DNA of 64,000 nucleotides from Candidatus Paceibacterota bacterium (lineage in GTDB: Bacteria > Actinomycetota > Actinomycetes > Nanopelagicales > Nanopelagicaceae), in assembly GCA_035530615.1 (NCBI GenBank), contig DATKUL010000002.1:806001-870000 (forward strand), written 5' to 3'. The notes below the pieces were generated by a model. That model saw only the letters and a program-made list of their open reading frames with translations, was not told where the DNA came from and did no database searches. Shown here piece after piece: positions 1 through 64,000 of this stretch; the first letter of the stretch is position 1, and the number at the start of each line of letters is the position of its first letter. Both the position numbers and the translations under genes were made by a program.

Positions 1-560
1 TCAGACAATTTCAATCTCCAATCGCATCGGCCTCAATTCAGCAGGTTCGGATTACTGATCAAGGGACGCCTCTCCTTAGGTGAGTTTAGAATGAACTGGT
101 GAAAATGGAACCCTTCGGGATCTGTTTTAGCTCTGAGTCCAAGAGCAAGACTTTGTTCTTTCAGGCGAAGGAATTAAAGCAAGGGGTAGTTCCAAATACA
201 AGAGCCTCCGCTAAAGGGTGACATCAACGATTAGTGGGGTTAACAGTTTGGACCATCATTTCAAGCAGAGTGATGGGGTTCGTTAACAATTAATAGTGAG
301 GTTCAGTATGACCGACCTCATTGATCCTGCTTCCAAAAGGAGAAGGTGGCCTTGACAACTTGTACGGCAAGGGGACATCAACCATCTCTTTTGGGAGAGG
401 GATTAACGACTTGTCTCATACATTGGGATCCGTGGGGTCGAAAGGACGGGAACCGACCTGAAAGATAATCCTTAACTCCATTGACGTGTCGCGGATCGCG
501 AACAAGAGAATTTCCATGAATAGCCAGTAATCTCTGGACTCTAAAGTCTATTTTTTCCTC
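1..560. other. Non-coding stretch with repeat remnants
   Basis: I see no convincing gene here. The stretch contains one full copy of the array repeat (146-241) and two weaker look-alikes. One is at about 282-303, where GTTAAC is followed by a TAATAGTGAGGTT-like string. The other is at about 369-414, with an AAGGGGACATCAACC string and then a GATTAACGACTTGT string. They read as decayed copies of the repeat found between the genes to the right. Short open frames here are too brief to support. Confidence 0.5.
146..241 (+). repeat. Array repeat R1, long form
   Basis: This 96 bp element matches 4641-4736 without gaps at about 79% identity by hand count. The left part can fold as a weak hairpin (CTTTG...TTAAAG around TTCTTTC/GAAGGA). 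The right end is the core ACATCAACGATTAGTGGGGTT, shared in variant form by all other copies. It is in the same orientation as the other copies. Confidence 0.75.
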
Positions 561-977
561 ATGATGAACTGGGGGCTGAATGTGAAAATTAAACCCGAAG
601 TCCTAGTCGGGGTTCTCATGGGACTGATAGTTGCGTTTCTTGCAGGGGCACTTGGCGGAGTATTTCTCGGAGGTGAAACTCTTGGGAGCCCTAACTTTTT
701 CGAAGTTTTTGAACCTATTGTCGGGGTCCTTGTTGGGGTCCTTGCTGGAGTTTTTGCTGGAGTTTTTGTTTTTCTGGCTATGCAAGGCGAGCGTGTCTTT
801 GAAGCGATTTTAGGTGGTGTCGCGTTGAGTTTTATGGTTAGTGTTCCTGTCGTTGCTGTCCTCTTCTTCTTTAATAACGCTAGGGGAGCCCATTTCACCG
901 TTGGGGGAGCCTTTTTCTTTATTGGCCTCGCACTGCTAATTTTCGTCGTTCGTCGTCGCAGGAAACGTCCGACTTAA
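561..977 (+). CDS. Small hydrophobic membrane protein, unknown function
   Basis: The 138-residue product has about four hydrophobic segments (roughly residues 14-38, 50-75, 82-104 and 111-131) and an Arg/Lys-rich C-terminus, so an inner-membrane location with a cytoplasmic tail is likely. The middle is rich in Gly and Val, with repeated GVL/GVF steps encoded by near-repeats around 715-770. I do not recognise a family. The start is one of two consecutive ATG codons and no clear ribosome-binding site precedes it. It is the only gene between repeats R1 and R2. The opposite strand is also open, but its product is Thr/Lys/Pro-rich and looks like a shadow. Confidence 0.5.
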   Translation: MMNWGLNVKIKPEVLVGVLMGLIVAFLAGALGGVFLGGETLGSPNFFEVFEPIVGVLVGVLAGVFAGVFVFLAMQGERVFEAILGGVALSFMVSVPVVAVLFFFNNARGAHFTVGGAFFFIGLALLIFVVRRRRKRPT

Positions 978-1030
978 AAGTTGGGACTATTTAATTGGAA
1001 TACCGATGGTTTGTTAGTCGTCCAAGTACT

Positions 1031-1073
1031 CACCCTCACCGTTGTTCACTTAATCATTTTGAATATGAGGGTG
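1031..1073. repeat. 8 bp inverted repeat abutting array repeat R2
   Basis: CACCCTCA at 1031-1038 pairs perfectly with TGAGGGTG at 1066-1073, enclosing a 27-base loop. The right arm overlaps the start of repeat R2. It lies just after the 561-977 gene and may act as a transcription stop or be part of the repeat's own structure. The other copies lack an equivalent perfect arm pair. Confidence 0.4.
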
Positions 1074-1093
1074 TATTAACGATTAGTCGGGTT
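1067..1093 (+). repeat. Array repeat R2, core form
   Basis: The core reads GGGTGTATTAAC then GATTAGTCGGGTT. It differs from the consensus TTAACGATTAGTGGGGTT by one base, a C in place of the first G of GGGG. It sits about 55 bp beyond the stop codon of the minus-strand HIT-like gene. Confidence 0.75.
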
Positions 1094-1148
1094 GGCTGCC
1101 TTTGTTATGACCACAAAAATTGCTAACGACGAGGGATCAGATTTTCCT

Positions 1149-1613
1149 TTAGCGACCGGTCAGACAATTCGTGATCGCAACTCGCAGTGCTTTGTGTTGA
1201 TCACCAAGTGCGGTTGCTTCATCTCGCCACTTATCTACCGGGTACAACCACACGGGTCGGTATATGAATTCTGGCGGTTCCCACTCGTACCGAGGCCAAA
1301 CGTGAGCGTGCAAAAAAGCATCGGCATTGCCGAGAATCTCAAGGTTGAGGCGCCGAAAAGAAGGATCAGCTTCTTTGCATGCCCGCTCCACCGCCTCGCC
1401 CAAGTTGGCCATACTTTCCAAGAACGCCGAGCGTTCGGACCGGGATAAATCTGACAAGCGCTCGGCCTTGGGATCGTCGGTAAGCAGTACGCAGTAACCC
1501 GGCAACCACTGTGGGTCGCCCATGACTGCAAAGCCGCCAGGCAGCCGAGCAAGCACGGTCGGGTTCTCACCCCGCAGTGCCGAGCCGATTCGATCTTGTC
1601 GCCACTGGTTCAT
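1149..1613 (-). CDS. HIT-superfamily-like protein
   Basis: The 154-residue product resembles HIT (histidine triad) nucleotide-binding proteins. It has a strand region with LPGYCVLLTDDP near residue 38, a helix rich in Glu/Arg, and a late LHAHVWPRY motif near residues 101-109. HIT hydrolases carry HxHxH; here H102 and H104 are present but the third position is Trp106, so normal phosphoramidase activity is doubtful. The ATG at 1613 is the only early start. It stands alone between repeats R2 and R3 and reads on the minus strand, so R2 lies downstream of its stop. The family call rests on the motif and fold order only. Confidence 0.6.
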   Translation of the reverse strand: MNQWRQDRIGSALRGENPTVLARLPGGFAVMGDPQWLPGYCVLLTDDPKAERLSDLSRSERSAFLESMANLGEAVERACKEADPSFRRLNLEILGNADAFLHAHVWPRYEWEPPEFIYRPVWLYPVDKWRDEATALGDQHKALRVAITNCLTGR

Positions 1614-1646
1614 TTAGAAAGTGTAGTTAGCATCCAATTCAGAACT

Positions 1647-1675
1647 AAGGGGTTGCATTAACGATTAGTGGGGTT
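1647..1675 (+). repeat. Array repeat R3, core form
   Basis: AAGGGGTTGCATTAACG is followed by ATTAGTGGGGTT. It ends 27 bp before the stop codon of the minus-strand secreted protein at 1703, placing it just past that gene's 3' end. Confidence 0.75.
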
Positions 1676-1702
1676 GGCTGATAAGTAGCATCATCTTGCG
1701 CG

Positions 1703-2137
1703 TTACGGCACCTGCGGCGGTCGTGAGACCAAGCCGCGTCTGATCCCTTCGCCAGATCCGTTCATGATCATGAGCGTGGCAGGCTTTTGGCCCATTACCA
1801 CCGCCCACCAGTGTGTGGCATTGCGTCCTGCCTTCGTGCCACACCATGCACCGCGAGCACTTCCGGGCATCGAAGCAAACACATGAGCAAGTGGAACGGT
1901 CGGTTTCGGGCCACCGTATTGATACGTGCGGAATACCGCGACCGTTGCAGGCGCCCACTCCAGTAGGACCGCAGAACGAAAACTTCCTTGACAGATTCGC
2001 TGAGGTGAGAGAGACCCGTAAGGAATCTTCTCTATCGGCGCCTGCGCATTGGCGGCTTCCATATGTATACCTACCGCACACACTGTCAGCACAATTAAGA
2101 TCGCCGCCACTCCACTAATTCGACTAACAGCTCTCAT
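1703..2137 (-). CDS. Secreted protein of unknown function
   Basis: About 144 residues. The N-terminus is a clear signal peptide: Arg residues, a hydrophobic run AAILIVLTVCAVGI, then a probable cleavage after an ANA motif near residue 32. The mature part holds two Cys, several Trp and no family I recognise. I chose the ATG at 2137 because AAGAAAGG lies six bases upstream; a TTG two codons earlier sits too close to it. The neighbour at 2180 is also secreted and on the same strand, 42 bp upstream, so the two may be co-transcribed. Confidence 0.55.
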   Translation of the reverse strand: MRAVSRISGVAAILIVLTVCAVGIHMEAANAQAPIEKIPYGSLSPQRICQGSFRSAVLLEWAPATVAVFRTYQYGGPKPTVPLAHVFASMPGSARGAWCGTKAGRNATHWWAVVMGQKPATLMIMNGSGEGIRRGLVSRPPQVP

Positions 2138-2179
2138 AGTCAACCTTTCTTAACTTTTGTCGACTCTTATTAGAAGAAA

Positions 2180-2992
2180 CTAACGCGCACTCGGCTTGGG
2201 AGGGAGTGGTCCACCCGGGGCCATCATTCCGGGACTTGTTGAAACGTTGGTTTCGATTCCACAATGATTGTCGAGTGCGTCGCCTACGAAACAACTGGAC
2301 CCACCAATGGCTGGTCCACCATCGCGACCAGTTCCAAACCATTGAAGATCAAAAGTTTTGGTTGCTATATCCGCTGGCGTGGATATTGCACCAGGCGATA
2401 ATGCGCATCGACCATCGGTCAGAAAATAGAATCCTGGGTGTTCCTTGGAGAAGTGCAAGCCAACTTCGAGTCGTACGCCTCGTGGTAATTGCTTTATGTC
2501 TCCCCAACAATTCACGATCTGAGTACCTGCTGGAAGAGTCGATGAATCAACAGCGGAGATGCGAGTCCACCACCACGCAGGGTCAAGCGGTTGACTATCT
2601 CCAACCCAGTCGACGCGCATTGGATTTGTCAGTGCACTGGGATCAAATGCGCACCGACCATCGATTAGAAAATGAAACCCGGGGTCTTGTTGAGGAGAAG
2701 CAACAACGGGAGTGCTTATTACACCTGGCTGCATTAGTTTTTGGCTAGGAGTGCAATTCACGATCTGAGTACCAACAGGAAGGGCTGCTAATTGCTCGGC
2801 GCCGAGATCAACCCAAGATTTGGCAACGATGCTTGACCTAGATGCGACAGTATCGATCCTGGTATTTGTGTTTGAGTTGAGCGCCAGCGCGCTGCCAACG
2901 CCAAAGAACACTATCGGCGAAACCAGCACGGCAATGACGATTTTCGCGCGAGTAGAACTCATGGGGAATTTCTTCAGGGATTGTGGCTCCAT
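2180..2992 (-). CDS. Secreted protein with two internal Cys-containing repeats
   Basis: The 270-residue product has an N-terminal hydrophobic segment (about residues 18-38) that looks like a signal peptide or anchor. Two homologous blocks follow, at about residues 70-124 and 152-206. Each has the pattern LP.GTQIVNC, then 34 residues later DGRC, with a PGF.FL.DGRCA core, so each block could form one disulfide. The C-terminus is Gly/Pro-rich. I do not recognise the family. The start could be the ATG at 2992 or one at 2962; the 2992 start is favoured because its leader is copied in front of the sigma factor gene on the other strand. Confidence 0.6.
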   Translation of the reverse strand: MEPQSLKKFPMSSTRAKIVIAVLVSPIVFFGVGSALALNSNTNTRIDTVASRSSIVAKSWVDLGAEQLAALPVGTQIVNCTPSQKLMQPGVISTPVVASPQQDPGFHFLIDGRCAFDPSALTNPMRVDWVGDSQPLDPAWWWTRISAVDSSTLPAGTQIVNCWGDIKQLPRGVRLEVGLHFSKEHPGFYFLTDGRCALSPGAISTPADIATKTFDLQWFGTGRDGGPAIGGSSCFVGDALDNHCGIETNVSTSPGMMAPGGPLPPKPSAR

Positions 2993-3217
2993 ATCTCTTT
3001 TACGTTTGAGGGCACCAATTTCTTTAGATTGAGTTCCATGACGCGGGCGTGTTTTTGATTTTGAATCGGATTGTTCGAGCCGGTCCCGAGGCTTTGTATA
3101 TGATGTTGGAAACTGGTGGAAGTCGGGAGTCTCGATTTATTTAGATCCCAAATTCCCTCCGTTTTTGGTAAAGAAAACGGTCCCCTCAAACGTAGGAGAA
3201 GTATGCAGCCGCAATCC
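2977..3217. promoter_or_regulatory. Divergent control region with an inverted duplicated leader
   Basis: The region between the minus-strand secreted protein and the plus-strand sigma gene holds two inverted copies of a ~50 bp leader, at 2977-3026 and 3169-3217. Read toward each gene, both contain TAAAGAAA, then GGT, then CCCTCAAACGTA, then the ribosome-binding site and the start codon with AGCC and CAATCC just after. Similarity is roughly 75-80% by eye. The shared leader suggests the two genes are expressed under the same signal, perhaps by the sigma factor itself; this is inference. Confidence 0.55.
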
Positions 3218-3688
3218 TTCAAGGATTTCTACAGCATCTCTAAAGACGGGTGCTTTCGAGCCCTGGCCGTCACCGTGCAAAACCTTGGCGAAGCAGAAGA
3301 TCTGCTCGCCGAGAGTTTCACGCGGGGGTTGGAGCATTGGGAAGAACTTCAAAAGCATCCGGCCCCCGAAGCATGGATTGTGCGAACCGCGCTCAACCTA
3401 CATCGTGACAGATGGCGACGAATTCTGACTGCCGCCAAGTTCGGCCCAATGGAACACGACTACTCAATAGATATCCTCGAATTTGTGGATCCGGAGTTAA
3501 TAAAGGCTATTCGCTCACTTCCCGAAAAGCAGAGATTGGTGATCGCCTTCCGAGTCTTGCTTGATTTATCGATTGAGCAAACGGCAACAGAAATGGGCAT
3601 TGCAGCAGGAACCGTTGCAGCCCATCTCAACCGCGCATTGCAAACTTTACGAACAACTCTGAATAAACGAAGCTGGGTAGAGGAGTAA
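3203..3688 (+). CDS. ECF-type RNA polymerase sigma factor
   Basis: 161 residues, a normal size for extracytoplasmic-function sigma factors. Region 2 lies around residues 8-75 (AEDLLAESFTRGLEHW, then a Trp/Arg-rich DRWRRI segment), and region 4 lies around 100-150 (LPEKQRLVIAFRVLLDLS, then a helix-turn-helix ending AHLNRALQTLR). It would direct core polymerase to a small regulon. The frame is open further upstream, but ATG 3203 has AGGAG just before it and fits the family. The next gene starts two bases after the stop and encodes a membrane protein, the usual arrangement for a sigma/anti-sigma pair. Confidence 0.8.
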   Translation: MQPQSFKDFYSISKDGCFRALAVTVQNLGEAEDLLAESFTRGLEHWEELQKHPAPEAWIVRTALNLHRDRWRRILTAAKFGPMEHDYSIDILEFVDPELIKAIRSLPEKQRLVIAFRVLLDLSIEQTATEMGIAAGTVAAHLNRALQTLRTTLNKRSWVEE

Positions 3689-3690
3689 AC

Positions 3691-4518
3691 ATGTCAACAT
3701 CACCGGATCTTTTGACCGAAAAAGAAATTCACGAACTCTCGGCACAATTAAAGGCTTCCCTGAACCCACTGACCTTTGATAAGCCATTTGTTGAATACAA
3801 GAAGCGCCAATCCAACCATGCAAGGCAGTGGACTCTTTCTGGAGTTGCTGCTGCCTTCATCGCGATTGCCGCGTATTCCGTAATAGGTCAATTGAGCGTT
3901 GCTCCAGCATGGAGTGCCTCACCGTTGAAGGTAAGCGCCGCAAATGAAGCGGCGATTCTTACAAGCTGCTCCCTCTTCCTCCCAAAGGCACTACAAAGTG
4001 GACAAGCCTCATCTTTGGAACATCCGAAGGTTCATTTAGTAGATTTTCGATCCGACTATGGAGATGCGGTGTTAATCACTGGAGGAATGAATCCGCAAAC
4101 CACGCGAACGTGGACCTGTCATTTCATTAAGCCGAAGAACTCCAAATTCAAGGCAATAGACTTGAGCGAAGCGAAGTTTTCTTATAGTTACGTCGCTGGT
4201 AACCCAAAGAAAATCATCCCAGGACCAAGCATTTCGGCTACGGCAGCAATTTTGACGCCAACAAACATTAAGCGCCGAGAATCGGTGTCGGTTGTGTGGC
4301 GGGGCGGGGATTCCTTTGATGGCGTGAAAATTCCCGCATCACAGATTATGAGTGGCCCGGTGATCTTTGGTGCGGTTTCAGTCAAAGTCAAGTGTCCAAA
4401 TCTGCCATCAGCCGAAGCGGCGATTAGCAACACTGGCGGCATATTTAGTATTTGGATTCCGTCGACATCCCCAAAGTGCTTAGTCACCTACTTTGATCAA
4501 AATGGAAAAATCATCTGA
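3691..4518 (+). CDS. Single-pass membrane protein, probable anti-sigma partner
   Basis: The 275-residue product has a hydrophilic N-terminus (1-45), one membrane span (about 46-68) and a ~200-residue outer domain with a few Cys. The gene is translationally coupled to the sigma factor. This layout fits an anti-sigma factor with a sensing domain outside the membrane, although I see no zinc-binding HxxxCxxC motif in the N-terminal part. The role is inferred from position and topology. Confidence 0.6.
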   Translation: MSTSPDLLTEKEIHELSAQLKASLNPLTFDKPFVEYKKRQSNHARQWTLSGVAAAFIAIAAYSVIGQLSVAPAWSASPLKVSAANEAAILTSCSLFLPKALQSGQASSLEHPKVHLVDFRSDYGDAVLITGGMNPQTTRTWTCHFIKPKNSKFKAIDLSEAKFSYSYVAGNPKKIIPGPSISATAAILTPTNIKRRESVSVVWRGGDSFDGVKIPASQIMSGPVIFGAVSVKVKCPNLPSAEAAISNTGGIFSIWIPSTSPKCLVTYFDQNGKII

Positions 4519-4539
4519 CTCGCTCCGAGTTCTTTCGCC

Positions 4540-4570
4540 CCATCGACTGACAGTATCGAGAAGTCGATGG
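4540..4570 (+). terminator. Hairpin after the sigma/membrane-protein pair
   Basis: CCATCGACT (4540-4548) and AGTCGATGG (4562-4570) form a perfect nine-pair stem 22 bp past the stop codon. There is no immediate U-run, so it may be a weak or Rho-assisted terminator. A second small hairpin, CCTCC-CGACA-GGAGG, lies at 4606-4620. Confidence 0.45.
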
Positions 4571-4640
4571 CTTCACATTGCGATTTTTACGCAAGTAAAG
4601 AGAAGCCTCCCGACAGGAGGTCGATCCTAACAACCTAAAA

Positions 4641-4736
4641 CAAGGCTTTGTTCTTTCATGCGAAAGAGTCAAAGCAAGGGGAAGTTCCAAAGATAAGAGC
4701 CCGCCACCAAGGGGTGTATTAACGATTGGTGGGGTT
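4641..4736 (+). repeat. Array repeat R4, long form with hairpin
   Basis: This is the best-preserved long copy (96 bp). The left end folds as GCTTTG-T-TCTTTC-ATGC-GAAAGA-GT-CAAAGC, a two-part stem with a four-base loop. The right end carries the core GGGGTGTATTAACG, ATTGGTGGGGTT. It matches 146-241 without gaps. Confidence 0.75.
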
Positions 4737-4905
4737 GCTGGCGTGAGTTGGCTTGTCCATTCAAACCGACAACTACTACGTGCTACCTGTGACCTCCTGC
4801 ACTGATCGGATAGCGACGGTCAGAGTTCAATGAACGCACTTTGAAATTTGTCTCTTGCTCATAAGTCCCCGTGGAAAATTGATGACTCCTACGTTCCTAC
4901 TCGGT

Positions 4906-5778
4906 CTATTCCGGTACGGGAATGTTGCAGATCTGATAGATCAACTTCTTAACCTCATACAGATAGGCAGTTATTTCCCTGAGATTGAAATCGCTGCCTC
5001 CTACGTCTACCGTGTAGTCCAAGGCAACGGGCACTTTGGATCTAGCGAGCGCGATTCTGGCGGAAGTTTCAATGCTCACGTGCGGGTTGCCATCCAATAG
5101 CTCCCCGAAGTTGTCTCCAAATGGTTGAATATCGAAGCCGTCTACAGTTCCCTTCGAGGTTGCCTGACCAAGATCACTATGGTTTATCTCAAACGCCGCT
5201 TCGAAACTAAGACTTGCGTTTGCTCTGGCTGAAATCATTCCGCGGTGTTTGTCTCGGTTGCTCATTTCAGCTAGGACTGCAAGAAACGCTTTAGCAGGTG
5301 GGTCAGCGAGATATGGCTGAGTGTGTTTTATTCGTTCGATAAACGTCGGCGGCATTGATTTCAAATTCTCGGCCACTTCTCTCCACTTGGACTCTGTGAG
5401 CGACGCAGGGAAAAAAACCTGTTTTGGGTTTGCCGGTTTATTGCCCTCTAAATGACATAGTTCCCACGCCAAAGCATCCAGAGCACTACGCATGTTGTGA
5501 ACGGCATCCCCCAAGAGGAGGGACATCTCCGCGAGGGGTGGCGTTGACTCGACTCGAAGGATGCTAGTGAGGTGTTTACCTGTGGGATCGATAGATAGCT
5601 CCGCCCACGTGTGCCATCCAGTGTCCCACTGGCTTATTCGATCTTGTAGATCACTTAGGTGCGAAATCCCCCGTGTCCATTTCATTTCACACCACGTGGA
5701 AATTTCTACGCCAGGTCGAACAGAGTCCTTCATCATGAAAGAACTGTAGTAGCTCTGCAATCGAAATTTGCATAACAT
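4906..5778 (-). CDS. Hypothetical cytoplasmic protein
   Basis: Up to 290 residues. Conserved-looking features are a helix with LLGDAVHNMRSALDALAWEL in the middle and a later SNRDKHRGM motif, a combination I associate with widespread uncharacterised proteins found in accessory regions. There is no signal peptide or membrane span. The true start is uncertain: ATG codons at 5778, 5736 and further in are all without a convincing ribosome-binding site, and family-like sequence begins only near residue 32. It is the only gene between R4 and R5. No function is assigned. Confidence 0.55.
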   Translation of the reverse strand: MLCKFRLQSYYSSFMMKDSVRPGVEISTWCEMKWTRGISHLSDLQDRISQWDTGWHTWAELSIDPTGKHLTSILRVESTPPLAEMSLLLGDAVHNMRSALDALAWELCHLEGNKPANPKQVFFPASLTESKWREVAENLKSMPPTFIERIKHTQPYLADPPAKAFLAVLAEMSNRDKHRGMISARANASLSFEAAFEINHSDLGQATSKGTVDGFDIQPFGDNFGELLDGNPHVSIETSARIALARSKVPVALDYTVDVGGSDFNLREITAYLYEVKKLIYQICNIPVPE

Positions 5779-5822
5779 CGTGTCTGTGCATCTCTTCTGC
5801 GACCTTAAGACAATTGCATCCT

Positions 5823-5850
5823 TAGGGGTGTATTAACGATTAGTCGGGTT
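5823..5850 (+). repeat. Array repeat R5, core form
   Basis: TAGGGGTGTATTAACG is followed by ATTAGTCGGGTT. Like R2 it carries the TCGGG variant. It lies between a minus-strand gene (4906-5778) and a plus-strand gene (6001-6219). Confidence 0.75.
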
Positions 5851-6000
5851 GCCGGAAGTAGTTGCACATCAATTACGAACAAACCTGATGGCTGCTCCCG
5901 CAATGCCCGTATAAAGAGTGACCGTGGGGATGGGGTCGAATGACCATCAGATTGGGCCTTCATGGGTACACTGAAAAATTCCTAGGAAGGGACTAGAAAT

Positions 6001-6219
6001 ATGTTCGTGGGCAATGTTGGATTTTCGGGGATCTTCATTCTGTTTATTGTTCTTTATCTTCTAGTTTGCATTAAATTCTTGGCTTGGTGCGCAAAGACTG
6101 CTCGAAAAGTAGAGCGTTCACCAATAGGTTTTGCGTGGCTTGGTTTCTTCGCCCCAATAGTTGCCTGGGCTATTTTGCTAACGTTGAACAAAGATGCCAA
6201 ATATGCGGCTAAAAATTGA
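6001..6219 (+). CDS. Small two-span membrane protein
   Basis: The 72-residue product has two hydrophobic segments (about residues 8-28 and 44-61) separated by a basic loop (AKTARKVERS). A GGAAGGGA ribosome-binding site lies nine bases before the ATG. It is the only gene between R5 and R6. Small proteins of this shape occur as transporter partners or in stress responses, but I recognise no family. Confidence 0.5.
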   Translation: MFVGNVGFSGIFILFIVLYLLVCIKFLAWCAKTARKVERSPIGFAWLGFFAPIVAWAILLTLNKDAKYAAKN

Positions 6220-6289
6220 GACAGTGTTCGTTTTCATGCCCTCTTGATTCACTTTAGAATTTAAGAACGGTTCTTTCTAGCCCGGCGTC

Positions 6290-6318
6290 AAGGGGTGACA
6301 TTAACGATTGGTGGGGTT
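6290..6318 (+). repeat. Array repeat R6, intermediate form
   Basis: AAGGGGTGACATTAACG is followed by ATTGGTGGGGTT. Upstream it keeps a GTTCTTTC string and a TCAAGGGG string, which look like shortened remains of the long form seen at 4641-4736. It lies 24 bp past the stop of the minus-strand EamA gene. Confidence 0.75.
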
Positions 6319-6342
6319 ACTGAGATGCGTGCCACTGCGTTT

Positions 6343-7224
6343 CTATAACGCTGCGTTACTCCGTCTTTGATTCCAGGAGAGAGCCTGAAGGCTAAACAGC
6401 ACCAGGACAGCACCAATTATTTGTGGCAACTTCGGGATTCCCCTCCCCAAAATCCAGGAACCCACCATCGCAATGACAAGTATGAAATTCAATGCGATCC
6501 CCAAGTGTGCCGCCTTGATTTTCTTGGCAGCGATTGTAAAAGATAGGAATGCCAATCCCACTCCGAAGAGACCTGCGAGTATCGCCGAACCTGTGAACTT
6601 CAATTCGTAGCTCTTTGCCACGTACCTTCCAGGCGTGAGCAAGAATACGAGTGCACAAAAAATAGTGGATGCCACCATCTGCCCAAATGCAAGGGCGTAG
6701 ACATCAACGTTCACGCCGTACTTGCGCACTGTTACAACATAAAGTGCTGCCGTCAGTGCCGCGAGAGAAAAGAAGAGAATGGCTAGAGGGCTTGCTCCAG
6801 TCGACCCATTCCATGGATTTGCCCCGATGACAGCACCTGATATTCCGATGAGCACTGCAATCCACTCGATCGATGTAACTCGCTCCTTCAGCCAGAGGAG
6901 ACCGATGAGCACGATGAAAATGGTCTCAAGACTCAAAATCATTATGCCAATGCTCACCGTGCTGCGCTGAAATCCCAAATTGGCAAAATAGAAGGTGAGT
7001 CCTGGTTCGAGAACTCCCAGAATTATGGCTAAACGCCATGGAATGCGAACTTTAGATCGGCGAAAGAGCAGAATCGTTCCGAGTAGCAACGCTCCGACCA
7101 ATGATTGAATGACAGTCAGCGCCACGGGAGAAAAGGATTCCACGGCCAGATCCGAAAAGGGACTTGCGACACCCCAACATATGGTTGAAAACGCTAGCAA
7201 TGCGTATGCAATTTTGGAGTTCAC
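6343..7224 (-). CDS. EamA/DMT-family transporter
   Basis: 293 residues with about ten hydrophobic segments arranged as two EamA halves, near residues 5-135 and 145-285. The CWGVASPFSDLAVE segment at the start and the LKERVTSIEWIAVLIGISGAVI segment at the end of the first half are typical of drug/metabolite transporters. It probably exports a small metabolite; the substrate cannot be read from sequence. It is the single gene between R6 and R7 and appears intact. Confidence 0.8.
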   Translation of the reverse strand: MNSKIAYALLAFSTICWGVASPFSDLAVESFSPVALTVIQSLVGALLLGTILLFRRSKVRIPWRLAIILGVLEPGLTFYFANLGFQRSTVSIGIMILSLETIFIVLIGLLWLKERVTSIEWIAVLIGISGAVIGANPWNGSTGASPLAILFFSLAALTAALYVVTVRKYGVNVDVYALAFGQMVASTIFCALVFLLTPGRYVAKSYELKFTGSAILAGLFGVGLAFLSFTIAAKKIKAAHLGIALNFILVIAMVGSWILGRGIPKLPQIIGAVLVLFSLQALSWNQRRSNAAL

Positions 7225-7322
7225 CTCGCAATTGAAGCAGACATGACGCTCGCCGTCTAAGACACTAACTTGATTTACTTTGTAACCGAGGGGATTCTCG
7301 ATCAGTTGATGAAAGAAGAGGA

Positions 7323-7350
7323 TGGGGGTGTATTAATGACTAGTGGGGTT
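7323..7350 (+). repeat. Array repeat R7, core form
   Basis: TGGGGGTGTATTAATG is followed by ACTAGTGGGGTT, with two changes in the central part relative to consensus. It lies about 115 bp from the tRNA-like sequence. Confidence 0.75.
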
Positions 7351-7465
7351 GCCCAAGATTCTGCGCGAAGAAATTGAAAGGACCTAGAGTTACCTCAAGG
7401 TCCGTGCTCAGTCTCTCTAACTCTTTGATCGATACCAATAGATCAGTTTCGAAAGACTAAGGCTG

Positions 7466-7542
7466 TGGTGCGGACGGCGGGATTCGAACCCGTATCTCTG
7501 GTTTGGTAAAAAGCAGCATGTTGCCAGTTACACCACGACAAC
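7466..7542 (-). tRNA. Degenerate tRNA, Lys(UUU)-like, probably a relic
   Basis: On the minus strand there is a T arm with GGTTCGAATCCC, a D arm of the GGTGTAACTGGC type and an encoded CCA at 7466-7468, giving a 77-base span. The acceptor stem has at least two mismatches and the anticodon stem does not pair around a CTTTTTA loop, which would read UUU. It is therefore more likely a decayed tRNA than a working one. It sits inside the repeat-bounded unit with arsM. Confidence 0.45.
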
Positions 7543-7624
7543 ATCGCGCACGAATATTGGCTCTTATCCAAAAAACAGAATGTTCCTGGGTTGACCGTGG
7601 TGGAAATCGTTAGTATGTGAATTG

Positions 7625-7661
7625 CAAAAAAAGAGACCCGAGGGGATCCTCCAGGTCTCTT
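7625..7661 (-). terminator. Rho-independent terminator of arsM
   Basis: On the minus strand AGAGACC and GGTCTCT enclose a GC-rich 14-base loop and are followed by a run of T's (the A-run at 7626-7632 on the plus strand). It lies 26 bp past the arsM stop codon. Confidence 0.85.
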
Positions 7662-7686
7662 AATTCGCCAGTCGCAAGATGCGCGA

Positions 7687-8502
7687 TCAGTATTGCATAA
7701 ATGTCGACTCTGCAGCAACGGGTTTTACCGCCTCTATCGTCGCGGAGACGACGTAGTCGGTAATGCCTTTACCAGGTGCCCAACTTTCCATGAATGTCTT
7801 ACTCTCATCCTTCGGGGTTACACAAACTTGCTCGAAGCCTGACGTAACTAACATCGCGACGATCTCGTCCACCATTGAGGCACCAGATATGCACCCGGTA
7901 TAAAGTGCAAGATCCTCACGCAACTCATTGGGGATGGCGGCAGACCCAACGACATCAGTGATGGCGAGTCGGCCGCCCGCTTTCAGGACTCGGAAGGCGT
8001 CGGCGAACACTGCGGGTTTATCTGGAGATAAGTTGATCACGCAGTTGGAGATGATCACGTCCACAGTACTGTCGGCGACTGGTAGGTGTTCGATTTCGCC
8101 CAAACGGAACTCGACATTGCGATACCCACCTACTTCTGCGTTAGCGCGAGCCTTCGTCACCATCGCCGGGGTCATGTCGACACCGATTACATGTCCGTGG
8201 TTTTGAACCTGTCGGGCGGCGAGGAAAACATCGAACCCACCACCGCTGCCGAGATCGAGAACCATCTCCCCGGGCTTGAGGTTTGCGATTACCTGCGGAT
8301 TGCCGCACCCGAGACCCATATCGGAGCCCACTGGCACAGCAGTTGTGTCATCGGCCGAATAGCCGAGCAGGATAGACATTCCATCGCCCGACGAGCCCGG
8401 CGTGCAACACGATGTGCTGCAGCCGCACGAGTCATCCTCGGCAACCTTGGCGTACTGCTCGCGTACTGCCTGGCGGATTTCGTCGTTCTTGATGTCATTC
8501 AT
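7687..8502 (-). CDS. arsM: Arsenite S-adenosylmethionine methyltransferase
   Basis: The 271-residue product transfers methyl groups from SAM to As(III), a detoxification step. It has the SAM-binding motif DLGSGGGFD at residues 83-91 and the three Cys needed for arsenic binding, C66 (LGCGNP), C154 (SNCVINL) and C204 (YTGCISG). An extra Cys-rich stretch (CGCSTSCC) lies near residues 26-33. An AAGGAG ribosome-binding site precedes the ATG. No arsR, arsB or arsC is next to it. It lies between R7 and R8 with its own promoter and terminator. Confidence 0.9.
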   Translation of the reverse strand: MNDIKNDEIRQAVREQYAKVAEDDSCGCSTSCCTPGSSGDGMSILLGYSADDTTAVPVGSDMGLGCGNPQVIANLKPGEMVLDLGSGGGFDVFLAARQVQNHGHVIGVDMTPAMVTKARANAEVGGYRNVEFRLGEIEHLPVADSTVDVIISNCVINLSPDKPAVFADAFRVLKAGGRLAITDVVGSAAIPNELREDLALYTGCISGASMVDEIVAMLVTSGFEQVCVTPKDESKTFMESWAPGKGITDYVVSATIEAVKPVAAESTFMQY

Positions 8503-8606
8503 GGCTTTCTTCTCCTTTTGAGTAAACGGAAGTTCTTGGATTCACATCTCTTAATTGCAAGTTGCCTTGATCTCTTCTATCTATATTCACTATTTTCTTT
8601 TCTTTT

Positions 8607-8661
8607 CATATCGACAAATATCGATACGAAATAAGAATACTCTCCCATCGACAATTGTCAA
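8607..8661 (-). promoter_or_regulatory. arsM promoter with two operator-like palindromes
   Basis: On the minus strand TTGACA (8656-8661) and TATTCT (8634-8639) are spaced 16 bp, a good sigma-70-type promoter. TCGACAATTGTCAA (8648-8661) overlaps the -35. ATATCGACAAATATCGATA (about 8608-8626) lies downstream of the -10. Such inverted repeats are typical of ArsR/SmtB-type sites, so arsenite control by an ArsR encoded elsewhere is plausible. Confidence 0.6.
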
Positions 8662-8868
8662 TATGACGAGTTGACCCCGCCTAGATCTCCGCCGAGACGC
8701 ATTCAAGGAGTCAGCACAAAGCGGCAACCAGGATCATCGCCACTTGGTATAAGTGATCAAACTTGGATGCCAAGGAAATCGTCCTTGATGGACTATGCGC
8801 AATAACCGGGTGATATCGAGGCGAAGAAACTATGGCATAAATTCTCGTTACTCGGAGTTACAAAAGTC

Positions 8869-9740
8869 TCAAGAAGAAGGAGGTGTATTAACGATTAGTG
8901 GGGTTATTGGTTCGATGGGCGGAAGTCGAAGTCCTACAACCGCGGGAATCGCTAACGGCCCAAAAGTGGCCACCGCGAGCAATGCGGCGGCATATCCCAT
9001 AGCTCTTCTCTCTCCGATCGCCGCCGAGAGCGGTCCGATAATGGCGTAGCCGATCGGATTGAGAGCAAGTGAGCCGAGCCAATCAAAACTTGAAACTCGA
9101 CTTAAGGTTTCGCTCGGTATCAATCTCTGCAGTGCCGTGAACCAAATCGTCCCGGCTAAAGCAAAGCCCACCTCCGATAATCCCTCCGACGAGTTCCCCG
9201 GTAATGATCGTCGCCCAAGCTGGTGGCCCACCAAGGTGTTTGCGAGCGATCTCTGGACCCAATAGATGTGATTAGCCAAGAACCAAGGGCCGCCCCTACG
9301 ATTCCGATCATTCTTGGGGCAAGTCCTAGAAGTGCATTCGCTTGCTGTAATCGAGCAGTACTGACTATCTGCGGGACCAATCCGGTGATTGCGGGCCGTG
9401 AGAAAGCCCCAGCGGCACCATTGACCGCGACACAACAAGCCAACGCAAAAATACTTGGTGATCCGTGTATCAATATCGCTGCGGCAACAAGTTGACTCGC
9501 ACCCGCTACAAACGATGCCCCAGCCAAAACAAACCGGCGAGGGAATCGATCAGCCAACACACCACCGACCAGTAGCAACACCAATATGGGAACTTCACGC
9601 GCAACGAATATAAGACCAAGCGCGGTTGGATTACTCGCATCAAGAACGGCAAAACTGAGTGCAATTGCGCTGGCGTACGTTAGTCGTTCAAGTATTGAGC
9701 GCGGGCAATAAATAATGGCACTATCCGACATGGAATTCAT
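8869..9740 (-). pseudogene. Broken MFS transporter
   Basis: Three frames hold pieces of one MFS protein. From 9740, residues of spans 1-5 (VGGVLADRFPRR motif) run to about 9270. A second frame near 9170-9230 has an AWATIITGELVGGIIGGG piece. A third frame from about 9160 to 8869 has the end of the protein (IWFTALQRLIP...SSFDWLGSLALNP). At least two frameshifts and missing middle segments make it non-functional; a complete relative has about 400 residues. Its 3' end is replaced by repeat R8. Confidence 0.8.
8877..8905 (+). repeat. Array repeat R8, core form
   Basis: AAGGAGGTGTATTAACG is followed by ATTAGTGGGGTT. It is the last copy I find toward the right. The decayed MFS reading frame runs into it, so the last dozen residues of that frame are encoded by the repeat. 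Confidence 0.75.
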
Positions 9741-9772
9741 ATCACTACCTAATAAAGTTATGGCAACTCTTT

Positions 9773-9919
9773 ATGGTCATTGACGGATCTGGTTGGGTGA
9801 GCGGTGGTGATGAAGTTCGATTCCCCATCTCAACGGGCCAAGTGGTTCTTTGGCATCCAGGTAATAGCGGCATTGAATCAGATGTCGCCATTACTGTTGA
9901 GGGGACAATGCCTCGATGA
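9773..9919 (+). other. Short open frame or gene fragment
   Basis: An ATG-started frame of 48 codons (MVIDGSGWVSGGDEV... ending GTMPR) has protein-like composition but no ribosome-binding site and no family I recognise. Its end overlaps the end of the convergent gene at 9891 by 29 bp. It may be a fragment of a lost gene. Confidence 0.2.
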
Positions 9920-10166
9920 GAACTACCAACGTCTCAACCTTTACTCCATCAAGTATCAAAGCTGCCTTCGCCTTGTCGCTTTCTATCACCGCTAGGAAAG
10001 CAGACACACCGGGCACTTCCATAATCAGAGCTACGCGAGTTGAATTCTCGGGGTCAAGAAAGGTTCGCGCTGTGATGCCAAGCGGACCAAACAATGCTTG
10101 GCGCCTTGGTGAGGCTAGCCAATGGGCACTGTCATAGACCTCATGGTAAGTGACGATGGTTGTCAT
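9891..10166 (-). CDS. Small protein, possible ferredoxin-like alpha/beta barrel fold
   Basis: 91 residues. The pattern of a short strand (TTIVTYHEVYD), a helix with HWL, then strands with FLDPENSTRVALIMEV and a helix with AFLAVIESDKAKAALILDGV resembles small alpha/beta-barrel (Dabb or monooxygenase-like) proteins. A GGAGAG ribosome-binding site precedes the ATG. Function is unknown; it is a lone gene between the broken MFS gene and the HIT relic. Confidence 0.55.
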   Translation of the reverse strand: MTTIVTYHEVYDSAHWLASPRRQALFGPLGITARTFLDPENSTRVALIMEVPGVSAFLAVIESDKAKAALILDGVKVETLVVLIEALSPQQ

Positions 10167-10508
10167 ATTCTCTCCGTAATCCTTAGTTGCGCCAATACCC
10201 CAAGGCTGTCATGACGATAGCGGTTGCTTCAGAAACACGCCAGACCCATTCAGGAGTCCAATATTGAGCAAAGCAGGTACCGAACCAAGCCCTCGACACA
10301 TCAACACAATCTAGAAATATATCGAAGGGTAAGTGAAGTTGTTCCTGATCGGTAACAAACGACAGAAATGACTCTGATTATTCCTAAGGATGACCCATGC
10401 TCCTTTTGCGAGTACCTATCAGGTCGCAGACCTTAAGTGAATTTATCTTCTGGATGATTTTGGGATTACTCTCTTCCCAGAAGGCAAGGTCCGCCCGGGC
10501 AGCGGCTG
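10167..10508. other. Intergenic stretch with a HIT gene relic
   Basis: About 340 bp without an intact gene, marking the border between the variable region and the conserved ffh block. It holds a 22-codon plus-strand fragment (10368-10436) described separately. A small hairpin GCGGCT-GTTA-GCCGC at about 10502-10516 overlaps the ffh stop codon. Confidence 0.5.
10368..10436 (+). pseudogene. Fragment of a HIT-family gene
   Basis: The 22-codon frame reads as the N-terminus of a HIT protein: IIPKDDPCSFCEYLSGRRP, then a stop. The CxxC and the SGRRP segment match the start of zinc-containing HIT hydrolases of actinobacteria. Nothing recognisable follows. Confidence 0.45.
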
Positions 10509-11951
10509 TTAGCCGCGCTCCTCGAGGGCGCGCTTTGCAGGATTGCCAGATTTAGATTTTTTCGCGGGCGGACTCTTCTTTATCGGGCCGCCCATATTAG
10601 GCGCACCTTGGTACATCGCCGGTGGAAGTCCTTGCGGCATTGCCCCATTTCGCATCTGGCGCATCATCTTCTGCGCTTTGGTGAAGCGATCGACCAATGA
10701 ATTCACTTCAGAGACAGCGCGACCGCTTCCCCGTGCAATGCGCGAGCGACGAGAGCCGTTGAGAACCTTGGGATCGCGCCGCTCAAGTGGTGTCATCGAT
10801 TCAACAATGGCGCGCGTGCGAACCATTTCAGACTCGTCAAAATTATCGATTTGCTTTTTCATTGCTCCCGCACCCGGAAGCATGGAGAGCATCTTGGACA
10901 TCGATCCCATCTTGGACATTGCGGCAATCTGCTCTAGAAAATCATCAAGTGTGAAGTCCTCACCTGTTGCGAATTTAGTCTCCAACTTCGCTGAAGTGAC
11001 GGGATCGAAAGCTTTTTTCGCCTGCTCAGCAAGGGTTGCAACATCGCCCATCCCGAGAATTCGCGAAGCCATCCGCTCTGGGTAGAAGACGTCAAAGTCA
11101 GTAAGTTTCTCTCCCGTGGAGACAAACATGATCGGACGCTGGGTAAGTTGCGCGATCGAAAGTGCGGCGCCGCCTCGTGCATCGCCGTCGAGTTTTGTGA
11201 GGACGACGCCATCAAAACCCACACCATCTAGGAATGCCTGCGCAGTGCGCACTGCGTCTTGACCGATCATTGCGTCAACTACGAAAAGAATTTCATTTGG
11301 GTTAACCGCATCGCGTATCGCGGCAGCTTCCTTCATCAATGTGGCATCAACGCCTAAACGACCGGCGGTATCGACAATGACCATGTTATGTAACTTGGAT
11401 TTGGCAAAGGCGACGCCGTCTTTGGCAACCTTAACGGCATTGCCAACTCCGTTGCCCGGTTCGGGCGCGAAAACTGGAACGCCGATACTGTCACCTACAA
11501 CTTGCAATTGAGTGACCGCGTTGGGACGCTGTAAATCTGAAGCAACGAGAAGTGGTGTGTTTCCTTGGTCGGCGAAATATTTCGCCAACTTTCCTGCAAG
11601 GGTTGTCTTACCAGCACCCTGTAGACCAGCCAGCATGATCACCGTTGGGGGTTGCTTGGAGAAGCGGACTCGACGGGCTTCGTTTCCTAAAACCTCAACG
11701 AGGGTCTGGTTGACGATCTCGAAGATCGCCTGGGCCTGATTGCTACCGGACTGCAGAGTTGGGAGGGCTTCGAGGGATCGCAGCCGGACGTTCTCGACAA
11801 ATTCGGTGACGACGGGCAGAGCAACATCGGCCTCCAACAATGCCTGGCGGATTTCCAAACAGGTGTTCTCGATATCGGCGGCCGAGATCTTTCCGCGTGA
11901 GCGCAGGGAATTGAGCGAGGCGGAGAAGCGCGAAGTCAGTGAATCGAACAT
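10509..11951 (-). CDS. ffh: Signal recognition particle protein Ffh
   Basis: 480 residues. Ffh binds 4.5S RNA and signal sequences of nascent membrane proteins and hands them to FtsY. It shows an N domain (1-90), a GTPase G domain (about 100-295) with the P-loop GLQGAGKTTLAGK, DTAGRLG and TKLDGDARGGAAL, and a Met-rich M domain (about 325-450) with the GSGRAVSEVN RNA-binding segment. The tail is Pro/Lys-rich. It lies 31 bp downstream of glnD in the same direction, the usual actinobacterial order. Confidence 0.97.
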   Translation of the reverse strand: MFDSLTSRFSASLNSLRSRGKISAADIENTCLEIRQALLEADVALPVVTEFVENVRLRSLEALPTLQSGSNQAQAIFEIVNQTLVEVLGNEARRVRFSKQPPTVIMLAGLQGAGKTTLAGKLAKYFADQGNTPLLVASDLQRPNAVTQLQVVGDSIGVPVFAPEPGNGVGNAVKVAKDGVAFAKSKLHNMVIVDTAGRLGVDATLMKEAAAIRDAVNPNEILFVVDAMIGQDAVRTAQAFLDGVGFDGVVLTKLDGDARGGAALSIAQLTQRPIMFVSTGEKLTDFDVFYPERMASRILGMGDVATLAEQAKKAFDPVTSAKLETKFATGEDFTLDDFLEQIAAMSKMGSMSKMLSMLPGAGAMKKQIDNFDESEMVRTRAIVESMTPLERRDPKVLNGSRRSRIARGSGRAVSEVNSLVDRFTKAQKMMRQMRNGAMPQGLPPAMYQGAPNMGGPIKKSPPAKKSKSGNPAKRALEERG

Positions 11952-11982
11952 AGAGGCAGAGCCTAACCCAGGTGCGGCCTAA

Positions 11983-14286
11983 CTAAAGAAGTGCGCCTCT
12001 GAGCCGCTCGACGACCTCTTGGGCGCGTTTTTCACTGAGAGGTCCGGCCGCGATTTCTGTGAGGTAGAGGGTATCAATCGCTTCGGCCCCCAGGGTTGTG
12101 ACGATTGCCGAGCGAATGTCCACGCGGCAACGGGTTACGGCGTCGCCTATTCGAAAAAGGAGTCCTGGTTGGTCGTGGCTTCGGACTTCGATCACGGTGC
12201 ACTCACTCGACGCACCCATGACAACTTGAACAACAGGTGGCGGAACAGGAATCGATGGCAATTGGCCATACGCCTTCACCCGCTCTTGAATTCGCTTCTC
12301 CAGATCACCATGCCCAGCAAGGGCTGCCTGAATAGCATCATGGATCTTCTCAGCAGTGGGGACTGGTGCGTTTGGATCCAAAGAGACGATCCACCTCATG
12401 ACAGCCGAAGGACCATGCGACATGGTGCGAGCAGATCTCACATCCAACCGCGCGAGATTGAGCACGCCAGCGACGATCGATAGAAGTCCAGGTCTGTCTG
12501 GTGAAATTACTTCAACTGCATACTCATTTTCTTGAACTACAACTTCTACACGTAAGGATGCGACTTCGGCGAAGGCACGTTGTTCGGATGTGAGTTCAGG
12601 TTGTGGTGCCACAGTCGTGCCAGTCATTGCAGCGCGAGTGCGCTCTACTAAATCTGCCACAAGTCTCGCTTTCCAATTACTCCATGCCGCACTTCCCGTC
12701 GCCTCCCCGTCCGCAATGCTCAACGCGTGCAACAACTCAAGGGTTTGTAGGTCAGGAATTCGAGCTAGGACAGAAATAATTGTCGCGGGGTCATTGAGAT
12801 CGCGTCTGGTTGCAGTTGCAGCGAGCAACAAGTGTTGCTCAACCAATACCTTAAGAGTTGCGACATCAGGTTCGCTGAAACCAATTCTTCTTGCCAGCGG
12901 CTCAATTAATCGCGCACCTCGATGCGAGTGGTCTTCCATCTCACCTTTCCCAATGTCATGAAAAAGCGCGGCCACAAGAAGTAAATCTGGACGGTGCACA
13001 TCGCGAGTACGCAATGCTGCATGAACCGCTGTCTCGACCATGTGTCGATCAACGGTATGGCGGTGGAGAAAATTACGTTGCGGAAGGCTGCGCACAGCGC
13101 TCCACTCAGGCAACCAGGCCGATATCAAGCCTTCTTGGTCCAGCGCTTCCCAGACGTGGATCATTGCGCTCCCGGCGCCAATTAACGCGACAAGATCTTC
13201 ACGCGCCTCCCGTGGCCAAGGATTGGGTAGTACCCCAATTCCTTCTTTCAACCCTTGCGCTAGTTGAACGCAGGATTCCATGGAGAGGTGAATTCCCAGT
13301 TGTGCAGCTTTCGCTGCAGCGCGCAAGCCAAGACCTGGATCATGTATCGAGATTGCGTCAGGATCAATAACGAGTTCTTGGTGGGCCACGCTGATTCCGC
13401 GCCCGACACTTATGAATTTTGTGCGGCGCGAGAAGAGTCCCTCTTTACCTTTGTGGTCGAGGCGGTGCCACGTTGATTGCATCAAGTAATCGACATCGCG
13501 CGCAGATTGGGCGACCTCGCCCATTAACTCATCCGCATCTGCATACCTAAGTGATTGGGCAACCTTGTCCTGCTCCTGGAAAAGTAAACGGTCGCGGCCG
13601 CGATTGCTCACAACGTGCAGAGCCTCGCGAATATTGGAAAGGGAGGATTCGGCATTGCTAATTCGCTCCAGCGGAATCTCGATCGCCCCGGATTTAGCGA
13701 TGGCGCGAAGCGCGGTGATATCGCGCAAACCTCCACGAGCCTCCTTCAAATCCGGTTCGAGAAGATAAGCCAATTCACCCATTCGCTCATGTCGCTCGGC
13801 GAGAAGAACTCGTAATTCTGCCAGGCGTTTGCGCGATTCTTTGCGCCAGTCATAGAGGCAATCTTGTTGCACCTTCGCCACTAAATCAGAATCACCGCAA
13901 ATGAAACGGATATCGAGAAGTCCCATCGCGACCTTGAGATCTGCTTTTGCGATATCGCGTGTCTGGCTCGGCGTCCGCACCGAATGGTCGACACTTCGTG
14001 GAAGTGATGCATTGGATGTGGTGCCATCCCAGATGGGATACAGGAGTGCATTTACAAAAGAAAACAATTCATCGTCAGAGTATTGACCGTTGTGAAGGAT
14101 AAGAATGTCTAGATCAGATCCGGGAGTTAACTCGCCGCGGCCAAAGCCACCGACCGCGGCGAGTGCTAACCCAGCAATTCCTCGATTCACCTCTCCTGGC
14201 AGTTTCTCGGCGGCTGCCAAGAAAAGCTGGCTCAGTTCACGATCGCTCTCGTTCGATCGTAATCGTCGCTCACGTGTCCCCACCAA
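11983..14286 (-). CDS. glnD: PII uridylyltransferase/uridylyl-removing enzyme
   Basis: 767 residues. It modifies and demodifies PII according to glutamine level. The order is a nucleotidyltransferase domain with GGFGRGELTPGSDLDILIL near residues 46-64, an HD hydrolase domain with ALFHDIGKGEM near 435-445, and two C-terminal ACT domains (about 595-670 and 700-767) that sense glutamine. The start is a TTG or the next-codon GTG, with GAGGAGG just upstream. The gene lies 87 bp after glnB and is likely in the same operon. Confidence 0.95.
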   Translation of the reverse strand: MVGTRERRLRSNESDRELSQLFLAAAEKLPGEVNRGIAGLALAAVGGFGRGELTPGSDLDILILHNGQYSDDELFSFVNALLYPIWDGTTSNASLPRSVDHSVRTPSQTRDIAKADLKVAMGLLDIRFICGDSDLVAKVQQDCLYDWRKESRKRLAELRVLLAERHERMGELAYLLEPDLKEARGGLRDITALRAIAKSGAIEIPLERISNAESSLSNIREALHVVSNRGRDRLLFQEQDKVAQSLRYADADELMGEVAQSARDVDYLMQSTWHRLDHKGKEGLFSRRTKFISVGRGISVAHQELVIDPDAISIHDPGLGLRAAAKAAQLGIHLSMESCVQLAQGLKEGIGVLPNPWPREAREDLVALIGAGSAMIHVWEALDQEGLISAWLPEWSAVRSLPQRNFLHRHTVDRHMVETAVHAALRTRDVHRPDLLLVAALFHDIGKGEMEDHSHRGARLIEPLARRIGFSEPDVATLKVLVEQHLLLAATATRRDLNDPATIISVLARIPDLQTLELLHALSIADGEATGSAAWSNWKARLVADLVERTRAAMTGTTVAPQPELTSEQRAFAEVASLRVEVVVQENEYAVEVISPDRPGLLSIVAGVLNLARLDVRSARTMSHGPSAVMRWIVSLDPNAPVPTAEKIHDAIQAALAGHGDLEKRIQERVKAYGQLPSIPVPPPVVQVVMGASSECTVIEVRSHDQPGLLFRIGDAVTRCRVDIRSAIVTTLGAEAIDTLYLTEIAAGPLSEKRAQEVVERLRGALL

Positions 14287-14373
14287 CTCCGCCTCCTCGC
14301 TGTTATGAAGATAAGTAATGAAGTTAATTAGGAAAACGAAATCGATTCATGCCACTAGCTATTTAGGAGGAAC

Positions 14374-16013
<1,640 letters not shown>

Positions 16014-16093
16014 ATTTTCACTTTCGTGAGATCTTCTCGCCATTGAGGTGAGCGAAATATGACCGATAAGAGTTACGGCAATTCACTCCCTGC

Positions 16094-16140
16094 GTTTCCA
16101 GCGCGTCACATCTTCGCCTTCTTTGTTACAACTCGGTTAC
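16094..16140 (-). promoter_or_regulatory. GlnR-type boxes upstream of amtB
   Basis: On the minus strand there is GTAAC-n6-GTAAC (16125-16140), then 15 bp, then GTGAC-n6-GAAAC (16094-16109). The second exactly fits the GTnAC-n6-GAAAC half-site pattern of actinobacterial GlnR. This suggests nitrogen-limitation activation of amtB-glnB-glnD. Confidence 0.6.
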
Positions 16141-16159
16141 GACCCCTGCTTATCAGTGC

Positions 16160-16996
16160 CTAGAGCAAAGACTGGATATAGGCGGCCGGGTCAAAGGGTG
16201 CGAAATCTTTCGCTGATTCCCCCGTGCCTATCCACTTGATCGGAATACCTAGGGTCCGCTCGATAACCAGGGCAATCCCGCCAGGGGCACTACCGTCCAC
16301 CTTGGTCAAGATAATTCCTGTTAGATCAACAGCCTCTGCAAATACTTTCGCCTGGGTCAGACCGTTCTGTCCAGTGGTGGCATCAATAACGAGAAGAACC
16401 TCTCCCACAGGCAGGACCTTCTCGACCACTCGCTTCACTTTGCCGAGTTGGTCCATCAAGTCATTCTTGGTGTGCATACGACCAGCAGTATCAACAATTA
16501 AGTAATCCATATTCTTGGCAAGACATTGCTGGGCCGCATCGAATGCAACAGATGCTGGATCTGCCTTCTCTCCCCCACGAACCACTTCAATTTCAAGGCG
16601 CTCACCCCATGTCAGAAGTTGATCCACGGCCGCTGCGCGGAAAGTGTCGGCTGCTGCCAGCATGACTTTCTGATCCTGCTCTGCAAGTGCATGGGCCAAC
16701 TTCGCAGTTGATGTTGTCTTTCCAGTGCCATTGATCCCGACCACCAAAATACCCGTTGGCCCGGTTGGCAACTTTATAATCTCGCGTGATTTGTCGCAGA
16801 GCGAGGATGTGAGAACGGAGATGATGGCATCTGTCGCACTCTCCGACTTTGCAGAGCGAGCCGCTTTCAATACATCGTGCGCGATCTCTGGACCGAGATC
16901 GGCTTCAAGCAACGCCGCCTCTAACTCTTCCCAGTCCTGCGCAGATGCATTGGGCTTTCCCGTGATCTTGGCAAGTATCTTGCCAAACAGCCCCAT
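16160..16996 (-). CDS. ftsY: SRP receptor GTPase FtsY
   Basis: 278 residues, a short form lacking the acidic N-terminal A domain. It has an N domain (1-80) and a G domain with the P-loop GINGTGKTTSTAK near residue 90, DTAGRMHTK, and TKVDGSAPGGIAL. It docks SRP-ribosome complexes at the membrane. It lies 13 bp downstream of smc and is transcribed with it. Confidence 0.96.
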   Translation of the reverse strand: MGLFGKILAKITGKPNASAQDWEELEAALLEADLGPEIAHDVLKAARSAKSESATDAIISVLTSSLCDKSREIIKLPTGPTGILVVGINGTGKTTSTAKLAHALAEQDQKVMLAAADTFRAAAVDQLLTWGERLEIEVVRGGEKADPASVAFDAAQQCLAKNMDYLIVDTAGRMHTKNDLMDQLGKVKRVVEKVLPVGEVLLVIDATTGQNGLTQAKVFAEAVDLTGIILTKVDGSAPGGIALVIERTLGIPIKWIGTGESAKDFAPFDPAAYIQSLL

Positions 16997-17009
16997 CAGA
17001 AATGACCGA

Positions 17010-20000
17010 CTAAACGGATTGTGCGTCGCGCAGGCGCTGAGAAATAACTTCAGTCACGCCATCTCTTCGCATGGTCACACCGTAAAGCGCGTCGGCAATT
17101 TCCATCGTGCGCTTCTGGTGAGTAATGATGATCAACTGCGAACTCTCGCGGAGTTCTTCAAAAATTCCCAAGAGGCGACCGAGGTTGACGTCATCCAGTG
17201 CCGCCTCTACTTCATCAAGGACATAGAACGGGCTTGGACGTGATTTGAAGATTGCGACAAGCAGGGCGATTGCAGTCAAAGATTTCTCTCCACCCGAAAG
17301 AAGTGAAAGACGTTTGATCCGCTTTCCGGGTGGGCGGGCTTCCACATCAATACCCGAAGTTGTCAGGTCATCTGGATTGGTGAGAATCAAGCGGCCATCT
17401 CCACCCGGGAATAGACGAGAAAAAATATCTTCGAAGTGACGGGCAGTGTCGTTAAAGGCATCCATGAAGATCTGCTGAACGCGTTCATCTACTTCCTTGA
17501 TGATGTCGAGAAGATCCTTGCGGGTCCGTTTGAGGTCTTCGAGTTGCTCGGCGAGATAGAGGAGACGCTCTTCGAGTGCGCCATACTCCTCCAGGGCGAG
17601 CGGATTGATCTTGCCTAGAAGGGCCAGGTCGCGCTCGGTCTTGGCAAGTCTTCGCTCCTGCTGTTCGCGACGATATGGAACCAAGTCGCCCTCAACAACG
17701 GTGCCGTCGTCCAATTCGATAAAGGTCGGGACATCACGGTCGGGGCTGTACTCATTGAGCAAAGTCGCAACATCGATTCCCAGTTCTTCAACCGCTTTGA
17801 GCTCGAGGGCTTCGATGCGCATACGTTGTTCGGCGCGCGCGATCTCATCGCGGTGGACACTTGAGGTGAGTTGTTCGAGTTCGGATGCAAGCTCGCGGGC
17901 TTGGGCACGGACCGTCAGAGTCTCACCTTCGCGAAGTGCACGCACTTCTTCAAGATGTCCTCTTTCGTTCGCAGCCTTAGCGATGGATCTTTCGATATGA
18001 ATCAATGCCTCATATGCGGACTCCGCGATTGCTTGCGAAACAATGGCACCGCGTGCACGTGCGCCACGTCGGACGATCGCCTTCTCTGAGGCTTCGCGCT
18101 CTGCAACTGCCGCATCCTCCAGCGCTTTTGCTCTCGCTGAAAGGGAGGCAAGTCGCTCTTCACTCGTACGAACACTCAACCGCGCTTCTACTTCCGTGGT
18201 GCGCGCGATAGAGACTTCGGCGCGCAGTTCTTCGGCAAGTGAGTGGCTTGGTTGTTCTACTTCTCCATGATGGTGCATCTGCTCTTGCGCAATCGCAAGT
18301 TCGCTCTCATCACGGGACTTGGCAGCCGTGGCTTCGACAATTGCCGAGTTGAGACGCTCTACTTCTGCACCTGCCGACTTAGCGTGCTGCCCGGCCACTG
18401 CCAATTGTTCGGTGATGGCTGCGATACGAGCATCCGATTCATTGAGTGCGGCAAGAGCCACATCAAACTCGCTCTGTCGCTGTGCGAGTTCGCTCTGGGT
18501 GGCAGAGATCTCAAAACGAAGGCGCTGGCAGACATGGTTGATCTCGGAGACTTTCCCGGTAAGTTCGTCGATGAGCGCATTGATTTCAATCAGCGATGAT
18601 GAAGATTTTGATCCGCCGCGTGCGCGTGATTGTGTAAAGACATCGCCATCGCGAGTGACAACGGTCAGAGTTGGGTGGGAAGAGAGAATAGATTCGGCTT
18701 CTCTTGAATCTGCTGCGACCACGGTGTTGGCAAGCAACTCCTGCAAAAGAGGCTGGATCGAGCTCGCGCGAACATGCGATGCGATCGCCACCAGTCCGGC
18801 TGGGATGGAGGAAGGATGCGCGTAAATATCTGGTCGCAGGACGAGGAGATCAGCCTGGCCGAGGTTCTCATTTCGAAGTGCTGAAAGTGCGAGTACTGCA
18901 GATGAGAGATCCTGAACGACGACCGCATCGGCCAAGGTGCCCAGGGCGGCGGCGGCGGCACCCTCCCACCCGGAATCAATCTCAAGAAGTGAGGCAATAC
19001 TTCCCAGAATCGCCACTCCGCGCGGATCGCGAAGCAGGGCCACAGCGCCATCTCGGGATTGAGAGGTGAGGTGCAAGGCTTCCAATTTAGATTCAAGGGC
19101 ATTGCGCTCGCGGTCTGCGGCACGCTCTTGATCGATGAGAGCATCGAGTTTGGACTTGGTCTCATTGAGCGCAAGTTGTGCTGCTTCAAATTGCGAATCC
19201 AACCCAAGTTCGCGCGAATCTACGCCAGTAATTTCCAATTCGTGTGCGGCATACTCACGCTGAGCGGATTGTGCACGCATCTGCGCATCATCGCGCGCTT
19301 TTGTCAGACGAGAGATCTCTTCGGCAATTGCATCCAAACGGGCGGCAAGCGATTTGATGTGACCCTCTTGGCGCGCGGTGCCCTCGCGTTGGTCTGCGAC
19401 GGCGCGCAGTGCCGCAGCGACGCGGTCTTCTTCGGCTTTCAATTCGGCTTCACTGATGGCCAAGGACGCAGTTGCCTCTTGGAGAAGTTGGCGCGAGGTC
19501 TCGACAGATGTTCGAAGTTCGGTTTCTTCCTCGCGAAGGAGTAGCGCTTCACGATCGAGAGTCTCAGGATCACGTCCCGCACTTCGTGCATCCTCTCCCT
19601 CTTCAGATAAGAATCGGGTTCGCTCTTGCGCCAAACTCTGCGTGCCGCGGAATTTTTCACGAAGTGCATTGAGTTGGTAGTATGTCTCTTGGGCCTGAAC
19701 CAATTTTGGACTATCAACTAAGGTCTGCACATCGAGCTCGGCTTCGCGCGTACGTGCAGTTTCGAGATTACCTTCAACGATTGCGCGGCGTTCGCGAAGA
19801 GCAGTCTCGTCGGCAACTTCCGCATTGAGCGTTTGAGTAAGTGAAATCAGATCATCGGCAAGAAGGCGTAATTTTGCATCACGCAAATCTGCCTGGATCG
19901 TCGCAGCCTTCTTGGCAACCTCTGCCTGCTTACCCAACGGGCGAAGTTGGCGGCGTAGTTCGACGGTGAGGTCCTGAATACGGGCGAGGTTGGCTTGCAT

Positions 20001-20549
20001 AGAATCAAGTTTGCGAAGAGCTTTCTCTTTTCGCTTGCGGTGCTTGAGAACACCCGCAGCCTCTTCGATAAATCCGCGGCGTTCCTCCGGGCTGGCAGAA
20101 AGAATTGCATCGAGTTGGCCCTGTCCAACAATGACGTGCATCTCGCGACCGATTCCGCTGTCGCTGAGGAGCTCTTGAATATCGAGAAGGCGGGACGCGT
20201 CTCCGTTAATCTGATATTCACTGGTGCCGTTGCGGAAAAGAATGCGAGAAATAGTGACTTCCGTGTAATCAATCGCCAGGGCACCATCGGTGTTATCGAT
20301 AGTGACGGAGACTTCAGCTCGCCCAAGAGGGGCGCGACCGCTGGTCCCGGCGAAGATGACATCTTCCATTTTTCCGCCCCGAAGTGACTTGGCGCCTTGC
20401 TCACCCATGACCCAGCTGAGCGCATCCACAACGTTGCTCTTGCCTGATCCGTTGGGTCCGACCACGCAAGTAATCCCTGGTTCTAGCCGCAGGGTCGTCG
20501 CGGAAGCAAAGGACTTAAAGCCCTTGAGCGTGATGCTCTTCAAATACAC
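17010..20549 (-). CDS. smc: Chromosome partition protein SMC
   Basis: 1179 residues, full length. It shows the Walker A GPNGSGKSNVVDALSW near residue 32, a long coiled coil, a hinge near residues 500-640 (RDPRGVAILGS...), a second coiled coil, then the signature LSGGEKSLTAIALL and Walker B YVLDEVEAALDD near residue 1100. It organises and segregates the chromosome with ScpA/ScpB. It lies between rnc and ftsY. Confidence 0.97.
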   Translation of the reverse strand: MYLKSITLKGFKSFASATTLRLEPGITCVVGPNGSGKSNVVDALSWVMGEQGAKSLRGGKMEDVIFAGTSGRAPLGRAEVSVTIDNTDGALAIDYTEVTISRILFRNGTSEYQINGDASRLLDIQELLSDSGIGREMHVIVGQGQLDAILSASPEERRGFIEEAAGVLKHRKRKEKALRKLDSMQANLARIQDLTVELRRQLRPLGKQAEVAKKAATIQADLRDAKLRLLADDLISLTQTLNAEVADETALRERRAIVEGNLETARTREAELDVQTLVDSPKLVQAQETYYQLNALREKFRGTQSLAQERTRFLSEEGEDARSAGRDPETLDREALLLREEETELRTSVETSRQLLQEATASLAISEAELKAEEDRVAAALRAVADQREGTARQEGHIKSLAARLDAIAEEISRLTKARDDAQMRAQSAQREYAAHELEITGVDSRELGLDSQFEAAQLALNETKSKLDALIDQERAADRERNALESKLEALHLTSQSRDGAVALLRDPRGVAILGSIASLLEIDSGWEGAAAAALGTLADAVVVQDLSSAVLALSALRNENLGQADLLVLRPDIYAHPSSIPAGLVAIASHVRASSIQPLLQELLANTVVAADSREAESILSSHPTLTVVTRDGDVFTQSRARGGSKSSSSLIEINALIDELTGKVSEINHVCQRLRFEISATQSELAQRQSEFDVALAALNESDARIAAITEQLAVAGQHAKSAGAEVERLNSAIVEATAAKSRDESELAIAQEQMHHHGEVEQPSHSLAEELRAEVSIARTTEVEARLSVRTSEERLASLSARAKALEDAAVAEREASEKAIVRRGARARGAIVSQAIAESAYEALIHIERSIAKAANERGHLEEVRALREGETLTVRAQARELASELEQLTSSVHRDEIARAEQRMRIEALELKAVEELGIDVATLLNEYSPDRDVPTFIELDDGTVVEGDLVPYRREQQERRLAKTERDLALLGKINPLALEEYGALEERLLYLAEQLEDLKRTRKDLLDIIKEVDERVQQIFMDAFNDTARHFEDIFSRLFPGGDGRLILTNPDDLTTSGIDVEARPPGKRIKRLSLLSGGEKSLTAIALLVAIFKSRPSPFYVLDEVEAALDDVNLGRLLGIFEELRESSQLIIITHQKRTMEIADALYGVTMRRDGVTEVISQRLRDAQSV

Positions 20550-20570
20550 AGCGCAAACCTACCCTAGGGC

Positions 20571-21266
20571 TTACTCCGGCGTTGGCACGCTCAGTAATTC
20601 ATAGGCAACGCGAGCCGCAATCTGCTCGGCCTCGCGCTTGCTCTTGCCTTCACCCTGGGCGATTGCCTCTCCGGCCACCATGGCAAAGGCGGTAAAACTC
20701 TTATCGTGATCCGGTCCAGTCTCAGTGACAAGATATTCGGGGGCCCCTTTGCCAGCCAGGGCGACTAATTCTTGGAGGGCGGTCTTGCCGTCGAGGCCGG
20801 CGCCTTTATCCACGGCATTCACAAGAGTTTTCTCAATTAATCCCAGGACGACCTGCGCTGTCTTCTGGAATCCACATTCAATATATATGGCACCAATGAT
20901 TGCTTCGAGCGCATCGGAGAGAAGCGAATTCTTATCATTGCCGCCCGTGTTCTCTTCGCCTTTACCCAAACGAATGTGCGAACCAAGATTTAAGGTGCGC
21001 GCAATGTCGGCGAGCGCTCGCATATTGACCACGCCAGAGCGAAGCGGCGATAAACGACTTTCATCGAGGTCGGGAAAACGACGGAATAATTCTTCCGTAG
21101 CGATGAGTCCGAGTACAGAATCACCTAAAAATTCCAGGCGCTCATTTGTTTCATTCGACCCAGACTCATACGCATGCGAACGATGGGTCAGTGCTAACTC
21201 GAGCAGTTGCGGGCTGATCTCAACGCCCAATGCCTTGGTTAACGATGAGTACAGGTCAGACCTCAA
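20571..21266 (-). CDS. rnc: Ribonuclease III
   Basis: 231 residues. The RNase III catalytic domain (about 1-150) has the NERLEFLGDSVLGLIATEELF signature, split around residues 40-60, and a downstream SDALEAIIGAIYIE motif. A double-stranded RNA-binding domain (155-228) follows. It processes rRNA precursors and structured mRNAs. The start is TTG 21266, overlapping the end of rpmF by about 11 bp, so translation is likely coupled. Confidence 0.95.
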   Translation of the reverse strand: MRSDLYSSLTKALGVEISPQLLELALTHRSHAYESGSNETNERLEFLGDSVLGLIATEELFRRFPDLDESRLSPLRSGVVNMRALADIARTLNLGSHIRLGKGEENTGGNDKNSLLSDALEAIIGAIYIECGFQKTAQVVLGLIEKTLVNAVDKGAGLDGKTALQELVALAGKGAPEYLVTETGPDHDKSFTAFAMVAGEAIAQGEGKSKREAEQIAARVAYELLSVPTPE

Positions 21267-21429
21267 TTACCTGACGGCGATTGTATGTTCCACAGGTCGG
21301 GCATGCGGTGTGTTGCAATTTTGGTTGCTGGCACTGTGGGCAGTTTGAAAGAGCCGCTGCCGTGGTCTTCCACTGGCTACGACGGGAACGGGTCTTAGAG
21401 CGCGACATCTTCCGCTTTGGTACTGGCAC
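21256..21429 (-). CDS. rpmF: 50S ribosomal protein L32
   Basis: 57 residues from a GTG start preceded by AGAGGAA. It shows the VPKRKMSRSKTRSRRSQWK N-terminus and two CxxC pairs (NCPQCQ and ACPTCGTY) that bind zinc, ending RQVIEV. It is too short for many gene finders. It sits between DUF177 and rnc, the normal location. Confidence 0.95.
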   Translation of the reverse strand: MPVPKRKMSRSKTRSRRSQWKTTAAALSNCPQCQQPKLQHTACPTCGTYNRRQVIEV

Positions 21430-21533
21430 TTTACGTTCCTCTTTCTAGAATTTCACAGACCTTGACACCCGCTGGTGACTATCGCCCCGTGAACGGCAGG
21501 GTGAATTACCTGGCTAAGTATCCCCTAAAGGGC

Positions 21534-22151
21534 TCAATTCTTGAAATCGGGCCGCTCTTGCTCCGTAATCTGAATCGACTCATCCGGCAGAAGTCCCGTC
21601 AAGCCAGACCAGCGGGCATCAATGACCTGGTGGGCGTGGTCGGCCGGCAGGTTGGTCCATTTCACCCCGCACCCAGGACAGAGCCCCGGACAATCCGCAG
21701 CACAGAGGGGGTTGATAGGCAAGGAGAGAACGATGGCATCGCGGATCGGTGCTTCCAGATCGATGATGTCCCCCTCCATCATCAGTTCCTCCGCAAGGTC
21801 GAGATCATCCTCTTCCGCACTGGCACGCTTGCGTTGCGCCTTGGTGTGGGCCTTTTCAGGTTCGTACCGGTAGAGCTCTTGGATTCTGCGTTCGATATCA
21901 AACTCAACGCTCTCCAGACAGCGCATGCACTCACCGTCGGCAATGGTCGATAACTGAGCGCTGACCAGAACTCCCTGGGTGACAGATTCCAACCGCATAT
22001 CCATGTGAATCTCTTCACCTGGCAATACTGCGATGACATCGATGCCGATGCGATCGGGGGCTGGGATATCTAAGGAGTATTCCCGCATCTCCCCCGCACG
22101 GCGCGGAAGATCATGGGCATTAAAACGGAAAACCTGCGACTCGCGCTTCAT
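21534..22151 (-). CDS. yceD: DUF177 (YceD) protein
   Basis: 205 residues. The family is linked to 23S rRNA accumulation and is usually encoded next to rpmF, as here. A CMRC pair lies near residue 75, an acidic loop (SAEEDDLDLAEEL) in the middle, and a CAADCPGLCPGCG zinc-type cluster near residues 150-163. It is 104 bp upstream of rpmF. Confidence 0.88.
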   Translation of the reverse strand: MKRESQVFRFNAHDLPRRAGEMREYSLDIPAPDRIGIDVIAVLPGEEIHMDMRLESVTQGVLVSAQLSTIADGECMRCLESVEFDIERRIQELYRYEPEKAHTKAQRKRASAEEDDLDLAEELMMEGDIIDLEAPIRDAIVLSLPINPLCAADCPGLCPGCGVKWTNLPADHAHQVIDARWSGLTGLLPDESIQITEQERPDFKN

Positions 22152-22169
22152 GAATTCGCCCTGGAAAGA

Positions 22170-22649
22170 TTATTCGGAAGCAAGTTGCGAGAGCACGTCG
22201 TTGTCGCCGGCTCCCGCCAAACGCTCGCGACCCCGCGAAACGGCATCCATAGTCTTATTCAAAATAACTTCCAAGGTGGCAAGGCGAGAGTCAATGTAGG
22301 TTTCTACTTCTTGGCGCTCGCGCTCCGCCATCGCGCGTGCTTCATCAAGAACGCGCTGAGACTCATCCCGAGCAGCTTGCACTATTGCCGTCTGCTCGAC
22401 CATTCGAGCAACTTCCTCACGGGCCATGGAAATCAATTGCTCGGCGCTATGTCGGCCCTCTTCAATGACCGCGTCCCGCGTAGCCAGAAGATTCTGCGCA
22501 GTTGCGAAATCCTGGGGCAAGAGATTGCGAGCCTCATCGAGGAGTTCTAGAAGATCGGCGCGATGGACGACGCACGAGGCGGACAAAGGAACGCTGCGGG
22601 CTTCTTCCACCATTGTGATCGCGACACTGAGTTTCTCAATTGAATCCAT
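22170..22649 (-). CDS. sepIVA: DivIVA-like coiled-coil protein, SepIVA-type
   Basis: 159 residues, mostly coiled coil after residue 30, rich in Glu, Arg and Ala. The N-terminus (SIEKLSVAITMVEEARSVPLSASCVVHRADLLELLDEAR) resembles actinobacterial SepIVA, needed for septation and cell-wall control in mycobacteria. The location between coaD and DUF177 matches that gene in other actinobacteria. The symbol is by synteny and type. Confidence 0.75.
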   Translation of the reverse strand: MDSIEKLSVAITMVEEARSVPLSASCVVHRADLLELLDEARNLLPQDFATAQNLLATRDAVIEEGRHSAEQLISMAREEVARMVEQTAIVQAARDESQRVLDEARAMAERERQEVETYIDSRLATLEVILNKTMDAVSRGRERLAGAGDNDVLSQLASE

Positions 22650-22652
22650 TTT

Positions 22653-23132
22653 TCACTTCCCTGCCAATCGGTCTCGAAGTGCGTCTGCCACATTGGATGG
22701 GACCATCCCGGAGACATCACCGCCAAAATGGGCCAACTCTTTAACAAGAGATGAAGATAAGAATGAATGTGCGGGAGAAGTAGCCATAAACATCGTGTCC
22801 ACCTGCCCGGATTGGAAATTGACCTGCGCCATCTGCAACTCATAGTCAAAATCTGTAACCGCTCGAAGGCCCTTGACGATGACAGATACCTCATTTGTCT
22901 TACAGAAATCTATGGTCAATCCATACCAAGAATCAACAACAACGTTGGGGAAAGATTTGGTGTTCTCGCGGATCATTTCCATCCGCTCCTCCACACTGAA
23001 CAAGCTGTTTTTGCTCCTATTTTCAAAGACAGCCACGATCACACGATCAAAGTGGTTGCTGGCTCGCTCGATGATGTCGAGGTGTCCGTAGGTGATCGGA
23101 TCGAAGGATCCAGGACATACCGCGCTCTTCAC
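22653..23132 (-). CDS. coaD: Phosphopantetheine adenylyltransferase
   Basis: 159 residues, the normal length. It makes dephospho-CoA from 4'-phosphopantetheine and ATP. The nucleotidyl-transfer motif GSFDPITYGHLDII lies at residues 8-21, with KGLRAVTDFDYE and the C-terminal TSPAHSFLSSSLVKELA segment also present. It ends three bases before the SepIVA-like gene. Confidence 0.96.
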   Translation of the reverse strand: MKSAVCPGSFDPITYGHLDIIERASNHFDRVIVAVFENRSKNSLFSVEERMEMIRENTKSFPNVVVDSWYGLTIDFCKTNEVSVIVKGLRAVTDFDYELQMAQVNFQSGQVDTMFMATSPAHSFLSSSLVKELAHFGGDVSGMVPSNVADALRDRLAGK

Positions 23133-23175
23133 CCCGCAAACGCTAGCAATGATTGCGAGTCTTATCCATTCTTAC

Positions 23176-23748
23176 CTAGCTGTACGCCAATTTGGCGTAG
23201 TAAATGAGCGCTTGCCCATACTTTCTGGACCGCAGAGGTTGGTATCCCTTGGGCCACTCGAGAGCTCCTGATTTCTCTGCGCGTTCGACTGCAACAATGG
23301 ATCCTTCATTCAAAAAGCCGTCCACTCTCAAATTCACGAGGTCCTTATGAAGTTCTGCGTCAGAGACGTCATAAGGTGGATCCACATAGACAATGTCGTA
23401 AGTTGTGGGCGGAATTGCTTCCAGGAATTTATGGACGGGCATTGGGTAAAGGTGAAAGGTCCCAGCAGTTTTATTTTTCAAGACCAACTCTGCATTTGTT
23501 GCGATTGTTTTGCATGCGCGCTCGTCCTTTTCGACAGCGTGCACAATTGTCGCCCCTCGTGAAAGTGCTTCGAGCCCCATTGCGCCCGAGCCTGCAAAGA
23601 GATCGAGAAAATTGAGGTCGAAAAAATCCCCAAACTCGGAGAGTAGAGAAGAGAAGACGCCCTCTCTCGCGCGATCGGATGTGGGACGCGTTGCACCGGC
23701 AACGGATGAAAGTACCCGTCCCCTTGCAACTCCCGCAATAATCCTCAT
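23176..23748 (-). CDS. rsmD: 16S rRNA (guanine966-N2)-methyltransferase
   Basis: 190 residues. It has the N-terminal MRIIAGVARGR, a TRPTSDRAREGVFSSL segment, the SAM motif LDLFAGSGAMGLEALSRGA and the catalytic DPPYD at about residue 122. It methylates the small-subunit rRNA. It lies between recG and coaD as in other actinobacteria. Confidence 0.94.
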   Translation of the reverse strand: MRIIAGVARGRVLSSVAGATRPTSDRAREGVFSSLLSEFGDFFDLNFLDLFAGSGAMGLEALSRGATIVHAVEKDERACKTIATNAELVLKNKTAGTFHLYPMPVHKFLEAIPPTTYDIVYVDPPYDVSDAELHKDLVNLRVDGFLNEGSIVAVERAEKSGALEWPKGYQPLRSRKYGQALIYYAKLAYS

Positions 23749-23764
23749 GCATCCATCCTACTTT

Positions 23765-25936
23765 TTACGCCTTATCTATGTAATCCGCTTTCTCATCGGC
23801 TTGAAGTATTTTCAACTCGCGCACAAGTGCCGAATAAGAAAGGAGAGATGGCTCTGCATCAACGAGCTCCTGAGCATCATCTCGCGCATGGATAATGAGA
23901 TCTTCATCTCTGAGCACACGCAACAATCGCAGATGCGAGCGCGTGCCTGATTGGCTGACTCCAAGCACATCTCCCTCCCGCCTCTGTTCAAGGTCTATCC
24001 TGGAAAGTTCGAAACCATCGAGCGTGCCAGCAACGGCGTCCAGGCGCATCCGTGCCGAAGATTCGGGTATCGCGTTGGTGATCAGAAGGCAGAGACCTGG
24101 TGAAGTACCACGACCCACCCGACCACGTAATTGGTGCAGTTGCGACACACCAAAGCGATCAGCATCCATGATCACCATCACCGTCGCATTTGCAACGTCC
24201 ACGCCCACTTCAATAACTGTGGTTGAAACAAGCACATCAATTTTACCTTCACTAAAGGCACGCATGGTTTCGTCTTTTACATCGGTTGGAAGTTGGCCGT
24301 GAAGAATGGCAAGTCGCAAACCCGCCAATGCTCCTGCATGAAGCATCGGCGCCAATTCTTCGACACAAGTCAATTCGGTAGAAGTGGTGCCAAAGAGGAA
24401 ATCCATATCCGCATCCGCAGATGTTGTGGCGTTGATCCGCGGAGCAACAATGTAGGCCTGATGCCCCTTCTCGACTTCCTCGCGAATTCTCATCCATGCG
24501 CGTTCGACAAAAGCTGGTTTCTCAAGTGCGGCAACGGCATGGGTTATGATGGGCTGTCGACCTTGCGGCAATTCACGTAAGGTCGAAACATCGAGGTCGC
24601 CGAAGATCGTCATCGCCACCGTACGTGGAATCGGCGTTGCAGTCATGACAAGTAAATGCGGCGGAAATTGCGCCTTAGCTTTGAGTGCATCGCGTTGTTC
24701 TACCCCGAATCGATGCTGCTCATCCACGACGATCAATCCCAAATCCTTAAACTCCACGCTCTCACCTAGCAGTGCGTGGGTCCCGATCACAATGCCCGCG
24801 TCACCAGATGCGGCCAGACTTAGTGCCGCTTTGCGCGCAGCAGCGTTCTGCGAGCCTGTAAGCAAGGTGACCTGAGTGGCGTTCTCCGCCCCCTCCAGCA
24901 TCCCTCCCTGCGCCAGAGGACCAAGCAATGTCTTGATTGTTCGGTAATGCTGTTGGGCAAGAACTTCAGTCGGCGCAAGCAAGGCGGCCTGCCCACCACT
25001 ATCAACGACCGCCAACATCGCGCGAATCGCCACAACAGTCTTGCCAGATCCCACTTCGCCTTGCAGCAAACGATGCATCGGATGAGGCTGGGCCAAGTCA
25101 TTTTCGATTTCAGCTATTACTGAGTGCTGACCGGAGGTCAATTTAAATGGAAGGGTCTTGTCAAAAGCTTCGAGTATTCCTCCCAGCCGGGCCGGACGAG
25201 CAGTGGCATTGAGTTGGCGAAGTTGGGCTCTTCGTACAACGAGCAACAGCTGCAGAAGAAATGCTTCGTCGAAAGTAAGGCGCTCACGGGCTAATGTGGC
25301 TTCTTCCAAATCAGTGGGTTGGTGCACCGCGACAAGGGCTTCTTTGAGCGTTGGGTAGTGATGCTTTATGCGAATCTGCTCTGGAAGGAAATCGGGCACA
25401 TCATCCAAGGCATCGACTGCGAGTTTCACGCACTGCGCGACTTTCCATGAAGGCATCTTTGCCGTCGCGGAGTAGACCGGAAGATATTTGCCAGCAAATT
25501 CTTCGACAGCACTATCAACATCACTTCCATCGGCAATCAATTCGTAATCCGGGTGAGAGAGTTGACGCTTACCGTTGAAGATTCCAACCTTGCCCGCAAA
25601 GAGTCCTTGTCGCCCCACCTTGAGTTCGCGTTCACGCCAGGCTTGATTGAAGAAGGTCAGGGAAAGTTTCGATGTGCCGTCTGTGACAACTACTTCAAGA
25701 ATTGTTCCCTTACGTCCGTGAAGCGGGCGAGCATTTGCGCTAAAGACCTCAGCCAAGATTGTCACCTCATCATCGGCTTTCAACTCCGAAATGTCGGTCA
25801 ACTCACCTCGAACTGCATACCTGCGTGGATAGTGACGCAAGAGGTCGGCGACGGTCCGTGCACCCAACCCAGATTCGAGCGCTTTGGCAGTGCGATCCCC
25901 CACAACGTCGATGAGTTTGGTCTCCAGCGTGGCCAT
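23765..25936 (-). CDS. recG: ATP-dependent DNA helicase RecG
   Basis: 723 residues. An N-terminal wedge/OB domain (about 50-150) is followed by two helicase lobes. Motifs are GEVGSGKTVVA (Walker A), VDEQHRFGVEQR (DExH box), MTATPIPRT, and QLRGRVGRGTSPGLC (motif VI). It reverses stalled replication forks and processes recombination intermediates. It is followed by rsmD with a 16 bp gap. Confidence 0.96.
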   Translation of the reverse strand: MATLETKLIDVVGDRTAKALESGLGARTVADLLRHYPRRYAVRGELTDISELKADDEVTILAEVFSANARPLHGRKGTILEVVVTDGTSKLSLTFFNQAWRERELKVGRQGLFAGKVGIFNGKRQLSHPDYELIADGSDVDSAVEEFAGKYLPVYSATAKMPSWKVAQCVKLAVDALDDVPDFLPEQIRIKHHYPTLKEALVAVHQPTDLEEATLARERLTFDEAFLLQLLLVVRRAQLRQLNATARPARLGGILEAFDKTLPFKLTSGQHSVIAEIENDLAQPHPMHRLLQGEVGSGKTVVAIRAMLAVVDSGGQAALLAPTEVLAQQHYRTIKTLLGPLAQGGMLEGAENATQVTLLTGSQNAAARKAALSLAASGDAGIVIGTHALLGESVEFKDLGLIVVDEQHRFGVEQRDALKAKAQFPPHLLVMTATPIPRTVAMTIFGDLDVSTLRELPQGRQPIITHAVAALEKPAFVERAWMRIREEVEKGHQAYIVAPRINATTSADADMDFLFGTTSTELTCVEELAPMLHAGALAGLRLAILHGQLPTDVKDETMRAFSEGKIDVLVSTTVIEVGVDVANATVMVIMDADRFGVSQLHQLRGRVGRGTSPGLCLLITNAIPESSARMRLDAVAGTLDGFELSRIDLEQRREGDVLGVSQSGTRSHLRLLRVLRDEDLIIHARDDAQELVDAEPSLLSYSALVRELKILQADEKADYIDKA

Positions 25937-25974
25937 GGAGTCATTCTCTCCTATATTTCAAGCATCGAGATGTA

Positions 25975-27534
25975 CTAACTATTAAGTTGGAAAGTCTGCG
26001 TGCCCGCTTCCCATCCCGAGTGAGTAATAACGATCAGTGTCCGACCAAGTGCGAGCACCCGACTTTCGATCCTTGCCGCCAATTCCTGGTCAAGATGCTC
26101 AGTCGGCTCGTCCAAGACGAGTATTGGGGCCGGAGAGAGAAGTGCTCGCGCCAGATTGAGTCGCTTAATTTCCCCTCCGGATAACGCTCTGCCCATATCA
26201 CCAAGAATTGTTTCCAGCCCACTTCCCATTTCAACGAGCAGGGAATCAAGCTCAACTAGTGAGAGAGCTTCCAGGAGTTGCGGATCTGTGGCAAGCGGCG
26301 CAGCAATCTTCAAATTCTCGCGCAGAGTTGTATTGAAGATATGCCCACTCTGAATGGCTCCAGATATATGCGATGAAATATCAGCGATTGATCGCAGTTC
26401 GTGACCATTAAGCAGTATTTCACCTTCATAGTCGAGCAATCCTAGGAGTGCGAGAACGAGCGTTGACTTGCCACTCCCACTTCGGCCACGAATAACGAGG
26501 CAGTCACCACTTTTCACATGAAAAGAAATTGGATCCATAAATTTCTCTTTTTGGTCCCAACTCACACTTACTTTACGGAGAATCAATTCTTCGACATCCG
26601 ACTTCAGTGTCACCGTCGGCAGAACGTGTTGTGCAACGCCATCAATAAGAGAATCCACCTCATGCCTGGCCAGCAGCAATTTCCCAGCCGTGTATAGGTT
26701 CGGATACCACGCTGTGATGGCCTCAAACATGACAAGTGGCAAAAACACCAGCATCGAAATTTGAACCGCCGGAACACTCTCCCCTGCGCTACGCGCAATA
26801 AGCGTGAGCCCGACAATTGAGAGCCCAATGAGCGCAGTGGAGACGAATTGGTACAAGCGGGTTACTTTCAGGAGGGTGAGCTCCTCGTGAGTAATCTTTG
26901 ATTCCGCTTCCTTAGTCCTACCCAGTCGTTCGCTTAAATACCCATACAACTGCGCCTCGGCGATTCCATGTGCGGCTTGCTCTACCGAAGATGCATATTC
27001 GCTTTCTAGATCTTCGATTCTACGAGCAATAACTTCCGATGATTTCTTCAACCTCGCCGGAAGAAGGAAGAGAAGCAGTAAGCAGGTCGGGACCGTAATC
27101 AAAACAGAGGTGGGATTTATCCAGAGCCCCAGACCCACGCCCACGAGAAGTGAAATGAGGGCGGCAACGTGCGGCAATGTAATTCTCAATTGATATTCCT
27201 GGGATCTTTCCACGTCATCGACAATTCGCTTGACGAGTTTGCCCGTCCCCAAATCGCGCACCAGGGCAATGGGATTGGATGCGAATGATTCGTATAGTCG
27301 AACGCGTAGATCTGTAAGTTGGTCAAACACTGTCCGGTGACTTGTGAGTCTCTCAAAATATCGCGCAACAGATCGAGAAATACCAAAGAACCGCACACCC
27401 ACTATGGCCACACCAAGCGTCATTATGGGCGGCGCAAACGAAGCCGTGGTAATCAACCAGGCACTCGTGATGGTAAGACCGAGGCCAGCAATGTACGCAC
27501 TCGCGCCAAGTAGATACGGGATAGAGCGCTTCAC
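25975..27534 (-). CDS. cydC: ABC transporter CydC, bd-oxidase assembly
   Basis: 519 residues. A six-span membrane domain (1-300) is followed by an ATPase domain with IRGRSGSGKSTLVLALLG, the signature LSGGEIKRLNLARALLS and Walker B ILVLDEPTEHLD. With CydD it exports cysteine or glutathione (and has been linked to heme export) and is needed for cytochrome bd assembly. It overlaps cydD by four bases (ATGA). Confidence 0.9.
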   Translation of the reverse strand: MKRSIPYLLGASAYIAGLGLTITSAWLITTASFAPPIMTLGVAIVGVRFFGISRSVARYFERLTSHRTVFDQLTDLRVRLYESFASNPIALVRDLGTGKLVKRIVDDVERSQEYQLRITLPHVAALISLLVGVGLGLWINPTSVLITVPTCLLLLFLLPARLKKSSEVIARRIEDLESEYASSVEQAAHGIAEAQLYGYLSERLGRTKEAESKITHEELTLLKVTRLYQFVSTALIGLSIVGLTLIARSAGESVPAVQISMLVFLPLVMFEAITAWYPNLYTAGKLLLARHEVDSLIDGVAQHVLPTVTLKSDVEELILRKVSVSWDQKEKFMDPISFHVKSGDCLVIRGRSGSGKSTLVLALLGLLDYEGEILLNGHELRSIADISSHISGAIQSGHIFNTTLRENLKIAAPLATDPQLLEALSLVELDSLLVEMGSGLETILGDMGRALSGGEIKRLNLARALLSPAPILVLDEPTEHLDQELAARIESRVLALGRTLIVITHSGWEAGTQTFQLNS

Positions 27535-29153
27535 AGTGGGCGCCTCCCAATCTCTCTTATCCTCTCATTTTTTGATGGCAAAGAAAGATCGTGGGTAATG
27601 CAGATGACTATTGCGCCATCCCGCGCAGCGCTACGAAGAAGTTCCATCACAACTTTTGCGCTCAGATCATCTAAATCCGCAGTCGGTTCGTCAGCAATAA
27701 TGACGATGGGTTTTCGAACCAAAGCCCGCGCCACTGCAATTCGACGAACTTGCCCGCCCGAGGCGGCGTGCGAACTTTCACCACCTCTTCCAATATGAGT
27801 GTCGAGGCCGTAGGGCAAGTCCTTTAAGGACAAGCCAGCGCTCGTCAATGCGGTCTCTATCTCGCCGTCCGAAATATTGGCATCCAGGAGTGTGAACTGA
27901 TCCCTCACGCTGCCGCTTGCCAGTTGGGGATTCTGCGGGATCCATCCGATGACCTTCTGCCACTCATCTTGCATTTCGGGAGAAAGTTCGTAAAGTCCGG
28001 CAGGATGCTCAATCTTTATCGGCGCATTGAAGGTGACACCCAGGAGATTGAGAGCAAAGGTAGTTTTACCTACTCCTGACTCTCCAATGAGAAAGAGCAT
28101 CTCCCCTCGTTCGATCCGCGTCGCGGGGATGACCATTTCTTCGACCGCACTGCGCGGTAGTGACCAATCACCCCACGCTATTGATTGCATATCCTTTAAA
28201 TTGATCTTCTGTGAAACTGGTGAAGGGAGAAGGATCTCTTCAGAGTCAATCGCAGCCAGATTCCGCAATGCGGCGGTACCGTCTTGGGATGCGTGGAAGA
28301 GGGATGCCGCGTTTCGTACCGGGAAATACACCTCTGGCGCGAGGATCAGAACCAGAAGGGCCGAGTGAAAGTCAATCGAACCAGAGACAAGTCGCAAACC
28401 AATCGAGACTGCCACCACTGCCACGGAGATTGTGGCAACCAACTCCAGCGCGAAAGCTGAGAGGAAGGAGATTCTCAAAACCTTCATGGTCTCATCGGTG
28501 TACCGGTTGCCCATCTCTTCAATACGCTTTCCTTGGCTTTGCGTGCGGCCAAAAATCTTCAGTGTGGCAAAGCCGCGCATCGAATCTTCAAAGTACTTTG
28601 AGAGTGTTCCTAGGGTGCGCCATTTCTTGTTGACTGCATCCGCCGAATACCGCCCAATGAGAGCACCGAATGCGGGTATGAGTGGCAGGGTCAGCAGGGC
28701 AATCAGACCGGCGAGGATGTCTTGCCTAAATATGGCGATCAATACAACGAGTGGAGTGACGGTGGCAAAGATCAATTGGGGAATAAAGCGGCCAATGTAA
28801 ATGTCCAGACTGTTGAGACCCTTGATCAGCACGTTGCTTAGTTCCGCAGAAGAGTTGAAACTGGCGATGTGCGCAGTGGTTTCACTCCTCAATCCACCTT
28901 TGATGCGGGTCGCCTCAGTGCTGCAGTAATAGTCAAATCCTGATTGAAAGAGGGCGCGAAGTAGCCAGAGACTCCCAAGCGCGAAGATATAAGCGGGAAC
29001 CGATGAGCCTTGTTGGACGATTCGAATGATGATCTCGGATATCAGATAGGCATTTGCCAGAACAATGGCAGACCAAACTAATGCGGCAACACCTATCAAA
29101 GGGACGAATCTGCGGCTACGCAATAGAAGTAGCCGCAGTTCCTCAGATTTCAC
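27531..29153 (-). CDS. cydD: ABC transporter CydD, bd-oxidase assembly
   Basis: 540 residues, with a membrane domain (1-310) and an ATPase domain containing LIGESGVGKTTFALNLLG, an SGGQVRRIAVARAL signature and IIADEPTADLDDLS. It is the partner of CydC. It overlaps the cydB end by four bases, so cydABDC is one transcription unit. The assignment of CydD versus CydC follows the usual A-B-D-C order. Confidence 0.9.
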   Translation of the reverse strand: MKSEELRLLLLRSRRFVPLIGVAALVWSAIVLANAYLISEIIIRIVQQGSSVPAYIFALGSLWLLRALFQSGFDYYCSTEATRIKGGLRSETTAHIASFNSSAELSNVLIKGLNSLDIYIGRFIPQLIFATVTPLVVLIAIFRQDILAGLIALLTLPLIPAFGALIGRYSADAVNKKWRTLGTLSKYFEDSMRGFATLKIFGRTQSQGKRIEEMGNRYTDETMKVLRISFLSAFALELVATISVAVVAVSIGLRLVSGSIDFHSALLVLILAPEVYFPVRNAASLFHASQDGTAALRNLAAIDSEEILLPSPVSQKINLKDMQSIAWGDWSLPRSAVEEMVIPATRIERGEMLFLIGESGVGKTTFALNLLGVTFNAPIKIEHPAGLYELSPEMQDEWQKVIGWIPQNPQLASGSVRDQFTLLDANISDGEIETALTSAGLSLKDLPYGLDTHIGRGGESSHAASGGQVRRIAVARALVRKPIVIIADEPTADLDDLSAKVVMELLRSAARDGAIVICITHDLSLPSKNERIREIGRRPL

Positions 29154-30196
29154 AGGTGCAATGTATCGAGAACTCCTTGCTCTGGACGAGAGATCTGCGC
29201 TGCGCTCACGCGCTTTCTAAATACCCAGTACGTCCACCCCTGATAGAGGAGAACAATCGGCGTCATAAGTACCGCGACGATTGTCATGACCTTCAGCGTG
29301 TAATCAGTACTCGACGCATTGGTAATCGTGAGGTCAAACTGCGAGCCCCTCGAACTTGGCATGACACGCGGATAGAGCGCGGAAAAGAGTCCGCTGACGA
29401 AAGTAGCGATGGCAAGTGATGAGCTAATAAATGCCCAACCCTCTCGCGCCTTTATATTGGCACCAATTCCGATCACCCAGAGAAGGGCAGTAACGACCGA
29501 GAGGATAAGGAATTTGGCATTGACACTCTCGAGCATCAGATTGCTCCATAGTAAGAATGCAACTGCAGCCACTGCCGCTACGAGTCCCAACTTCACCGCC
29601 AGGCTATGTGCACGCACGCGGATCTCTCCGGCAGTTTTAAGGGCTAGGAAATGAGCGCCATGGGTGAGGAAGACCGTAAGGGTCACGACTCCCCCTAGAA
29701 GTGCATATGGGTTGAGTAAATTGAAGAAGCCGCCTACATATTCAATCGAACCTGCTGCGGAACGTTCTAGCGGAACACCTCGCACGATGTTGGCAAAAGC
29801 AACGCCCCAGAGAAATGCTGGGATCGCGCTTCCGAAGAAAATTGCGATGTCCCATCGTTTGCGCCACTGGGGATTGCCGTACTTGCTCCGGTATTCGAAG
29901 GAAACTCCACGCACAATCAGGGCAACAAGGATGAGAAAGAGCGGGAGATAGAACCCGCTAAATAAAGTCGCATACCACTCCGGAAAGGCCGCGAAGGTTG
30001 CTCCACCTGCAACTAGTAACCAGACTTCATTTCCATCCCAGACTGGTCCAAGAGTGGTAAGAACAGCACGTCGATCCGCTTCGTTTTTCGAAACAAATGG
30101 AAGAAGAACGCCAACACCAAAATCAAATCCTTCTAAAACAAAGTATCCGATCCAGAGAACTGCAATTAAAAGAAACCATACTGTTTGAAATGTCAT
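29150..30196 (-). CDS. cydB: Cytochrome bd oxidase subunit II
   Basis: 348 residues with about eight or nine membrane spans. It begins TVWFLLIAVLWIGYFVLEGFDFGVG, the family signature, and has the GPVWDGNEVWLL motif near residue 50. It pairs with CydA in the quinol oxidase that works at low oxygen. It lies 23 bp after cydA. Confidence 0.96.
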   Translation of the reverse strand: MTFQTVWFLLIAVLWIGYFVLEGFDFGVGVLLPFVSKNEADRRAVLTTLGPVWDGNEVWLLVAGGATFAAFPEWYATLFSGFYLPLFLILVALIVRGVSFEYRSKYGNPQWRKRWDIAIFFGSAIPAFLWGVAFANIVRGVPLERSAAGSIEYVGGFFNLLNPYALLGGVVTLTVFLTHGAHFLALKTAGEIRVRAHSLAVKLGLVAAVAAVAFLLWSNLMLESVNAKFLILSVVTALLWVIGIGANIKAREGWAFISSSLAIATFVSGLFSALYPRVMPSSRGSQFDLTITNASSTDYTLKVMTIVAVLMTPIVLLYQGWTYWVFRKRVSAAQISRPEQGVLDTLHL

Positions 30197-30219
30197 TTTA
30201 TTTCTCCTCTCCTTCTGAC

Positions 30220-31623
30220 CTAGTAGGACATCACTAGTGGGCGTTCATCGGATCCCCCGATGGTGGAAATGTCATGATCGACTTCGGCGCGTGGACCGAT
30301 CTGAATTGTCTTGAAGATCAACCCGACTTCAATGACGGCGAGAACACCATAAAGAAGGGTAAAAGCAATCATCGTGAAAAGCACCGATCCGGCGGAAACA
30401 ACCGTACTAACACCATCAGCGGTTTTGATGAGGCCGAAAACCGCCCACGGTTGGCGGGCCGTCTCGGTGAAAATCCAACCAAAGGAAATGGCCAGTAATG
30501 GAATGAAAGGAAGGGAAATCATCGCTGGAGCAAACCATCTGCCCCGCGGAACTTGTCCCCTTCTCATCTGCCAGAGAGCAAGAAGTGCAAAAAACACTCC
30601 TATAAATCCGAAACCAATCATCAATCTAAATGACCAGTATGCGAGCGGGATATTCGGCTTGTAGTCACCAGGTCCGTATTGACTTTCGTACTTTGCCTGG
30701 AGGTCATTGACACCTTCGACAACACCGTTGAAATCTCCTGTCGATAAGAAGGATAGGACGGAGGGAATATCAATCTGGAAAACAGAACGCGAGCCATCGA
30801 AACTGCCGATAGTGAGTAACGAGAATGGCGCAGAAGAAGTTGTGTCATAGAGCGCTTCAGCCGCAGCCATCTTCATGGGTTGCTGCTGCGTCATTACTCG
30901 TGAAGTAAGATCCCCAGAAATTCCAACGAATATAAAACTGATAACCATTGTTATTAAGCCCAGCTTAAGAGTGCCACGCGACATCTCAACATCTTTTTTC
31001 TTAATGATCAGCCAGGCAGAGATACCGGCTATAAATGCGGCGCCACTGAAGGCTGCAGATGGAATTGTGTGGAAGAAGGTGACGAGGGCAGTCTTCTGCG
31101 TTAGTACGTCAAAAATATTTGTGAGTTCGGCTCGACCCTTAGTTGCGTTGAGCACGTACCCAACCGGATGTTGCATCCAAGAGTTCGCGGCAAGGATGAA
31201 GTAGGCGGAGAAAATCGTCCCGCTTGCTGCCAGCCAAATTGAGGCAAGGTGGAGTTTCTTCGGCAACCTGTCCCAGCCGAAAATCCAAAGCCCAAGGAAA
31301 GTGCTCTCCAAGAAGAAGGCAAGCAGACCTTCTATGGCAAGCGGCGCCCCGAAAATATCTCCAACGAATCGGCTGTAGGAAGACCAGTTCATTCCAAATT
31401 GAAATTCTTGAACGATTCCCGTGACCACGCCAATGGCAAAGTTGATGAGGAAGAGTTTTCCGAAGAACTTGGTAGCCCTCAGGTACTTGAGTTTCTGCGT
31501 CCGAAACCAGGCGGTCTGGAGCCCGGCGACGAGGAAGGCCATACCGATCGTGATCGGGACGAAGAGGAAGTGGTAGACCGTGGTGATTGCGAATTGCCAA
31601 CGGGCCAGATCGAGCGCGTTCAT
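30220..31623 (-). CDS. cydA: Cytochrome bd oxidase subunit I
   Basis: 467 residues. The heme-ligand His lies in the VYHFLFVPITIG segment (residue 18), with further His in FFHTIPSAAFSG near residue 185. The GWIFTETARQPW motif near residue 375 is typical, with a short Q-loop between. It oxidises menaquinol and reduces oxygen with high affinity. A strong AGGAGAG site precedes the ATG. It is divergent from rpmB. Confidence 0.96.
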   Translation of the reverse strand: MNALDLARWQFAITTVYHFLFVPITIGMAFLVAGLQTAWFRTQKLKYLRATKFFGKLFLINFAIGVVTGIVQEFQFGMNWSSYSRFVGDIFGAPLAIEGLLAFFLESTFLGLWIFGWDRLPKKLHLASIWLAASGTIFSAYFILAANSWMQHPVGYVLNATKGRAELTNIFDVLTQKTALVTFFHTIPSAAFSGAAFIAGISAWLIIKKKDVEMSRGTLKLGLITMVISFIFVGISGDLTSRVMTQQQPMKMAAAEALYDTTSSAPFSLLTIGSFDGSRSVFQIDIPSVLSFLSTGDFNGVVEGVNDLQAKYESQYGPGDYKPNIPLAYWSFRLMIGFGFIGVFFALLALWQMRRGQVPRGRWFAPAMISLPFIPLLAISFGWIFTETARQPWAVFGLIKTADGVSTVVSAGSVLFTMIAFTLLYGVLAVIEVGLIFKTIQIGPRAEVDHDISTIGGSDERPLVMSY

Positions 31624-31869
31624 GCTTCTCTCCTTCTGCCAAAGTATGTGTTTGGAAAGTTACTCTCTACAAGCGTTATTCTTCGGAAAATGGCTTTCCC
31701 TTTCGCTCTTCCACGCTGTGGCAACCCTCACGAGAGGAATTTCACGCGTAAACGTGGTGAGTGCTACCGCTTATTTAGCTCCGATTCGCCTCATCTAGGG
31801 GGTAGGCGGTAGCCTTACGCCCGTTCAAAAAGGTTCATTTCATGCCCAGAAATATGAAGGAGTACGACG

Positions 31870-32055
31870 ATGGCTGCAAACTGCGATATCTGTGGCAAGG
31901 GCCCCAGCTTTGGCAATAACGTCTCGCACTCTCAGGTGAAGACCCGCCGCCGCTGGAATCCAAACATTCAGCGCGTGCGCACCCTGGTTGGTGGCACATC
32001 CAAGCGTCAGAATGTCTGCACCTCATGCCTAAAAGCTGGCAAAGTCAGCCGCTAA
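31870..32055 (+). CDS. rpmB: 50S ribosomal protein L28
   Basis: 61 residues. It shows the [17 protein letters not shown] start and the [15 protein letters not shown] end, with two CxxC pairs for zinc. AAGGAG precedes the ATG by nine bases. Its end lies 17 bp from the convergent thiL stop. Confidence 0.96.
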
Positions 32056-32072
32056 TCTCTTATGTTCCTTCG

Positions 32073-33008
32073 CTAGTTGAAGTGGGTGAAGCCCTGCGGG
32101 GTTTTTGATACACCCACCAGTTCGATCCCAGATCCAGCAATCACCACACCTATTTCATAGGCGGGCAAGTCATGCCCAGTTGCAAGGAATGCATGATCCT
32201 CACCGCCTGCGCCAATCCAATCCCAAGTATCGGCGCCGACCGCGTTAGCCAGCGCAGATAGATCCTCGAAGTCAGGATGTTTGGAAAGAAGTGCGGCTTC
32301 AATCTGAAATCGCACACCCGATGCATCGGCCATTTGCGCCCCCTGGGTAAGCAGTCCATCACTCGTGTCCGACATCGCGTGTGCACCCTTGAGCGCCACG
32401 GCATCTGCATACGGAACTAGCGGAGCTCGGAATTGCGCAAGGGCGCGTTCGACGGCGAGAGCCGGATGGACCGCGCTGACATTCACCTTGTTTGCAAGGA
32501 GAAAGAGTCCGGCTGCAGACCAGCCGGGAAGATTAGTGATCACAATTTTGTCGCCAGCGCGTGCACCGGATCGAAGTATCGGCTCTTTAACCTCACCGAA
32601 GGCGGTGATGGAAATCGTCACCGCCGGACCACGAACTATGTCGCCTCCAATGATTCGTACATCACATTTTCGCGCCTCGCTTTCGATGCCGTGGGCCAAT
32701 TCCTTGATCCACGCCATGCTCTCTTCACCAGTGAGGGCGACTGCAACGACTAAGTGTTCGGGTGTCGCTCCCATCGAGTAAATGTCAGCCAAATTTGCCG
32801 CAGTTATTTTCATTCCAATTTCTTCTGCAGTGGCCCACTCACGCCGAAAATGAACATTCTCCACAGCCATGTCAGTCGTAATTGCAATTTTGCTAGCAGG
32901 AGTTGATACGACCGCAGCATCATCGCCAATACCGACGAGTACTCGAGAATCGGTATGAGTGAAAATGCTCCTTAACTCTTCGATGACCTCGGTTTCAGTA
33001 AACTCCAC
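32073..33008 (-). CDS. thiL: Thiamine-monophosphate kinase
   Basis: 311 residues. It phosphorylates thiamine phosphate to the active diphosphate. The motifs VGIGDDAAVV (residue 21), TTDMAVENVHFRREW (45) and a later MSDTSDGLLTQ are characteristic of the ThiL/PurM fold and bind Mg-ATP. It starts with GTG. It lies beside rpmB, as in other actinobacteria. Confidence 0.94.
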   Translation of the reverse strand: MEFTETEVIEELRSIFTHTDSRVLVGIGDDAAVVSTPASKIAITTDMAVENVHFRREWATAEEIGMKITAANLADIYSMGATPEHLVVAVALTGEESMAWIKELAHGIESEARKCDVRIIGGDIVRGPAVTISITAFGEVKEPILRSGARAGDKIVITNLPGWSAAGLFLLANKVNVSAVHPALAVERALAQFRAPLVPYADAVALKGAHAMSDTSDGLLTQGAQMADASGVRFQIEAALLSKHPDFEDLSALANAVGADTWDWIGAGGEDHAFLATGHDLPAYEIGVVIAGSGIELVGVSKTPQGFTHFN

Positions 33009-33098
33009 CCCATCAGCCTACGCCGAAAAATGCCCCTGCCGTGGGCCTCAAAAATGCGGTAGCGTCGCCTAGCAGAAAGTTCAACGAAAGGTTGCCCC

Positions 33099-33335
33099 AT
33101 GTCAGTACAGGCCTACATCTTGATCCAAACCGAGGTCGGGAAAGCAACAAGTGTCGCGCACGCAGTCTCTGCAATTTCTGGAGTAACGCTCGCCGAAGGT
33201 GTCACGGGTCCATACGACGTCATCATGCGCGCTGAGGCGCCCAGCATGGAAGAGTTCGGCCGAGTTATTTTGTCAAAAGTCCAAGCTGTTGCAGGTATTA
33301 CTCGCACATTGACCTGCCCGGTAACTAGTTATTAG
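33099..33335 (+). CDS. Stand-alone Lrp/AsnC ligand-binding (RAM) domain protein
   Basis: 78 residues, with only the alpha/beta RAM domain of Lrp/AsnC regulators (QAYILIQTEVGKATSVAHAVSAISGVTLAEGVTGPYDVI) and no helix-turn-helix. Such proteins bind amino acids and may modulate full-length Lrp relatives. A GAAAGG site lies before the ATG. It sits between thiL and ddl. Confidence 0.88.
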   Translation: MSVQAYILIQTEVGKATSVAHAVSAISGVTLAEGVTGPYDVIMRAEAPSMEEFGRVILSKVQAVAGITRTLTCPVTSY

Positions 33336-33392
33336 GACTTCCCCAATCACCCAAGTTTAAGGATCGTCCCTAATTACATCTGCAGTTACCAG

Positions 33393-34466
33393 TTAATTAC
33401 CTAGTACCCCGTTTTTGCGCGTAAGCGCACCCTTAATCAGTTCGTGAATTATTTGTGAATAGGTCACGCCTCTTTCGGCCCAGAGAGTTGGGAAAACCGA
33501 AGTCGGTGTAAACCCCGGCATCGTGTTCAATTCATTTATCACGACTTGTCCATCGGGGCGATAAAAGAAATCCACCCGCGCAAGACCAGAGCAACCAAGT
33601 GATGTGAAAGCCAGGGCCGCCAGGCGTTGTATTTCCTGAATTGCTTCTGCAGGAATATTGGCCGGGACCTGAGCGCTTGTTCCATCATCTAAATACTTGG
33701 CTTGGAAATCGTAGAACTCAAATCTCTTATCGATAATGATTTCACCCGGCAGTGATGTCTTCACTTCGCCATCAATTTCCAGGACCGCGCACTCAACCTC
33801 GATACCTGGCACCATCTCCTCAATCATGGCTTTGCGGTCATATTTATGTGCTTCGTCGATCGCGGCGGAGAGTGCAGCAACAGATTTAACTTTAGTAGTG
33901 CCACGACTCGAACCACCGCGCGCGGGCTTTACAAAAAGTGGATAACTAAACCCAGTGAGCAAAGTTTCACAAGCGACACGATTGTCTCTCCATTGTTCGG
34001 TGGTAATCACCGTTCCTTCCGCAACCTTCATTCCGTGCGCGCTAAAGACTATTTTTGCGAAAGACTTATCCATTCCTGCCGCCGATGCAAGGACACCGCT
34101 TCCGACGTATGGAATATTCGCAATTTCGCAGAACCCTTGAATCGTTCCGTCTTCTCCGTAAGGCCCGTGCAACATGGGGAAAATCAAATCTAGATGAAGT
34201 GGTTTTCCGTTCGCCGAGAAACCAGAAATATCTGTATTTACCTTTACCCCGTCTTCCGGAACTGTTGGCAGTACTCCATCCACGATTGCCAGTGGATACT
34301 CGGCAGGGATCAGAACCCAGCGTCCTGCGGTTCGAGTAATTCCGATGACAACTGGCTCATATCGTTCGCGGTCTAGCGCAGCGAGAATTCCTCCAGTCGA
34401 GATGCAAGATATTTCGTGTTCGCTGCTGCGGCCCCCACATAGAATTCCGACGACTATTTTGTTCAT
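33393..34466 (-). CDS. ddl: D-alanine--D-alanine ligase
   Basis: 357 residues. It makes the D-Ala-D-Ala dipeptide of peptidoglycan. Features are CGGRSSEHEISC at the start, HGPYGEDGTIQGFCE near 100, an ATP-grasp core with KPARGGSSRGTTKV, and the C-terminal VINELNTMPGFTPTSVFP. It overlaps gpsA by four bases and forms an operon plsC-gpsA-ddl. Confidence 0.96.
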   Translation of the reverse strand: MNKIVVGILCGGRSSEHEISCISTGGILAALDRERYEPVVIGITRTAGRWVLIPAEYPLAIVDGVLPTVPEDGVKVNTDISGFSANGKPLHLDLIFPMLHGPYGEDGTIQGFCEIANIPYVGSGVLASAAGMDKSFAKIVFSAHGMKVAEGTVITTEQWRDNRVACETLLTGFSYPLFVKPARGGSSRGTTKVKSVAALSAAIDEAHKYDRKAMIEEMVPGIEVECAVLEIDGEVKTSLPGEIIIDKRFEFYDFQAKYLDDGTSAQVPANIPAEAIQEIQRLAALAFTSLGCSGLARVDFFYRPDGQVVINELNTMPGFTPTSVFPTLWAERGVTYSQIIHELIKGALTRKNGVLGN

Positions 34467-35470
34467 TGAATAAAATTCTCTGAATGTATGCTGATCTCCA
34501 TCAATCGCTCGAGAGCCTGCGCCGGTGAAATAACACCAGCAACGACATCTGCCACTGCTTCAATCACTGGAACCTCCACTCCCACCCGGTGAGCCAATTC
34601 GACGACTGCACCTGCAGAGGCTACGCCCTCGACTGTTCGTGGCTCATGAGCAATCGCGTATGCCATTGTCCCGCCGCGACCCAACGCTTCACCAAATGCT
34701 CGATTGCGTGAGAGCGGCGATGAGCAGGAGGCAACGAGATCGCCCATGCCGGCAAGTCCCGCGGCACTGAGTGGATCGGCGCCATGCGCCGCGCCAAGTC
34801 GGGCAACCTCATTGAGTCCGCGCGTGATCAACATAGCCTGGGTGTTCTCGCCCAACTCCAAACCGACTGCCATTCCAACACCTAGTGCAATGACGCTTTT
34901 CACCGCACCTGCCAGCTCGCAGCCAATGACGTCCACGGATGTGTAAACGCGGTAGTAAGGAGTAGAGAAAAGATTTTGAATGTGGTGGGCCAATTCCGTC
35001 GTGGAGGCAGCCGCAACAGCTCCGGCGGGCTGACGCAGCACAAGTTCGCTCGAAAGGTTTGGGCCCGTAATGATCGCAATACTTGAAGGTTTAATATCTA
35101 AAACTTCTGCAATAACTTCAGTCATGCGCATATGGGTCGATACTTCAATTCCTTTGAGAGTGCTGATGATTGTGGCATCGGAGCCAATTGCGCTACGCCA
35201 CTCCTCCAAGCAAGGGCGCAAACTCTGGGCTGGGATGGCCAGAACATAGGTCTTCGAGTGGGCAAAGGCCTCGTTGATATTGTGGGTGGCACGCAGCAGC
35301 GCCGGCAAGATAATGCCGGGCAAATAGCCAGTGTTGGTGTGGAATTGGTTGATCTCCTGAACAACGGCCGGGTTGCGCCCCCAGAGCAGAACATTATTGC
35401 CCGCATCCGCAAGTACCTGTGCCAGTGTGGTTCCCCATGATCCGGCGCCTATAACAGTTATCTGACTCAT
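34463..35470 (-). CDS. gpsA: Glycerol-3-phosphate dehydrogenase [NAD(P)+]
   Basis: 335 residues. It has the Rossmann motif GAGSWGTTLAQVLADAGN (residues 7-24), the GPNLSSELVLRQPA segment, and catalytic Lys in GAVKSVIALGVGMA. It supplies sn-glycerol-3-phosphate for phospholipid synthesis, which fits its neighbour plsC. Overlaps of four bases occur at both ends. Confidence 0.96.
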   Translation of the reverse strand: MSQITVIGAGSWGTTLAQVLADAGNNVLLWGRNPAVVQEINQFHTNTGYLPGIILPALLRATHNINEAFAHSKTYVLAIPAQSLRPCLEEWRSAIGSDATIISTLKGIEVSTHMRMTEVIAEVLDIKPSSIAIITGPNLSSELVLRQPAGAVAAASTTELAHHIQNLFSTPYYRVYTSVDVIGCELAGAVKSVIALGVGMAVGLELGENTQAMLITRGLNEVARLGAAHGADPLSAAGLAGMGDLVASCSSPLSRNRAFGEALGRGGTMAYAIAHEPRTVEGVASAGAVVELAHRVGVEVPVIEAVADVVAGVISPAQALERLMEISIHSENFIQ

Positions 35471-36267
35471 GCCTTCTTTGCCTTCTTAAAGTTGCCGGTT
35501 CGGGGTAACCCTGCCGCACGTGAATCCAAGGGAATCTGCGGTGCACTCTCCCCGCGAATCTCCTCCAACATTGTCGCGAGGGCTCTCATGATGAATGCCG
35601 TTGCTTCAATGAGTGCATTCTGATCTTCGGCTTTGCCATACCAGGGTGAGAGGTCAAGTGCTTTTCCAGCATGCATGGTTACTTTCGTTCGGGGCCAGAA
35701 ATGCACTCGCTTGCTATAACGGGGCAACACTTTCTGCGGACCCCATGCTGCCACGGGTATGACTGGCGCCTGCGTGAGAATGGCCAGCCGAGCAGCACCG
35801 GTCTTTGCAACCATTGGCCAAAGATTCTCATCTCTAGTCAGGGTTCCCTCCGGATAAATTCCGATCAAATGGCCCGCTCGGATTGCGGCAATGGCGCTGT
35901 CGAGAGCTCTGCCCGCTTGCGCAGTCTCTCTATCTACAGGGATCTGTCCGGCGGCGTGAAGAATCCGACCAATGACTGGGAGATTAAAGACTGATCTTTT
36001 ACCAATGAACCGTGGCGCCCTGCCATTGACGTAGAGAAATTGCGCGAGGAATAGAACGTCGGCATAGGACATGTGATTGCTAATGACGATGGCTGGACCT
36101 GTCTGGGGAATATTTTCCTGGCCCTGCCAATCCCTTTTTGTAAAAGCACTCAGGATCGGAATACCAATGCGTGTACAAATTTTAAAGGCACGGTTGGTGC
36201 CTAGTGGATAGCCAACTGGAGATGGGTATGTGAGTGCGTGCACCCCGTAAGAGTACTGGTTGCCCAT
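35467..36267 (-). CDS. plsC: 1-acyl-glycerol-3-phosphate acyltransferase
   Basis: 266 residues. The catalytic NHMSYAD (HX4D) lies near residue 65, the FIGKRSVFNLPVIGRI block near 90, and YPEGTLTRD near 140. It makes phosphatidic acid from lysophosphatidate. An in-frame GTG lies one codon upstream; the ATG is better spaced from AAGGTAA. The C-terminus is Lys/Ala-rich. Confidence 0.92.
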   Translation of the reverse strand: MGNQYSYGVHALTYPSPVGYPLGTNRAFKICTRIGIPILSAFTKRDWQGQENIPQTGPAIVISNHMSYADVLFLAQFLYVNGRAPRFIGKRSVFNLPVIGRILHAAGQIPVDRETAQAGRALDSAIAAIRAGHLIGIYPEGTLTRDENLWPMVAKTGAARLAILTQAPVIPVAAWGPQKVLPRYSKRVHFWPRTKVTMHAGKALDLSPWYGKAEDQNALIEATAFIMRALATMLEEIRGESAPQIPLDSRAAGLPRTGNFKKAKKA

Positions 36268-36294
36268 CACTTTACCTTCAGAACAAAATGACCT

Positions 36295-36331
36295 GAAAAA
36301 AGAACGGGACCGACCAAATGGTCAGTCCCGC
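36295..36331 (-). terminator. Rho-independent terminator of the HU gene
   Basis: On the minus strand a long stem, CGGGACTGACC with GGTCGGTCCCG around a four-base loop (36305-36330), is followed by TTCTTTTTT. It lies about 30 bp past the HU stop codon. Confidence 0.9.
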
Positions 36332-36361
36332 CCTCAATATCCTCAAATCAGAAATGAGAAG

Positions 36362-36835
36362 TTACTTCTTTTTTGCAACTTTCTTTGCTGCTTTCTTAGG
36401 AGCAACTTTCTTAGCGACCTTCTTTGGGGCTGCTTTCTTAGCGACCTTCTTGGCTGCTTTCTTAGGAGCAACTTTCTTAGCGGCCTTCTTTGGGGCAGCC
36501 TTCACAACTGGCTTTGCCACAACTTTTGGAACTGGCTTTGGAGCTGGCTCAAGTTTGCGAGCACCCGAAATAACTTCTTTCAGACCCTTTGCCGGCAAGA
36601 AGCGTGGCTTCTTGCTTGCCTTGATCTGAATGGTCTCACCGGTAAATGGGTTACGACCCTTACGTGCCTTGCGGTCAACCTTCTTGAACTTGCCGAAGTC
36701 GTTGATCATTACGTCTTCGCCTTTTGCCAAGTTGCGAGTGATCGCGTCAAAAACGATATCAACAGCGTGTGCTGCTTCCTTCTTGCTGTCGTTGAAGTGT
36801 GGGGTCAACGAGGCAATGAATTGGGCCTTATTCAT
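36362..36835 (-). CDS. hupB: Histone-like HU protein with lysine-rich tail
   Basis: 157 residues. The N-terminal 90 form the HU fold (NKAQFIASLTPHF ... KGRNPFTGETIQIKASKKPRF). The tail (about 95-157) is made of PKKAAKKVA-type repeats like those of mycobacterial HupB and eukaryotic H1. It compacts DNA. An upstream in-frame ATG exists, but AGGGGAA six bases before ATG 36835 and the family N-terminus support this start. It is transcribed alone with a strong terminator. Confidence 0.95.
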   Translation of the reverse strand: MNKAQFIASLTPHFNDSKKEAAHAVDIVFDAITRNLAKGEDVMINDFGKFKKVDRKARKGRNPFTGETIQIKASKKPRFLPAKGLKEVISGARKLEPAPKPVPKVVAKPVVKAAPKKAAKKVAPKKAAKKVAKKAAPKKVAKKVAPKKAAKKVAKKK

Positions 36836-36850
36836 CAAATTCCCCTTATA

Positions 36851-36883
36851 TTTACGCGTAAATGTTAAGCAATTGCTTAACAT
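36851..36883. promoter_or_regulatory. Two adjacent palindromes upstream of HU
   Basis: TTTACGCGTAAA (36851-36862) is a perfect 12 bp palindrome. The next one (36862-36883) is a perfect 22 bp palindrome with half-site ATGTTAAGCAA. They share the A at 36862 and lie 15-50 bp before the HU start codon, a likely place for a dimeric regulator or for HU itself. Confidence 0.6.
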
Positions 36884-36962
36884 AGTTGGAAATTTACGCA
36901 CTATTTCAAAATGAGTCCACCATTAAAGACGCGTGTCGCACTTATTTATTTCTATGAGTTGC

Positions 36963-37026
36963 ACTCTTTGAGAGCAAAATATGTTGATATTCACTGCTTT
37001 TTTCACCTCAAAGAGTCCAGAAATGT
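36963..37026. repeat. 10 bp inverted repeat downstream of leuD
   Basis: ACTCTTTGAG (36963-36972) and CTCAAAGAGT (37017-37026) are perfect inverted copies 44 bp apart, just past the leuD stop. They could close a large RNA loop at the end of the leu transcript. The rest of the HU-leuD gap (36836-37048) shows no gene. Confidence 0.4.
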
Positions 37027-37048
37027 CTCAATAAATGGTAGAGACTTT

Positions 37049-37657
37049 CTAGCGAGCTGGCTGAGTCGCGGGCTTGAATGCTGGACGGGTCTTTTCGAAG
37101 ATATCGATCGAGTCAGTCTGCTTCAATGTGAGCCCAATATCGTCCAAACCTTCCATCAAACGCCAGCGGGTGTAGTCATCTATCGCGAATGGGATGACAA
37201 AGGATGAACTGGCAGATTTGTAGGAGACGGTCCGTTTTTCAAGGTTCACTTCGATTGGCAGCGCAGGTTGCGCTTCAATTGCATCCCAGAGTGCTTCCAC
37301 CTGCTCTTGCGGAAGAATAATCGTGAGAAGTCCACCTTTTGCGCTGTTACCTTTGAAGATGTCGGCAAAGCGGGGTGAGATGACAACTTTAATGCCGTAA
37401 TTCTGGAGCGCCCAGACGGCATGTTCGCGCGAAGATCCGGTTCCAAAATCGGCACCAGCAACCAAAATTGAGCCATTTTTGAAGGCTTCCTTATTGAGAA
37501 CGAACTCTGGATCCTTGCGCCACGCGGCAAATAAGCCATCTTCATATCCCGAACGGGTGATGCGCTTGAGGTAAACCGCAGGAATGATCTGATCTGTATC
37601 TACATTACTTCGGCGTAGCGGAACGCCCGTACCGATGTGAGTGACGAATTTATCCAT
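37049..37657 (-). CDS. leuD: 3-isopropylmalate dehydratase small subunit
   Basis: 202 residues. It has the [15 protein letters not shown] start, the [11 protein letters not shown] swivel-domain motif near residue 75, and SAKGGLLTI. With LeuC it isomerises isopropylmalate in leucine synthesis. It is 15 bp after leuC. Confidence 0.96.
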
Positions 37658-37672
37658 GATTCTCGCGCCTTC

Positions 37673-39079
37673 CTACAGATCTGCCGGTGATGAAAGAGTT
37701 CCACGTAGCGCAGTTGCTGCAGCTACCTGCGGGCTCACCAAGTGAGTCCGACCGCCCTTACCTTGGCGGCCTTCAAAATTGCGATTGCTGGTGGATGCAG
37801 AGCGCTCCCCCGGAGCAAGTTGATCAGGATTCATGCCCAGACACATCGAGCAGCCTGCGTTGCGCCACTCTGCACCAGCATTAATAAATATTTGATCCAG
37901 TCCTTCTGCTTCGGCCTGCAGGCGGACTCGCGCCGAGCCAGGAACGACCAACATTCGCAGGGTCGAAGCTATCTTTTTGCCATCCAAAATTGCCGCTGCA
38001 TTTCGCAGGTCCTCTATGCGTCCGTTGGTGCATGAACCTAGGAAAACCGTGTCAATGGAGATGTTTTTAAGTGGTGTGCCTGCTTTGAGATCCATGTAGA
38101 CAAGGGCACGCTCGGCTGCGCCTCTCTCCTCAGCATCAGTTATCAATGCAGGATCTGGAACAACGCTGGTGAGTGGTGCACCTTGGGCGGGGTTGGTTCC
38201 CCACGTGACGAATGGCGCCAATTCATTGGCATTGATGGTGATTTCGACATCAAATTTCGCATCCGCATCAGTGAAAAGAGTGCCCCAGTAGGCAAGGGCC
38301 TCATCCCAATTCTGCGGTGCATGTGGTTTTCCCTGGATGTAGGCAAAAGTTTTCTCATCCGGTGCAATTAGACCCGCACGAGCGCCGGCTTCGATCGACA
38401 TATTGCACACCGTCATGCGGCCTTCCATGGAAAGCGCACGAATGGCACTTCCCCGGTATTCGATGACATAGCCCTGTCCGCCGCCGGTTCCAATCTGAGC
38501 GATGAGCGCCAAGATAATGTCTTTGGCGGCAACACCCGGCGGTAATTCACCTTCGACATTGATGGCCATGGTTTCTGGACGAACGAGTGGCAATGTTTGG
38601 GTAGCCAGAACATGTTCGACCTCGCTAGTTCCAATACCAAAGGCCAGCGCTCCGAAAGCTCCATGGGTGGAGGTATGTGAGTCGCCACAGACAATTGTCA
38701 TACCTGGTTGAGTCAGTCCTAGTTGTGGTCCAACGACGTGAACAATTCCCTGATCAATATCCCCCAGAGAGTGAATTCGCACTCCAAAGTCGGCACAGTT
38801 TTTTCGAAGCGTATCTACTTGAAGTTTGGAGACTGGGTCGGCAATCGGGCGATCAATATTCTGGGTCGGAGTGTTGTGATCCTCGGTTGCAATCGTGAGG
38901 TCCGGGCGGCGTACTTTCCTGCCTGCCAGTCGGAGACCGTCAAATGCCTGTGCGCTCGTTACCTCATGAATCAGGTGGAGATCTATGTAAAGGAGATCCG
39001 GTTCACCTTCTACGCTACGAACTAGGTGCTCCTGCCAGATTTTCTCCGCCAATGTCTTCCCGGCTATGTCGCTCGCCAT
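37673..39079 (-). CDS. leuC: 3-isopropylmalate dehydratase large subunit
   Basis: 468 residues. It binds a [4Fe-4S] cluster through Cys in [15 protein letters not shown] and in [17 protein letters not shown]-type [30 protein letters not shown] is the aconitase-family core. ATG 39079 is chosen because AGGAGAGATC precedes it and the product then begins in the normal place; the frame is open further upstream. Confidence 0.96.
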
Positions 39080-39103
39080 TTGATCTCTCCTACCCCACCA
39101 ATT

Positions 39104-39132
39104 TTGCATCTCACACATTGAGATGTTAATAT
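39104..39132 (+). promoter_or_regulatory. ndgR promoter with an operator between -35 and -10
   Basis: TTGCAT (39104-39109) and TAATAT (39127-39132) are 17 bp apart. Inside lies CATCTCA-n5-TGAGATG (39107-39125), a perfect inverted repeat. The GTG start follows the -10 by six bases, so transcription probably begins at or near the start codon and the mRNA is leaderless. The operator also lies just upstream of leuC on the other strand. Confidence 0.65.
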
Positions 39133-39138
39133 TGCATC

Positions 39139-39864
39139 GTGGACAGAAAGAATAGCGGAGTTGGTGTATTAGATAAAGCCGTAGCAATTCTTACGACCTT
39201 GGAATCGGGACCCCATTCCCTGGCAGAACTTGTAGCAGCAACCGGAATCGCGCGTCCGACGGCACATCGCCTAGCAGTTGCACTTGAATTTCATCGCCTT
39301 GTCACGCGCGACTTAAGTGGTCGTTTTGTGCTCGGTCCCCGCTCTGGCGAACTTGCCGCCGCTGCCGGGGAAGATCGCCTCCTCGCTGCGGCCGCGCCTG
39401 CCCTTACCTCGCTTCGTGACGCAACTGGAGAAAGTGCCCAGTTGTACCGACGCCAAGGTGACCTGCGGATCTGCGTTGCAGTCGCCGAACGCGTATCTGG
39501 TCTGCGCGACTCAGTTCCAATTGGAGCCGCTTTAACAATGCAAGCGGGCTCTGCTGCGCAGGTGCTACTTGCATGGGAGGATTCGGATCGCATCCACCGT
39601 GGACTTACAAATGCACGATTTACCGCTGCACAATTGGCAGCGGTTCGCCGTCGCGGGTGGGCACAGAGCATGGGAGAACGCGAAGCTGGAGTGGCTTCCG
39701 TTTCTGCACCGGTGCGCGGTCCAAATGGAAAAGTTATTGCGGCTGTCAGTATCAGCGGTCCGATTGAACGCCTGGGAAGACAACCCGGTCGTCTGCATGC
39801 AGCAGTTGTTGCGGCTACTGCGGCAAGACTTTCCGAACATTTAGAAAATTCAAATAAGCCTTAA
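39139..39864 (+). CDS. ndgR: IclR-family regulator, NdgR/LtbR-like
   Basis: 241 residues. The winged helix lies at 10-65 ([24 protein letters not shown]) and the IclR effector domain at 80-240. Being divergent from leuCD matches NdgR of Streptomyces and LtbR of Corynebacterium, which repress leucine and tryptophan genes. No ribosome-binding site precedes the GTG start, in agreement with a leaderless mRNA. Its stop overlaps that of the convergent sensor kinase. Confidence 0.85.
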
Positions 39865-40943
39865 GGCATCGGCACCACCAAAGTAATTTTTGCACCTCGG
39901 CCTGGTTTACTTTCGATAATCAGCGACCCTTTCAACAATTTCGTTCGCTCGTCCATGCCGCGTAAACCCAACCCAGTCTCCGTTGGGGGACCAAGTGATG
40001 ACATTCCTTGTCCATTGTCAGCAATAGAAACCACCAGATTGCCACTACCAAAATTAATCTCCACGTTCACTTGAGTGGCTCTCGCGTGATGTTCAACATT
40101 ATGCAGCGCCTCTTGCACGACTCTGAAAATAGGAAGCTCGAGACGCTCATCTAGTCTTTGGCGAGGGCCATGCACACGAAGGTCGACAACTACACCAGAG
40201 CGACTTTGCAGATCCGCCACCAACCATTCGATAGCGTCGATGAGGCCAAGGTCATCTAGCAATGAGGGGCGTAGATCCCTACAGAAGCGCCGCACGCTCG
40301 ACATCGTGCTACTGAGAATCTCTTGTACCCGGAGCAACCGATTCTCTGCACCGACGAGATTCTCGCTTGAAGTGACCATTCCAATTTCAGTTATTGCGGT
40401 CGCTAGCGACTGCAAGGTGTCGTCGTGGAGTTCACGTGATAAACGCTTTCGCTCTCTCTCTTGAGCCTCCGTTGCCAGACCAATATAGATTTCTAGATTC
40501 TCTTTTGCTTTTAGAAGTCTCACATTTGCTTCTTGGGCTTGCCCTGCCGCGAGATTTTCTCGCTCCACGCGATTAGCCACGATCATGGCGATTACGCCAA
40601 TAATTCCGAACTGGATCACAATGCCTAGGCGAGTAGTGGATTGATGTGAAATTATCTCGGGGATCCACAAAAGCAGCGCCCAGGCGAAAGTTGGTCCCGC
40701 GCCCCTGCGTCCAAAATTAAGTGCAGCATAAACAACCGGAACAAGGAATGGCGAGACGGAGAGAATATATAACTCGGAATCAGTGACCAATAGAGCAGAT
40801 TTTTCCAGGAGTATGTGGCTGACATCTACTACTAAGACAAGGGCTTGAATGATCCAAAATCGATGGTCTTTGTATGGAATCCCCATCTTCCCAATCCAAT
40901 TTCTCATCCTTGTGACGAAAGAAGAAGTTTTCAATGAACTCAT
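39861..40943 (-). CDS. NarL-type membrane sensor histidine kinase
   Basis: 360 residues. The N-terminal region (about 25-125) has four or five membrane spans and no large outer domain. A coiled linker leads to the dimerisation/phosphoacceptor helix with His173 (LSRELHDDTLQSL) and an ATPase domain (N box EALHNVEHHA; G boxes DNGQGM and GLGLRGM). It phosphorylates the response regulator encoded immediately upstream, which it overlaps by one base. The signal is unknown; a membrane or redox cue is possible given the neighbours. Confidence 0.88.
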   Translation of the reverse strand: MSSLKTSSFVTRMRNWIGKMGIPYKDHRFWIIQALVLVVDVSHILLEKSALLVTDSELYILSVSPFLVPVVYAALNFGRRGAGPTFAWALLLWIPEIISHQSTTRLGIVIQFGIIGVIAMIVANRVERENLAAGQAQEANVRLLKAKENLEIYIGLATEAQERERKRLSRELHDDTLQSLATAITEIGMVTSSENLVGAENRLLRVQEILSSTMSSVRRFCRDLRPSLLDDLGLIDAIEWLVADLQSRSGVVVDLRVHGPRQRLDERLELPIFRVVQEALHNVEHHARATQVNVEINFGSGNLVVSIADNGQGMSSLGPPTETGLGLRGMDERTKLLKGSLIIESKPGRGAKITLVVPMP

Positions 40944-41617
40944 TACTTTTCTTTTTCGGTTAACTGGATCAAGTGGTGCAGCACAGCGTGTGTGACTGCT
41001 TCAGTTCGCGAAGAGACTCCCAGTTTTTCGAAAACATTGCGCATATGCGCTTCAACAGTCCGAATGCTCAAGAAGAGTTCTTTTGCGATGTTCTTATTTG
41101 TCAGGCCTCTTGCAGCAAGCTGTAGGACCTGCAATTCGCGATCACTCATCCCGTTAACGGAGTGTGAAGGCTCCGAAATCCGAGAAAGTACACTCCTGGC
41201 AACCGTGGCGGAGAGGGCAGATCCCCCATTAGAGACTTTAATAACCGCATCCCTCAATTCACTCTCTTCTACGGTCTTGAGTAGATAGCCGCTAGCCCCC
41301 GCTTGCAGGGCTGCATTGACATACTGATCGTCGTCATAGACCGAGAGAATAATGATCTCGATTTCGGGAAAATCATTACTAATCTTCTGTGTGGCCTCGA
41401 TACCGGTCATTCCGGGCATTGCGATATCCATCAAAATTACTTGAGGGCGCAATTTTGCTGCCATTTCGTATGCTTGAAAGCCATCGCTACCCTCACCCAC
41501 GACAGTTATCAGACCATCAACCGTCTTGAGTCGCTCGCAAATACCCGCACGAAAAATCGGATGGTCATCCACGACGAGGACTCGGATGCCCATTGTCCCC
41601 TCTTGCGTATCGCTCAT
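40943..41617 (-). CDS. NarL/FixJ-family response regulator
   Basis: 224 residues. The receiver domain has the acidic pair DD (residues 17-18) and phospho-acceptor Asp64 (ILMDIAMPGM), plus a Lys in YLLKTVE. A C-terminal LuxR helix-turn-helix (about 155-215) has LTNKNIAKELFLSIRTVEAHM. Either the ATG at 41617 or the ATG at 41593 could be the start; both have G-rich sequence upstream. It is probably the partner of the adjacent kinase and may control the respiratory genes on its right. Confidence 0.88.
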   Translation of the reverse strand: MSDTQEGTMGIRVLVVDDHPIFRAGICERLKTVDGLITVVGEGSDGFQAYEMAAKLRPQVILMDIAMPGMTGIEATQKISNDFPEIEIIILSVYDDDQYVNAALQAGASGYLLKTVEESELRDAVIKVSNGGSALSATVARSVLSRISEPSHSVNGMSDRELQVLQLAARGLTNKNIAKELFLSIRTVEAHMRNVFEKLGVSSRTEAVTHAVLHHLIQLTEKEK

Positions 41618-41862
41618 CGAGCCGATTCCCCTTAGCCATCTTCACTTCTAGAAATAGCACATTCCGAGTCAGTGACCCAAGCCAGTGATCTTGCCTAGCA
41701 ATTGATGCTACACCCGAGATATTAGCGCCATCGCTAACAAAATCAGTAGGTGTTATCGCCGAGTAGGTGCGAGCGAATTGCCGATGTGTCGCGGATACCC
41801 GCCCCTCAATACTTTGAGAGTGTGAAACCACAAATAGATCAACCAACTAGAAAGAGGAGATC
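41618..41862. other. Divergent intergenic region
   Basis: About 245 bp between the response regulator and the lipoprotein gene. It must contain promoters for both directions. AGAAAGAGGAG just before 41863 is the ribosome-binding site of the lipoprotein gene. I see no strong palindrome. Confidence 0.4.
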
Positions 41863-42873
41863 ATGTCTAAAACAATTGGCCGCGGGCGGAATGGCTATTC
41901 CAAGCGGGCCACCTTGAGTGCAGTAGCGCTAACCGCTGCAGCACTCCTCACGCTTACCGCCTGCGGAGGTGGAACCGAAGATGTCGCGTCGGACACTCCC
42001 ACCGATACCGCGATCACCTTAGTCGAAGCTCTTCCAGCCGGCCAATGGATTTCCAATAGCGGAGATTTTAAAGAGGCCGCGAATTGGGACGTAGCAGAGA
42101 CTGTAACAATTGACCTTGGCGATGGAGTCATCACACCTTCCAACCTTGAACTTGTTGCAGGCATGCCATATGTCATTGAAATTTCAAATTCAGACACCGT
42201 CGAACATGGCTTCTCGGCTCTGGACTTTATGCGCGCCTCAGCAGTCCGTAAAGTTGAATCCGCAAGCGCTGAAATCAAGGTAACTCTCTTTAAAGATATC
42301 TACGTACTACCTGGAAAAATGATGGAACTCTTTGTCGTTCCCGTCATGCCCGGAGTCACTGCAATGGAAGGTCTTACAGATGGCGTGGCGGTTTCCGGCA
42401 TGACTGGCACAATCTCAGTAACCGGAGATGTACCTACAACTCCAAAACCCGTCATTGATCCACTCAGTACGGTCGGAGAAGTAGCCGGTGCTGCGGGTCT
42501 GATTGAAGCTGCGAAAGCAACGTGGAGTACAGACGCAGCTGCGGTGACAGTTGAAATGATGGATAACGGTGATGCCCACTTCTTCAAGCCAAAAGTCATC
42601 GAATTGAAGCTCAATCAACCAGTCACTCTCACCTTCGCCAACAACGGAAATATCCTGCACGTTTTCGATACTCCAGATTTCCTAGACACATGCGCATTCT
42701 GGAAAATTGTTAACGCCGAAGGCACCGTCTTTGGTGGGAAGGCACGCCCCGCAGATCTCGAAGCTGGCGGTGCCTCGAATCTGTACATCATTCCTACCAA
42801 GGCTGGAACCTACACCTTGGGCGATGAAGCACCTGAGATGGCAAGCATGAAAGCAACAATCGTCGTTAAGTAG
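41863..42873 (+). CDS. Cupredoxin-like lipoprotein, two domains
   Basis: 336 residues. A lipoprotein signal with LTAC lipobox anchors it at Cys34 outside the membrane. Two cupredoxin-type beta domains follow, about 85-195 (PYVIEISNSDTVEHGFSALDF) and 220-336 (VTLTFANNGNILHVFDTPDF...CAFW). Each has a His where a copper ligand would be, but the usual C-x(2-4)-H-x(2-5)-M loop is missing in the first and unclear in the second, so copper binding is uncertain. It precedes genes for an iron-sulfur protein and NrfD-like protein and may act as their redox partner or stabilising subunit. Confidence 0.7.
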   Translation: MSKTIGRGRNGYSKRATLSAVALTAAALLTLTACGGGTEDVASDTPTDTAITLVEALPAGQWISNSGDFKEAANWDVAETVTIDLGDGVITPSNLELVAGMPYVIEISNSDTVEHGFSALDFMRASAVRKVESASAEIKVTLFKDIYVLPGKMMELFVVPVMPGVTAMEGLTDGVAVSGMTGTISVTGDVPTTPKPVIDPLSTVGEVAGAAGLIEAAKATWSTDAAAVTVEMMDNGDAHFFKPKVIELKLNQPVTLTFANNGNILHVFDTPDFLDTCAFWKIVNAEGTVFGGKARPADLEAGGASNLYIIPTKAGTYTLGDEAPEMASMKATIVVK

Positions 42874-42886
42874 TCACAGTAAGCCT

Positions 42887-42915
42887 CTTGAGGGGCAGCG
42901 AACCTGCCCCTCAAG
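42887..42915 (+). terminator. Strong hairpin between the lipoprotein and FeS genes
   Basis: CTTGAGGGGCAG and CTGCCCCTCAAG form a perfect 12-pair stem with a five-base loop, 14 bp past the stop. No U-run follows. It may protect or partly end the lipoprotein mRNA, giving more lipoprotein than the membrane subunits. Confidence 0.6.
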
Positions 42916-42976
42916 AACTTAACGATTTGTGCAGGAAATAAATTCATATTCCACAGCGAAAAGGGAGTTGAGCGAA

Positions 42977-43864
42977 GTGGCAAATCTAAGGAACGTTGTC
43001 GACAGATCAAAACGGACTCGTCCGTATCCAGATCTTGGACTTACACCAGCGGGGGTTGTGTCGACTGAAGCAGAAGACATGTCCCGCAGAAATATGCTCT
43101 TAGGTCTTGGGGCGGTTGGCGTTGCGTCAATGGGCAGCGCCCTTGGATTGATTGGATTCAAAGACGAAGCACATGCTGCAGGTACAGTTGCAAAAGGCGC
43201 CGAACATCAATGGTGCAGAATTGTCGACTTAAGAGCTTGCACCGGAGAACGTAAGTGTGTCTCGTCATGTCAAACCCGCCACGGTCTTCCCCCTGAGCAG
43301 ACATGGATGCGCGTACTCTCATGGCAGGACGAAGTCGGCAAGGAATTCTTCATGCCGGTGCCCTGTCAGTTGTGCGAGAACCCACCCTGTATCGCCGTTT
43401 GTCCAGTAAGCGCCACTACTCGGACCGCCGAAGGCATAACTCTTGTCGACCAAGATAAGTGCATTGGTTCGAGAGCCTGCATGGCCGCCTGCCCCTATGA
43501 GGCTCGGTACTTCAATTGGAACAAGCCAGCAGATACAAATCGGATGCCGGCACCTTCGCCATCCACTCCGGAATTTCCTGCCAACCAGATTGGCACCGTG
43601 GGCAAGTGTGTCCTATGTGCAGATCGCATCCCCTACTCCAACGAATTGCCTTCCTGCGTTGAAGCCTGCCCCAATCACGTGCACTACATCGGGGACTTCG
43701 TAACAGATGTTGCGGTAAACGGAGTGTCAACCGTAAAACTTTCGACGTTTTTAAGCGAGAACAATGCAGTTCGATTTAGGGAGGAATTGGGCACCAATCC
43801 GCGTACCTACTACATCCTCGGAAAGGGTCAACCTCTCGGCGGCCCAATGGCGGGTGTGAAATGA
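42977..43864 (+). CDS. Tat-exported four-cluster ferredoxin, NrfC/DmsB-like
   Basis: About 295 residues. A twin-arginine motif SRRNMLLG (37-44) and hydrophobic stretch target it to the outside in folded form. Four Cys groups follow: RACTGERKCVSSC, PCQLCENPPCIAVCP, KCIGSRACMAACP, and KCVLCAD with SCVEACP, enough for four [4Fe-4S] clusters. It would pass electrons between an NrfD-type quinol site and a periplasmic partner. The GTG at 42977 has AAGGGAG nine bases upstream; an earlier GTG at 42929 is less likely. It overlaps the next gene by four bases. Confidence 0.85.
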   Translation: MANLRNVVDRSKRTRPYPDLGLTPAGVVSTEAEDMSRRNMLLGLGAVGVASMGSALGLIGFKDEAHAAGTVAKGAEHQWCRIVDLRACTGERKCVSSCQTRHGLPPEQTWMRVLSWQDEVGKEFFMPVPCQLCENPPCIAVCPVSATTRTAEGITLVDQDKCIGSRACMAACPYEARYFNWNKPADTNRMPAPSPSTPEFPANQIGTVGKCVLCADRIPYSNELPSCVEACPNHVHYIGDFVTDVAVNGVSTVKLSTFLSENNAVRFREELGTNPRTYYILGKGQPLGGPMAGVK

Positions 43865-45765
43865 GAACAATGGAAAGTGCAGATCAATTGATGCAGCCAA
43901 GCGCGCAAGAGGCCTCTTTGCGGCCATTTAAGAAGGCCAGTATGAAGTTCTGGATTGCCATCGGCTTACTTAGCGCGGTGGTTGCGTTGGGAATTGTGGC
44001 GTGGATCGTGCAACTTCGTGAAGGTATGGGCGTAGCTGGATTTTCTAACCGTTCATTCTGGGCCATCGACCTCACCAACGTGGTGACAATCATCGGAGTA
44101 AGTTATGGAGGAGCAGTTATTTCAGCGATTCTATTGCTGACTGGCGCTTCGTGGCGGGCACCTCTTGCTCGCATTGCCGAAGGCATGGCCGTTGTCACGG
44201 TAATCATTGGTGCGGCTTTCGTATTTCCTCATCTTGGCCGACCAGATCGATTAATGTACATGATTCTGCAACCCAACTTTAGGTCGCCAGTATTTTGGGA
44301 CTTTGTTGCAATCACGACATACATGTTTGCTTCCTTTGTCTTCTTCTTTCTTCCACTTATCCCCGATATGGCAATTTTGCGGAACAAACATCCGGAAGAA
44401 CTTGGACGAGGAAGGCGCGCCCTCTACCGAATCTGCTCACAAGGCTGGATTTCGTCACCAAAACAACACCGCGTATTGCGCGGTGCGATTGGAGTCGTAG
44501 CAATCCTCATAATCCCATTGGCAGTATCAGTCCACTCAGTGCTTTCTTGGGCCTTCTCTTTAGTAAGTCGTCCCGGCTGGCACGAGAGCATCTGGGCCCC
44601 ATATTTTGTTATTGCCGCACTCTATTCAGGCGTTGCTCTGGTCGTTGTCATTACTGCGGGGTTCAGGCGTGGATATCACCTCGAGGAATTCATAACTGAG
44701 AGGCATTTTGTTCGCCTTGGTTTCCTCATGGCTGCATTGGGTGCGACCTATTTGTATCTCACCTTCGCGGACATTCTTCCCGGGGCCTATGTTGGCGAGC
44801 GAGGAGTCGCTGAAGTTGTCCATGACACTCTCGTTGGTGATTATGCAATTTCGTTCTGGACTTTTATATTTGCCGGCGCCATCCTGCCCATCCTCTTAGT
44901 CGCACTTCCTCAGACCAGAAACACGGCAGGTATGGTCGTCGCGGCAACATTGATTGTGATTGCTATGTGGCTCAAACGCTTAGTGATGGTCTCGGAAACA
45001 TCCCACTATGACCAACTCACCCGATCCTTTGGGCAGTATTACCAATTCACGTGGGTTTCCATTTCGATAACTTTGGCCGGAGTTGCAGCAATACCTTTAA
45101 TGCTCATGTTGCTCTTTCGAGTGGTTCCAATCCTTGCAATCGATGAAATCGACACGCTTGCAGCAGAAGATTCCACTTCCCCAGCCCCCACAACTACAAA
45201 ATCCCCAACGGGACGAGGAGTTGGCACGGTTGTTGGCATCTTCCTGCTCCTGATTGCGGCAGGAACAATTGGTGTTGGCAATGCAACGCCCGCGGCGGCA
45301 GACACATCTGTTCCCACCATTACAGTTACAGCAACTGCTTCGGGACCGAACATCGCACTCACAGCCACCGTGAAATATGGCGCGGATCCTGTCGTGGAAG
45401 CAGATCTAAAATTCTATGAAAGTACAACCATGTTTAAACCTGGTACCAATCTGGTCCCTATCGGAAGGACAGTCACGGATTTCAATGGGGCGGCAGAGGT
45501 GACCTATACCGCTGCGGTCAATGGTTTAAAAACAATCACGGTCATGTATTACTTTGACCCAGAGGCACCACCTGCAATTGGCACCACCCAAGTGAATGTG
45601 ACTGGTGCAGTCTCACCGTATGTAGAGCCAAAGGCACAACTTCTGGCCGGTGCCGGTCGTACTTTGGTGGGCGCTCTCTTCACTCTCGTCCTCCTCTCAT
45701 TCCTTATTGTGATCGCCCAAGTAGTGCGAGTACGTCGGACTATGCGAGAGAAAACACCGAGCTAA
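43861..45765 (+). CDS. NrfD/PsrC-like quinol subunit with C-terminal Ig-like domain
   Basis: 634 residues. About nine membrane spans in residues 30-430 match the NrfD/PsrC family that exchanges electrons between menaquinone and a bound iron-sulfur subunit (HLGRPDRLMYMILQPNFRSP near 125-145). After a further span (about 455-475) comes a ~110-residue outer domain of Ig-like character (VPTITVTATASGPNIALTATVKY ... GLKTITVMYYF), then a last span at 600-622. This C-terminal extension is not part of the usual family of 300-400 residues. Codon overlap with the FeS gene supports a complex. Confidence 0.8.
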   Translation: MRTMESADQLMQPSAQEASLRPFKKASMKFWIAIGLLSAVVALGIVAWIVQLREGMGVAGFSNRSFWAIDLTNVVTIIGVSYGGAVISAILLLTGASWRAPLARIAEGMAVVTVIIGAAFVFPHLGRPDRLMYMILQPNFRSPVFWDFVAITTYMFASFVFFFLPLIPDMAILRNKHPEELGRGRRALYRICSQGWISSPKQHRVLRGAIGVVAILIIPLAVSVHSVLSWAFSLVSRPGWHESIWAPYFVIAALYSGVALVVVITAGFRRGYHLEEFITERHFVRLGFLMAALGATYLYLTFADILPGAYVGERGVAEVVHDTLVGDYAISFWTFIFAGAILPILLVALPQTRNTAGMVVAATLIVIAMWLKRLVMVSETSHYDQLTRSFGQYYQFTWVSISITLAGVAAIPLMLMLLFRVVPILAIDEIDTLAAEDSTSPAPTTTKSPTGRGVGTVVGIFLLLIAAGTIGVGNATPAAADTSVPTITVTATASGPNIALTATVKYGADPVVEADLKFYESTTMFKPGTNLVPIGRTVTDFNGAAEVTYTAAVNGLKTITVMYYFDPEAPPAIGTTQVNVTGAVSPYVEPKAQLLAGAGRTLVGALFTLVLLSFLIVIAQVVRVRRTMREKTPS

Positions 45766-45778
45766 CGCTCTGGCATTT

Positions 45779-45844
45779 CCCCAAACCTAAGATGCTTAAT
45801 GCCGGCGACTCTCCTTGCTAGCATTAAGCATCTTAGGTTTGGGG
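45779..45844. promoter_or_regulatory. Perfect 24 bp stem-loop before the DevR-like gene
   Basis: Positions 45779-45802 and 45821-45844 are exact inverted copies (arm begins CCCCAAACCTAAGATG) around an 18-base loop. It starts 13 bp after the NrfD-like stop. The right arm runs into the GGGGGG that serves as ribosome-binding site for the ATG at 45853. There is no U-run, so translation control or mRNA protection is more likely than simple termination. Confidence 0.75.
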
Positions 45845-45852
45845 GGCACTTT

Positions 45853-46494
45853 ATGGCGATTAAAGTATTTGTCGTCGACGATCACGAACTCGTCCGGCGC
45901 GGACTGATTGACCTGATTAATGCCGAAGACGACCTCATCGTTGTGGGACAAGCGGGCACGGTCGCAAGTGCACTTAAAGAGATCAATAAGGAATTGCCCG
46001 ATGTTGCCGTTCTTGATGTTCGCCTCCCCGATGGAAATGGAATCGAACTCTGCCGCGAAATTCGATCCCTTTACCCGCAGGTTCGTGTACTGATGCTGAC
46101 TTCCTTCTCGGATGACGAAGCCCTGCTTGGTGCAGTCTTGGGAGGTGCCAGCGGCTTTGTTATTAAGGATATAAAGAATCTCGATCTGCTCGATGCAATT
46201 AGAAGGGTGGCAAGTGGCGAATCACTGATTGATACCTCCACAACTACCAAACTGCGCAGTCGTCTACGCGATGCGAGCAGTCCTGCCGGGGGAATCGATG
46301 ATCTCACCGACCAAGAACGTAGGGTTCTGGAATTCATCGGAGAAGGACTTACCAATCGTCAGATTGCAAACTCCATGTTCCTGGCGGAGAAAACCGTAAA
46401 GAATTACGTCTCCTCATTACTCTCAAAATTGGGATTAGAACGTCGCACGCAAGCAGCTGGACTCGCTGTCCGGCTTGGACTTGGCAGACCCTAG
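45853..46494 (+). CDS. devR: DevR/DosR-like response regulator
   Basis: 213 residues. The receiver domain has DDHELVRRGL, Asp55 (VAVLDVRLPDGNGIELCRE) and FVIKDIK; the LuxR-type DNA-binding domain has LTNRQIANSMFLAEKTVKNYVSSLLSKLGLERRTQAA, nearly the DosR recognition helix. DosR controls hypoxia and nitric-oxide responses in mycobacteria. The ATG at 45853 follows a G-run; an in-frame ATG at 45799 lies inside the stem-loop. It converges with its probable sensor, sharing the CTAG stop overlap. Confidence 0.85.
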   Translation: MAIKVFVVDDHELVRRGLIDLINAEDDLIVVGQAGTVASALKEINKELPDVAVLDVRLPDGNGIELCREIRSLYPQVRVLMLTSFSDDEALLGAVLGGASGFVIKDIKNLDLLDAIRRVASGESLIDTSTTTKLRSRLRDASSPAGGIDDLTDQERRVLEFIGEGLTNRQIANSMFLAEKTVKNYVSSLLSKLGLERRTQAAGLAVRLGLGRP

Positions 46495-47615
46495 AGTTTT
46501 CCAGTCCAAATAGCCCGGGTTCCACCACTTGGCCGTTTGTAAATTTCAAAAGTTCCATCAAAGTCCTCGGCGCGTTTGGCCAGATTAAGCAGACCGCTTC
46601 GATGCACGTTATCCGCAATTCCAATGCCGTCGTCAATGATTCGGACTTCGCATCTAGTCTTGAGAGCGCTGATCTGCACCTCAACGAGATGAGCCTTCGA
46701 GTGTTTTATAGCATTAGTGAGGAGTTCGCGTAAAACAGCAAATAGGTTCTCAGCCAGTTCACCATCAATGACCGTATCAATTGGGCCGTTGAATTCGCAC
46801 GTCAAATTCATAGCGGAACTAATCCGAAGTGAATCTATCTCGGTCTGAATACGTGAACGGAGTCCGTGAGGACCATTCTGATCTTGAAGTGCAAAGACTG
46901 AATTGCGGATCTGCTGGACCGTCGCATCTAAATTATCGATTACTTCACGAAGGCGTGCGAGGTCTTTTTCGGAACACTCTGGATCCTTTGTGAGGGCCTG
47001 CAGTGAAAGGCCCGTCGCAAAAAGCCGTTGAATAACTAAGTCGTGCAGGTCGCGGGCGATACGTTCGCGCTCGGCCAGAACTATGACACGGTGCTGCGCC
47101 TCAAGCCCGCGTGCATTATCGATGGCTACTCCAGCAGCTGACGCTAAAGCACTGACCAACTGCTCATCCTCTTCGGTGAAGTCCTCTCCCCCGCGCTTCT
47201 CTGTGAGGTAAAGGCTTCCATAAATCTCATCACGGATTCGGATAGGGACACCAAGGAAAGAAATCATCGAGGGGTGACCAACCGGAAATCCACTTGAGGC
47301 GGGATGGGATCGAATCGGATTTACTCGCAGTGGCACAGGGTGAGTGAGCAAATGTCCGAGCAACCCCTTTCCTTCCGGGAAAGTAGCGATTTCATCTGCG
47401 GTCTCTTCGCTCATTCCGACATACGTGAACTCTTCCAGGCTTCCATCCGCACCCAAGGCTCCCAAAGCACCGTAGGTTGCACCCGAGAGTGCAACTGCGT
47501 TTTCAACCAAGCGGCGAAGTGATGCCTTGAGATCTTCTCCCTTGGCAATATCAATAACTGCCTCGGAGAGAGCTCCCAATCGGTTCGACCCCATGTCGGA
47601 AGTCTGCCCAATCAT
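46491..47615 (-). CDS. devS: DevS/DosT-like GAF sensor histidine kinase
   Basis: 374 residues. One GAF domain (about 15-168) precedes the dimerisation helix with His191 (RIARDLHDLVIQRLFATGLSLQ) and an ATPase domain (LLTNAIKHSKA, DDGIGI). This corresponds to a DosS with one GAF. Whether the GAF holds heme cannot be decided here. It is soluble, with no membrane span. It likely senses oxygen, NO or redox and activates the DevR-like regulator encoded convergently. Confidence 0.82.
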   Translation of the reverse strand: MIGQTSDMGSNRLGALSEAVIDIAKGEDLKASLRRLVENAVALSGATYGALGALGADGSLEEFTYVGMSEETADEIATFPEGKGLLGHLLTHPVPLRVNPIRSHPASSGFPVGHPSMISFLGVPIRIRDEIYGSLYLTEKRGGEDFTEEDEQLVSALASAAGVAIDNARGLEAQHRVIVLAERERIARDLHDLVIQRLFATGLSLQALTKDPECSEKDLARLREVIDNLDATVQQIRNSVFALQDQNGPHGLRSRIQTEIDSLRISSAMNLTCEFNGPIDTVIDGELAENLFAVLRELLTNAIKHSKAHLVEVQISALKTRCEVRIIDDGIGIADNVHRSGLLNLAKRAEDFDGTFEIYKRPSGGTRAIWTGKL

Positions 47616-47630
47616 GGCATCAATAGCGAA

Positions 47631-48968
47631 CTAGCAGGGCTTTTCCGCACCGCGACGTGCATAATGGAACCAGGCCATGGCGGCAGCATTTAAGGCAAAT
47701 ATGCCGATGCCCCAGAATAGAATCGTTGGCGCCATAATTGCGAGAAGCACACCAAAGAAGAACGGACCGAAGGCTGCAATCGCACTGACCCATCCGATCA
47801 CTCCACCTGCTTGGCGAGGCTCAAAGATCATCGGCATCTGCTTGAAGGTGCTTGCGTTGCCGACTCCAGCAAAGAAGAAGATTGCCAGCATTCCCCAGAA
47901 GAAGAGATTGAAATCGGCACTACTCGTGGGTGAAACATGCATGGCGGTAAAGATCGCAGATGCACCGATTCCGACGCCCGAAAGAACCGTCAGTTTTCCA
48001 CCGCCAACACGATCCGACACTGGACCGCTGAGTACTCGAGCGGCCGATCCGACGAGTGGACCGAAGAATGCGTACTTCACGGGATCGGGAGCGTTTGCAA
48101 AGGAGCCATAAAGCGAATTGATGAGTAGGCCGAATTGTGCGGCAAGCCCGGAAAAAGTTCCAAATGTCAGCATGTAAAGGCTGGTCATGAGCCACGTGTG
48201 CTTGTTGCTAAATATGTCTAGCTGGTCTTTCACTCCACGGGCTTTTACTGGAACACTCTTGAGCATTGTCCAGGCAAGAATAACTGCGATCACGACAAAT
48301 GGAATCCAGAGCAATCCTGCATTTTGATACCAGGTCGACTTATCAATCCCCTTTGCTGCGTCAACGAAATGTTGAGGAGCGCCAAGTGTCGAACCTAACA
48401 TCGCCGAACCGACGATAATAGGAGTCACAAACTGAACCAGACTCACTCCGAAGTTTCCGATGCCCGCCTGTACTCCCAAGGCCATTCCCTGTTTAGATTT
48501 TGGGAAAAAATATGAGGTACTTGGCATGAATCCAGAGAAGACGCCGCCCCCGAGGCCAGCTAGGAAGGCGAGAGCCAGCAACCCAACATAAGGTGTTGAA
48601 GGAGTTCGCACTGCAAAGGACCAGCCAAGTAAAGGAAGTATGAGAAGTCCAGTCGAATAAGTAACTAACCGACGTGTGCCGAAAATTGGGGGCAGGAACA
48701 TCCAGAGAAGTCGAAGGCCGCCACCGGCAAGTCCGGGCATTGCTGCCAGCCAGTAAAGCTCGCCCTTACTTAGGTCGAAGCCGATGCTATTAAGCTTTGG
48801 TGCAAGGGCAGAGACAAGAAACCAACTTATAAATCCAAGGGTGAGTGCATAGGTGGTGATCCATAAAGTTCTCCACGCGATCTTGGAATCCCAGGTAGCC
48901 TCATTATTTGGATCCCAGTTTTCTAGCCATTCACTTCCGCTTTTCGCTTGCGCTGCTTTACTGGCCAT
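47631..48968 (-). CDS. narK: Nitrate/nitrite MFS transporter, NarK type (second)
   Basis: About 445 residues with twelve spans. Signatures are AFLAGLGGGVFSGFMPSTSYFFPKSKQGMALGVQAGIGNFGVS (nitrate-signature region) and VSAIAAFGPFFFGVLLA. The N-terminus has a soluble stretch of about 35 residues (SEWLENWDPNNEATW). It moves nitrate or nitrite across the membrane. The ATG at 48968 follows the upstream narK stop by one base (TGACATG), which implies coupled translation; a TTG at 48980 is less likely. Confidence 0.88.
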   Translation of the reverse strand: MASKAAQAKSGSEWLENWDPNNEATWDSKIAWRTLWITTYALTLGFISWFLVSALAPKLNSIGFDLSKGELYWLAAMPGLAGGGLRLLWMFLPPIFGTRRLVTYSTGLLILPLLGWSFAVRTPSTPYVGLLALAFLAGLGGGVFSGFMPSTSYFFPKSKQGMALGVQAGIGNFGVSLVQFVTPIIVGSAMLGSTLGAPQHFVDAAKGIDKSTWYQNAGLLWIPFVVIAVILAWTMLKSVPVKARGVKDQLDIFSNKHTWLMTSLYMLTFGTFSGLAAQFGLLINSLYGSFANAPDPVKYAFFGPLVGSAARVLSGPVSDRVGGGKLTVLSGVGIGASAIFTAMHVSPTSSADFNLFFWGMLAIFFFAGVGNASTFKQMPMIFEPRQAGGVIGWVSAIAAFGPFFFGVLLAIMAPTILFWGIGIFALNAAAMAWFHYARRGAEKPC

Positions 48969-48969
48969 G

Positions 48970-50289
48970 TCAGATTCCAACTTTCTCTAGAGTCACTGTA
49001 TCAATTCGGCGTTCCAATTGCGGTGTTGCGCGGTTCATCATTCGGACAATCGTCAAATGCATCCACACGCTTGCCGACAGCGTGAGCAGAAAGAGCACAA
49101 TGAACGTGGACTGGGGAAGCCCAGTCCACTCACGGACAGAAACGAAGAGTGGGGGAAGTATGAAGCCACCGAGTGCGCCGAGAGTTCCAACGAGGCCCCC
49201 AACTGCTCCAACGTCTTTGGGGAAGTACTCCGGAATGTGCTTATAAACTGCCGCTTTCCCAATACCCATCGAGCAACCGACAATAAATAGCAGTACAGTG
49301 AATGGCACGACTCCAAGGGAATAGGGAAGAATATTTTTCAGGCCATCTTGCGTCTGCAGGACTATGTGCCCGAAGGGCGCGGCAAGTAGTAAGAGCGCAA
49401 TCAACATCGTCCCAAAAGATGCATACATGAGTCTGCGCGCACCCATTTTATCTGAGAGATGCCCGCCAAAGGGACGAAGAAGCGAGGCGGGAAATATAAA
49501 GAGCGCGGTAAGTAACGCTGCATCGTGCAGATTCAAATCGTAAACGGAAACATAGTACTTGGGCATCCACGATGCCAAGGCGACATAGGCACCGAAAACA
49601 ACGACGTAGTACAAACTAAATCTCCACACCTGCACATGCTTTAAGGGTGTGAACATATCCTTCAGTGGTCGTGATACTTGTACCCGCACAGAGTCTGCGG
49701 GTGTCATAAAAACAATAGCTATAGCGGTAATGACGAGAAGAATTGAATAGAGGGCGGGAACAAAGCGCCATCCTCCAGGAATCACTCCCCCTAAATACGA
49801 AACTCCTACAGTGCTCGCGATGAGAGGTGGACCGATAAATTTAGTGGCAGACGCACCGACGTTGCCGGCTCCGAAGACACCGAGGGCAAAGCCCTGCCGA
49901 TCGCGTTCAAACCAGTGAGCATTCCAAGCGATCCCGACGCTAAATAGATTTCCAGCGAATCCGACCAAGAACGCCAGGATCAGAAGCCACGTGTAATCCA
50001 GTTTCATGTGTGCCAATAGGTATGCCGGAACCGCAGTCACAAGGAGCATCACGACAGTTACTCGTTTGCCGCCGATCCGATCTGTTAAGACTCCCAGAAA
50101 AAGTCGCCAGATCGAGCCATTAAGAATTGCCACTGATGATAGCCAGGCCAGTTGAGAATCGCTGAGTCCGAACTCCTTCTGGATGGGGATTCCTAGTACG
50201 CCAAACATCAGCCAGACCGCAAACATTAAAGTAAACGCAAAGGTGGATAGCGAAAGTACTCTCGTCGATCCCTTTATTCCTTGAGACAT
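48970..50289 (-). CDS. narK: Nitrate/nitrite MFS transporter, NarK type (first)
   Basis: About 439 residues with twelve spans. It carries FGVLGIPIQKEFGLSDSQLAWL at the start, a first NS motif (FLVGFAGNLFSVGIAWNAHWF) and a second one (VGTLGALGGFILPPLFV). It is divergent from narG and co-transcribed with the next narK. AAGGAGGA precedes ATG 50289 at good distance; the frame is open to 50343. The two tandem genes differ in sequence, so proton-coupled nitrate uptake and nitrate/nitrite exchange may be split between them. Confidence 0.88.
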   Translation of the reverse strand: MSQGIKGSTRVLSLSTFAFTLMFAVWLMFGVLGIPIQKEFGLSDSQLAWLSSVAILNGSIWRLFLGVLTDRIGGKRVTVVMLLVTAVPAYLLAHMKLDYTWLLILAFLVGFAGNLFSVGIAWNAHWFERDRQGFALGVFGAGNVGASATKFIGPPLIASTVGVSYLGGVIPGGWRFVPALYSILLVITAIAIVFMTPADSVRVQVSRPLKDMFTPLKHVQVWRFSLYYVVVFGAYVALASWMPKYYVSVYDLNLHDAALLTALFIFPASLLRPFGGHLSDKMGARRLMYASFGTMLIALLLLAAPFGHIVLQTQDGLKNILPYSLGVVPFTVLLFIVGCSMGIGKAAVYKHIPEYFPKDVGAVGGLVGTLGALGGFILPPLFVSVREWTGLPQSTFIVLFLLTLSASVWMHLTIVRMMNRATPQLERRIDTVTLEKVGI

Positions 50290-50344
50290 CCGTCCTCCTT
50301 CTGGTCCCCTAAGGCGAAGACTGCCCCGTGCAACGGGCGGCAAG

Positions 50345-50361
50345 TAGGGTCTTTGTACCTA
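50345..50361. promoter_or_regulatory. DosR-box-like palindrome between narK and narG
   Basis: TAGGGTCTTTGTACCTA is an imperfect palindrome lying 36 bp before the narG start. It matches part of the DosR box GGGACTTNNGNCCCT (about 9 of 12 defined positions counted loosely). TTTAAT just downstream could be the -10 of narG. Confidence 0.4.
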
Positions 50362-50396
50362 TTTAATTCGAATGAGTGCAGGGTCACAATAGGGGC

Positions 50397-53300
50397 ATGA
50401 CGAAACCGGCTGCCCCGCGAACAGACCCAGAAGACGCCCTCATCAAGCTCGGAAGATTCTTTTCTAAGGGAGAGGTTTCAAAAGATCTTCGTAGCATTAC
50501 TAAGAGTGGGGGTCGCGCAGGGGACGCTTTCTACCGCGATCGTTGGAGCCATGACAAGGTCGTTCGATCTACGCACGGCGTTAACTGCACTGGTTCGTGT
50601 TCGTGGAAGGTCTATGTAAAAGACGGAATTATCACCTGGGAAACACAGCAGACTGACTACCCATCCGTTGGCCCCGATTCTCCAGAGTATGAGCCACGCG
50701 GATGTCCACGGGGTGCGGCATTTTCCTGGTACACATATTCGCCAACACGTATTCGCTTTCCCTATATCCGAGGAGTACTTCTTGAAATGTACCGTGAAGC
50801 AAAATCACGACTTCATGATCCAGTACTTGCATGGGCCGATGTTGTCGATAATCCAGAGCACAGAATTCGTTATCACCAAGCTCGTGGAAAAGGCGGATTA
50901 GTGCGAGCAAATTGGGGAGAGATTTCGGAGATTATTGCCGCAGCACACGTGCACACAATCAAGAAGTATGGGCCGGACCGCGTATTCGGCTTCTCGCCGA
51001 TTCCCGCCATGTCTATGGCATCGCATGCCGCAGGTGCACGTTTCATTTCACTCCTGGGTGGCGCAATGCTCTCCTTCTATGATTGGTATGCAGATCTGCC
51101 AGTCGCATCGCCGCAAGTGTTTGGTGATCAGACAGATGTTCCCGAATCAGCAGACTGGTTCAATGCTTCCTACCTCATGATGTGGGGATCGAATGTCCCT
51201 GTGACACGTACTCCAGATGCGCACTTCATGACCGAAGGTCGATACCGCGGTCAGAAAGTTATTGCCATCAGTCCTGATTATGCGGATAACACCAAGTTTG
51301 CGGATGAATGGGTTGCGCCTCATCCAGGCACTGACGGCGCACTCGGAATGGCGATGGGCCATGTCATTCTTAAGGAATTCTTCGTCGACAAACAGATCCC
51401 GCGCTTCCAGGATTATGTGAAGAAGTACACAGACCTGCCCTATCTCGTAACCCTGCGCGAGAAGGACGGTGCATACGTTCCAGATAAGTTCCTGGTTGCC
51501 GCAGACTTAGGTGATACATCCGAAGGTTCGAAATTCAAAACGGTCATGCTTGATTCCAATGGAAAGACTTTCGTTCCCAATGGATCACTGGGTCATCGCT
51601 ACAACGACTCTTCTATGGGCAAATGGAACTTGGATCTCGAAGGTATCGATCCATCACTTTCTCTCTTCGGCACTTCGCAAGCAAGTGCAGTAGAAGTTCT
51701 GATGCCTCGTTTTGATTTGGGACAAGAAACTTCCGAAAGTGGCGGAGTACTTCGCCGCGGTGTCCCTTGCATTGAGATTGGCGATAGGAAAGTCACGACG
51801 GTTTATGACTTGATGCTCGCGCAATATGGAGTCTCTCGTGAGGGGCTTGCTGGCGAATGGCCCAGTGATTACGAAGACACCACTCCATACACACCTGCCT
51901 GGCAAGAGGAAATCACCAGCGTTCCTGCAGTGCAAGCAATTCGTATCGCGCGTGAATTTGCACAGAACGCAGTTGATTCGCAAGGGCGCTCCATGATTCT
52001 CCTCGGGGCCGGAACAAATCACTGGTTCCATTCGGACACGATGTATCGCACCTTTTTAGCACTTGTCACCCTCACGGGTTGCCAAGGTGTCAACGGCGGG
52101 GGCTGGGCCCACTACGTGGGACAAGAGAAGTGCCGTCCTGTCACAGGCTGGGCACAACTAGCATTCGGCGCAGATTGGTCACGTCCGGCGCGACAGATGA
52201 TTGGTACCGCTTTCTGGTACGTCTCCACCGATCAGTGGCGCTATGACGCACTCGGGTCAGAATTATTGGCAACTCCCCTAGGCGAAGGTCGCTTCAAAGA
52301 TATGAGTGCGATTGACGTCCTTGCGCAATCTGCTCGCATGGGGTGGATGCCTTCGTATCCATCACTCAATCGAAATTCCCTTGATCTGGTTGATGAAGCA
52401 CGCGCAAAGGGAGTCGACCCGGCAGTTCACGTTGTCGATCAACTCAAGTCCGGCGATCTTAAATTCGCCATTGAAAATCCAGATGCACCCGAAAATTGGC
52501 CGCGCGTTCTCACGGTCTGGCGAGCAAACATCCTTGGTTCTTCCAGTAAAGGTAATGAGTACTTCCTCAAGCACTTACTCGGTACAAGCAACTCGGTACG
52601 TGCCACTGAGAACAAAGCCGAGGAGCGACCACGTGATGTCGAGTGGGTGAAGGATGCGCCGGAAGGAAAACTAGATCTCCTCGTCTCTATCGATTTTCGT
52701 ATGACGAGTACCGGACTCTTTGGAGATATTTTACTTCCAGCCGCGACCTGGTATGAGAAGCATGATCTTTCGAGTACCGATATGCACCCCTTCATTCACG
52801 CGTTTACTCCCGCCATCAATCCTCCGTGGGAGACTAAAACGGATTATGAAATCTTCCAGATGCTCGGCCGCCAGGTGGCCGAACAGGCCAAGGGTCATCT
52901 GGGCGAGAGAGAAGACCTCGTCGTTGTACCGCTCATCCACGACACACCTGATGCCATGGCAAATCCCGGTGGAGTTGTACTTGACTGGCACAAAGGAGAG
53001 GTTGAGCCCATCCCGGGTGTCACAATGCCCAAGCTCGTCGTAGTCAAACGCGACTACACACTCATCGGTGAAAAGATGGGCGCGCTCGGACCGCTGATCG
53101 ACCAACTCGGTACAAATACCAAAGGAGTTCCGGTCACAGTTCTGCAAGAAGTCGAACTTCTTGGTCGGACCAATGGAGTCATTTCTCACGGAGTTGCCGC
53201 CGGTCGACCATCTCTTGCGCGAGATGTCGACGCATGTGAAGCGATTTTGGCACTCTCCGGAACAACAAATGGGCGCGTAGCAGTTGCCGGATTCCGGGCG

Positions 53301-54077
53301 CTAGAGAAGCGAACAGGACAGAAACTCACCGATCTTGCTCTCGATAATGAGGGCAAACGCATTACCTTTGCTGATACCCAAGCCAGACCAGTCCCGGTAA
53401 TCACCAGCCCAGAGTGGTCTGGATCAGAGCATGGCGGTCGTCGATACACCGCATTTGCTATTAACGTTGAGCGATTGAAACCTTGGCATACCTTGACTGG
53501 GCGACAGCATTTCTTTGTCGATCACGATTGGATGACCGAACTCGGTGAGCAATTCCCTGTCTTCCGACCGCCTCTCAATATGCACCGAATATTCGGCAAT
53601 CAGGCCGATGGTGTCGAGAAAGAAGTGACCGTCAGATATCTCACTCCCCATTCCAAATGGTCCATCCACTCGGAGTACCAAGACAACCTCTTCATGCTCT
53701 CGCTCTCGAGAGGAGGGCAAGAGATCTGGATGAGTGTGGAAGATGCCGAGACAATCGGAGTGAAAGATAACGAATGGATCGAGGCATACAACCGAAACGG
53801 TGTCGTCGTTGCACGAGCCTGCGTCTCTCATCGAATGCCGGCGGGAACAGTCTTTATGTATCACGCAAAAGATCGCGTCGTTGATGTTCCTCTTGCTGAA
53901 ACATCAGGTAAGCGCGGTGGTATTCACAACTCACTCACGCGATTGATGTTGAAACCAACTCACCTCATCGGTGGATATGCGCAGTTGACCTTTGCTTTCA
54001 ATTATCTCGGACCTACCGGAAATCAACGCGACGAAGTCACCGTGATCCGTCGCCGATCCCAGGATGTGGAGTACTAA
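50397..54077 (+). CDS. narG: Respiratory nitrate reductase alpha subunit
   Basis: About 1226 residues, full length. The FS0 cluster motif H60-x3-C64-x3-C68 with C103 is present, as is the Asp ligand to molybdenum in LSFYDWYADLP, followed by the QTDVPESADWFNASYLMMWGSN-type region. It reduces nitrate to nitrite on the cytoplasmic side with a bis-MGD cofactor. ATG 50397 has AGGGG upstream. First gene of narGHJI, whose genes all overlap. No molybdopterin genes are in this window. Confidence 0.97.
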   Translation: MTKPAAPRTDPEDALIKLGRFFSKGEVSKDLRSITKSGGRAGDAFYRDRWSHDKVVRSTHGVNCTGSCSWKVYVKDGIITWETQQTDYPSVGPDSPEYEPRGCPRGAAFSWYTYSPTRIRFPYIRGVLLEMYREAKSRLHDPVLAWADVVDNPEHRIRYHQARGKGGLVRANWGEISEIIAAAHVHTIKKYGPDRVFGFSPIPAMSMASHAAGARFISLLGGAMLSFYDWYADLPVASPQVFGDQTDVPESADWFNASYLMMWGSNVPVTRTPDAHFMTEGRYRGQKVIAISPDYADNTKFADEWVAPHPGTDGALGMAMGHVILKEFFVDKQIPRFQDYVKKYTDLPYLVTLREKDGAYVPDKFLVAADLGDTSEGSKFKTVMLDSNGKTFVPNGSLGHRYNDSSMGKWNLDLEGIDPSLSLFGTSQASAVEVLMPRFDLGQETSESGGVLRRGVPCIEIGDRKVTTVYDLMLAQYGVSREGLAGEWPSDYEDTTPYTPAWQEEITSVPAVQAIRIAREFAQNAVDSQGRSMILLGAGTNHWFHSDTMYRTFLALVTLTGCQGVNGGGWAHYVGQEKCRPVTGWAQLAFGADWSRPARQMIGTAFWYVSTDQWRYDALGSELLATPLGEGRFKDMSAIDVLAQSARMGWMPSYPSLNRNSLDLVDEARAKGVDPAVHVVDQLKSGDLKFAIENPDAPENWPRVLTVWRANILGSSSKGNEYFLKHLLGTSNSVRATENKAEERPRDVEWVKDAPEGKLDLLVSIDFRMTSTGLFGDILLPAATWYEKHDLSSTDMHPFIHAFTPAINPPWETKTDYEIFQMLGRQVAEQAKGHLGEREDLVVVPLIHDTPDAMANPGGVVLDWHKGEVEPIPGVTMPKLVVVKRDYTLIGEKMGALGPLIDQLGTNTKGVPVTVLQEVELLGRTNGVISHGVAAGRPSLARDVDACEAILALSGTTNGRVAVAGFRALEKRTGQKLTDLALDNEGKRITFADTQARPVPVITSPEWSGSEHGGRRYTAFAINVERLKPWHTLTGRQHFFVDHDWMTELGEQFPVFRPPLNMHRIFGNQADGVEKEVTVRYLTPHSKWSIHSEYQDNLFMLSLSRGGQEIWMSVEDAETIGVKDNEWIEAYNRNGVVVARACVSHRMPAGTVFMYHAKDRVVDVPLAETSGKRGGIHNSLTRLMLKPTHLIGGYAQLTFAFNYLGPTGNQRDEVTVIRRRSQDVEY

Positions 54078-55636
54078 TGAAGGTCATGGCCCAAATGGGC
54101 ATGGTGATGAACCTCGATAAATGCATCGGGTGCCACACCTGCTCGGTCACATGCAAGCAGGCATGGACCAACCGCTCCGGTCTTGAGTACGCCTGGTTTA
54201 ACAATGTAGAGACGCGCCCCGGTCAGGGTTATCCCCGTAGGTATGAGGATCAAGAGAAAGCAAAGGGCGGGTGGATTCGCACACGTGGCGGCCGACTCCG
54301 TCTCAAAGGCGGCAGCAAGGCCCGTCGTCTCCTCTCCATCTTCTCCAATCCACGGATGCTCAACATTAAGGATTACTACGAACCGTGGACGTATGAGTAC
54401 GACAACTTGATCACCGCGCCATTGGGTGAACAAACACCGGTGGCTCGACCAAAATCACTTCTCACTGGCAAGCCAATGAAGATCGAGTGGTCTGCCAACT
54501 GGGATGACGATTTAGGTGGTGGTCCGGAAAATATTGAGAAGGATCCAATCCTGCAGAAACTCGCCGAAGATGTGACAACGAAAGTGAAACTCGCCTTCGA
54601 AGAGACTTTTATGTTCTACTTGCCACGAATCTGCGAACACTGCCTCAATCCTGCATGTGTCGCCGCATGTCCATCGGGTGCGATCTACAAGCGTGCAGAA
54701 GACGGCATCGTTCTGGTTGATCAGCAGCAGTGCAAAGGCTGGCGCATGTGCGTCTCCGCCTGTCCTTATAAGAAGATCTACTTCAACCACAAAACTGGTA
54801 AAGCCGAGAAGTGCACGATGTGCTATCCCCGCTTAGAAATTGGTTTGCCAACCGTTTGTTCTGAGACATGCGTCGGACGACTGCGCTATCTAGGACTCTT
54901 CCTCTATGACGCGGATAAGGTCTTAGATGCGGCCTCTGTTGAAAATGATCAAGATCTCTATCAAGCCCAACTCGATCTCATGCTGGATCCAAGTGATCCC
55001 GAAGTCATAGCCGCGGCGCGAGCCGAAGGTATTCCAGAGGATTGGATCAGCGCTGCGCAGAAATCACCTGTCTACAAATTAGCAAAGGTTTACAAGATCG
55101 CGCTTCCACTTCATCCTGAATATCGCACCATGCCCATGGTCTGGTACGTACCGCCTCTATCCCCCATCGTTGATGTTCTGACCGAGACTGGACACGATGG
55201 AGAAGAAGCCGGAAACCTATTTGGGGCAATCGAGGCGCTCCGTATCCCAATTGAATACTTGGCTGAATTATTCTCCGCCGGAGACGTCGATGTAGTAACT
55301 GGAACACTTCGCAAACTCTCTGCAATGCGTTCGTATATGAGAGATATCAACCTGGGACGCGAACCTCGACCTGAGATTCCCGCAGCAGTCGGTATGGACC
55401 AAGAGAGCATCTATGAAATGTACCGACTCCTCGCCATCGCAAAGTACGAGGATCGATATGTGATTCCGGCAGCACATACCGAACAAGCACGAGAGTTGGA
55501 TCATCTCGGCTGTTCATTAGATGGTGTCGAGGGAGTCGAAGCAATGGGTGGCGGACCCTTTGGCCAATCATCTGGTAATCCAGTACCCGTCACCATCGAG
55601 AACTTCCAAATCATGCGAGATCGGCAGACAAAGTGA
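54077..55636 (+). CDS. narH: Respiratory nitrate reductase beta subunit
   Basis: 519 residues. Four Cys groups bind three [4Fe-4S] and one [3Fe-4S] cluster: CIGCHTCSVTC, CEHCLNPACVAACP, CKGWRMCVSACP (Trp replaces one Cys, typical for the 3Fe cluster) and CTMCYPRLEIGLPTVCSETC. It carries electrons from NarI to NarG. Its ATG overlaps the narG stop (TAATG). Confidence 0.97.
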   Translation: MKVMAQMGMVMNLDKCIGCHTCSVTCKQAWTNRSGLEYAWFNNVETRPGQGYPRRYEDQEKAKGGWIRTRGGRLRLKGGSKARRLLSIFSNPRMLNIKDYYEPWTYEYDNLITAPLGEQTPVARPKSLLTGKPMKIEWSANWDDDLGGGPENIEKDPILQKLAEDVTTKVKLAFEETFMFYLPRICEHCLNPACVAACPSGAIYKRAEDGIVLVDQQQCKGWRMCVSACPYKKIYFNHKTGKAEKCTMCYPRLEIGLPTVCSETCVGRLRYLGLFLYDADKVLDAASVENDQDLYQAQLDLMLDPSDPEVIAAARAEGIPEDWISAAQKSPVYKLAKVYKIALPLHPEYRTMPMVWYVPPLSPIVDVLTETGHDGEEAGNLFGAIEALRIPIEYLAELFSAGDVDVVTGTLRKLSAMRSYMRDINLGREPRPEIPAAVGMDQESIYEMYRLLAIAKYEDRYVIPAAHTEQARELDHLGCSLDGVEGVEAMGGGPFGQSSGNPVPVTIENFQIMRDRQTK

Positions 55637-56280
55637 GTACTGCCAATGTTCAGATGATCGCATCAGCCCTGCTCATTTATCCTGATGAGAATTTCCAAGA
55701 AAGACGTACCGAACTTGCCAATATCTCAAAAGATATTAAAGGTCGGGCCGGCGAATCCCTCCTGAAATTCTTCGATGCAACTAGCGAGATGACTTTGGAC
55801 GAAATTCAAAGACACTACGTTGAGATTTTCGATATGAGACGGCGATGCTCGCTCTTCCTTACATCATGGACACATGGTGACACTCGGAATAGAGGCATGG
55901 CTCTTCTCCATTTCAAGGAGATTTACAGAGAGGTCGGAGTCACAATGACGGATGAGGAACTCCCGGATCATCTTGCCGTGGTTCTAGAATTCGCGGCCCT
56001 GATGGACCACGAGGAAGGCAATCTCCTGCTTGGTGAGCACCGTGCCCCCATCGAATTGATTCGCGATGCGCTCCATAATGCCAACTCTTTCTACGCATCC
56101 ATCCTTGATGCGGTGGTAGCCACATTGCCGGCCATGACACCTGAAATTGAAGCTCGCGCACGCGCTCTGGCTCTCAGCGGCCCACCCCAGGAATTCGTGG
56201 GACTCAGTGGCGCCGTCTCGATTGCGCTAGAACCTTTTTCGTCGAACCCAGCCCTAGTAACCGATGGAGTGCGCACATGA
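55633..56280 (+). CDS. narJ: Nitrate reductase assembly chaperone
   Basis: 215 residues, all-helical TorD/NarJ family. It has YVEIFDMRRRCSLFLTSWTHGDTRNRGMALL, the conserved NarJ core. It holds NarGH during cofactor insertion and is not part of the final enzyme. It starts with GTG in a GTGA overlap with narH and ends in an ATGA overlap with narI. Confidence 0.95.
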   Translation: MSTANVQMIASALLIYPDENFQERRTELANISKDIKGRAGESLLKFFDATSEMTLDEIQRHYVEIFDMRRRCSLFLTSWTHGDTRNRGMALLHFKEIYREVGVTMTDEELPDHLAVVLEFAALMDHEEGNLLLGEHRAPIELIRDALHNANSFYASILDAVVATLPAMTPEIEARARALALSGPPQEFVGLSGAVSIALEPFSSNPALVTDGVRT

Positions 56281-57017
56281 CCTCGTTAGATATCTTGCTG
56301 TGGTCTGTTCTGCCCTATGTGGCAATCGGATCCTTTGTCATCGGTCTGGTATGGCGCTACAGATATGACAAATTCAATTGGACTACTCGCTCCTCCCAAA
56401 TTTACGAAGGAAAACTCCTCACTATTGCCGGCCCACTCTTTCACCTAGGTCTTTTTGCAGTGATCGGCGGTCACATCGTCGGACTTCTTATTCCGAAGGA
56501 GTGGACTGAGGCAATCGGAGTAAGCCAGGAGACCTATCACCTCGGAGCAATCACAATGGGCGGTTTTGCTGGTGTCGCAACAGTTTTAGGTATTGCTCTT
56601 CTCATCTACCGTCGCCGCACGACGGCCACGGTCTTTGCGGCAACAACCAAAAATGACAAAACCATGTACATCTTCCTAGTAGCGACTCTCCTTGCCGGGT
56701 GCGCCGCAACGCTCTCCAGTGCGGGTGCCATCGGAGACGAACATAACTACCGCGAAACAGTTTCCCCTTGGTTTAGATCAATCTTGCTCCTCCAGCCTGA
56801 TGGAACTCTCATGGCAGCAACGCCTCTCGCTTTCCGCGTTCACGCCGTCCTCGGAATGCTTCTCTTCATCATCTGGCCATTTACCCGGCTGGTGCACGCG
56901 CTGAGCGCGCCAATCGGATACATGTTCCGACCGCCGATTATTTATAGAACTAGAGATGGTCGAGGCGTTGCTGGAGCCAGCAAAGCAAAACCCGGCTGGG
57001 AAAAAGTGAAGTACTAA
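56277..57017 (+). CDS. narI: Respiratory nitrate reductase gamma subunit
   Basis: 246 residues with five spans. Heme b ligands are His pairs in GPLFHLGLFAVIGGHIVG and in FRVHAVLGMLLFIIWPFTRLVHALS. It oxidises menaquinol at the membrane and feeds NarH. A hairpin CTAACTT-TCCT-AAGTTAG (57014-57031) covers its stop and that of the convergent gene. Confidence 0.96.
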   Translation: MTSLDILLWSVLPYVAIGSFVIGLVWRYRYDKFNWTTRSSQIYEGKLLTIAGPLFHLGLFAVIGGHIVGLLIPKEWTEAIGVSQETYHLGAITMGGFAGVATVLGIALLIYRRRTTATVFAATTKNDKTMYIFLVATLLAGCAATLSSAGAIGDEHNYRETVSPWFRSILLLQPDGTLMAATPLAFRVHAVLGMLLFIIWPFTRLVHALSAPIGYMFRPPIIYRTRDGRGVAGASKAKPGWEKVKY

Positions 57018-57031
57018 CTTTCCTAAGTTAG
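57014..57031. terminator. Short hairpin between narI and the DinB-like gene
   Basis: CTAACTT and AAGTTAG form a perfect seven-pair stem with a TCCT loop. It includes both stop codons of two convergent genes. There is no U-run in either direction, so termination is only suggested. Confidence 0.45.
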
Positions 57032-57484
57032 AGCGCTCTTAATCTGCTCTGCGTGATCACGCGGATGCTTCGCGTAACTCTGCAACCACTTCTCGATTGT
57101 GTACTTTCCGCTCTCAGAATGTTCGCCGTACTTCTCAAGATCGGCCGAAGTCAGGCGCTTGATAATGTCCAAGGAAGCCGCTCGTACAGAGAGATAAACG
57201 GCAAAGGAGTTTTCAATCGGGAGTACTTCATAACCCAATGTCTTGTTCTCTGCCCATAGACCCTCGTCATAGCCTTGGATGGACGAGCCATTGGGTTCGG
57301 CGACCAGACGTCGTAACCGCGCATACGACTGGGCCTCACTGTCGGCAAGATGGTGAATCACTTGACGTGGTGACCAGCCATCTGCTTTGTGGCGATCCAG
57401 ATCCGTGTCGGAAAGTGCCGTGACCGTATCGGCAAAATATTGGGTGGCTGCTTCGTATATTTTGGCCTGCTCTTTGATATCCAT
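57023..57484 (-). CDS. DinB/YfiT-like metal-dependent protein
   Basis: About 153 residues. The four-helix DinB fold is indicated by WSPRQVIHHLADSE (first His ligands near residue 46) and SYAKHPRDHAEQI near the end, giving the expected His triad. Members include thiol S-transferases and stress proteins. ATG 57484 is chosen as the family-like start (DIKEQAKIYEAATQYF); the frame extends to 57526 but that part lacks family character. No ribosome-binding site is clear. Confidence 0.8.
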   Translation of the reverse strand: MDIKEQAKIYEAATQYFADTVTALSDTDLDRHKADGWSPRQVIHHLADSEAQSYARLRRLVAEPNGSSIQGYDEGLWAENKTLGYEVLPIENSFAVYLSVRAASLDIIKRLTSADLEKYGEHSESGKYTIEKWLQSYAKHPRDHAEQIKSALT

Positions 57485-57529
57485 GAGGCTGAGTGTAGAC
57501 GGAACGGCGATAATGCAGCAGTACAAATA

Positions 57530-57880
57530 CTATTTCTTCAGTTCGGTATCACAGGCAGCACGAAGATCTGCTAACGGCAAATCGATTGTAGATCGCACTA
57601 TCGAACTGCTCACCCGAAAGTACTCGTGCGCCAAAATATCGCGCATACCAGCAATTTCGCTCCAAGGGATTGTCGGATAAGCCTCCTTTATACGTTCATC
57701 AAAAGTCTTAACCACTTCTCCGATGACAACCAGATCGTAGAGAATGGCGTCAAAAGCCGTCTTTGCAACATCCCAGTCTTGGTTGCCTTCAGCTTCGACT
57801 AGCATTTTTTCGGCATGTTCAATTCTGGAAATACGATCCAAGATATCTTTTAACCGCGTAGATTTATCCCTTGCGCTCAT
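57530..57880 (-). CDS. hepT: HepT-like HEPN toxin
   Basis: 116 residues. The helical HEPN fold ends with the RNase motif RDILAHEY (R-x4-H-x-Y) near residues 80-87. In known HepT/MntA pairs the Tyr of this motif is AMPylated by the antitoxin. It overlaps the upstream antitoxin gene by four bases (ATGA). The C-terminus is short. Confidence 0.85.
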   Translation of the reverse strand: MSARDKSTRLKDILDRISRIEHAEKMLVEAEGNQDWDVAKTAFDAILYDLVVIGEVVKTFDERIKEAYPTIPWSEIAGMRDILAHEYFRVSSSIVRSTIDLPLADLRAACDTELKK

Positions 57881-58389
57881 AATGGAACAGCCTCAGAGAG
57901 GGCCTTCTTGAGAACCTCCTCCTTTAATACGCCAACGGGAGAAACCTCAACTCGATCCTCTAGAAGATCCGATAACTCCTCATTCAGCCGGAGGATGGGC
58001 AGCAGCCCTTTAGACAAGTCGAAATCGACAAGAAAATCTATATCGCTAGTAGCGGTGTCTTGACCTCGCACTACTGAACCAAAAAGCCGTATGTTAGAGG
58101 CTCCGGCTTTCTTCATGATCGACTTTATAGTTGTTTTGGAGAGCCTTATTTTTTGGGCCCGACTACCAGACAAATTCAATGGAGGTGTCTTCCTGACCAT
58201 TACATCCAACTCATACCCTGCTGCCTTGAGAAGTCGAAGCAGCGTGGTTGTGGACGGCGATGCATTCCCATTTTCATACCTTGCAATAGCCGACTGGGAG
58301 GTGCCAGCCCGTTGCGCCAACTCGGCTTGGGTGAGGCCAGATTGTTGGCGTACGAATCCAAGAATTTGCGCACTATCAAAGGCGGACAT
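57877..58389 (-). CDS. mntA: HTH-MntA fusion antitoxin
   Basis: 170 residues. The N-terminal Xre-type helix-turn-helix (about 8-65: LTQAELAQRAGTSQSAIARYENGNASPS) is joined to a minimal nucleotidyltransferase domain (about 85-170) with GSVVRG and SDIDFLVDFD, the GS-x10-DxD active site. It should AMPylate and so silence the HepT partner, and the HTH can repress the operon. A palindrome lies just upstream. Confidence 0.85.
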   Translation of the reverse strand: MSAFDSAQILGFVRQQSGLTQAELAQRAGTSQSAIARYENGNASPSTTTLLRLLKAAGYELDVMVRKTPPLNLSGSRAQKIRLSKTTIKSIMKKAGASNIRLFGSVVRGQDTATSDIDFLVDFDLSKGLLPILRLNEELSDLLEDRVEVSPVGVLKEEVLKKALSEAVPL

Positions 58390-58400
58390 AGATGAAGAAT

Positions 58401-58416
58401 ATACCTAAGTAGGTAT
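58401..58416. promoter_or_regulatory. Operator-like inverted repeat upstream of the antitoxin
   Basis: ATACCTA-AG-TAGGTAT lies 12 bp before the antitoxin start codon and overlaps a TATATT-like -10 on the minus strand. It is a good candidate site for the Xre domain of the antitoxin. Confidence 0.6.
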
Positions 58417-58436
58417 AATGGCAATGAACCCAAGAT

Positions 58437-58512
58437 TGGTAGCCCCGAAGGGATTCGAACCCTCGTAGCTGGCTTGAGAAGCCAGAGTCCTAGGCCGCTA
58501 GACGACGGGGCC
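58437..58512 (-). tRNA. tRNA-Glu (CUC)
   Basis: A 76-base cloverleaf including encoded CCA. The acceptor GGCCCCG pairs with CGGGGCT allowing one wobble, the anticodon stem CTGGC/GCCAG holds the loop TTCTCAA with anticodon CTC, and the T arm is GAGGG-TTCGAAT-CCCTT. The D arm (GTCGTCTAGCGGCCTAGGAC) is typical of Glu. Confidence 0.93.
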
Positions 58513-58584
58513 CTAGTTTCCTCAAAGTTGATCGCCTTCGGCTTTCAACTTCATAGTCTTGGTAGAACTATTCAATTTTTTTCG

Positions 58585-58656
58585 CTGGGGTACCAGGACT
58601 CGAACCTAGACTTACTGAACCAGAATCAGCAGGGCTGCCAATTACCCCATACCCCA
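58585..58656 (-). tRNA. tRNA-Gln (CUG)
   Basis: A 72-base cloverleaf without encoded CCA. The acceptor TGGGGTA pairs with TACCCCA, anticodon loop TTCTGGT gives CUG, and the T arm contains GGTTCGAGTCC. It lies 28 bp past the gltX stop. Confidence 0.92.
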
Positions 58657-58684
58657 AAAGGCGTTCGCAAGGATACCGTAGAAA

Positions 58685-60139
58685 TTAGAGCGCTAAAGCC
58701 GATGAAATCCGCTCTAAACAGGCCCCTTTACCCAGTAATTCCATTGATTCAAAGAGCGGTGGCGAGATGGTGCTGCCGGTTACTGCGACTCGTACAGATC
58801 CAAATGCAATACGCGGCTTGAGGCCCATACCTTCGATAAGAGAGGATCGGAGTGCGGCCTCGATGGATGAATGTGTCCACTCAGATAATGGCTTTAACTC
58901 GTCAAGGCTTCGTCGTAGGACTTCCTTTGATCCAGAGTCAGTGACCTTTGATATGGACTCCAATTCCACATGGAAATCTTTGACGAATAAAAATTTGAGC
59001 ATCGCAGGAATTTCGCTGAATTTTGTAATGCGCTCTTGAATGATTGGGAGTGCGGCTTTTACGCGTGCGATCTCCTCATCGGTGCCGGTGATGACAGCGG
59101 CTTTCTTTAAGAACGGCAATGACCAATCGAGGAATTCTTCAAGAGGCAGCGCGCGGATCTTGTCGCCGTTGATTGCTTCCAGCTTTTTCATATCAAAACG
59201 CGCAGGAGAACTATTGACGCGCTCGACAGTGAAGAGTTCGGTCAACTCCTTCATCGTAATATTCTCGCGGTCCTCCCCTGGCGACCATCCAAGCAGGGCC
59301 AAGTAATTGCAGATAGCCTCAGGCAAGAATCCCGCCTCGCGATACCAGGCGATCGACACTTCACCATTGCGCTTGGATAATTTCGCATTGTCCTGTCCCA
59401 TAACGAAGGGAAGATGAGCAAAGGTTGGGAATTCGTCATCCTTCAAGCCCATTGCTTGATAAACACGGATCTGACGTGGAGTGGATGAGAGAAGGTCTTC
59501 GCCACGAAGAATGTGAGTGACCTTCATTAGGACATCATCGACTGCAACCGCCAAGGTGTAGAGCGGTGAGCCATCTGCGCGCACCAGGACAAAGTCCGGT
59601 ACGAACTTGTGGTCGAAGGACATTTCACCACGGATCGCATCGACGAAAGTGGTCTCTCCCTCGGGCATACGCATGCGGATGACAGGCAATCTTCCAGCAG
59701 CTCTGAAAGTCGCCATCTGATCTTCGGTGAGGTTACGACACTGTCCGTCATATCCTGGTGCAACATTTGCTGCGCGTTGCGCTTCGCGACGCGCCTCCAA
59801 TTCTTCGGCCGAACAGAAGCAGTAGTACGCATCCTTCTGGTCTAAGAACTTCTGTGCCCAATGGGCGTAAATATCCAGACGCTGTGATTGCAAGTAAGGA
59901 CCGTACTCGCCACCCACTTCAGGACCCTCATCCCACTGCAAGCCAAGCCAGCGAAGAGTGTCGATTGCCGCTGCTATGTACTCATCGGTGACCCGTGTGG
60001 TGTCGGTATCTTCAATGCGGAAAATAAAGGTGCCACCTGTATGACGGGCGTAGGCCCAATCAAAAAGGGCCGTGCGGATATTTCCAACGTGGAGATCGCC
60101 CGTTGGAGAGGGAGCAAACCGGACGCGTACCTTAGCCAT
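58685..60139 (-). CDS. gltX: Glutamyl-tRNA synthetase
   Basis: 484 residues. The class I motif is PSPTGDLHVGN (HIGH variant) at about 10-20 and the second motif AKLSKRNG (KMSKS variant) near 255. It charges tRNA-Glu and, in bacteria without GlnRS, also tRNA-Gln, whose genes lie next to it. ATG 60139 is preceded by AAGGTGAG; a GTG two codons earlier is possible. It overlaps the upstream hydrolase gene by eight bases. Confidence 0.96.
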   Translation of the reverse strand: MAKVRVRFAPSPTGDLHVGNIRTALFDWAYARHTGGTFIFRIEDTDTTRVTDEYIAAAIDTLRWLGLQWDEGPEVGGEYGPYLQSQRLDIYAHWAQKFLDQKDAYYCFCSAEELEARREAQRAANVAPGYDGQCRNLTEDQMATFRAAGRLPVIRMRMPEGETTFVDAIRGEMSFDHKFVPDFVLVRADGSPLYTLAVAVDDVLMKVTHILRGEDLLSSTPRQIRVYQAMGLKDDEFPTFAHLPFVMGQDNAKLSKRNGEVSIAWYREAGFLPEAICNYLALLGWSPGEDRENITMKELTELFTVERVNSSPARFDMKKLEAINGDKIRALPLEEFLDWSLPFLKKAAVITGTDEEIARVKAALPIIQERITKFSEIPAMLKFLFVKDFHVELESISKVTDSGSKEVLRRSLDELKPLSEWTHSSIEAALRSSLIEGMGLKPRIAFGSVRVAVTGSTISPPLFESMELLGKGACLERISSALAL

Positions 60140-60926
60140 GAGCACTCACCTTGTTTGTCAGTTCGCCCAATCCTTCAATAGATACGGTAATGACGGACTT
60201 TTCTGGCATGGGTCCAATTCCCGCTGGAGTCCCAGTCAAAATAACATCGCCGGGCAGAAGAGTCATGACCTGAGTGACGAAATTGACGATCGTGGGAATA
60301 TCAAAAATCATGTCGGAGAGTTTCGCGTCCTGCATCACTTCGCCATTGAGGGTGGATGAAATCCGCTGATCGCCAGGTGTGAACTCGGTTTCGATCCATG
60401 GTCCAAGTGGGCAGAAAGTGTCAAAGCCCTTGGCGCGAGTCCACTGTCCGTCCCTCTTTTGAAGATCGCGAGCCGTCACATCGTTGGCAAGTGTGTATCC
60501 AAAAATCACATCATTTGCACGCTCTTTTGGAACGTCCTTGCAGATTCGACCGATAACGATGGCGAGTTCTGCTTCAAAATCCACTCGATCACTCATTGCT
60601 GGCCATGCGATTGTGTCGCCCGGCCCGATCACAGAAGTGTTGGGCTTGAGGAAGATGATCGGCTCCTCTGGTACTTCGCCACCCATCTCCTTGGCGTGGT
60701 CGGCATAATTCTTTCCAATACAAACAACTTTGCTTCGAGGCAGAACGGGTGCCAGCAAGCGCACCTGAGAGAGCGGCACAACCTGTCCCGTTGGCTTTGT
60801 GCCCATAAAGAGTGGATCACCCGTTATTACGGCGATAGATTCCTCGGCCAGAATGCCAAAGAGCGGGTCTTTGCCAAGTTCTAAAGAGGGGTCGGCGGCG
60901 GCAGGAGAGAAACGAACAATGCGCAT
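60132..60926 (-). CDS. Fumarylacetoacetate hydrolase family protein
   Basis: 264 residues. The FAH fold is shown by CIGKNYADHAKEMGG, EPIIFLKPNTSV, the metal-binding acidic residues in RVDFEAELAIVIGR, and a late VILTGTPAGIGPM. Members cleave or isomerise beta-diketo acids such as 2-hydroxyhepta-2,4-diene dioates. This gene precedes gltX in many actinobacteria. The exact substrate is unknown. Confidence 0.9.
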   Translation of the reverse strand: MRIVRFSPAAADPSLELGKDPLFGILAEESIAVITGDPLFMGTKPTGQVVPLSQVRLLAPVLPRSKVVCIGKNYADHAKEMGGEVPEEPIIFLKPNTSVIGPGDTIAWPAMSDRVDFEAELAIVIGRICKDVPKERANDVIFGYTLANDVTARDLQKRDGQWTRAKGFDTFCPLGPWIETEFTPGDQRISSTLNGEVMQDAKLSDMIFDIPTIVNFVTQVMTLLPGDVILTGTPAGIGPMPEKSVITVSIEGLGELTNKVSAHG

Positions 60927-60945
60927 TGGGCAAGGGTATCGCGCC

Positions 60946-61272
60946 TTAGAGGGACTCTATTTCATCGTTTTGCTTGACAACCCAGACGAGCGCGCCAGGG
61001 GTGTGCTCTCTCACAGGTTTTAGATTGATGGATCCATCTCCAACTACAACAACGGCCTCAATTGCCTCGATCTGACTGGCCATTGCCACAGTAAAGACGG
61101 CTTCGATGGCATCGAGCGTGAGACTTATCGAACTTATATTTCGCGCAACATATGTGCGCCCGGTGCTATCGCGAAGAGCGGCTGCCTGAGTTGCGCCGGT
61201 ACGTCTCAAGGTAGCCTGCGCTAATACTTCGAGTTTCTGATCTTCTACATTTTCAAATTTAGAGTTCGTCAT
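60946..61272 (-). CDS. Cytidine-deaminase-like protein lacking the catalytic site
   Basis: 108 residues. VLAQATLRRTGATQAAALRDSTGRTYVARN resembles the opening of the cytidine deaminase fold. The HxE and CxxC zinc motifs are absent. A gene of this type lies after the CorC gene in other actinobacteria (next to era, which is not seen here). The start ATG lies within the end of the CorC gene, overlapping by 14 bp. Confidence 0.7.
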   Translation of the reverse strand: MTNSKFENVEDQKLEVLAQATLRRTGATQAAALRDSTGRTYVARNISSISLTLDAIEAVFTVAMASQIEAIEAVVVVGDGSINLKPVREHTPGALVWVVKQNDEIESL

Positions 61273-62554
61273 GCTCTTCTTCACTTGTTGGTGTTTCTCG
61301 TTCGACAAGAACGCTGCTAATTCGACGACGACGGCCAATTGGACGCTCAGCGGTGATATTCCACCCGCTTAGAAATATCGTGCTTCCAGGGATCGGAACC
61401 CGGCCCAACTTCTTTGCCATCAAACCGCCAATGGAATCAACATCATGATATTCCGCTTCTGGAATGGTGATGTCGAGTTCGCGTGCAAAATCTTCCACAT
61501 GGAGTCCCGCCTGCGCCCTAGCCTTATTCTCACTGAGCCAGGAAAATTCTTCCTCCCCATCGTCGAACTCGTCTTCGATCTCACCGACGATCTCTTCAAT
61601 AATGTCTTCGATCGTGATGATGCCAGCGGTGCCACCGTATTCATCAATCACAATCGCTAAGTGAATCTGATTGCGCTGCATATCCTTTAGCAACTCAGCA
61701 GCTATTTTGTTCTCTGGAACGAAATTAGCCGGACGCATCAACTGTTCAACGCGTTCAGTCTGCTCTGCATCGTGATGATCAAGGGCGCGTTTAGCCAGAT
61801 CCTTGACATAGGCAATTCCGATGATGTTATCGACATCTTCATCTACGACCGGAATACGGGAGAATCCAGAGCGAAGAGCCAATGAGAGTGCCTGCCGAAG
61901 CGTCTTGTCCTTCTCAATCCAGACCATTTCTGTTCGCGGAATCATGAGTTCGCGGACCAAAGTGTCGCCAAGTTCAAAAACTGAGTGGATCATTTCGTGC
62001 TCGTCAGATTCAACAAAACCGCGCTCGTGCGCCTGATCCACTAAATCGCGAAGCTCGGCTTCGTTGGCAAAGGGGCCTTGTCTGAATCCTTTGCCGGGCG
62101 TAATTGCATTGCCAAGAGCAATGAGCAGGCGGGTGATCGGTGTGAGAATGCTTGCCAAGTAGAAGGTGACAATCGCACCGCTGCGTGCCCAAAAATGTGG
62201 ATTCTGCCTGCCTAGGGTGCGGGGTCCGACACCAACAATGACGTATGAGACAACGACCATGATGACAACCGTGAGGAAGAGCGCCTGCCCCCCATCAAAT
62301 ATTTCAAGGAGCACAACAGAGAGAAGAACGGTCGCAGAGAGTTCGCACGTCTTTCGAACCAGAAGGGCGACATTGAGATAGCGGGCTAGATCTTGTGTCA
62401 CCCGTCGCAAGATGGGACCGCCACTGAGGCGTTCCAACTCTTCGATCTTGACGCGGGATATCGTCGTGAGAGCGGTTTCACTTCCGGCCAAGAAACCAGC
62501 AAAGGCTAGTAAGAAAACGATGGCAACAAGGAATAACGGGGTCACTTCATCCAC
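61259..62554 (-). CDS. CorC/HlyC-type CBS-domain membrane protein
   Basis: 431 residues. A DUF21/CNNM membrane region (1-180, about four spans) is followed by two CBS domains (about 205-330) and a C-terminal CorC-HlyC domain (335-420). The family is tied to magnesium or cobalt efflux. It starts with GTG inside the end of ybeY (13 bp overlap), so translation is coupled. Confidence 0.92.
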
Positions 62555-62976
62555 CGATCAACTATTGATTCTTGGAGTGTAAACATCTCTTTTTCATCCT
62601 CGGCCGTAGCATGGTCATAACCCACAATATGCAAGAGACCGTGAACACTCAAGATTGACAATTCGCGATCAAAGTCATTTCCAGCGTCCTTGGCTTGAGC
62701 CTGGGCAATCGTTGGACAGAGGACGATATCGCCGAGTATTCCAATCTCTTCTGACCCTGGTTCGATCTCATCCATAGGGAAGGAGAGCACATCTGTAGGA
62801 CCTGGTTCGCCCATCCATTTGATGTGAAGCGCCGTCATTTCTGCTTCGTCCACGAGAAGAACGTTGAGATCGCACTCTGGGTTTAAATCAAGTTCCGAGA
62901 TTCCAAAGGCGAGTAGCGAGATTAATCTTTCCTCTGGGAAATCGACACCGGAGCGATTCTGTATATCTATCGCCAT
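62542..62976 (-). CDS. ybeY: Endoribonuclease YbeY
   Basis: 144 residues. The zinc site SVHGLLHIVGYDHATAEDE (HxxxHxxGxxH) lies near residues 112-130. It matures the 3' end of 16S rRNA and takes part in ribosome quality control. It begins two bases after phoH and overlaps the CorC-type gene. Confidence 0.95.
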   Translation of the reverse strand: MAIDIQNRSGVDFPEERLISLLAFGISELDLNPECDLNVLLVDEAEMTALHIKWMGEPGPTDVLSFPMDEIEPGSEEIGILGDIVLCPTIAQAQAKDAGNDFDRELSILSVHGLLHIVGYDHATAEDEKEMFTLQESIVDRWMK

Positions 62977-62978
62977 AT

Positions 62979-63986
62979 TTAGTTGCCGGGACGAAGTTGG
63001 CGAGGAACTCGATCCTGCTGCAACTGCGCCTGGCGTTCATCACCATACTTGCCGTAGGCCTCAACAATCTCTCCGACCAAACTATTTCGGACAACATCTT
63101 GCGAACTCAAATCAATGAAAGCAATGTCATCGATACCGACCAAGATATCGCGGATGACTTTAAGTCCCGATTTCGCCCCAGAAGGTAGATCCATCTGGGT
63201 AACATCACCCGTTATTACCATTCTTGAACCAAATCCAAGACGCGTGAGGAACATCTTCATTTGCTCAGGTGAAGTGTTCTGGGCTTCGTCCAAAATAATG
63301 AAGGCATCATTAAGTGTTCGCCCACGCATATAAGCAAGCGGGGCAACTTCTATGACTCCAGTCTGCATCAGGCGCGGAATGGACTCTTGGTCAATCATGT
63401 CGTGAAGCGCATCGAAAAGCGGACGAAGATACGGATCTATTTTCTCCGACAAGGTTCCGGGTAGGAATCCGAGGTGCTCCCCCGCCTCAACTGCAGGGCG
63501 GGTAAGAATAATTCGATTGACTTCCTTAGCTTGCAATGCAGCGACGGCTTTTGCCATTGCGAGATAGGTTTTGCCCGTCCCTGCCGGGCCAATTCCAAAA
63601 GTAATTGTGTTCTGGTCGATCGCGTCCACATAGTGCTTCTGGTTGGCAGTCTTGGGACGAATTGATCGTCCGCGGTTACTTAAAATATTGAGCGATAGGA
63701 CTTCAGCAGGATGATCTTGCGGAACTTGGCGCATCATGGAGATAGCGCGAACAACGAGTTCGCTTGAGAGCATCTGACCCGATCGGATGACAACGAGCAA
63801 TTCATTCAGGAGAGCCTCAAGGCGGCGACCCTCTTCGGAATCGCCTTGGAAAGTAATCTCATTTCCGCGGACAGTAATGGTCAGGGTCGGAAAACCAGCC
63901 TCAATAATTCTTAGGTGAGAATCGGTAACACCAAGCAGGGCGACCATAGGAATGGCGCTGGGCACCGCAAATAGGGTTCTTTCCAT
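62979..63986 (-). CDS. phoH: PhoH-like ATPase
   Basis: 335 residues. The P-loop GIGPAGTGKTYLAMAKAVA lies near 130-148 and Walker B FIILDEAQNTS near 230. An N-terminal KH-like part occupies about 15-90. It is complete and starts 14 bp from the right edge. PhoH and YbeY are usually encoded together and are both linked to RNA handling. Confidence 0.94.
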   Translation of the reverse strand: MERTLFAVPSAIPMVALLGVTDSHLRIIEAGFPTLTITVRGNEITFQGDSEEGRRLEALLNELLVVIRSGQMLSSELVVRAISMMRQVPQDHPAEVLSLNILSNRGRSIRPKTANQKHYVDAIDQNTITFGIGPAGTGKTYLAMAKAVAALQAKEVNRIILTRPAVEAGEHLGFLPGTLSEKIDPYLRPLFDALHDMIDQESIPRLMQTGVIEVAPLAYMRGRTLNDAFIILDEAQNTSPEQMKMFLTRLGFGSRMVITGDVTQMDLPSGAKSGLKVIRDILVGIDDIAFIDLSSQDVVRNSLVGEIVEAYGKYGDERQAQLQQDRVPRQLRPGN

Positions 63987-64000
63987 TGGACTTATTCTAC

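Follow-up and report, generated by a model that had tools for sequence, protein, structure and literature searches.

The window, the 64,000-nucleotide stretch of DNA analysed here, comes from a groundwater-type actinobacterium. It carries in a row the genes of a lipoprotein (CUP), a Tat-exported ferredoxin (FES) and an NrfD-like membrane protein (NRFD), and the second and third reading frames share 4 bp. This arrangement was the basis of the initial annotation of the locus and was confirmed from the gene calls and from Pfam, which places Cupredoxin_1 (two stretches) in CUP, 4Fe-4S dicluster domains in FES and NrfD in NRFD. The description of the locus as a three-gene module holds for these genes but was incomplete, as a divergent two-component pair, HK1/RR1 (39861-41617, minus strand), belongs to it too. 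The features referred to below are as follows.

39841..45853, no strand: cassette HK1-RR1-CUP-FES-NRFD, a unit wholly present or wholly absent
39861..40943, minus strand: HK1, membrane sensor histidine kinase (HisKA_3, HATPase_c; from Pfam and a kinase alignment)
40943..41617, minus strand: RR1, LuxR/NarL-type response regulator, partner of HK1 (Pfam)
41863-42873, plus strand: CUP, 336 aa, lipoprotein (lipobox Cys34) with two cupredoxin domains
42929-43864, plus strand: FES, 311 aa, Tat motif SRRNM, four-motif ferredoxin with 14 of 16 cluster Cys
43247..43249, plus strand: FES Glu107, replacing the second Cys of motif I (alignment with relatives)
43469..43471, plus strand: FES Ser181, replacing the second Cys of motif III (the ActB counterpart is a Thr, at the membrane-proximal [3Fe-4S])
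43861-45765, plus strand: NRFD, 634 aa
43861..45180, plus strand: NrfD/ActC-like membrane core, residues 1-440 (phmmer to 6f0k_C, E 3e-51; residue mapping)
45223..45276, plus strand: extra span, residues about 455-472 (helix in the model; alignment to separate Ig proteins)
45316..45600, plus strand: Ig-like domain, residues 486-580 (seven strands in the model, pLDDT mostly 70-86; Big_1/Big_3 matches in relatives)
45646..45750, plus strand: final membrane span, residues 596-630, with a basic cytoplasmic tail

The limits of the module were set by comparison with six genomes of the same genus in which both flanks and the nar block are kept. In these, alignment to the window jumps from about 39840 to 45852-45859 and, judged by these alignments, the five genes are therefore a single 6-kb insertion unit and the neighbouring nar block is separate from it. 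HK1/RR1 adjoin FES-NRFD in all 12 close relatives and also in several distant ones. In HK1 the membrane domain is conserved, as are two histidines within it, H43 and H100, and the GAF domain of most of its relatives is missing in the window and in L003. The 2.16-Mb genome encodes a single NrfD, that of the cassette. The search of other genomes that had been proposed recovered the full-length NrfD-Ig fusion in 12 further genomes, and dN/dS values of about 0.05-0.19 show purifying selection on CUP, FES and NRFD; the module is therefore not a chance assembly. A literature search on NrfD together with cupredoxin, Ig-like, plastocyanin or two-component terms found no relevant description.

Among solved structures, NRFD matches only the ActC chains of alternative complex III (ACIII; E 1e-44 to 3e-51) and a fold comparison is in agreement with this. 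The quinol residues of ActC, W82, H139 and D169 (PMC5928083), correspond to W67, H124 and D147 of NRFD and are invariant across 14 sequences, so that both the kinship to ActC and the residues of a putative quinol site can be read from the sequence. The conserved Asp253 of ActC is Ala231 in NRFD and this alanine is invariant within the clade; proton handling may therefore differ from that of ACIII. The NrfD part was predicted with low confidence (mean pLDDT 51.7), and outside the Ig part the model is unfit for docking FES.

The extra Ig-like domain that had been noticed on NRFD was borne out as a seven-stranded region, which forms a sandwich in the model. The matches of its relatives to Big_1/Big_3 profiles are weak but consistent, with E 5e-6 for the fused protein L057 and values down to 1e-8 for separate homologues; the domain in the window itself gives E 0.7. 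By positive-inside reasoning the domain would lie outside the membrane. The added final span was also found, although it is one of two added spans, the second being that at residues about 455-472. A separate exported Ig gene lies directly 3' of nrfD in six distant actinobacterial relatives (L039, L041, L043, L046, L047 and L048) and the domain is fused to NrfD in 15 proteins. By this distribution the module has a genuine Ig subunit. The alignment to the separate proteins traces the span at about 455-472 to the signal peptide of a formerly separate Ig protein.

FES had been taken for a ferredoxin with four complete clusters. This did not hold, as motifs I (C-T-G-E-R-K-C) and III (C-I-G-S-R-A-C) each lack the second cysteine, unlike those of most relatives (L057, for one, has all 16 cluster cysteines), and the altered positions are common to all 13 members of the clade. 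Motifs II and IV are kept, motifs I and III mostly so, and dN/dS is 0.08. The CIGS of motif III aligns to CIGT of ActB, in which there is one [3Fe-4S] cluster at a distance of some 10-12 A from the quinol pocket. On this alignment FES is the counterpart of the iron-sulfur half of ActB and its membrane-proximal cluster is most likely a [3Fe-4S], as in ACIII.

The incomplete copper ligands suspected in CUP were confirmed by a comparison of conservation in which the intact L048 homologue served as reference. The ligand positions are occupied by Gly170/Val175 in the first domain and Asp321/Met326 in the second; the type 1 Cu cysteine and the second histidine, present in L048, are missing from both domains in all six clade members that have CUP. 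Two-domain cupredoxins (CopI-like, NirK/small laccase fold) share the fold and domain arrangement of CUP, which matches NirK and two-domain laccases, but neither domain of CUP has the ligand set of a type 1 Cu site, and a type 2 His cluster is lacking. A NirK-like enzyme was considered and rejected, as only one invariant histidine lies outside the signal part. At seven of the 13 clade loci an unrelated small lipoprotein, with no family and no PDB relative worth naming, stands in place of CUP, exactly one of the two being present at each locus. Kineosporia sp. A_224 (L011), named as a strain, has the form with the small lipoprotein. A linked catalytic subunit in relatives that would make this a known complex, or absence of the Ig domain and lipoprotein from homologous loci, had been seen in advance as evidence against the module. 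Neither check refuted it: the Ig domain is present in every close homologue, although the lipoprotein is exchanged at these seven loci. No recognisable redox site is present in CUP or in the small lipoprotein and the electron exit is therefore unaccounted for. Partners of distant relatives include a cytochrome c and an intact two-site cupredoxin (L048), intact cupredoxins (L042, L055, L081) and an EB_dh cytochrome (L046); in L043/L047 the heme motif of the partner is lost.

What had been proposed was an electron module that faces outwards, is linked to quinol and lacks a catalytic subunit. The genome-wide search supports this, as nothing able to serve as such a subunit was found. The molybdenum enzymes of the genome (PF00384) are NarG, which has its own NarHJI; NuoG; and a formate dehydrogenase of 1009 aa that is soluble, of the NAD type and accompanied by NuoE/F-like partners. 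None is thus an orphan that could be the catalytic partner. No sulfite-oxidase-fold molybdenum enzyme (PF00174) was found in the genome, the only c-type cytochrome found (PF13442) is the diheme QcrC, and there is no NrfA-like gene among those around the module. The suggested action on nitrite or NO, and electron transfer to NirK, found no support: none of 35 genomes has a NirK above the TIGR02376 cut-off, by which NirK was rejected as acceptor, and no NO reductase is present among the COX1-family matches of this genome. Large NirK-like proteins below that cut-off are limited to three module genomes, and no single acceptor accompanies the module in every genome.

The closest known system is ACIII (ActABCDEF; PDB 6f0k, 6btm, 6lod, 8k9e), which shares with the module the NrfD core and quinol residues of ActC and, in the C-terminal Fe-S half of ActB, the altered cysteine of motif III. 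The module differs in having neither the ActA heme wire nor ActD/E/F; multiheme ActA and cytochrome ActE were not found beside it, and the second NrfD-like subunit ActF is absent. The cofactor-free Mo-like domain of ActB is also absent, FES being a separate Tat protein with Fe-S motifs only. The module has lost Asp253 and a second cluster ligand, and adds the Ig subunit, the lipoprotein and the two-component system. DsrO/DsrP of DsrMKJOP are the best NCBIfam matches of FES and NRFD and have the same two-gene order, but the scores are far under the curated cut-offs (161.5 vs 200 and 75 vs 350) and no DsrM, K or J gene adjoins FES/NRFD in the window. The membrane modules of QrcABCD and PsrABC/NrfABCD have the NrfC/NrfD-type architecture in common with ours, which lacks their catalytic or multiheme subunits and scores far under the equivalog cut-offs (NrfC, 97.6 against 377.6).

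The reading we favour, to which we would give an even chance, is of a minimal ACIII/DsrOP-type quinol dehydrogenase with its own two-component control and with its electron exit remodelled or lost. The gene order of the distant actinobacterial relatives, which pair the same FES-NrfD with a separate exported Ig protein and redox partners, speaks for this, as do other-phylum relatives on plasmids, which are located within ACIII-cytochrome oxidase operons, and the place of HK1/RR1 in the insertion unit. Quinol would bind in the outer half of NrfD, adjoining the membrane-proximal cluster of FES, and electrons would enter FES and exit on the outer side, the fused Ig subunit and the lipoprotein docking FES or its acceptor. 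The ancestral acceptor would have been a blue-copper protein or cytochrome c from the same operon. With the copper sites and one cluster ligand lost in the clade, the lipoprotein would now be structural or serve in docking, and electrons, if still exported, would pass to an acceptor encoded elsewhere, for which the QcrC cytochrome of the bcc-aa3 chain is the best candidate in this genome. HK1/RR1 would switch the operon on depending on the condition of the membrane or of the quinone pool.

The presence of HK1/RR1 beside the module in all 12 close relatives and in several distant ones may also suggest a redox sensor: FES-NrfD would have ceased to export electrons and would inform HK1 of the quinone pool or of an external oxidant, coupled to it by the lipoprotein and the Ig domain. 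The histidine-bearing membrane domain of HK1 with its lost GAF domain, the partners without copper across the clade or without a heme motif in L043/L047, and the changed motif I cluster are all consistent with this. We nevertheless think it unlikely, as the largely intact cluster motifs of FES are under strong selection, distant relatives have intact electron carriers, and a two-component pair beside other genes is usually just their regulator. A related suggestion, which we regard with the same reserve, is that of a new actinobacterial quinol complex (FES-NrfD-Ig with an exchangeable lipoprotein and a dedicated kinase) in which an electron-export machine is turning into a quinone-pool sensor, its partners losing copper or heme and yet being kept or replaced by a non-redox lipoprotein. 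Electrons might instead enter the quinone pool from a donor in the periplasm, be it a metal, sulfur or an organic compound, since NrfD/NrfC modules operate in both directions and QrcABCD reduces menaquinone; the L039 and L040 relatives neighbour DoxD-like genes, L040 also several cupredoxins. This appears improbable given that the nearest solved relatives (ACIII) oxidise quinol, that a proximal cluster of the [3Fe-4S] type, at +140 mV in R. marinus ACIII, fits quinol oxidation, and that no donor enzyme is encoded nearby.

NrfD pairs usually serve a catalytic enzyme, and a distant relative, L058, has a molybdenum enzyme beside FES-NrfD. That NRFD and FES belong, as membrane and Fe-S subunits, to some known complex whose catalytic subunit (Mo enzyme, NirK or NrfA) is encoded elsewhere is nonetheless very improbable in view of the other partners of the molybdenum enzymes, the lack of NirK above the cut-off and QcrC as sole c-type cytochrome found. 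In raw counts that ignore kinship, narG is found in 10 of the 13 genomes with the module and in at least seven of the 22 others, which could be taken in favour of such a complex or, with the adjacency in the window, of a supply of quinol-derived electrons to the nitrate/nitrite metabolism of the nar cluster. The latter seems to us scarcely credible, as NarGHI itself oxidises quinol and three module genomes have no NarG-type match. The proposed link to narGHJI proved to be positional only: in near relatives of the same genus nar occupies this site although the module is missing, L002 shows the converse, a module with no nar at that place, and the two assort independently.

On the preferred reading of a minimal quinol dehydrogenase, a module of the ACIII type would also exist without a heme wire and under its own two-component control, and it would be wrong to take every NrfD/Fe-S pair, as is commonly done, for part of a molybdenum or multiheme enzyme. 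No description of an Ig-like subunit of an NrfD module was found in the literature searched. The tree yields an ordered series from a separate Ig gene through fusion, loss of cluster cysteines and a copper-less partner to replacement of the partner, and this makes it testable whether electron export by a respiratory NrfD module outlasts the loss of the cofactor from its carrier.

The three genes of the initial annotation were borne out by gene calls and Pfam, and are considered here with the adjoining kinase/regulator pair:

39861-41617, minus strand: sensor histidine kinase and response regulator (HK1-RR1)
41863-42873, plus strand: two-cupredoxin lipoprotein (CUP)
42929-43864, plus strand: Tat-exported ferredoxin (FES)
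43861-45765, plus strand: NrfD-like membrane protein fused to an Ig-like domain (NRFD)

NRFD is the only NrfD of the 2.16 Mb actinobacterial host genome, whose nearest relatives are Nanopelagicales-type genomes from groundwater and freshwater. The full-length NrfD-Ig fusion is also present in 12 further genomes; in all 12 HK1-RR1 adjoins FES-NRFD (the L002 contig stops inside RR1) and in only part of them was CUP found. Neighbouring genes were called with custom scripts, many of the loci compared being short MAG contigs. Flank alignments of same-genus genomes set the limits of the unit. Six of these (L084-L088 and L092) have the nitrate reductase block (nar) and lack the module, with both flanks aligning to the window and the alignments skipping from ~39,840 to 45,852-45,859. 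L002 has the module and its alignment skips from ~45,734 to 57,030, so nar is absent at that site; L089-L091 have neither. These alignments show that HK1-RR1-CUP-FES-NRFD is a single cassette and that nar is a separate neighbour. The cassette is rare in the genus (2/21 genomes). The region 39841-57013, between an IclR-type regulator and DinB/gltX, is a hot spot whose contents vary within the genus (nar only, cassette only, both or neither). The nar block includes a second kinase/regulator pair (45799-47615) and two adjacent NarK-type transporters (47631-50343, minus strand) divergent from narGHJI.

Among solved structures, NRFD gave sequence matches only to ActC of alternative complex III (ACIII), and fold comparison agreed, the predicted NrfD model being poor. 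The quinol-site residues of R. marinus ActC include W82, H139, D169 and D253 (PMC5928083); the first three map to W67, H124 and D147 in NRFD, D253 is replaced by Ala231, and ActC Arg395 is retained as R373. Alignment of FES with the Fe-S half of ActB places CIGS of FES opposite CIGT of ActB, which carries one [3Fe-4S] cluster adjoining the quinol pocket (PMC5928083). Plasmid-borne NrfD relatives from other phyla are located in ACIII-oxidase operons, and DsrO, DsrP and NrfC profile scores fell under curated cut-offs.

Sequence comparison identifies the Ig domain as a subunit. Distant actinobacterial relatives (L039, L041, L043, L046, L047 and L048) have a separate gene directly 3' of nrfD (4-bp overlap in L041 and L048) for a protein with a signal peptide, an Ig-like domain and a C-terminal membrane span. 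L057, L081 and all members of the 13-member clade have this protein fused to NrfD, the former signal peptide becoming an internal span. In the tree, successive outgroups of the clade are L041, L040, L039, L057 and L081, the last being the weakest fork. In L043 (5164-6288) and L047 (10889-12067) the Ig protein runs on into PSCyt1, a cytochrome c domain of the planctomycete type, from which the CxxCH heme motif has been lost; the L048 homologue retains CASCH and is a real cytochrome c.

Cluster cysteines of FES are complete (16/16) in L039, L041, L042 and L057; L081 is without the motif III Cys, and all 13 clade members lack one Cys in motif I and one in motif III. The CUP homologue of L048 has a full His-Cys-His-Met set in each domain; in the six clade copies, neither domain retains the Cys or the second His. 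Values of dN/dS between the window and L002 (CUP 0.17, FES 0.08, NrfD core 0.05, Ig 0.19; synonymous sites near saturation for most) indicate that the module genes are not decaying. CUP was absent from a nested subclade of seven (support 100/99) in whole-genome searches, which also cover fragmentary loci, some genomes being incomplete. These seven (L004, L005, L007, L008, L010, L011 and L012) have in its place a lipoprotein of 141 aa in which no Cys or His is conserved outside the lipobox. CUP and this lipoprotein are mutually exclusive across the 13 loci, one or the other always being present. The 141-aa family has no database relative and was found in this analysis solely adjoining the module. 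Several copies of a divergent cupredoxin-like family, marked by a C-x3-C motif (CYAPCG, CLTPCG), adjoin NrfD (L040, 11620-14219; L057, 7253-8008).

We infer electron direction, acceptor and HK1 signal as follows. Quinol would most likely be oxidised at the NrfD outer face and electrons would pass into FES, with the Ig domain and lipoprotein holding FES or its acceptor. In relatives the acceptor is read as a copper protein or cytochrome c; here it would have to be encoded elsewhere, and diheme QcrC is the only c-type candidate found (PF13442 search of the genome). The genome's Mo enzymes are NarG, a soluble NAD-type formate dehydrogenase and NuoG; PF00174 had no match in the genome, NirK none above cut-off, and the COX1 family comprises two oxidases and one weak fragment. 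NarG occurs in 10/13 module genomes versus at least 7/22 others, uncorrected for kinship. Alternatively, the module may now serve sensing via HK1, whose membrane domain is retained with two conserved His and whose GAF domain is lost in the window and L003.

Elsewhere in the window, 57877-58389, adjoining two tRNA genes, encodes a protein that resembles MNT-type modules, being HTH_XRE-like at its N-terminus and nucleotidyltransferase-like at its C-terminus, and 36362-36901 encodes an HU-like protein whose long tail is rich in Lys and Ala, like that of histone H1.
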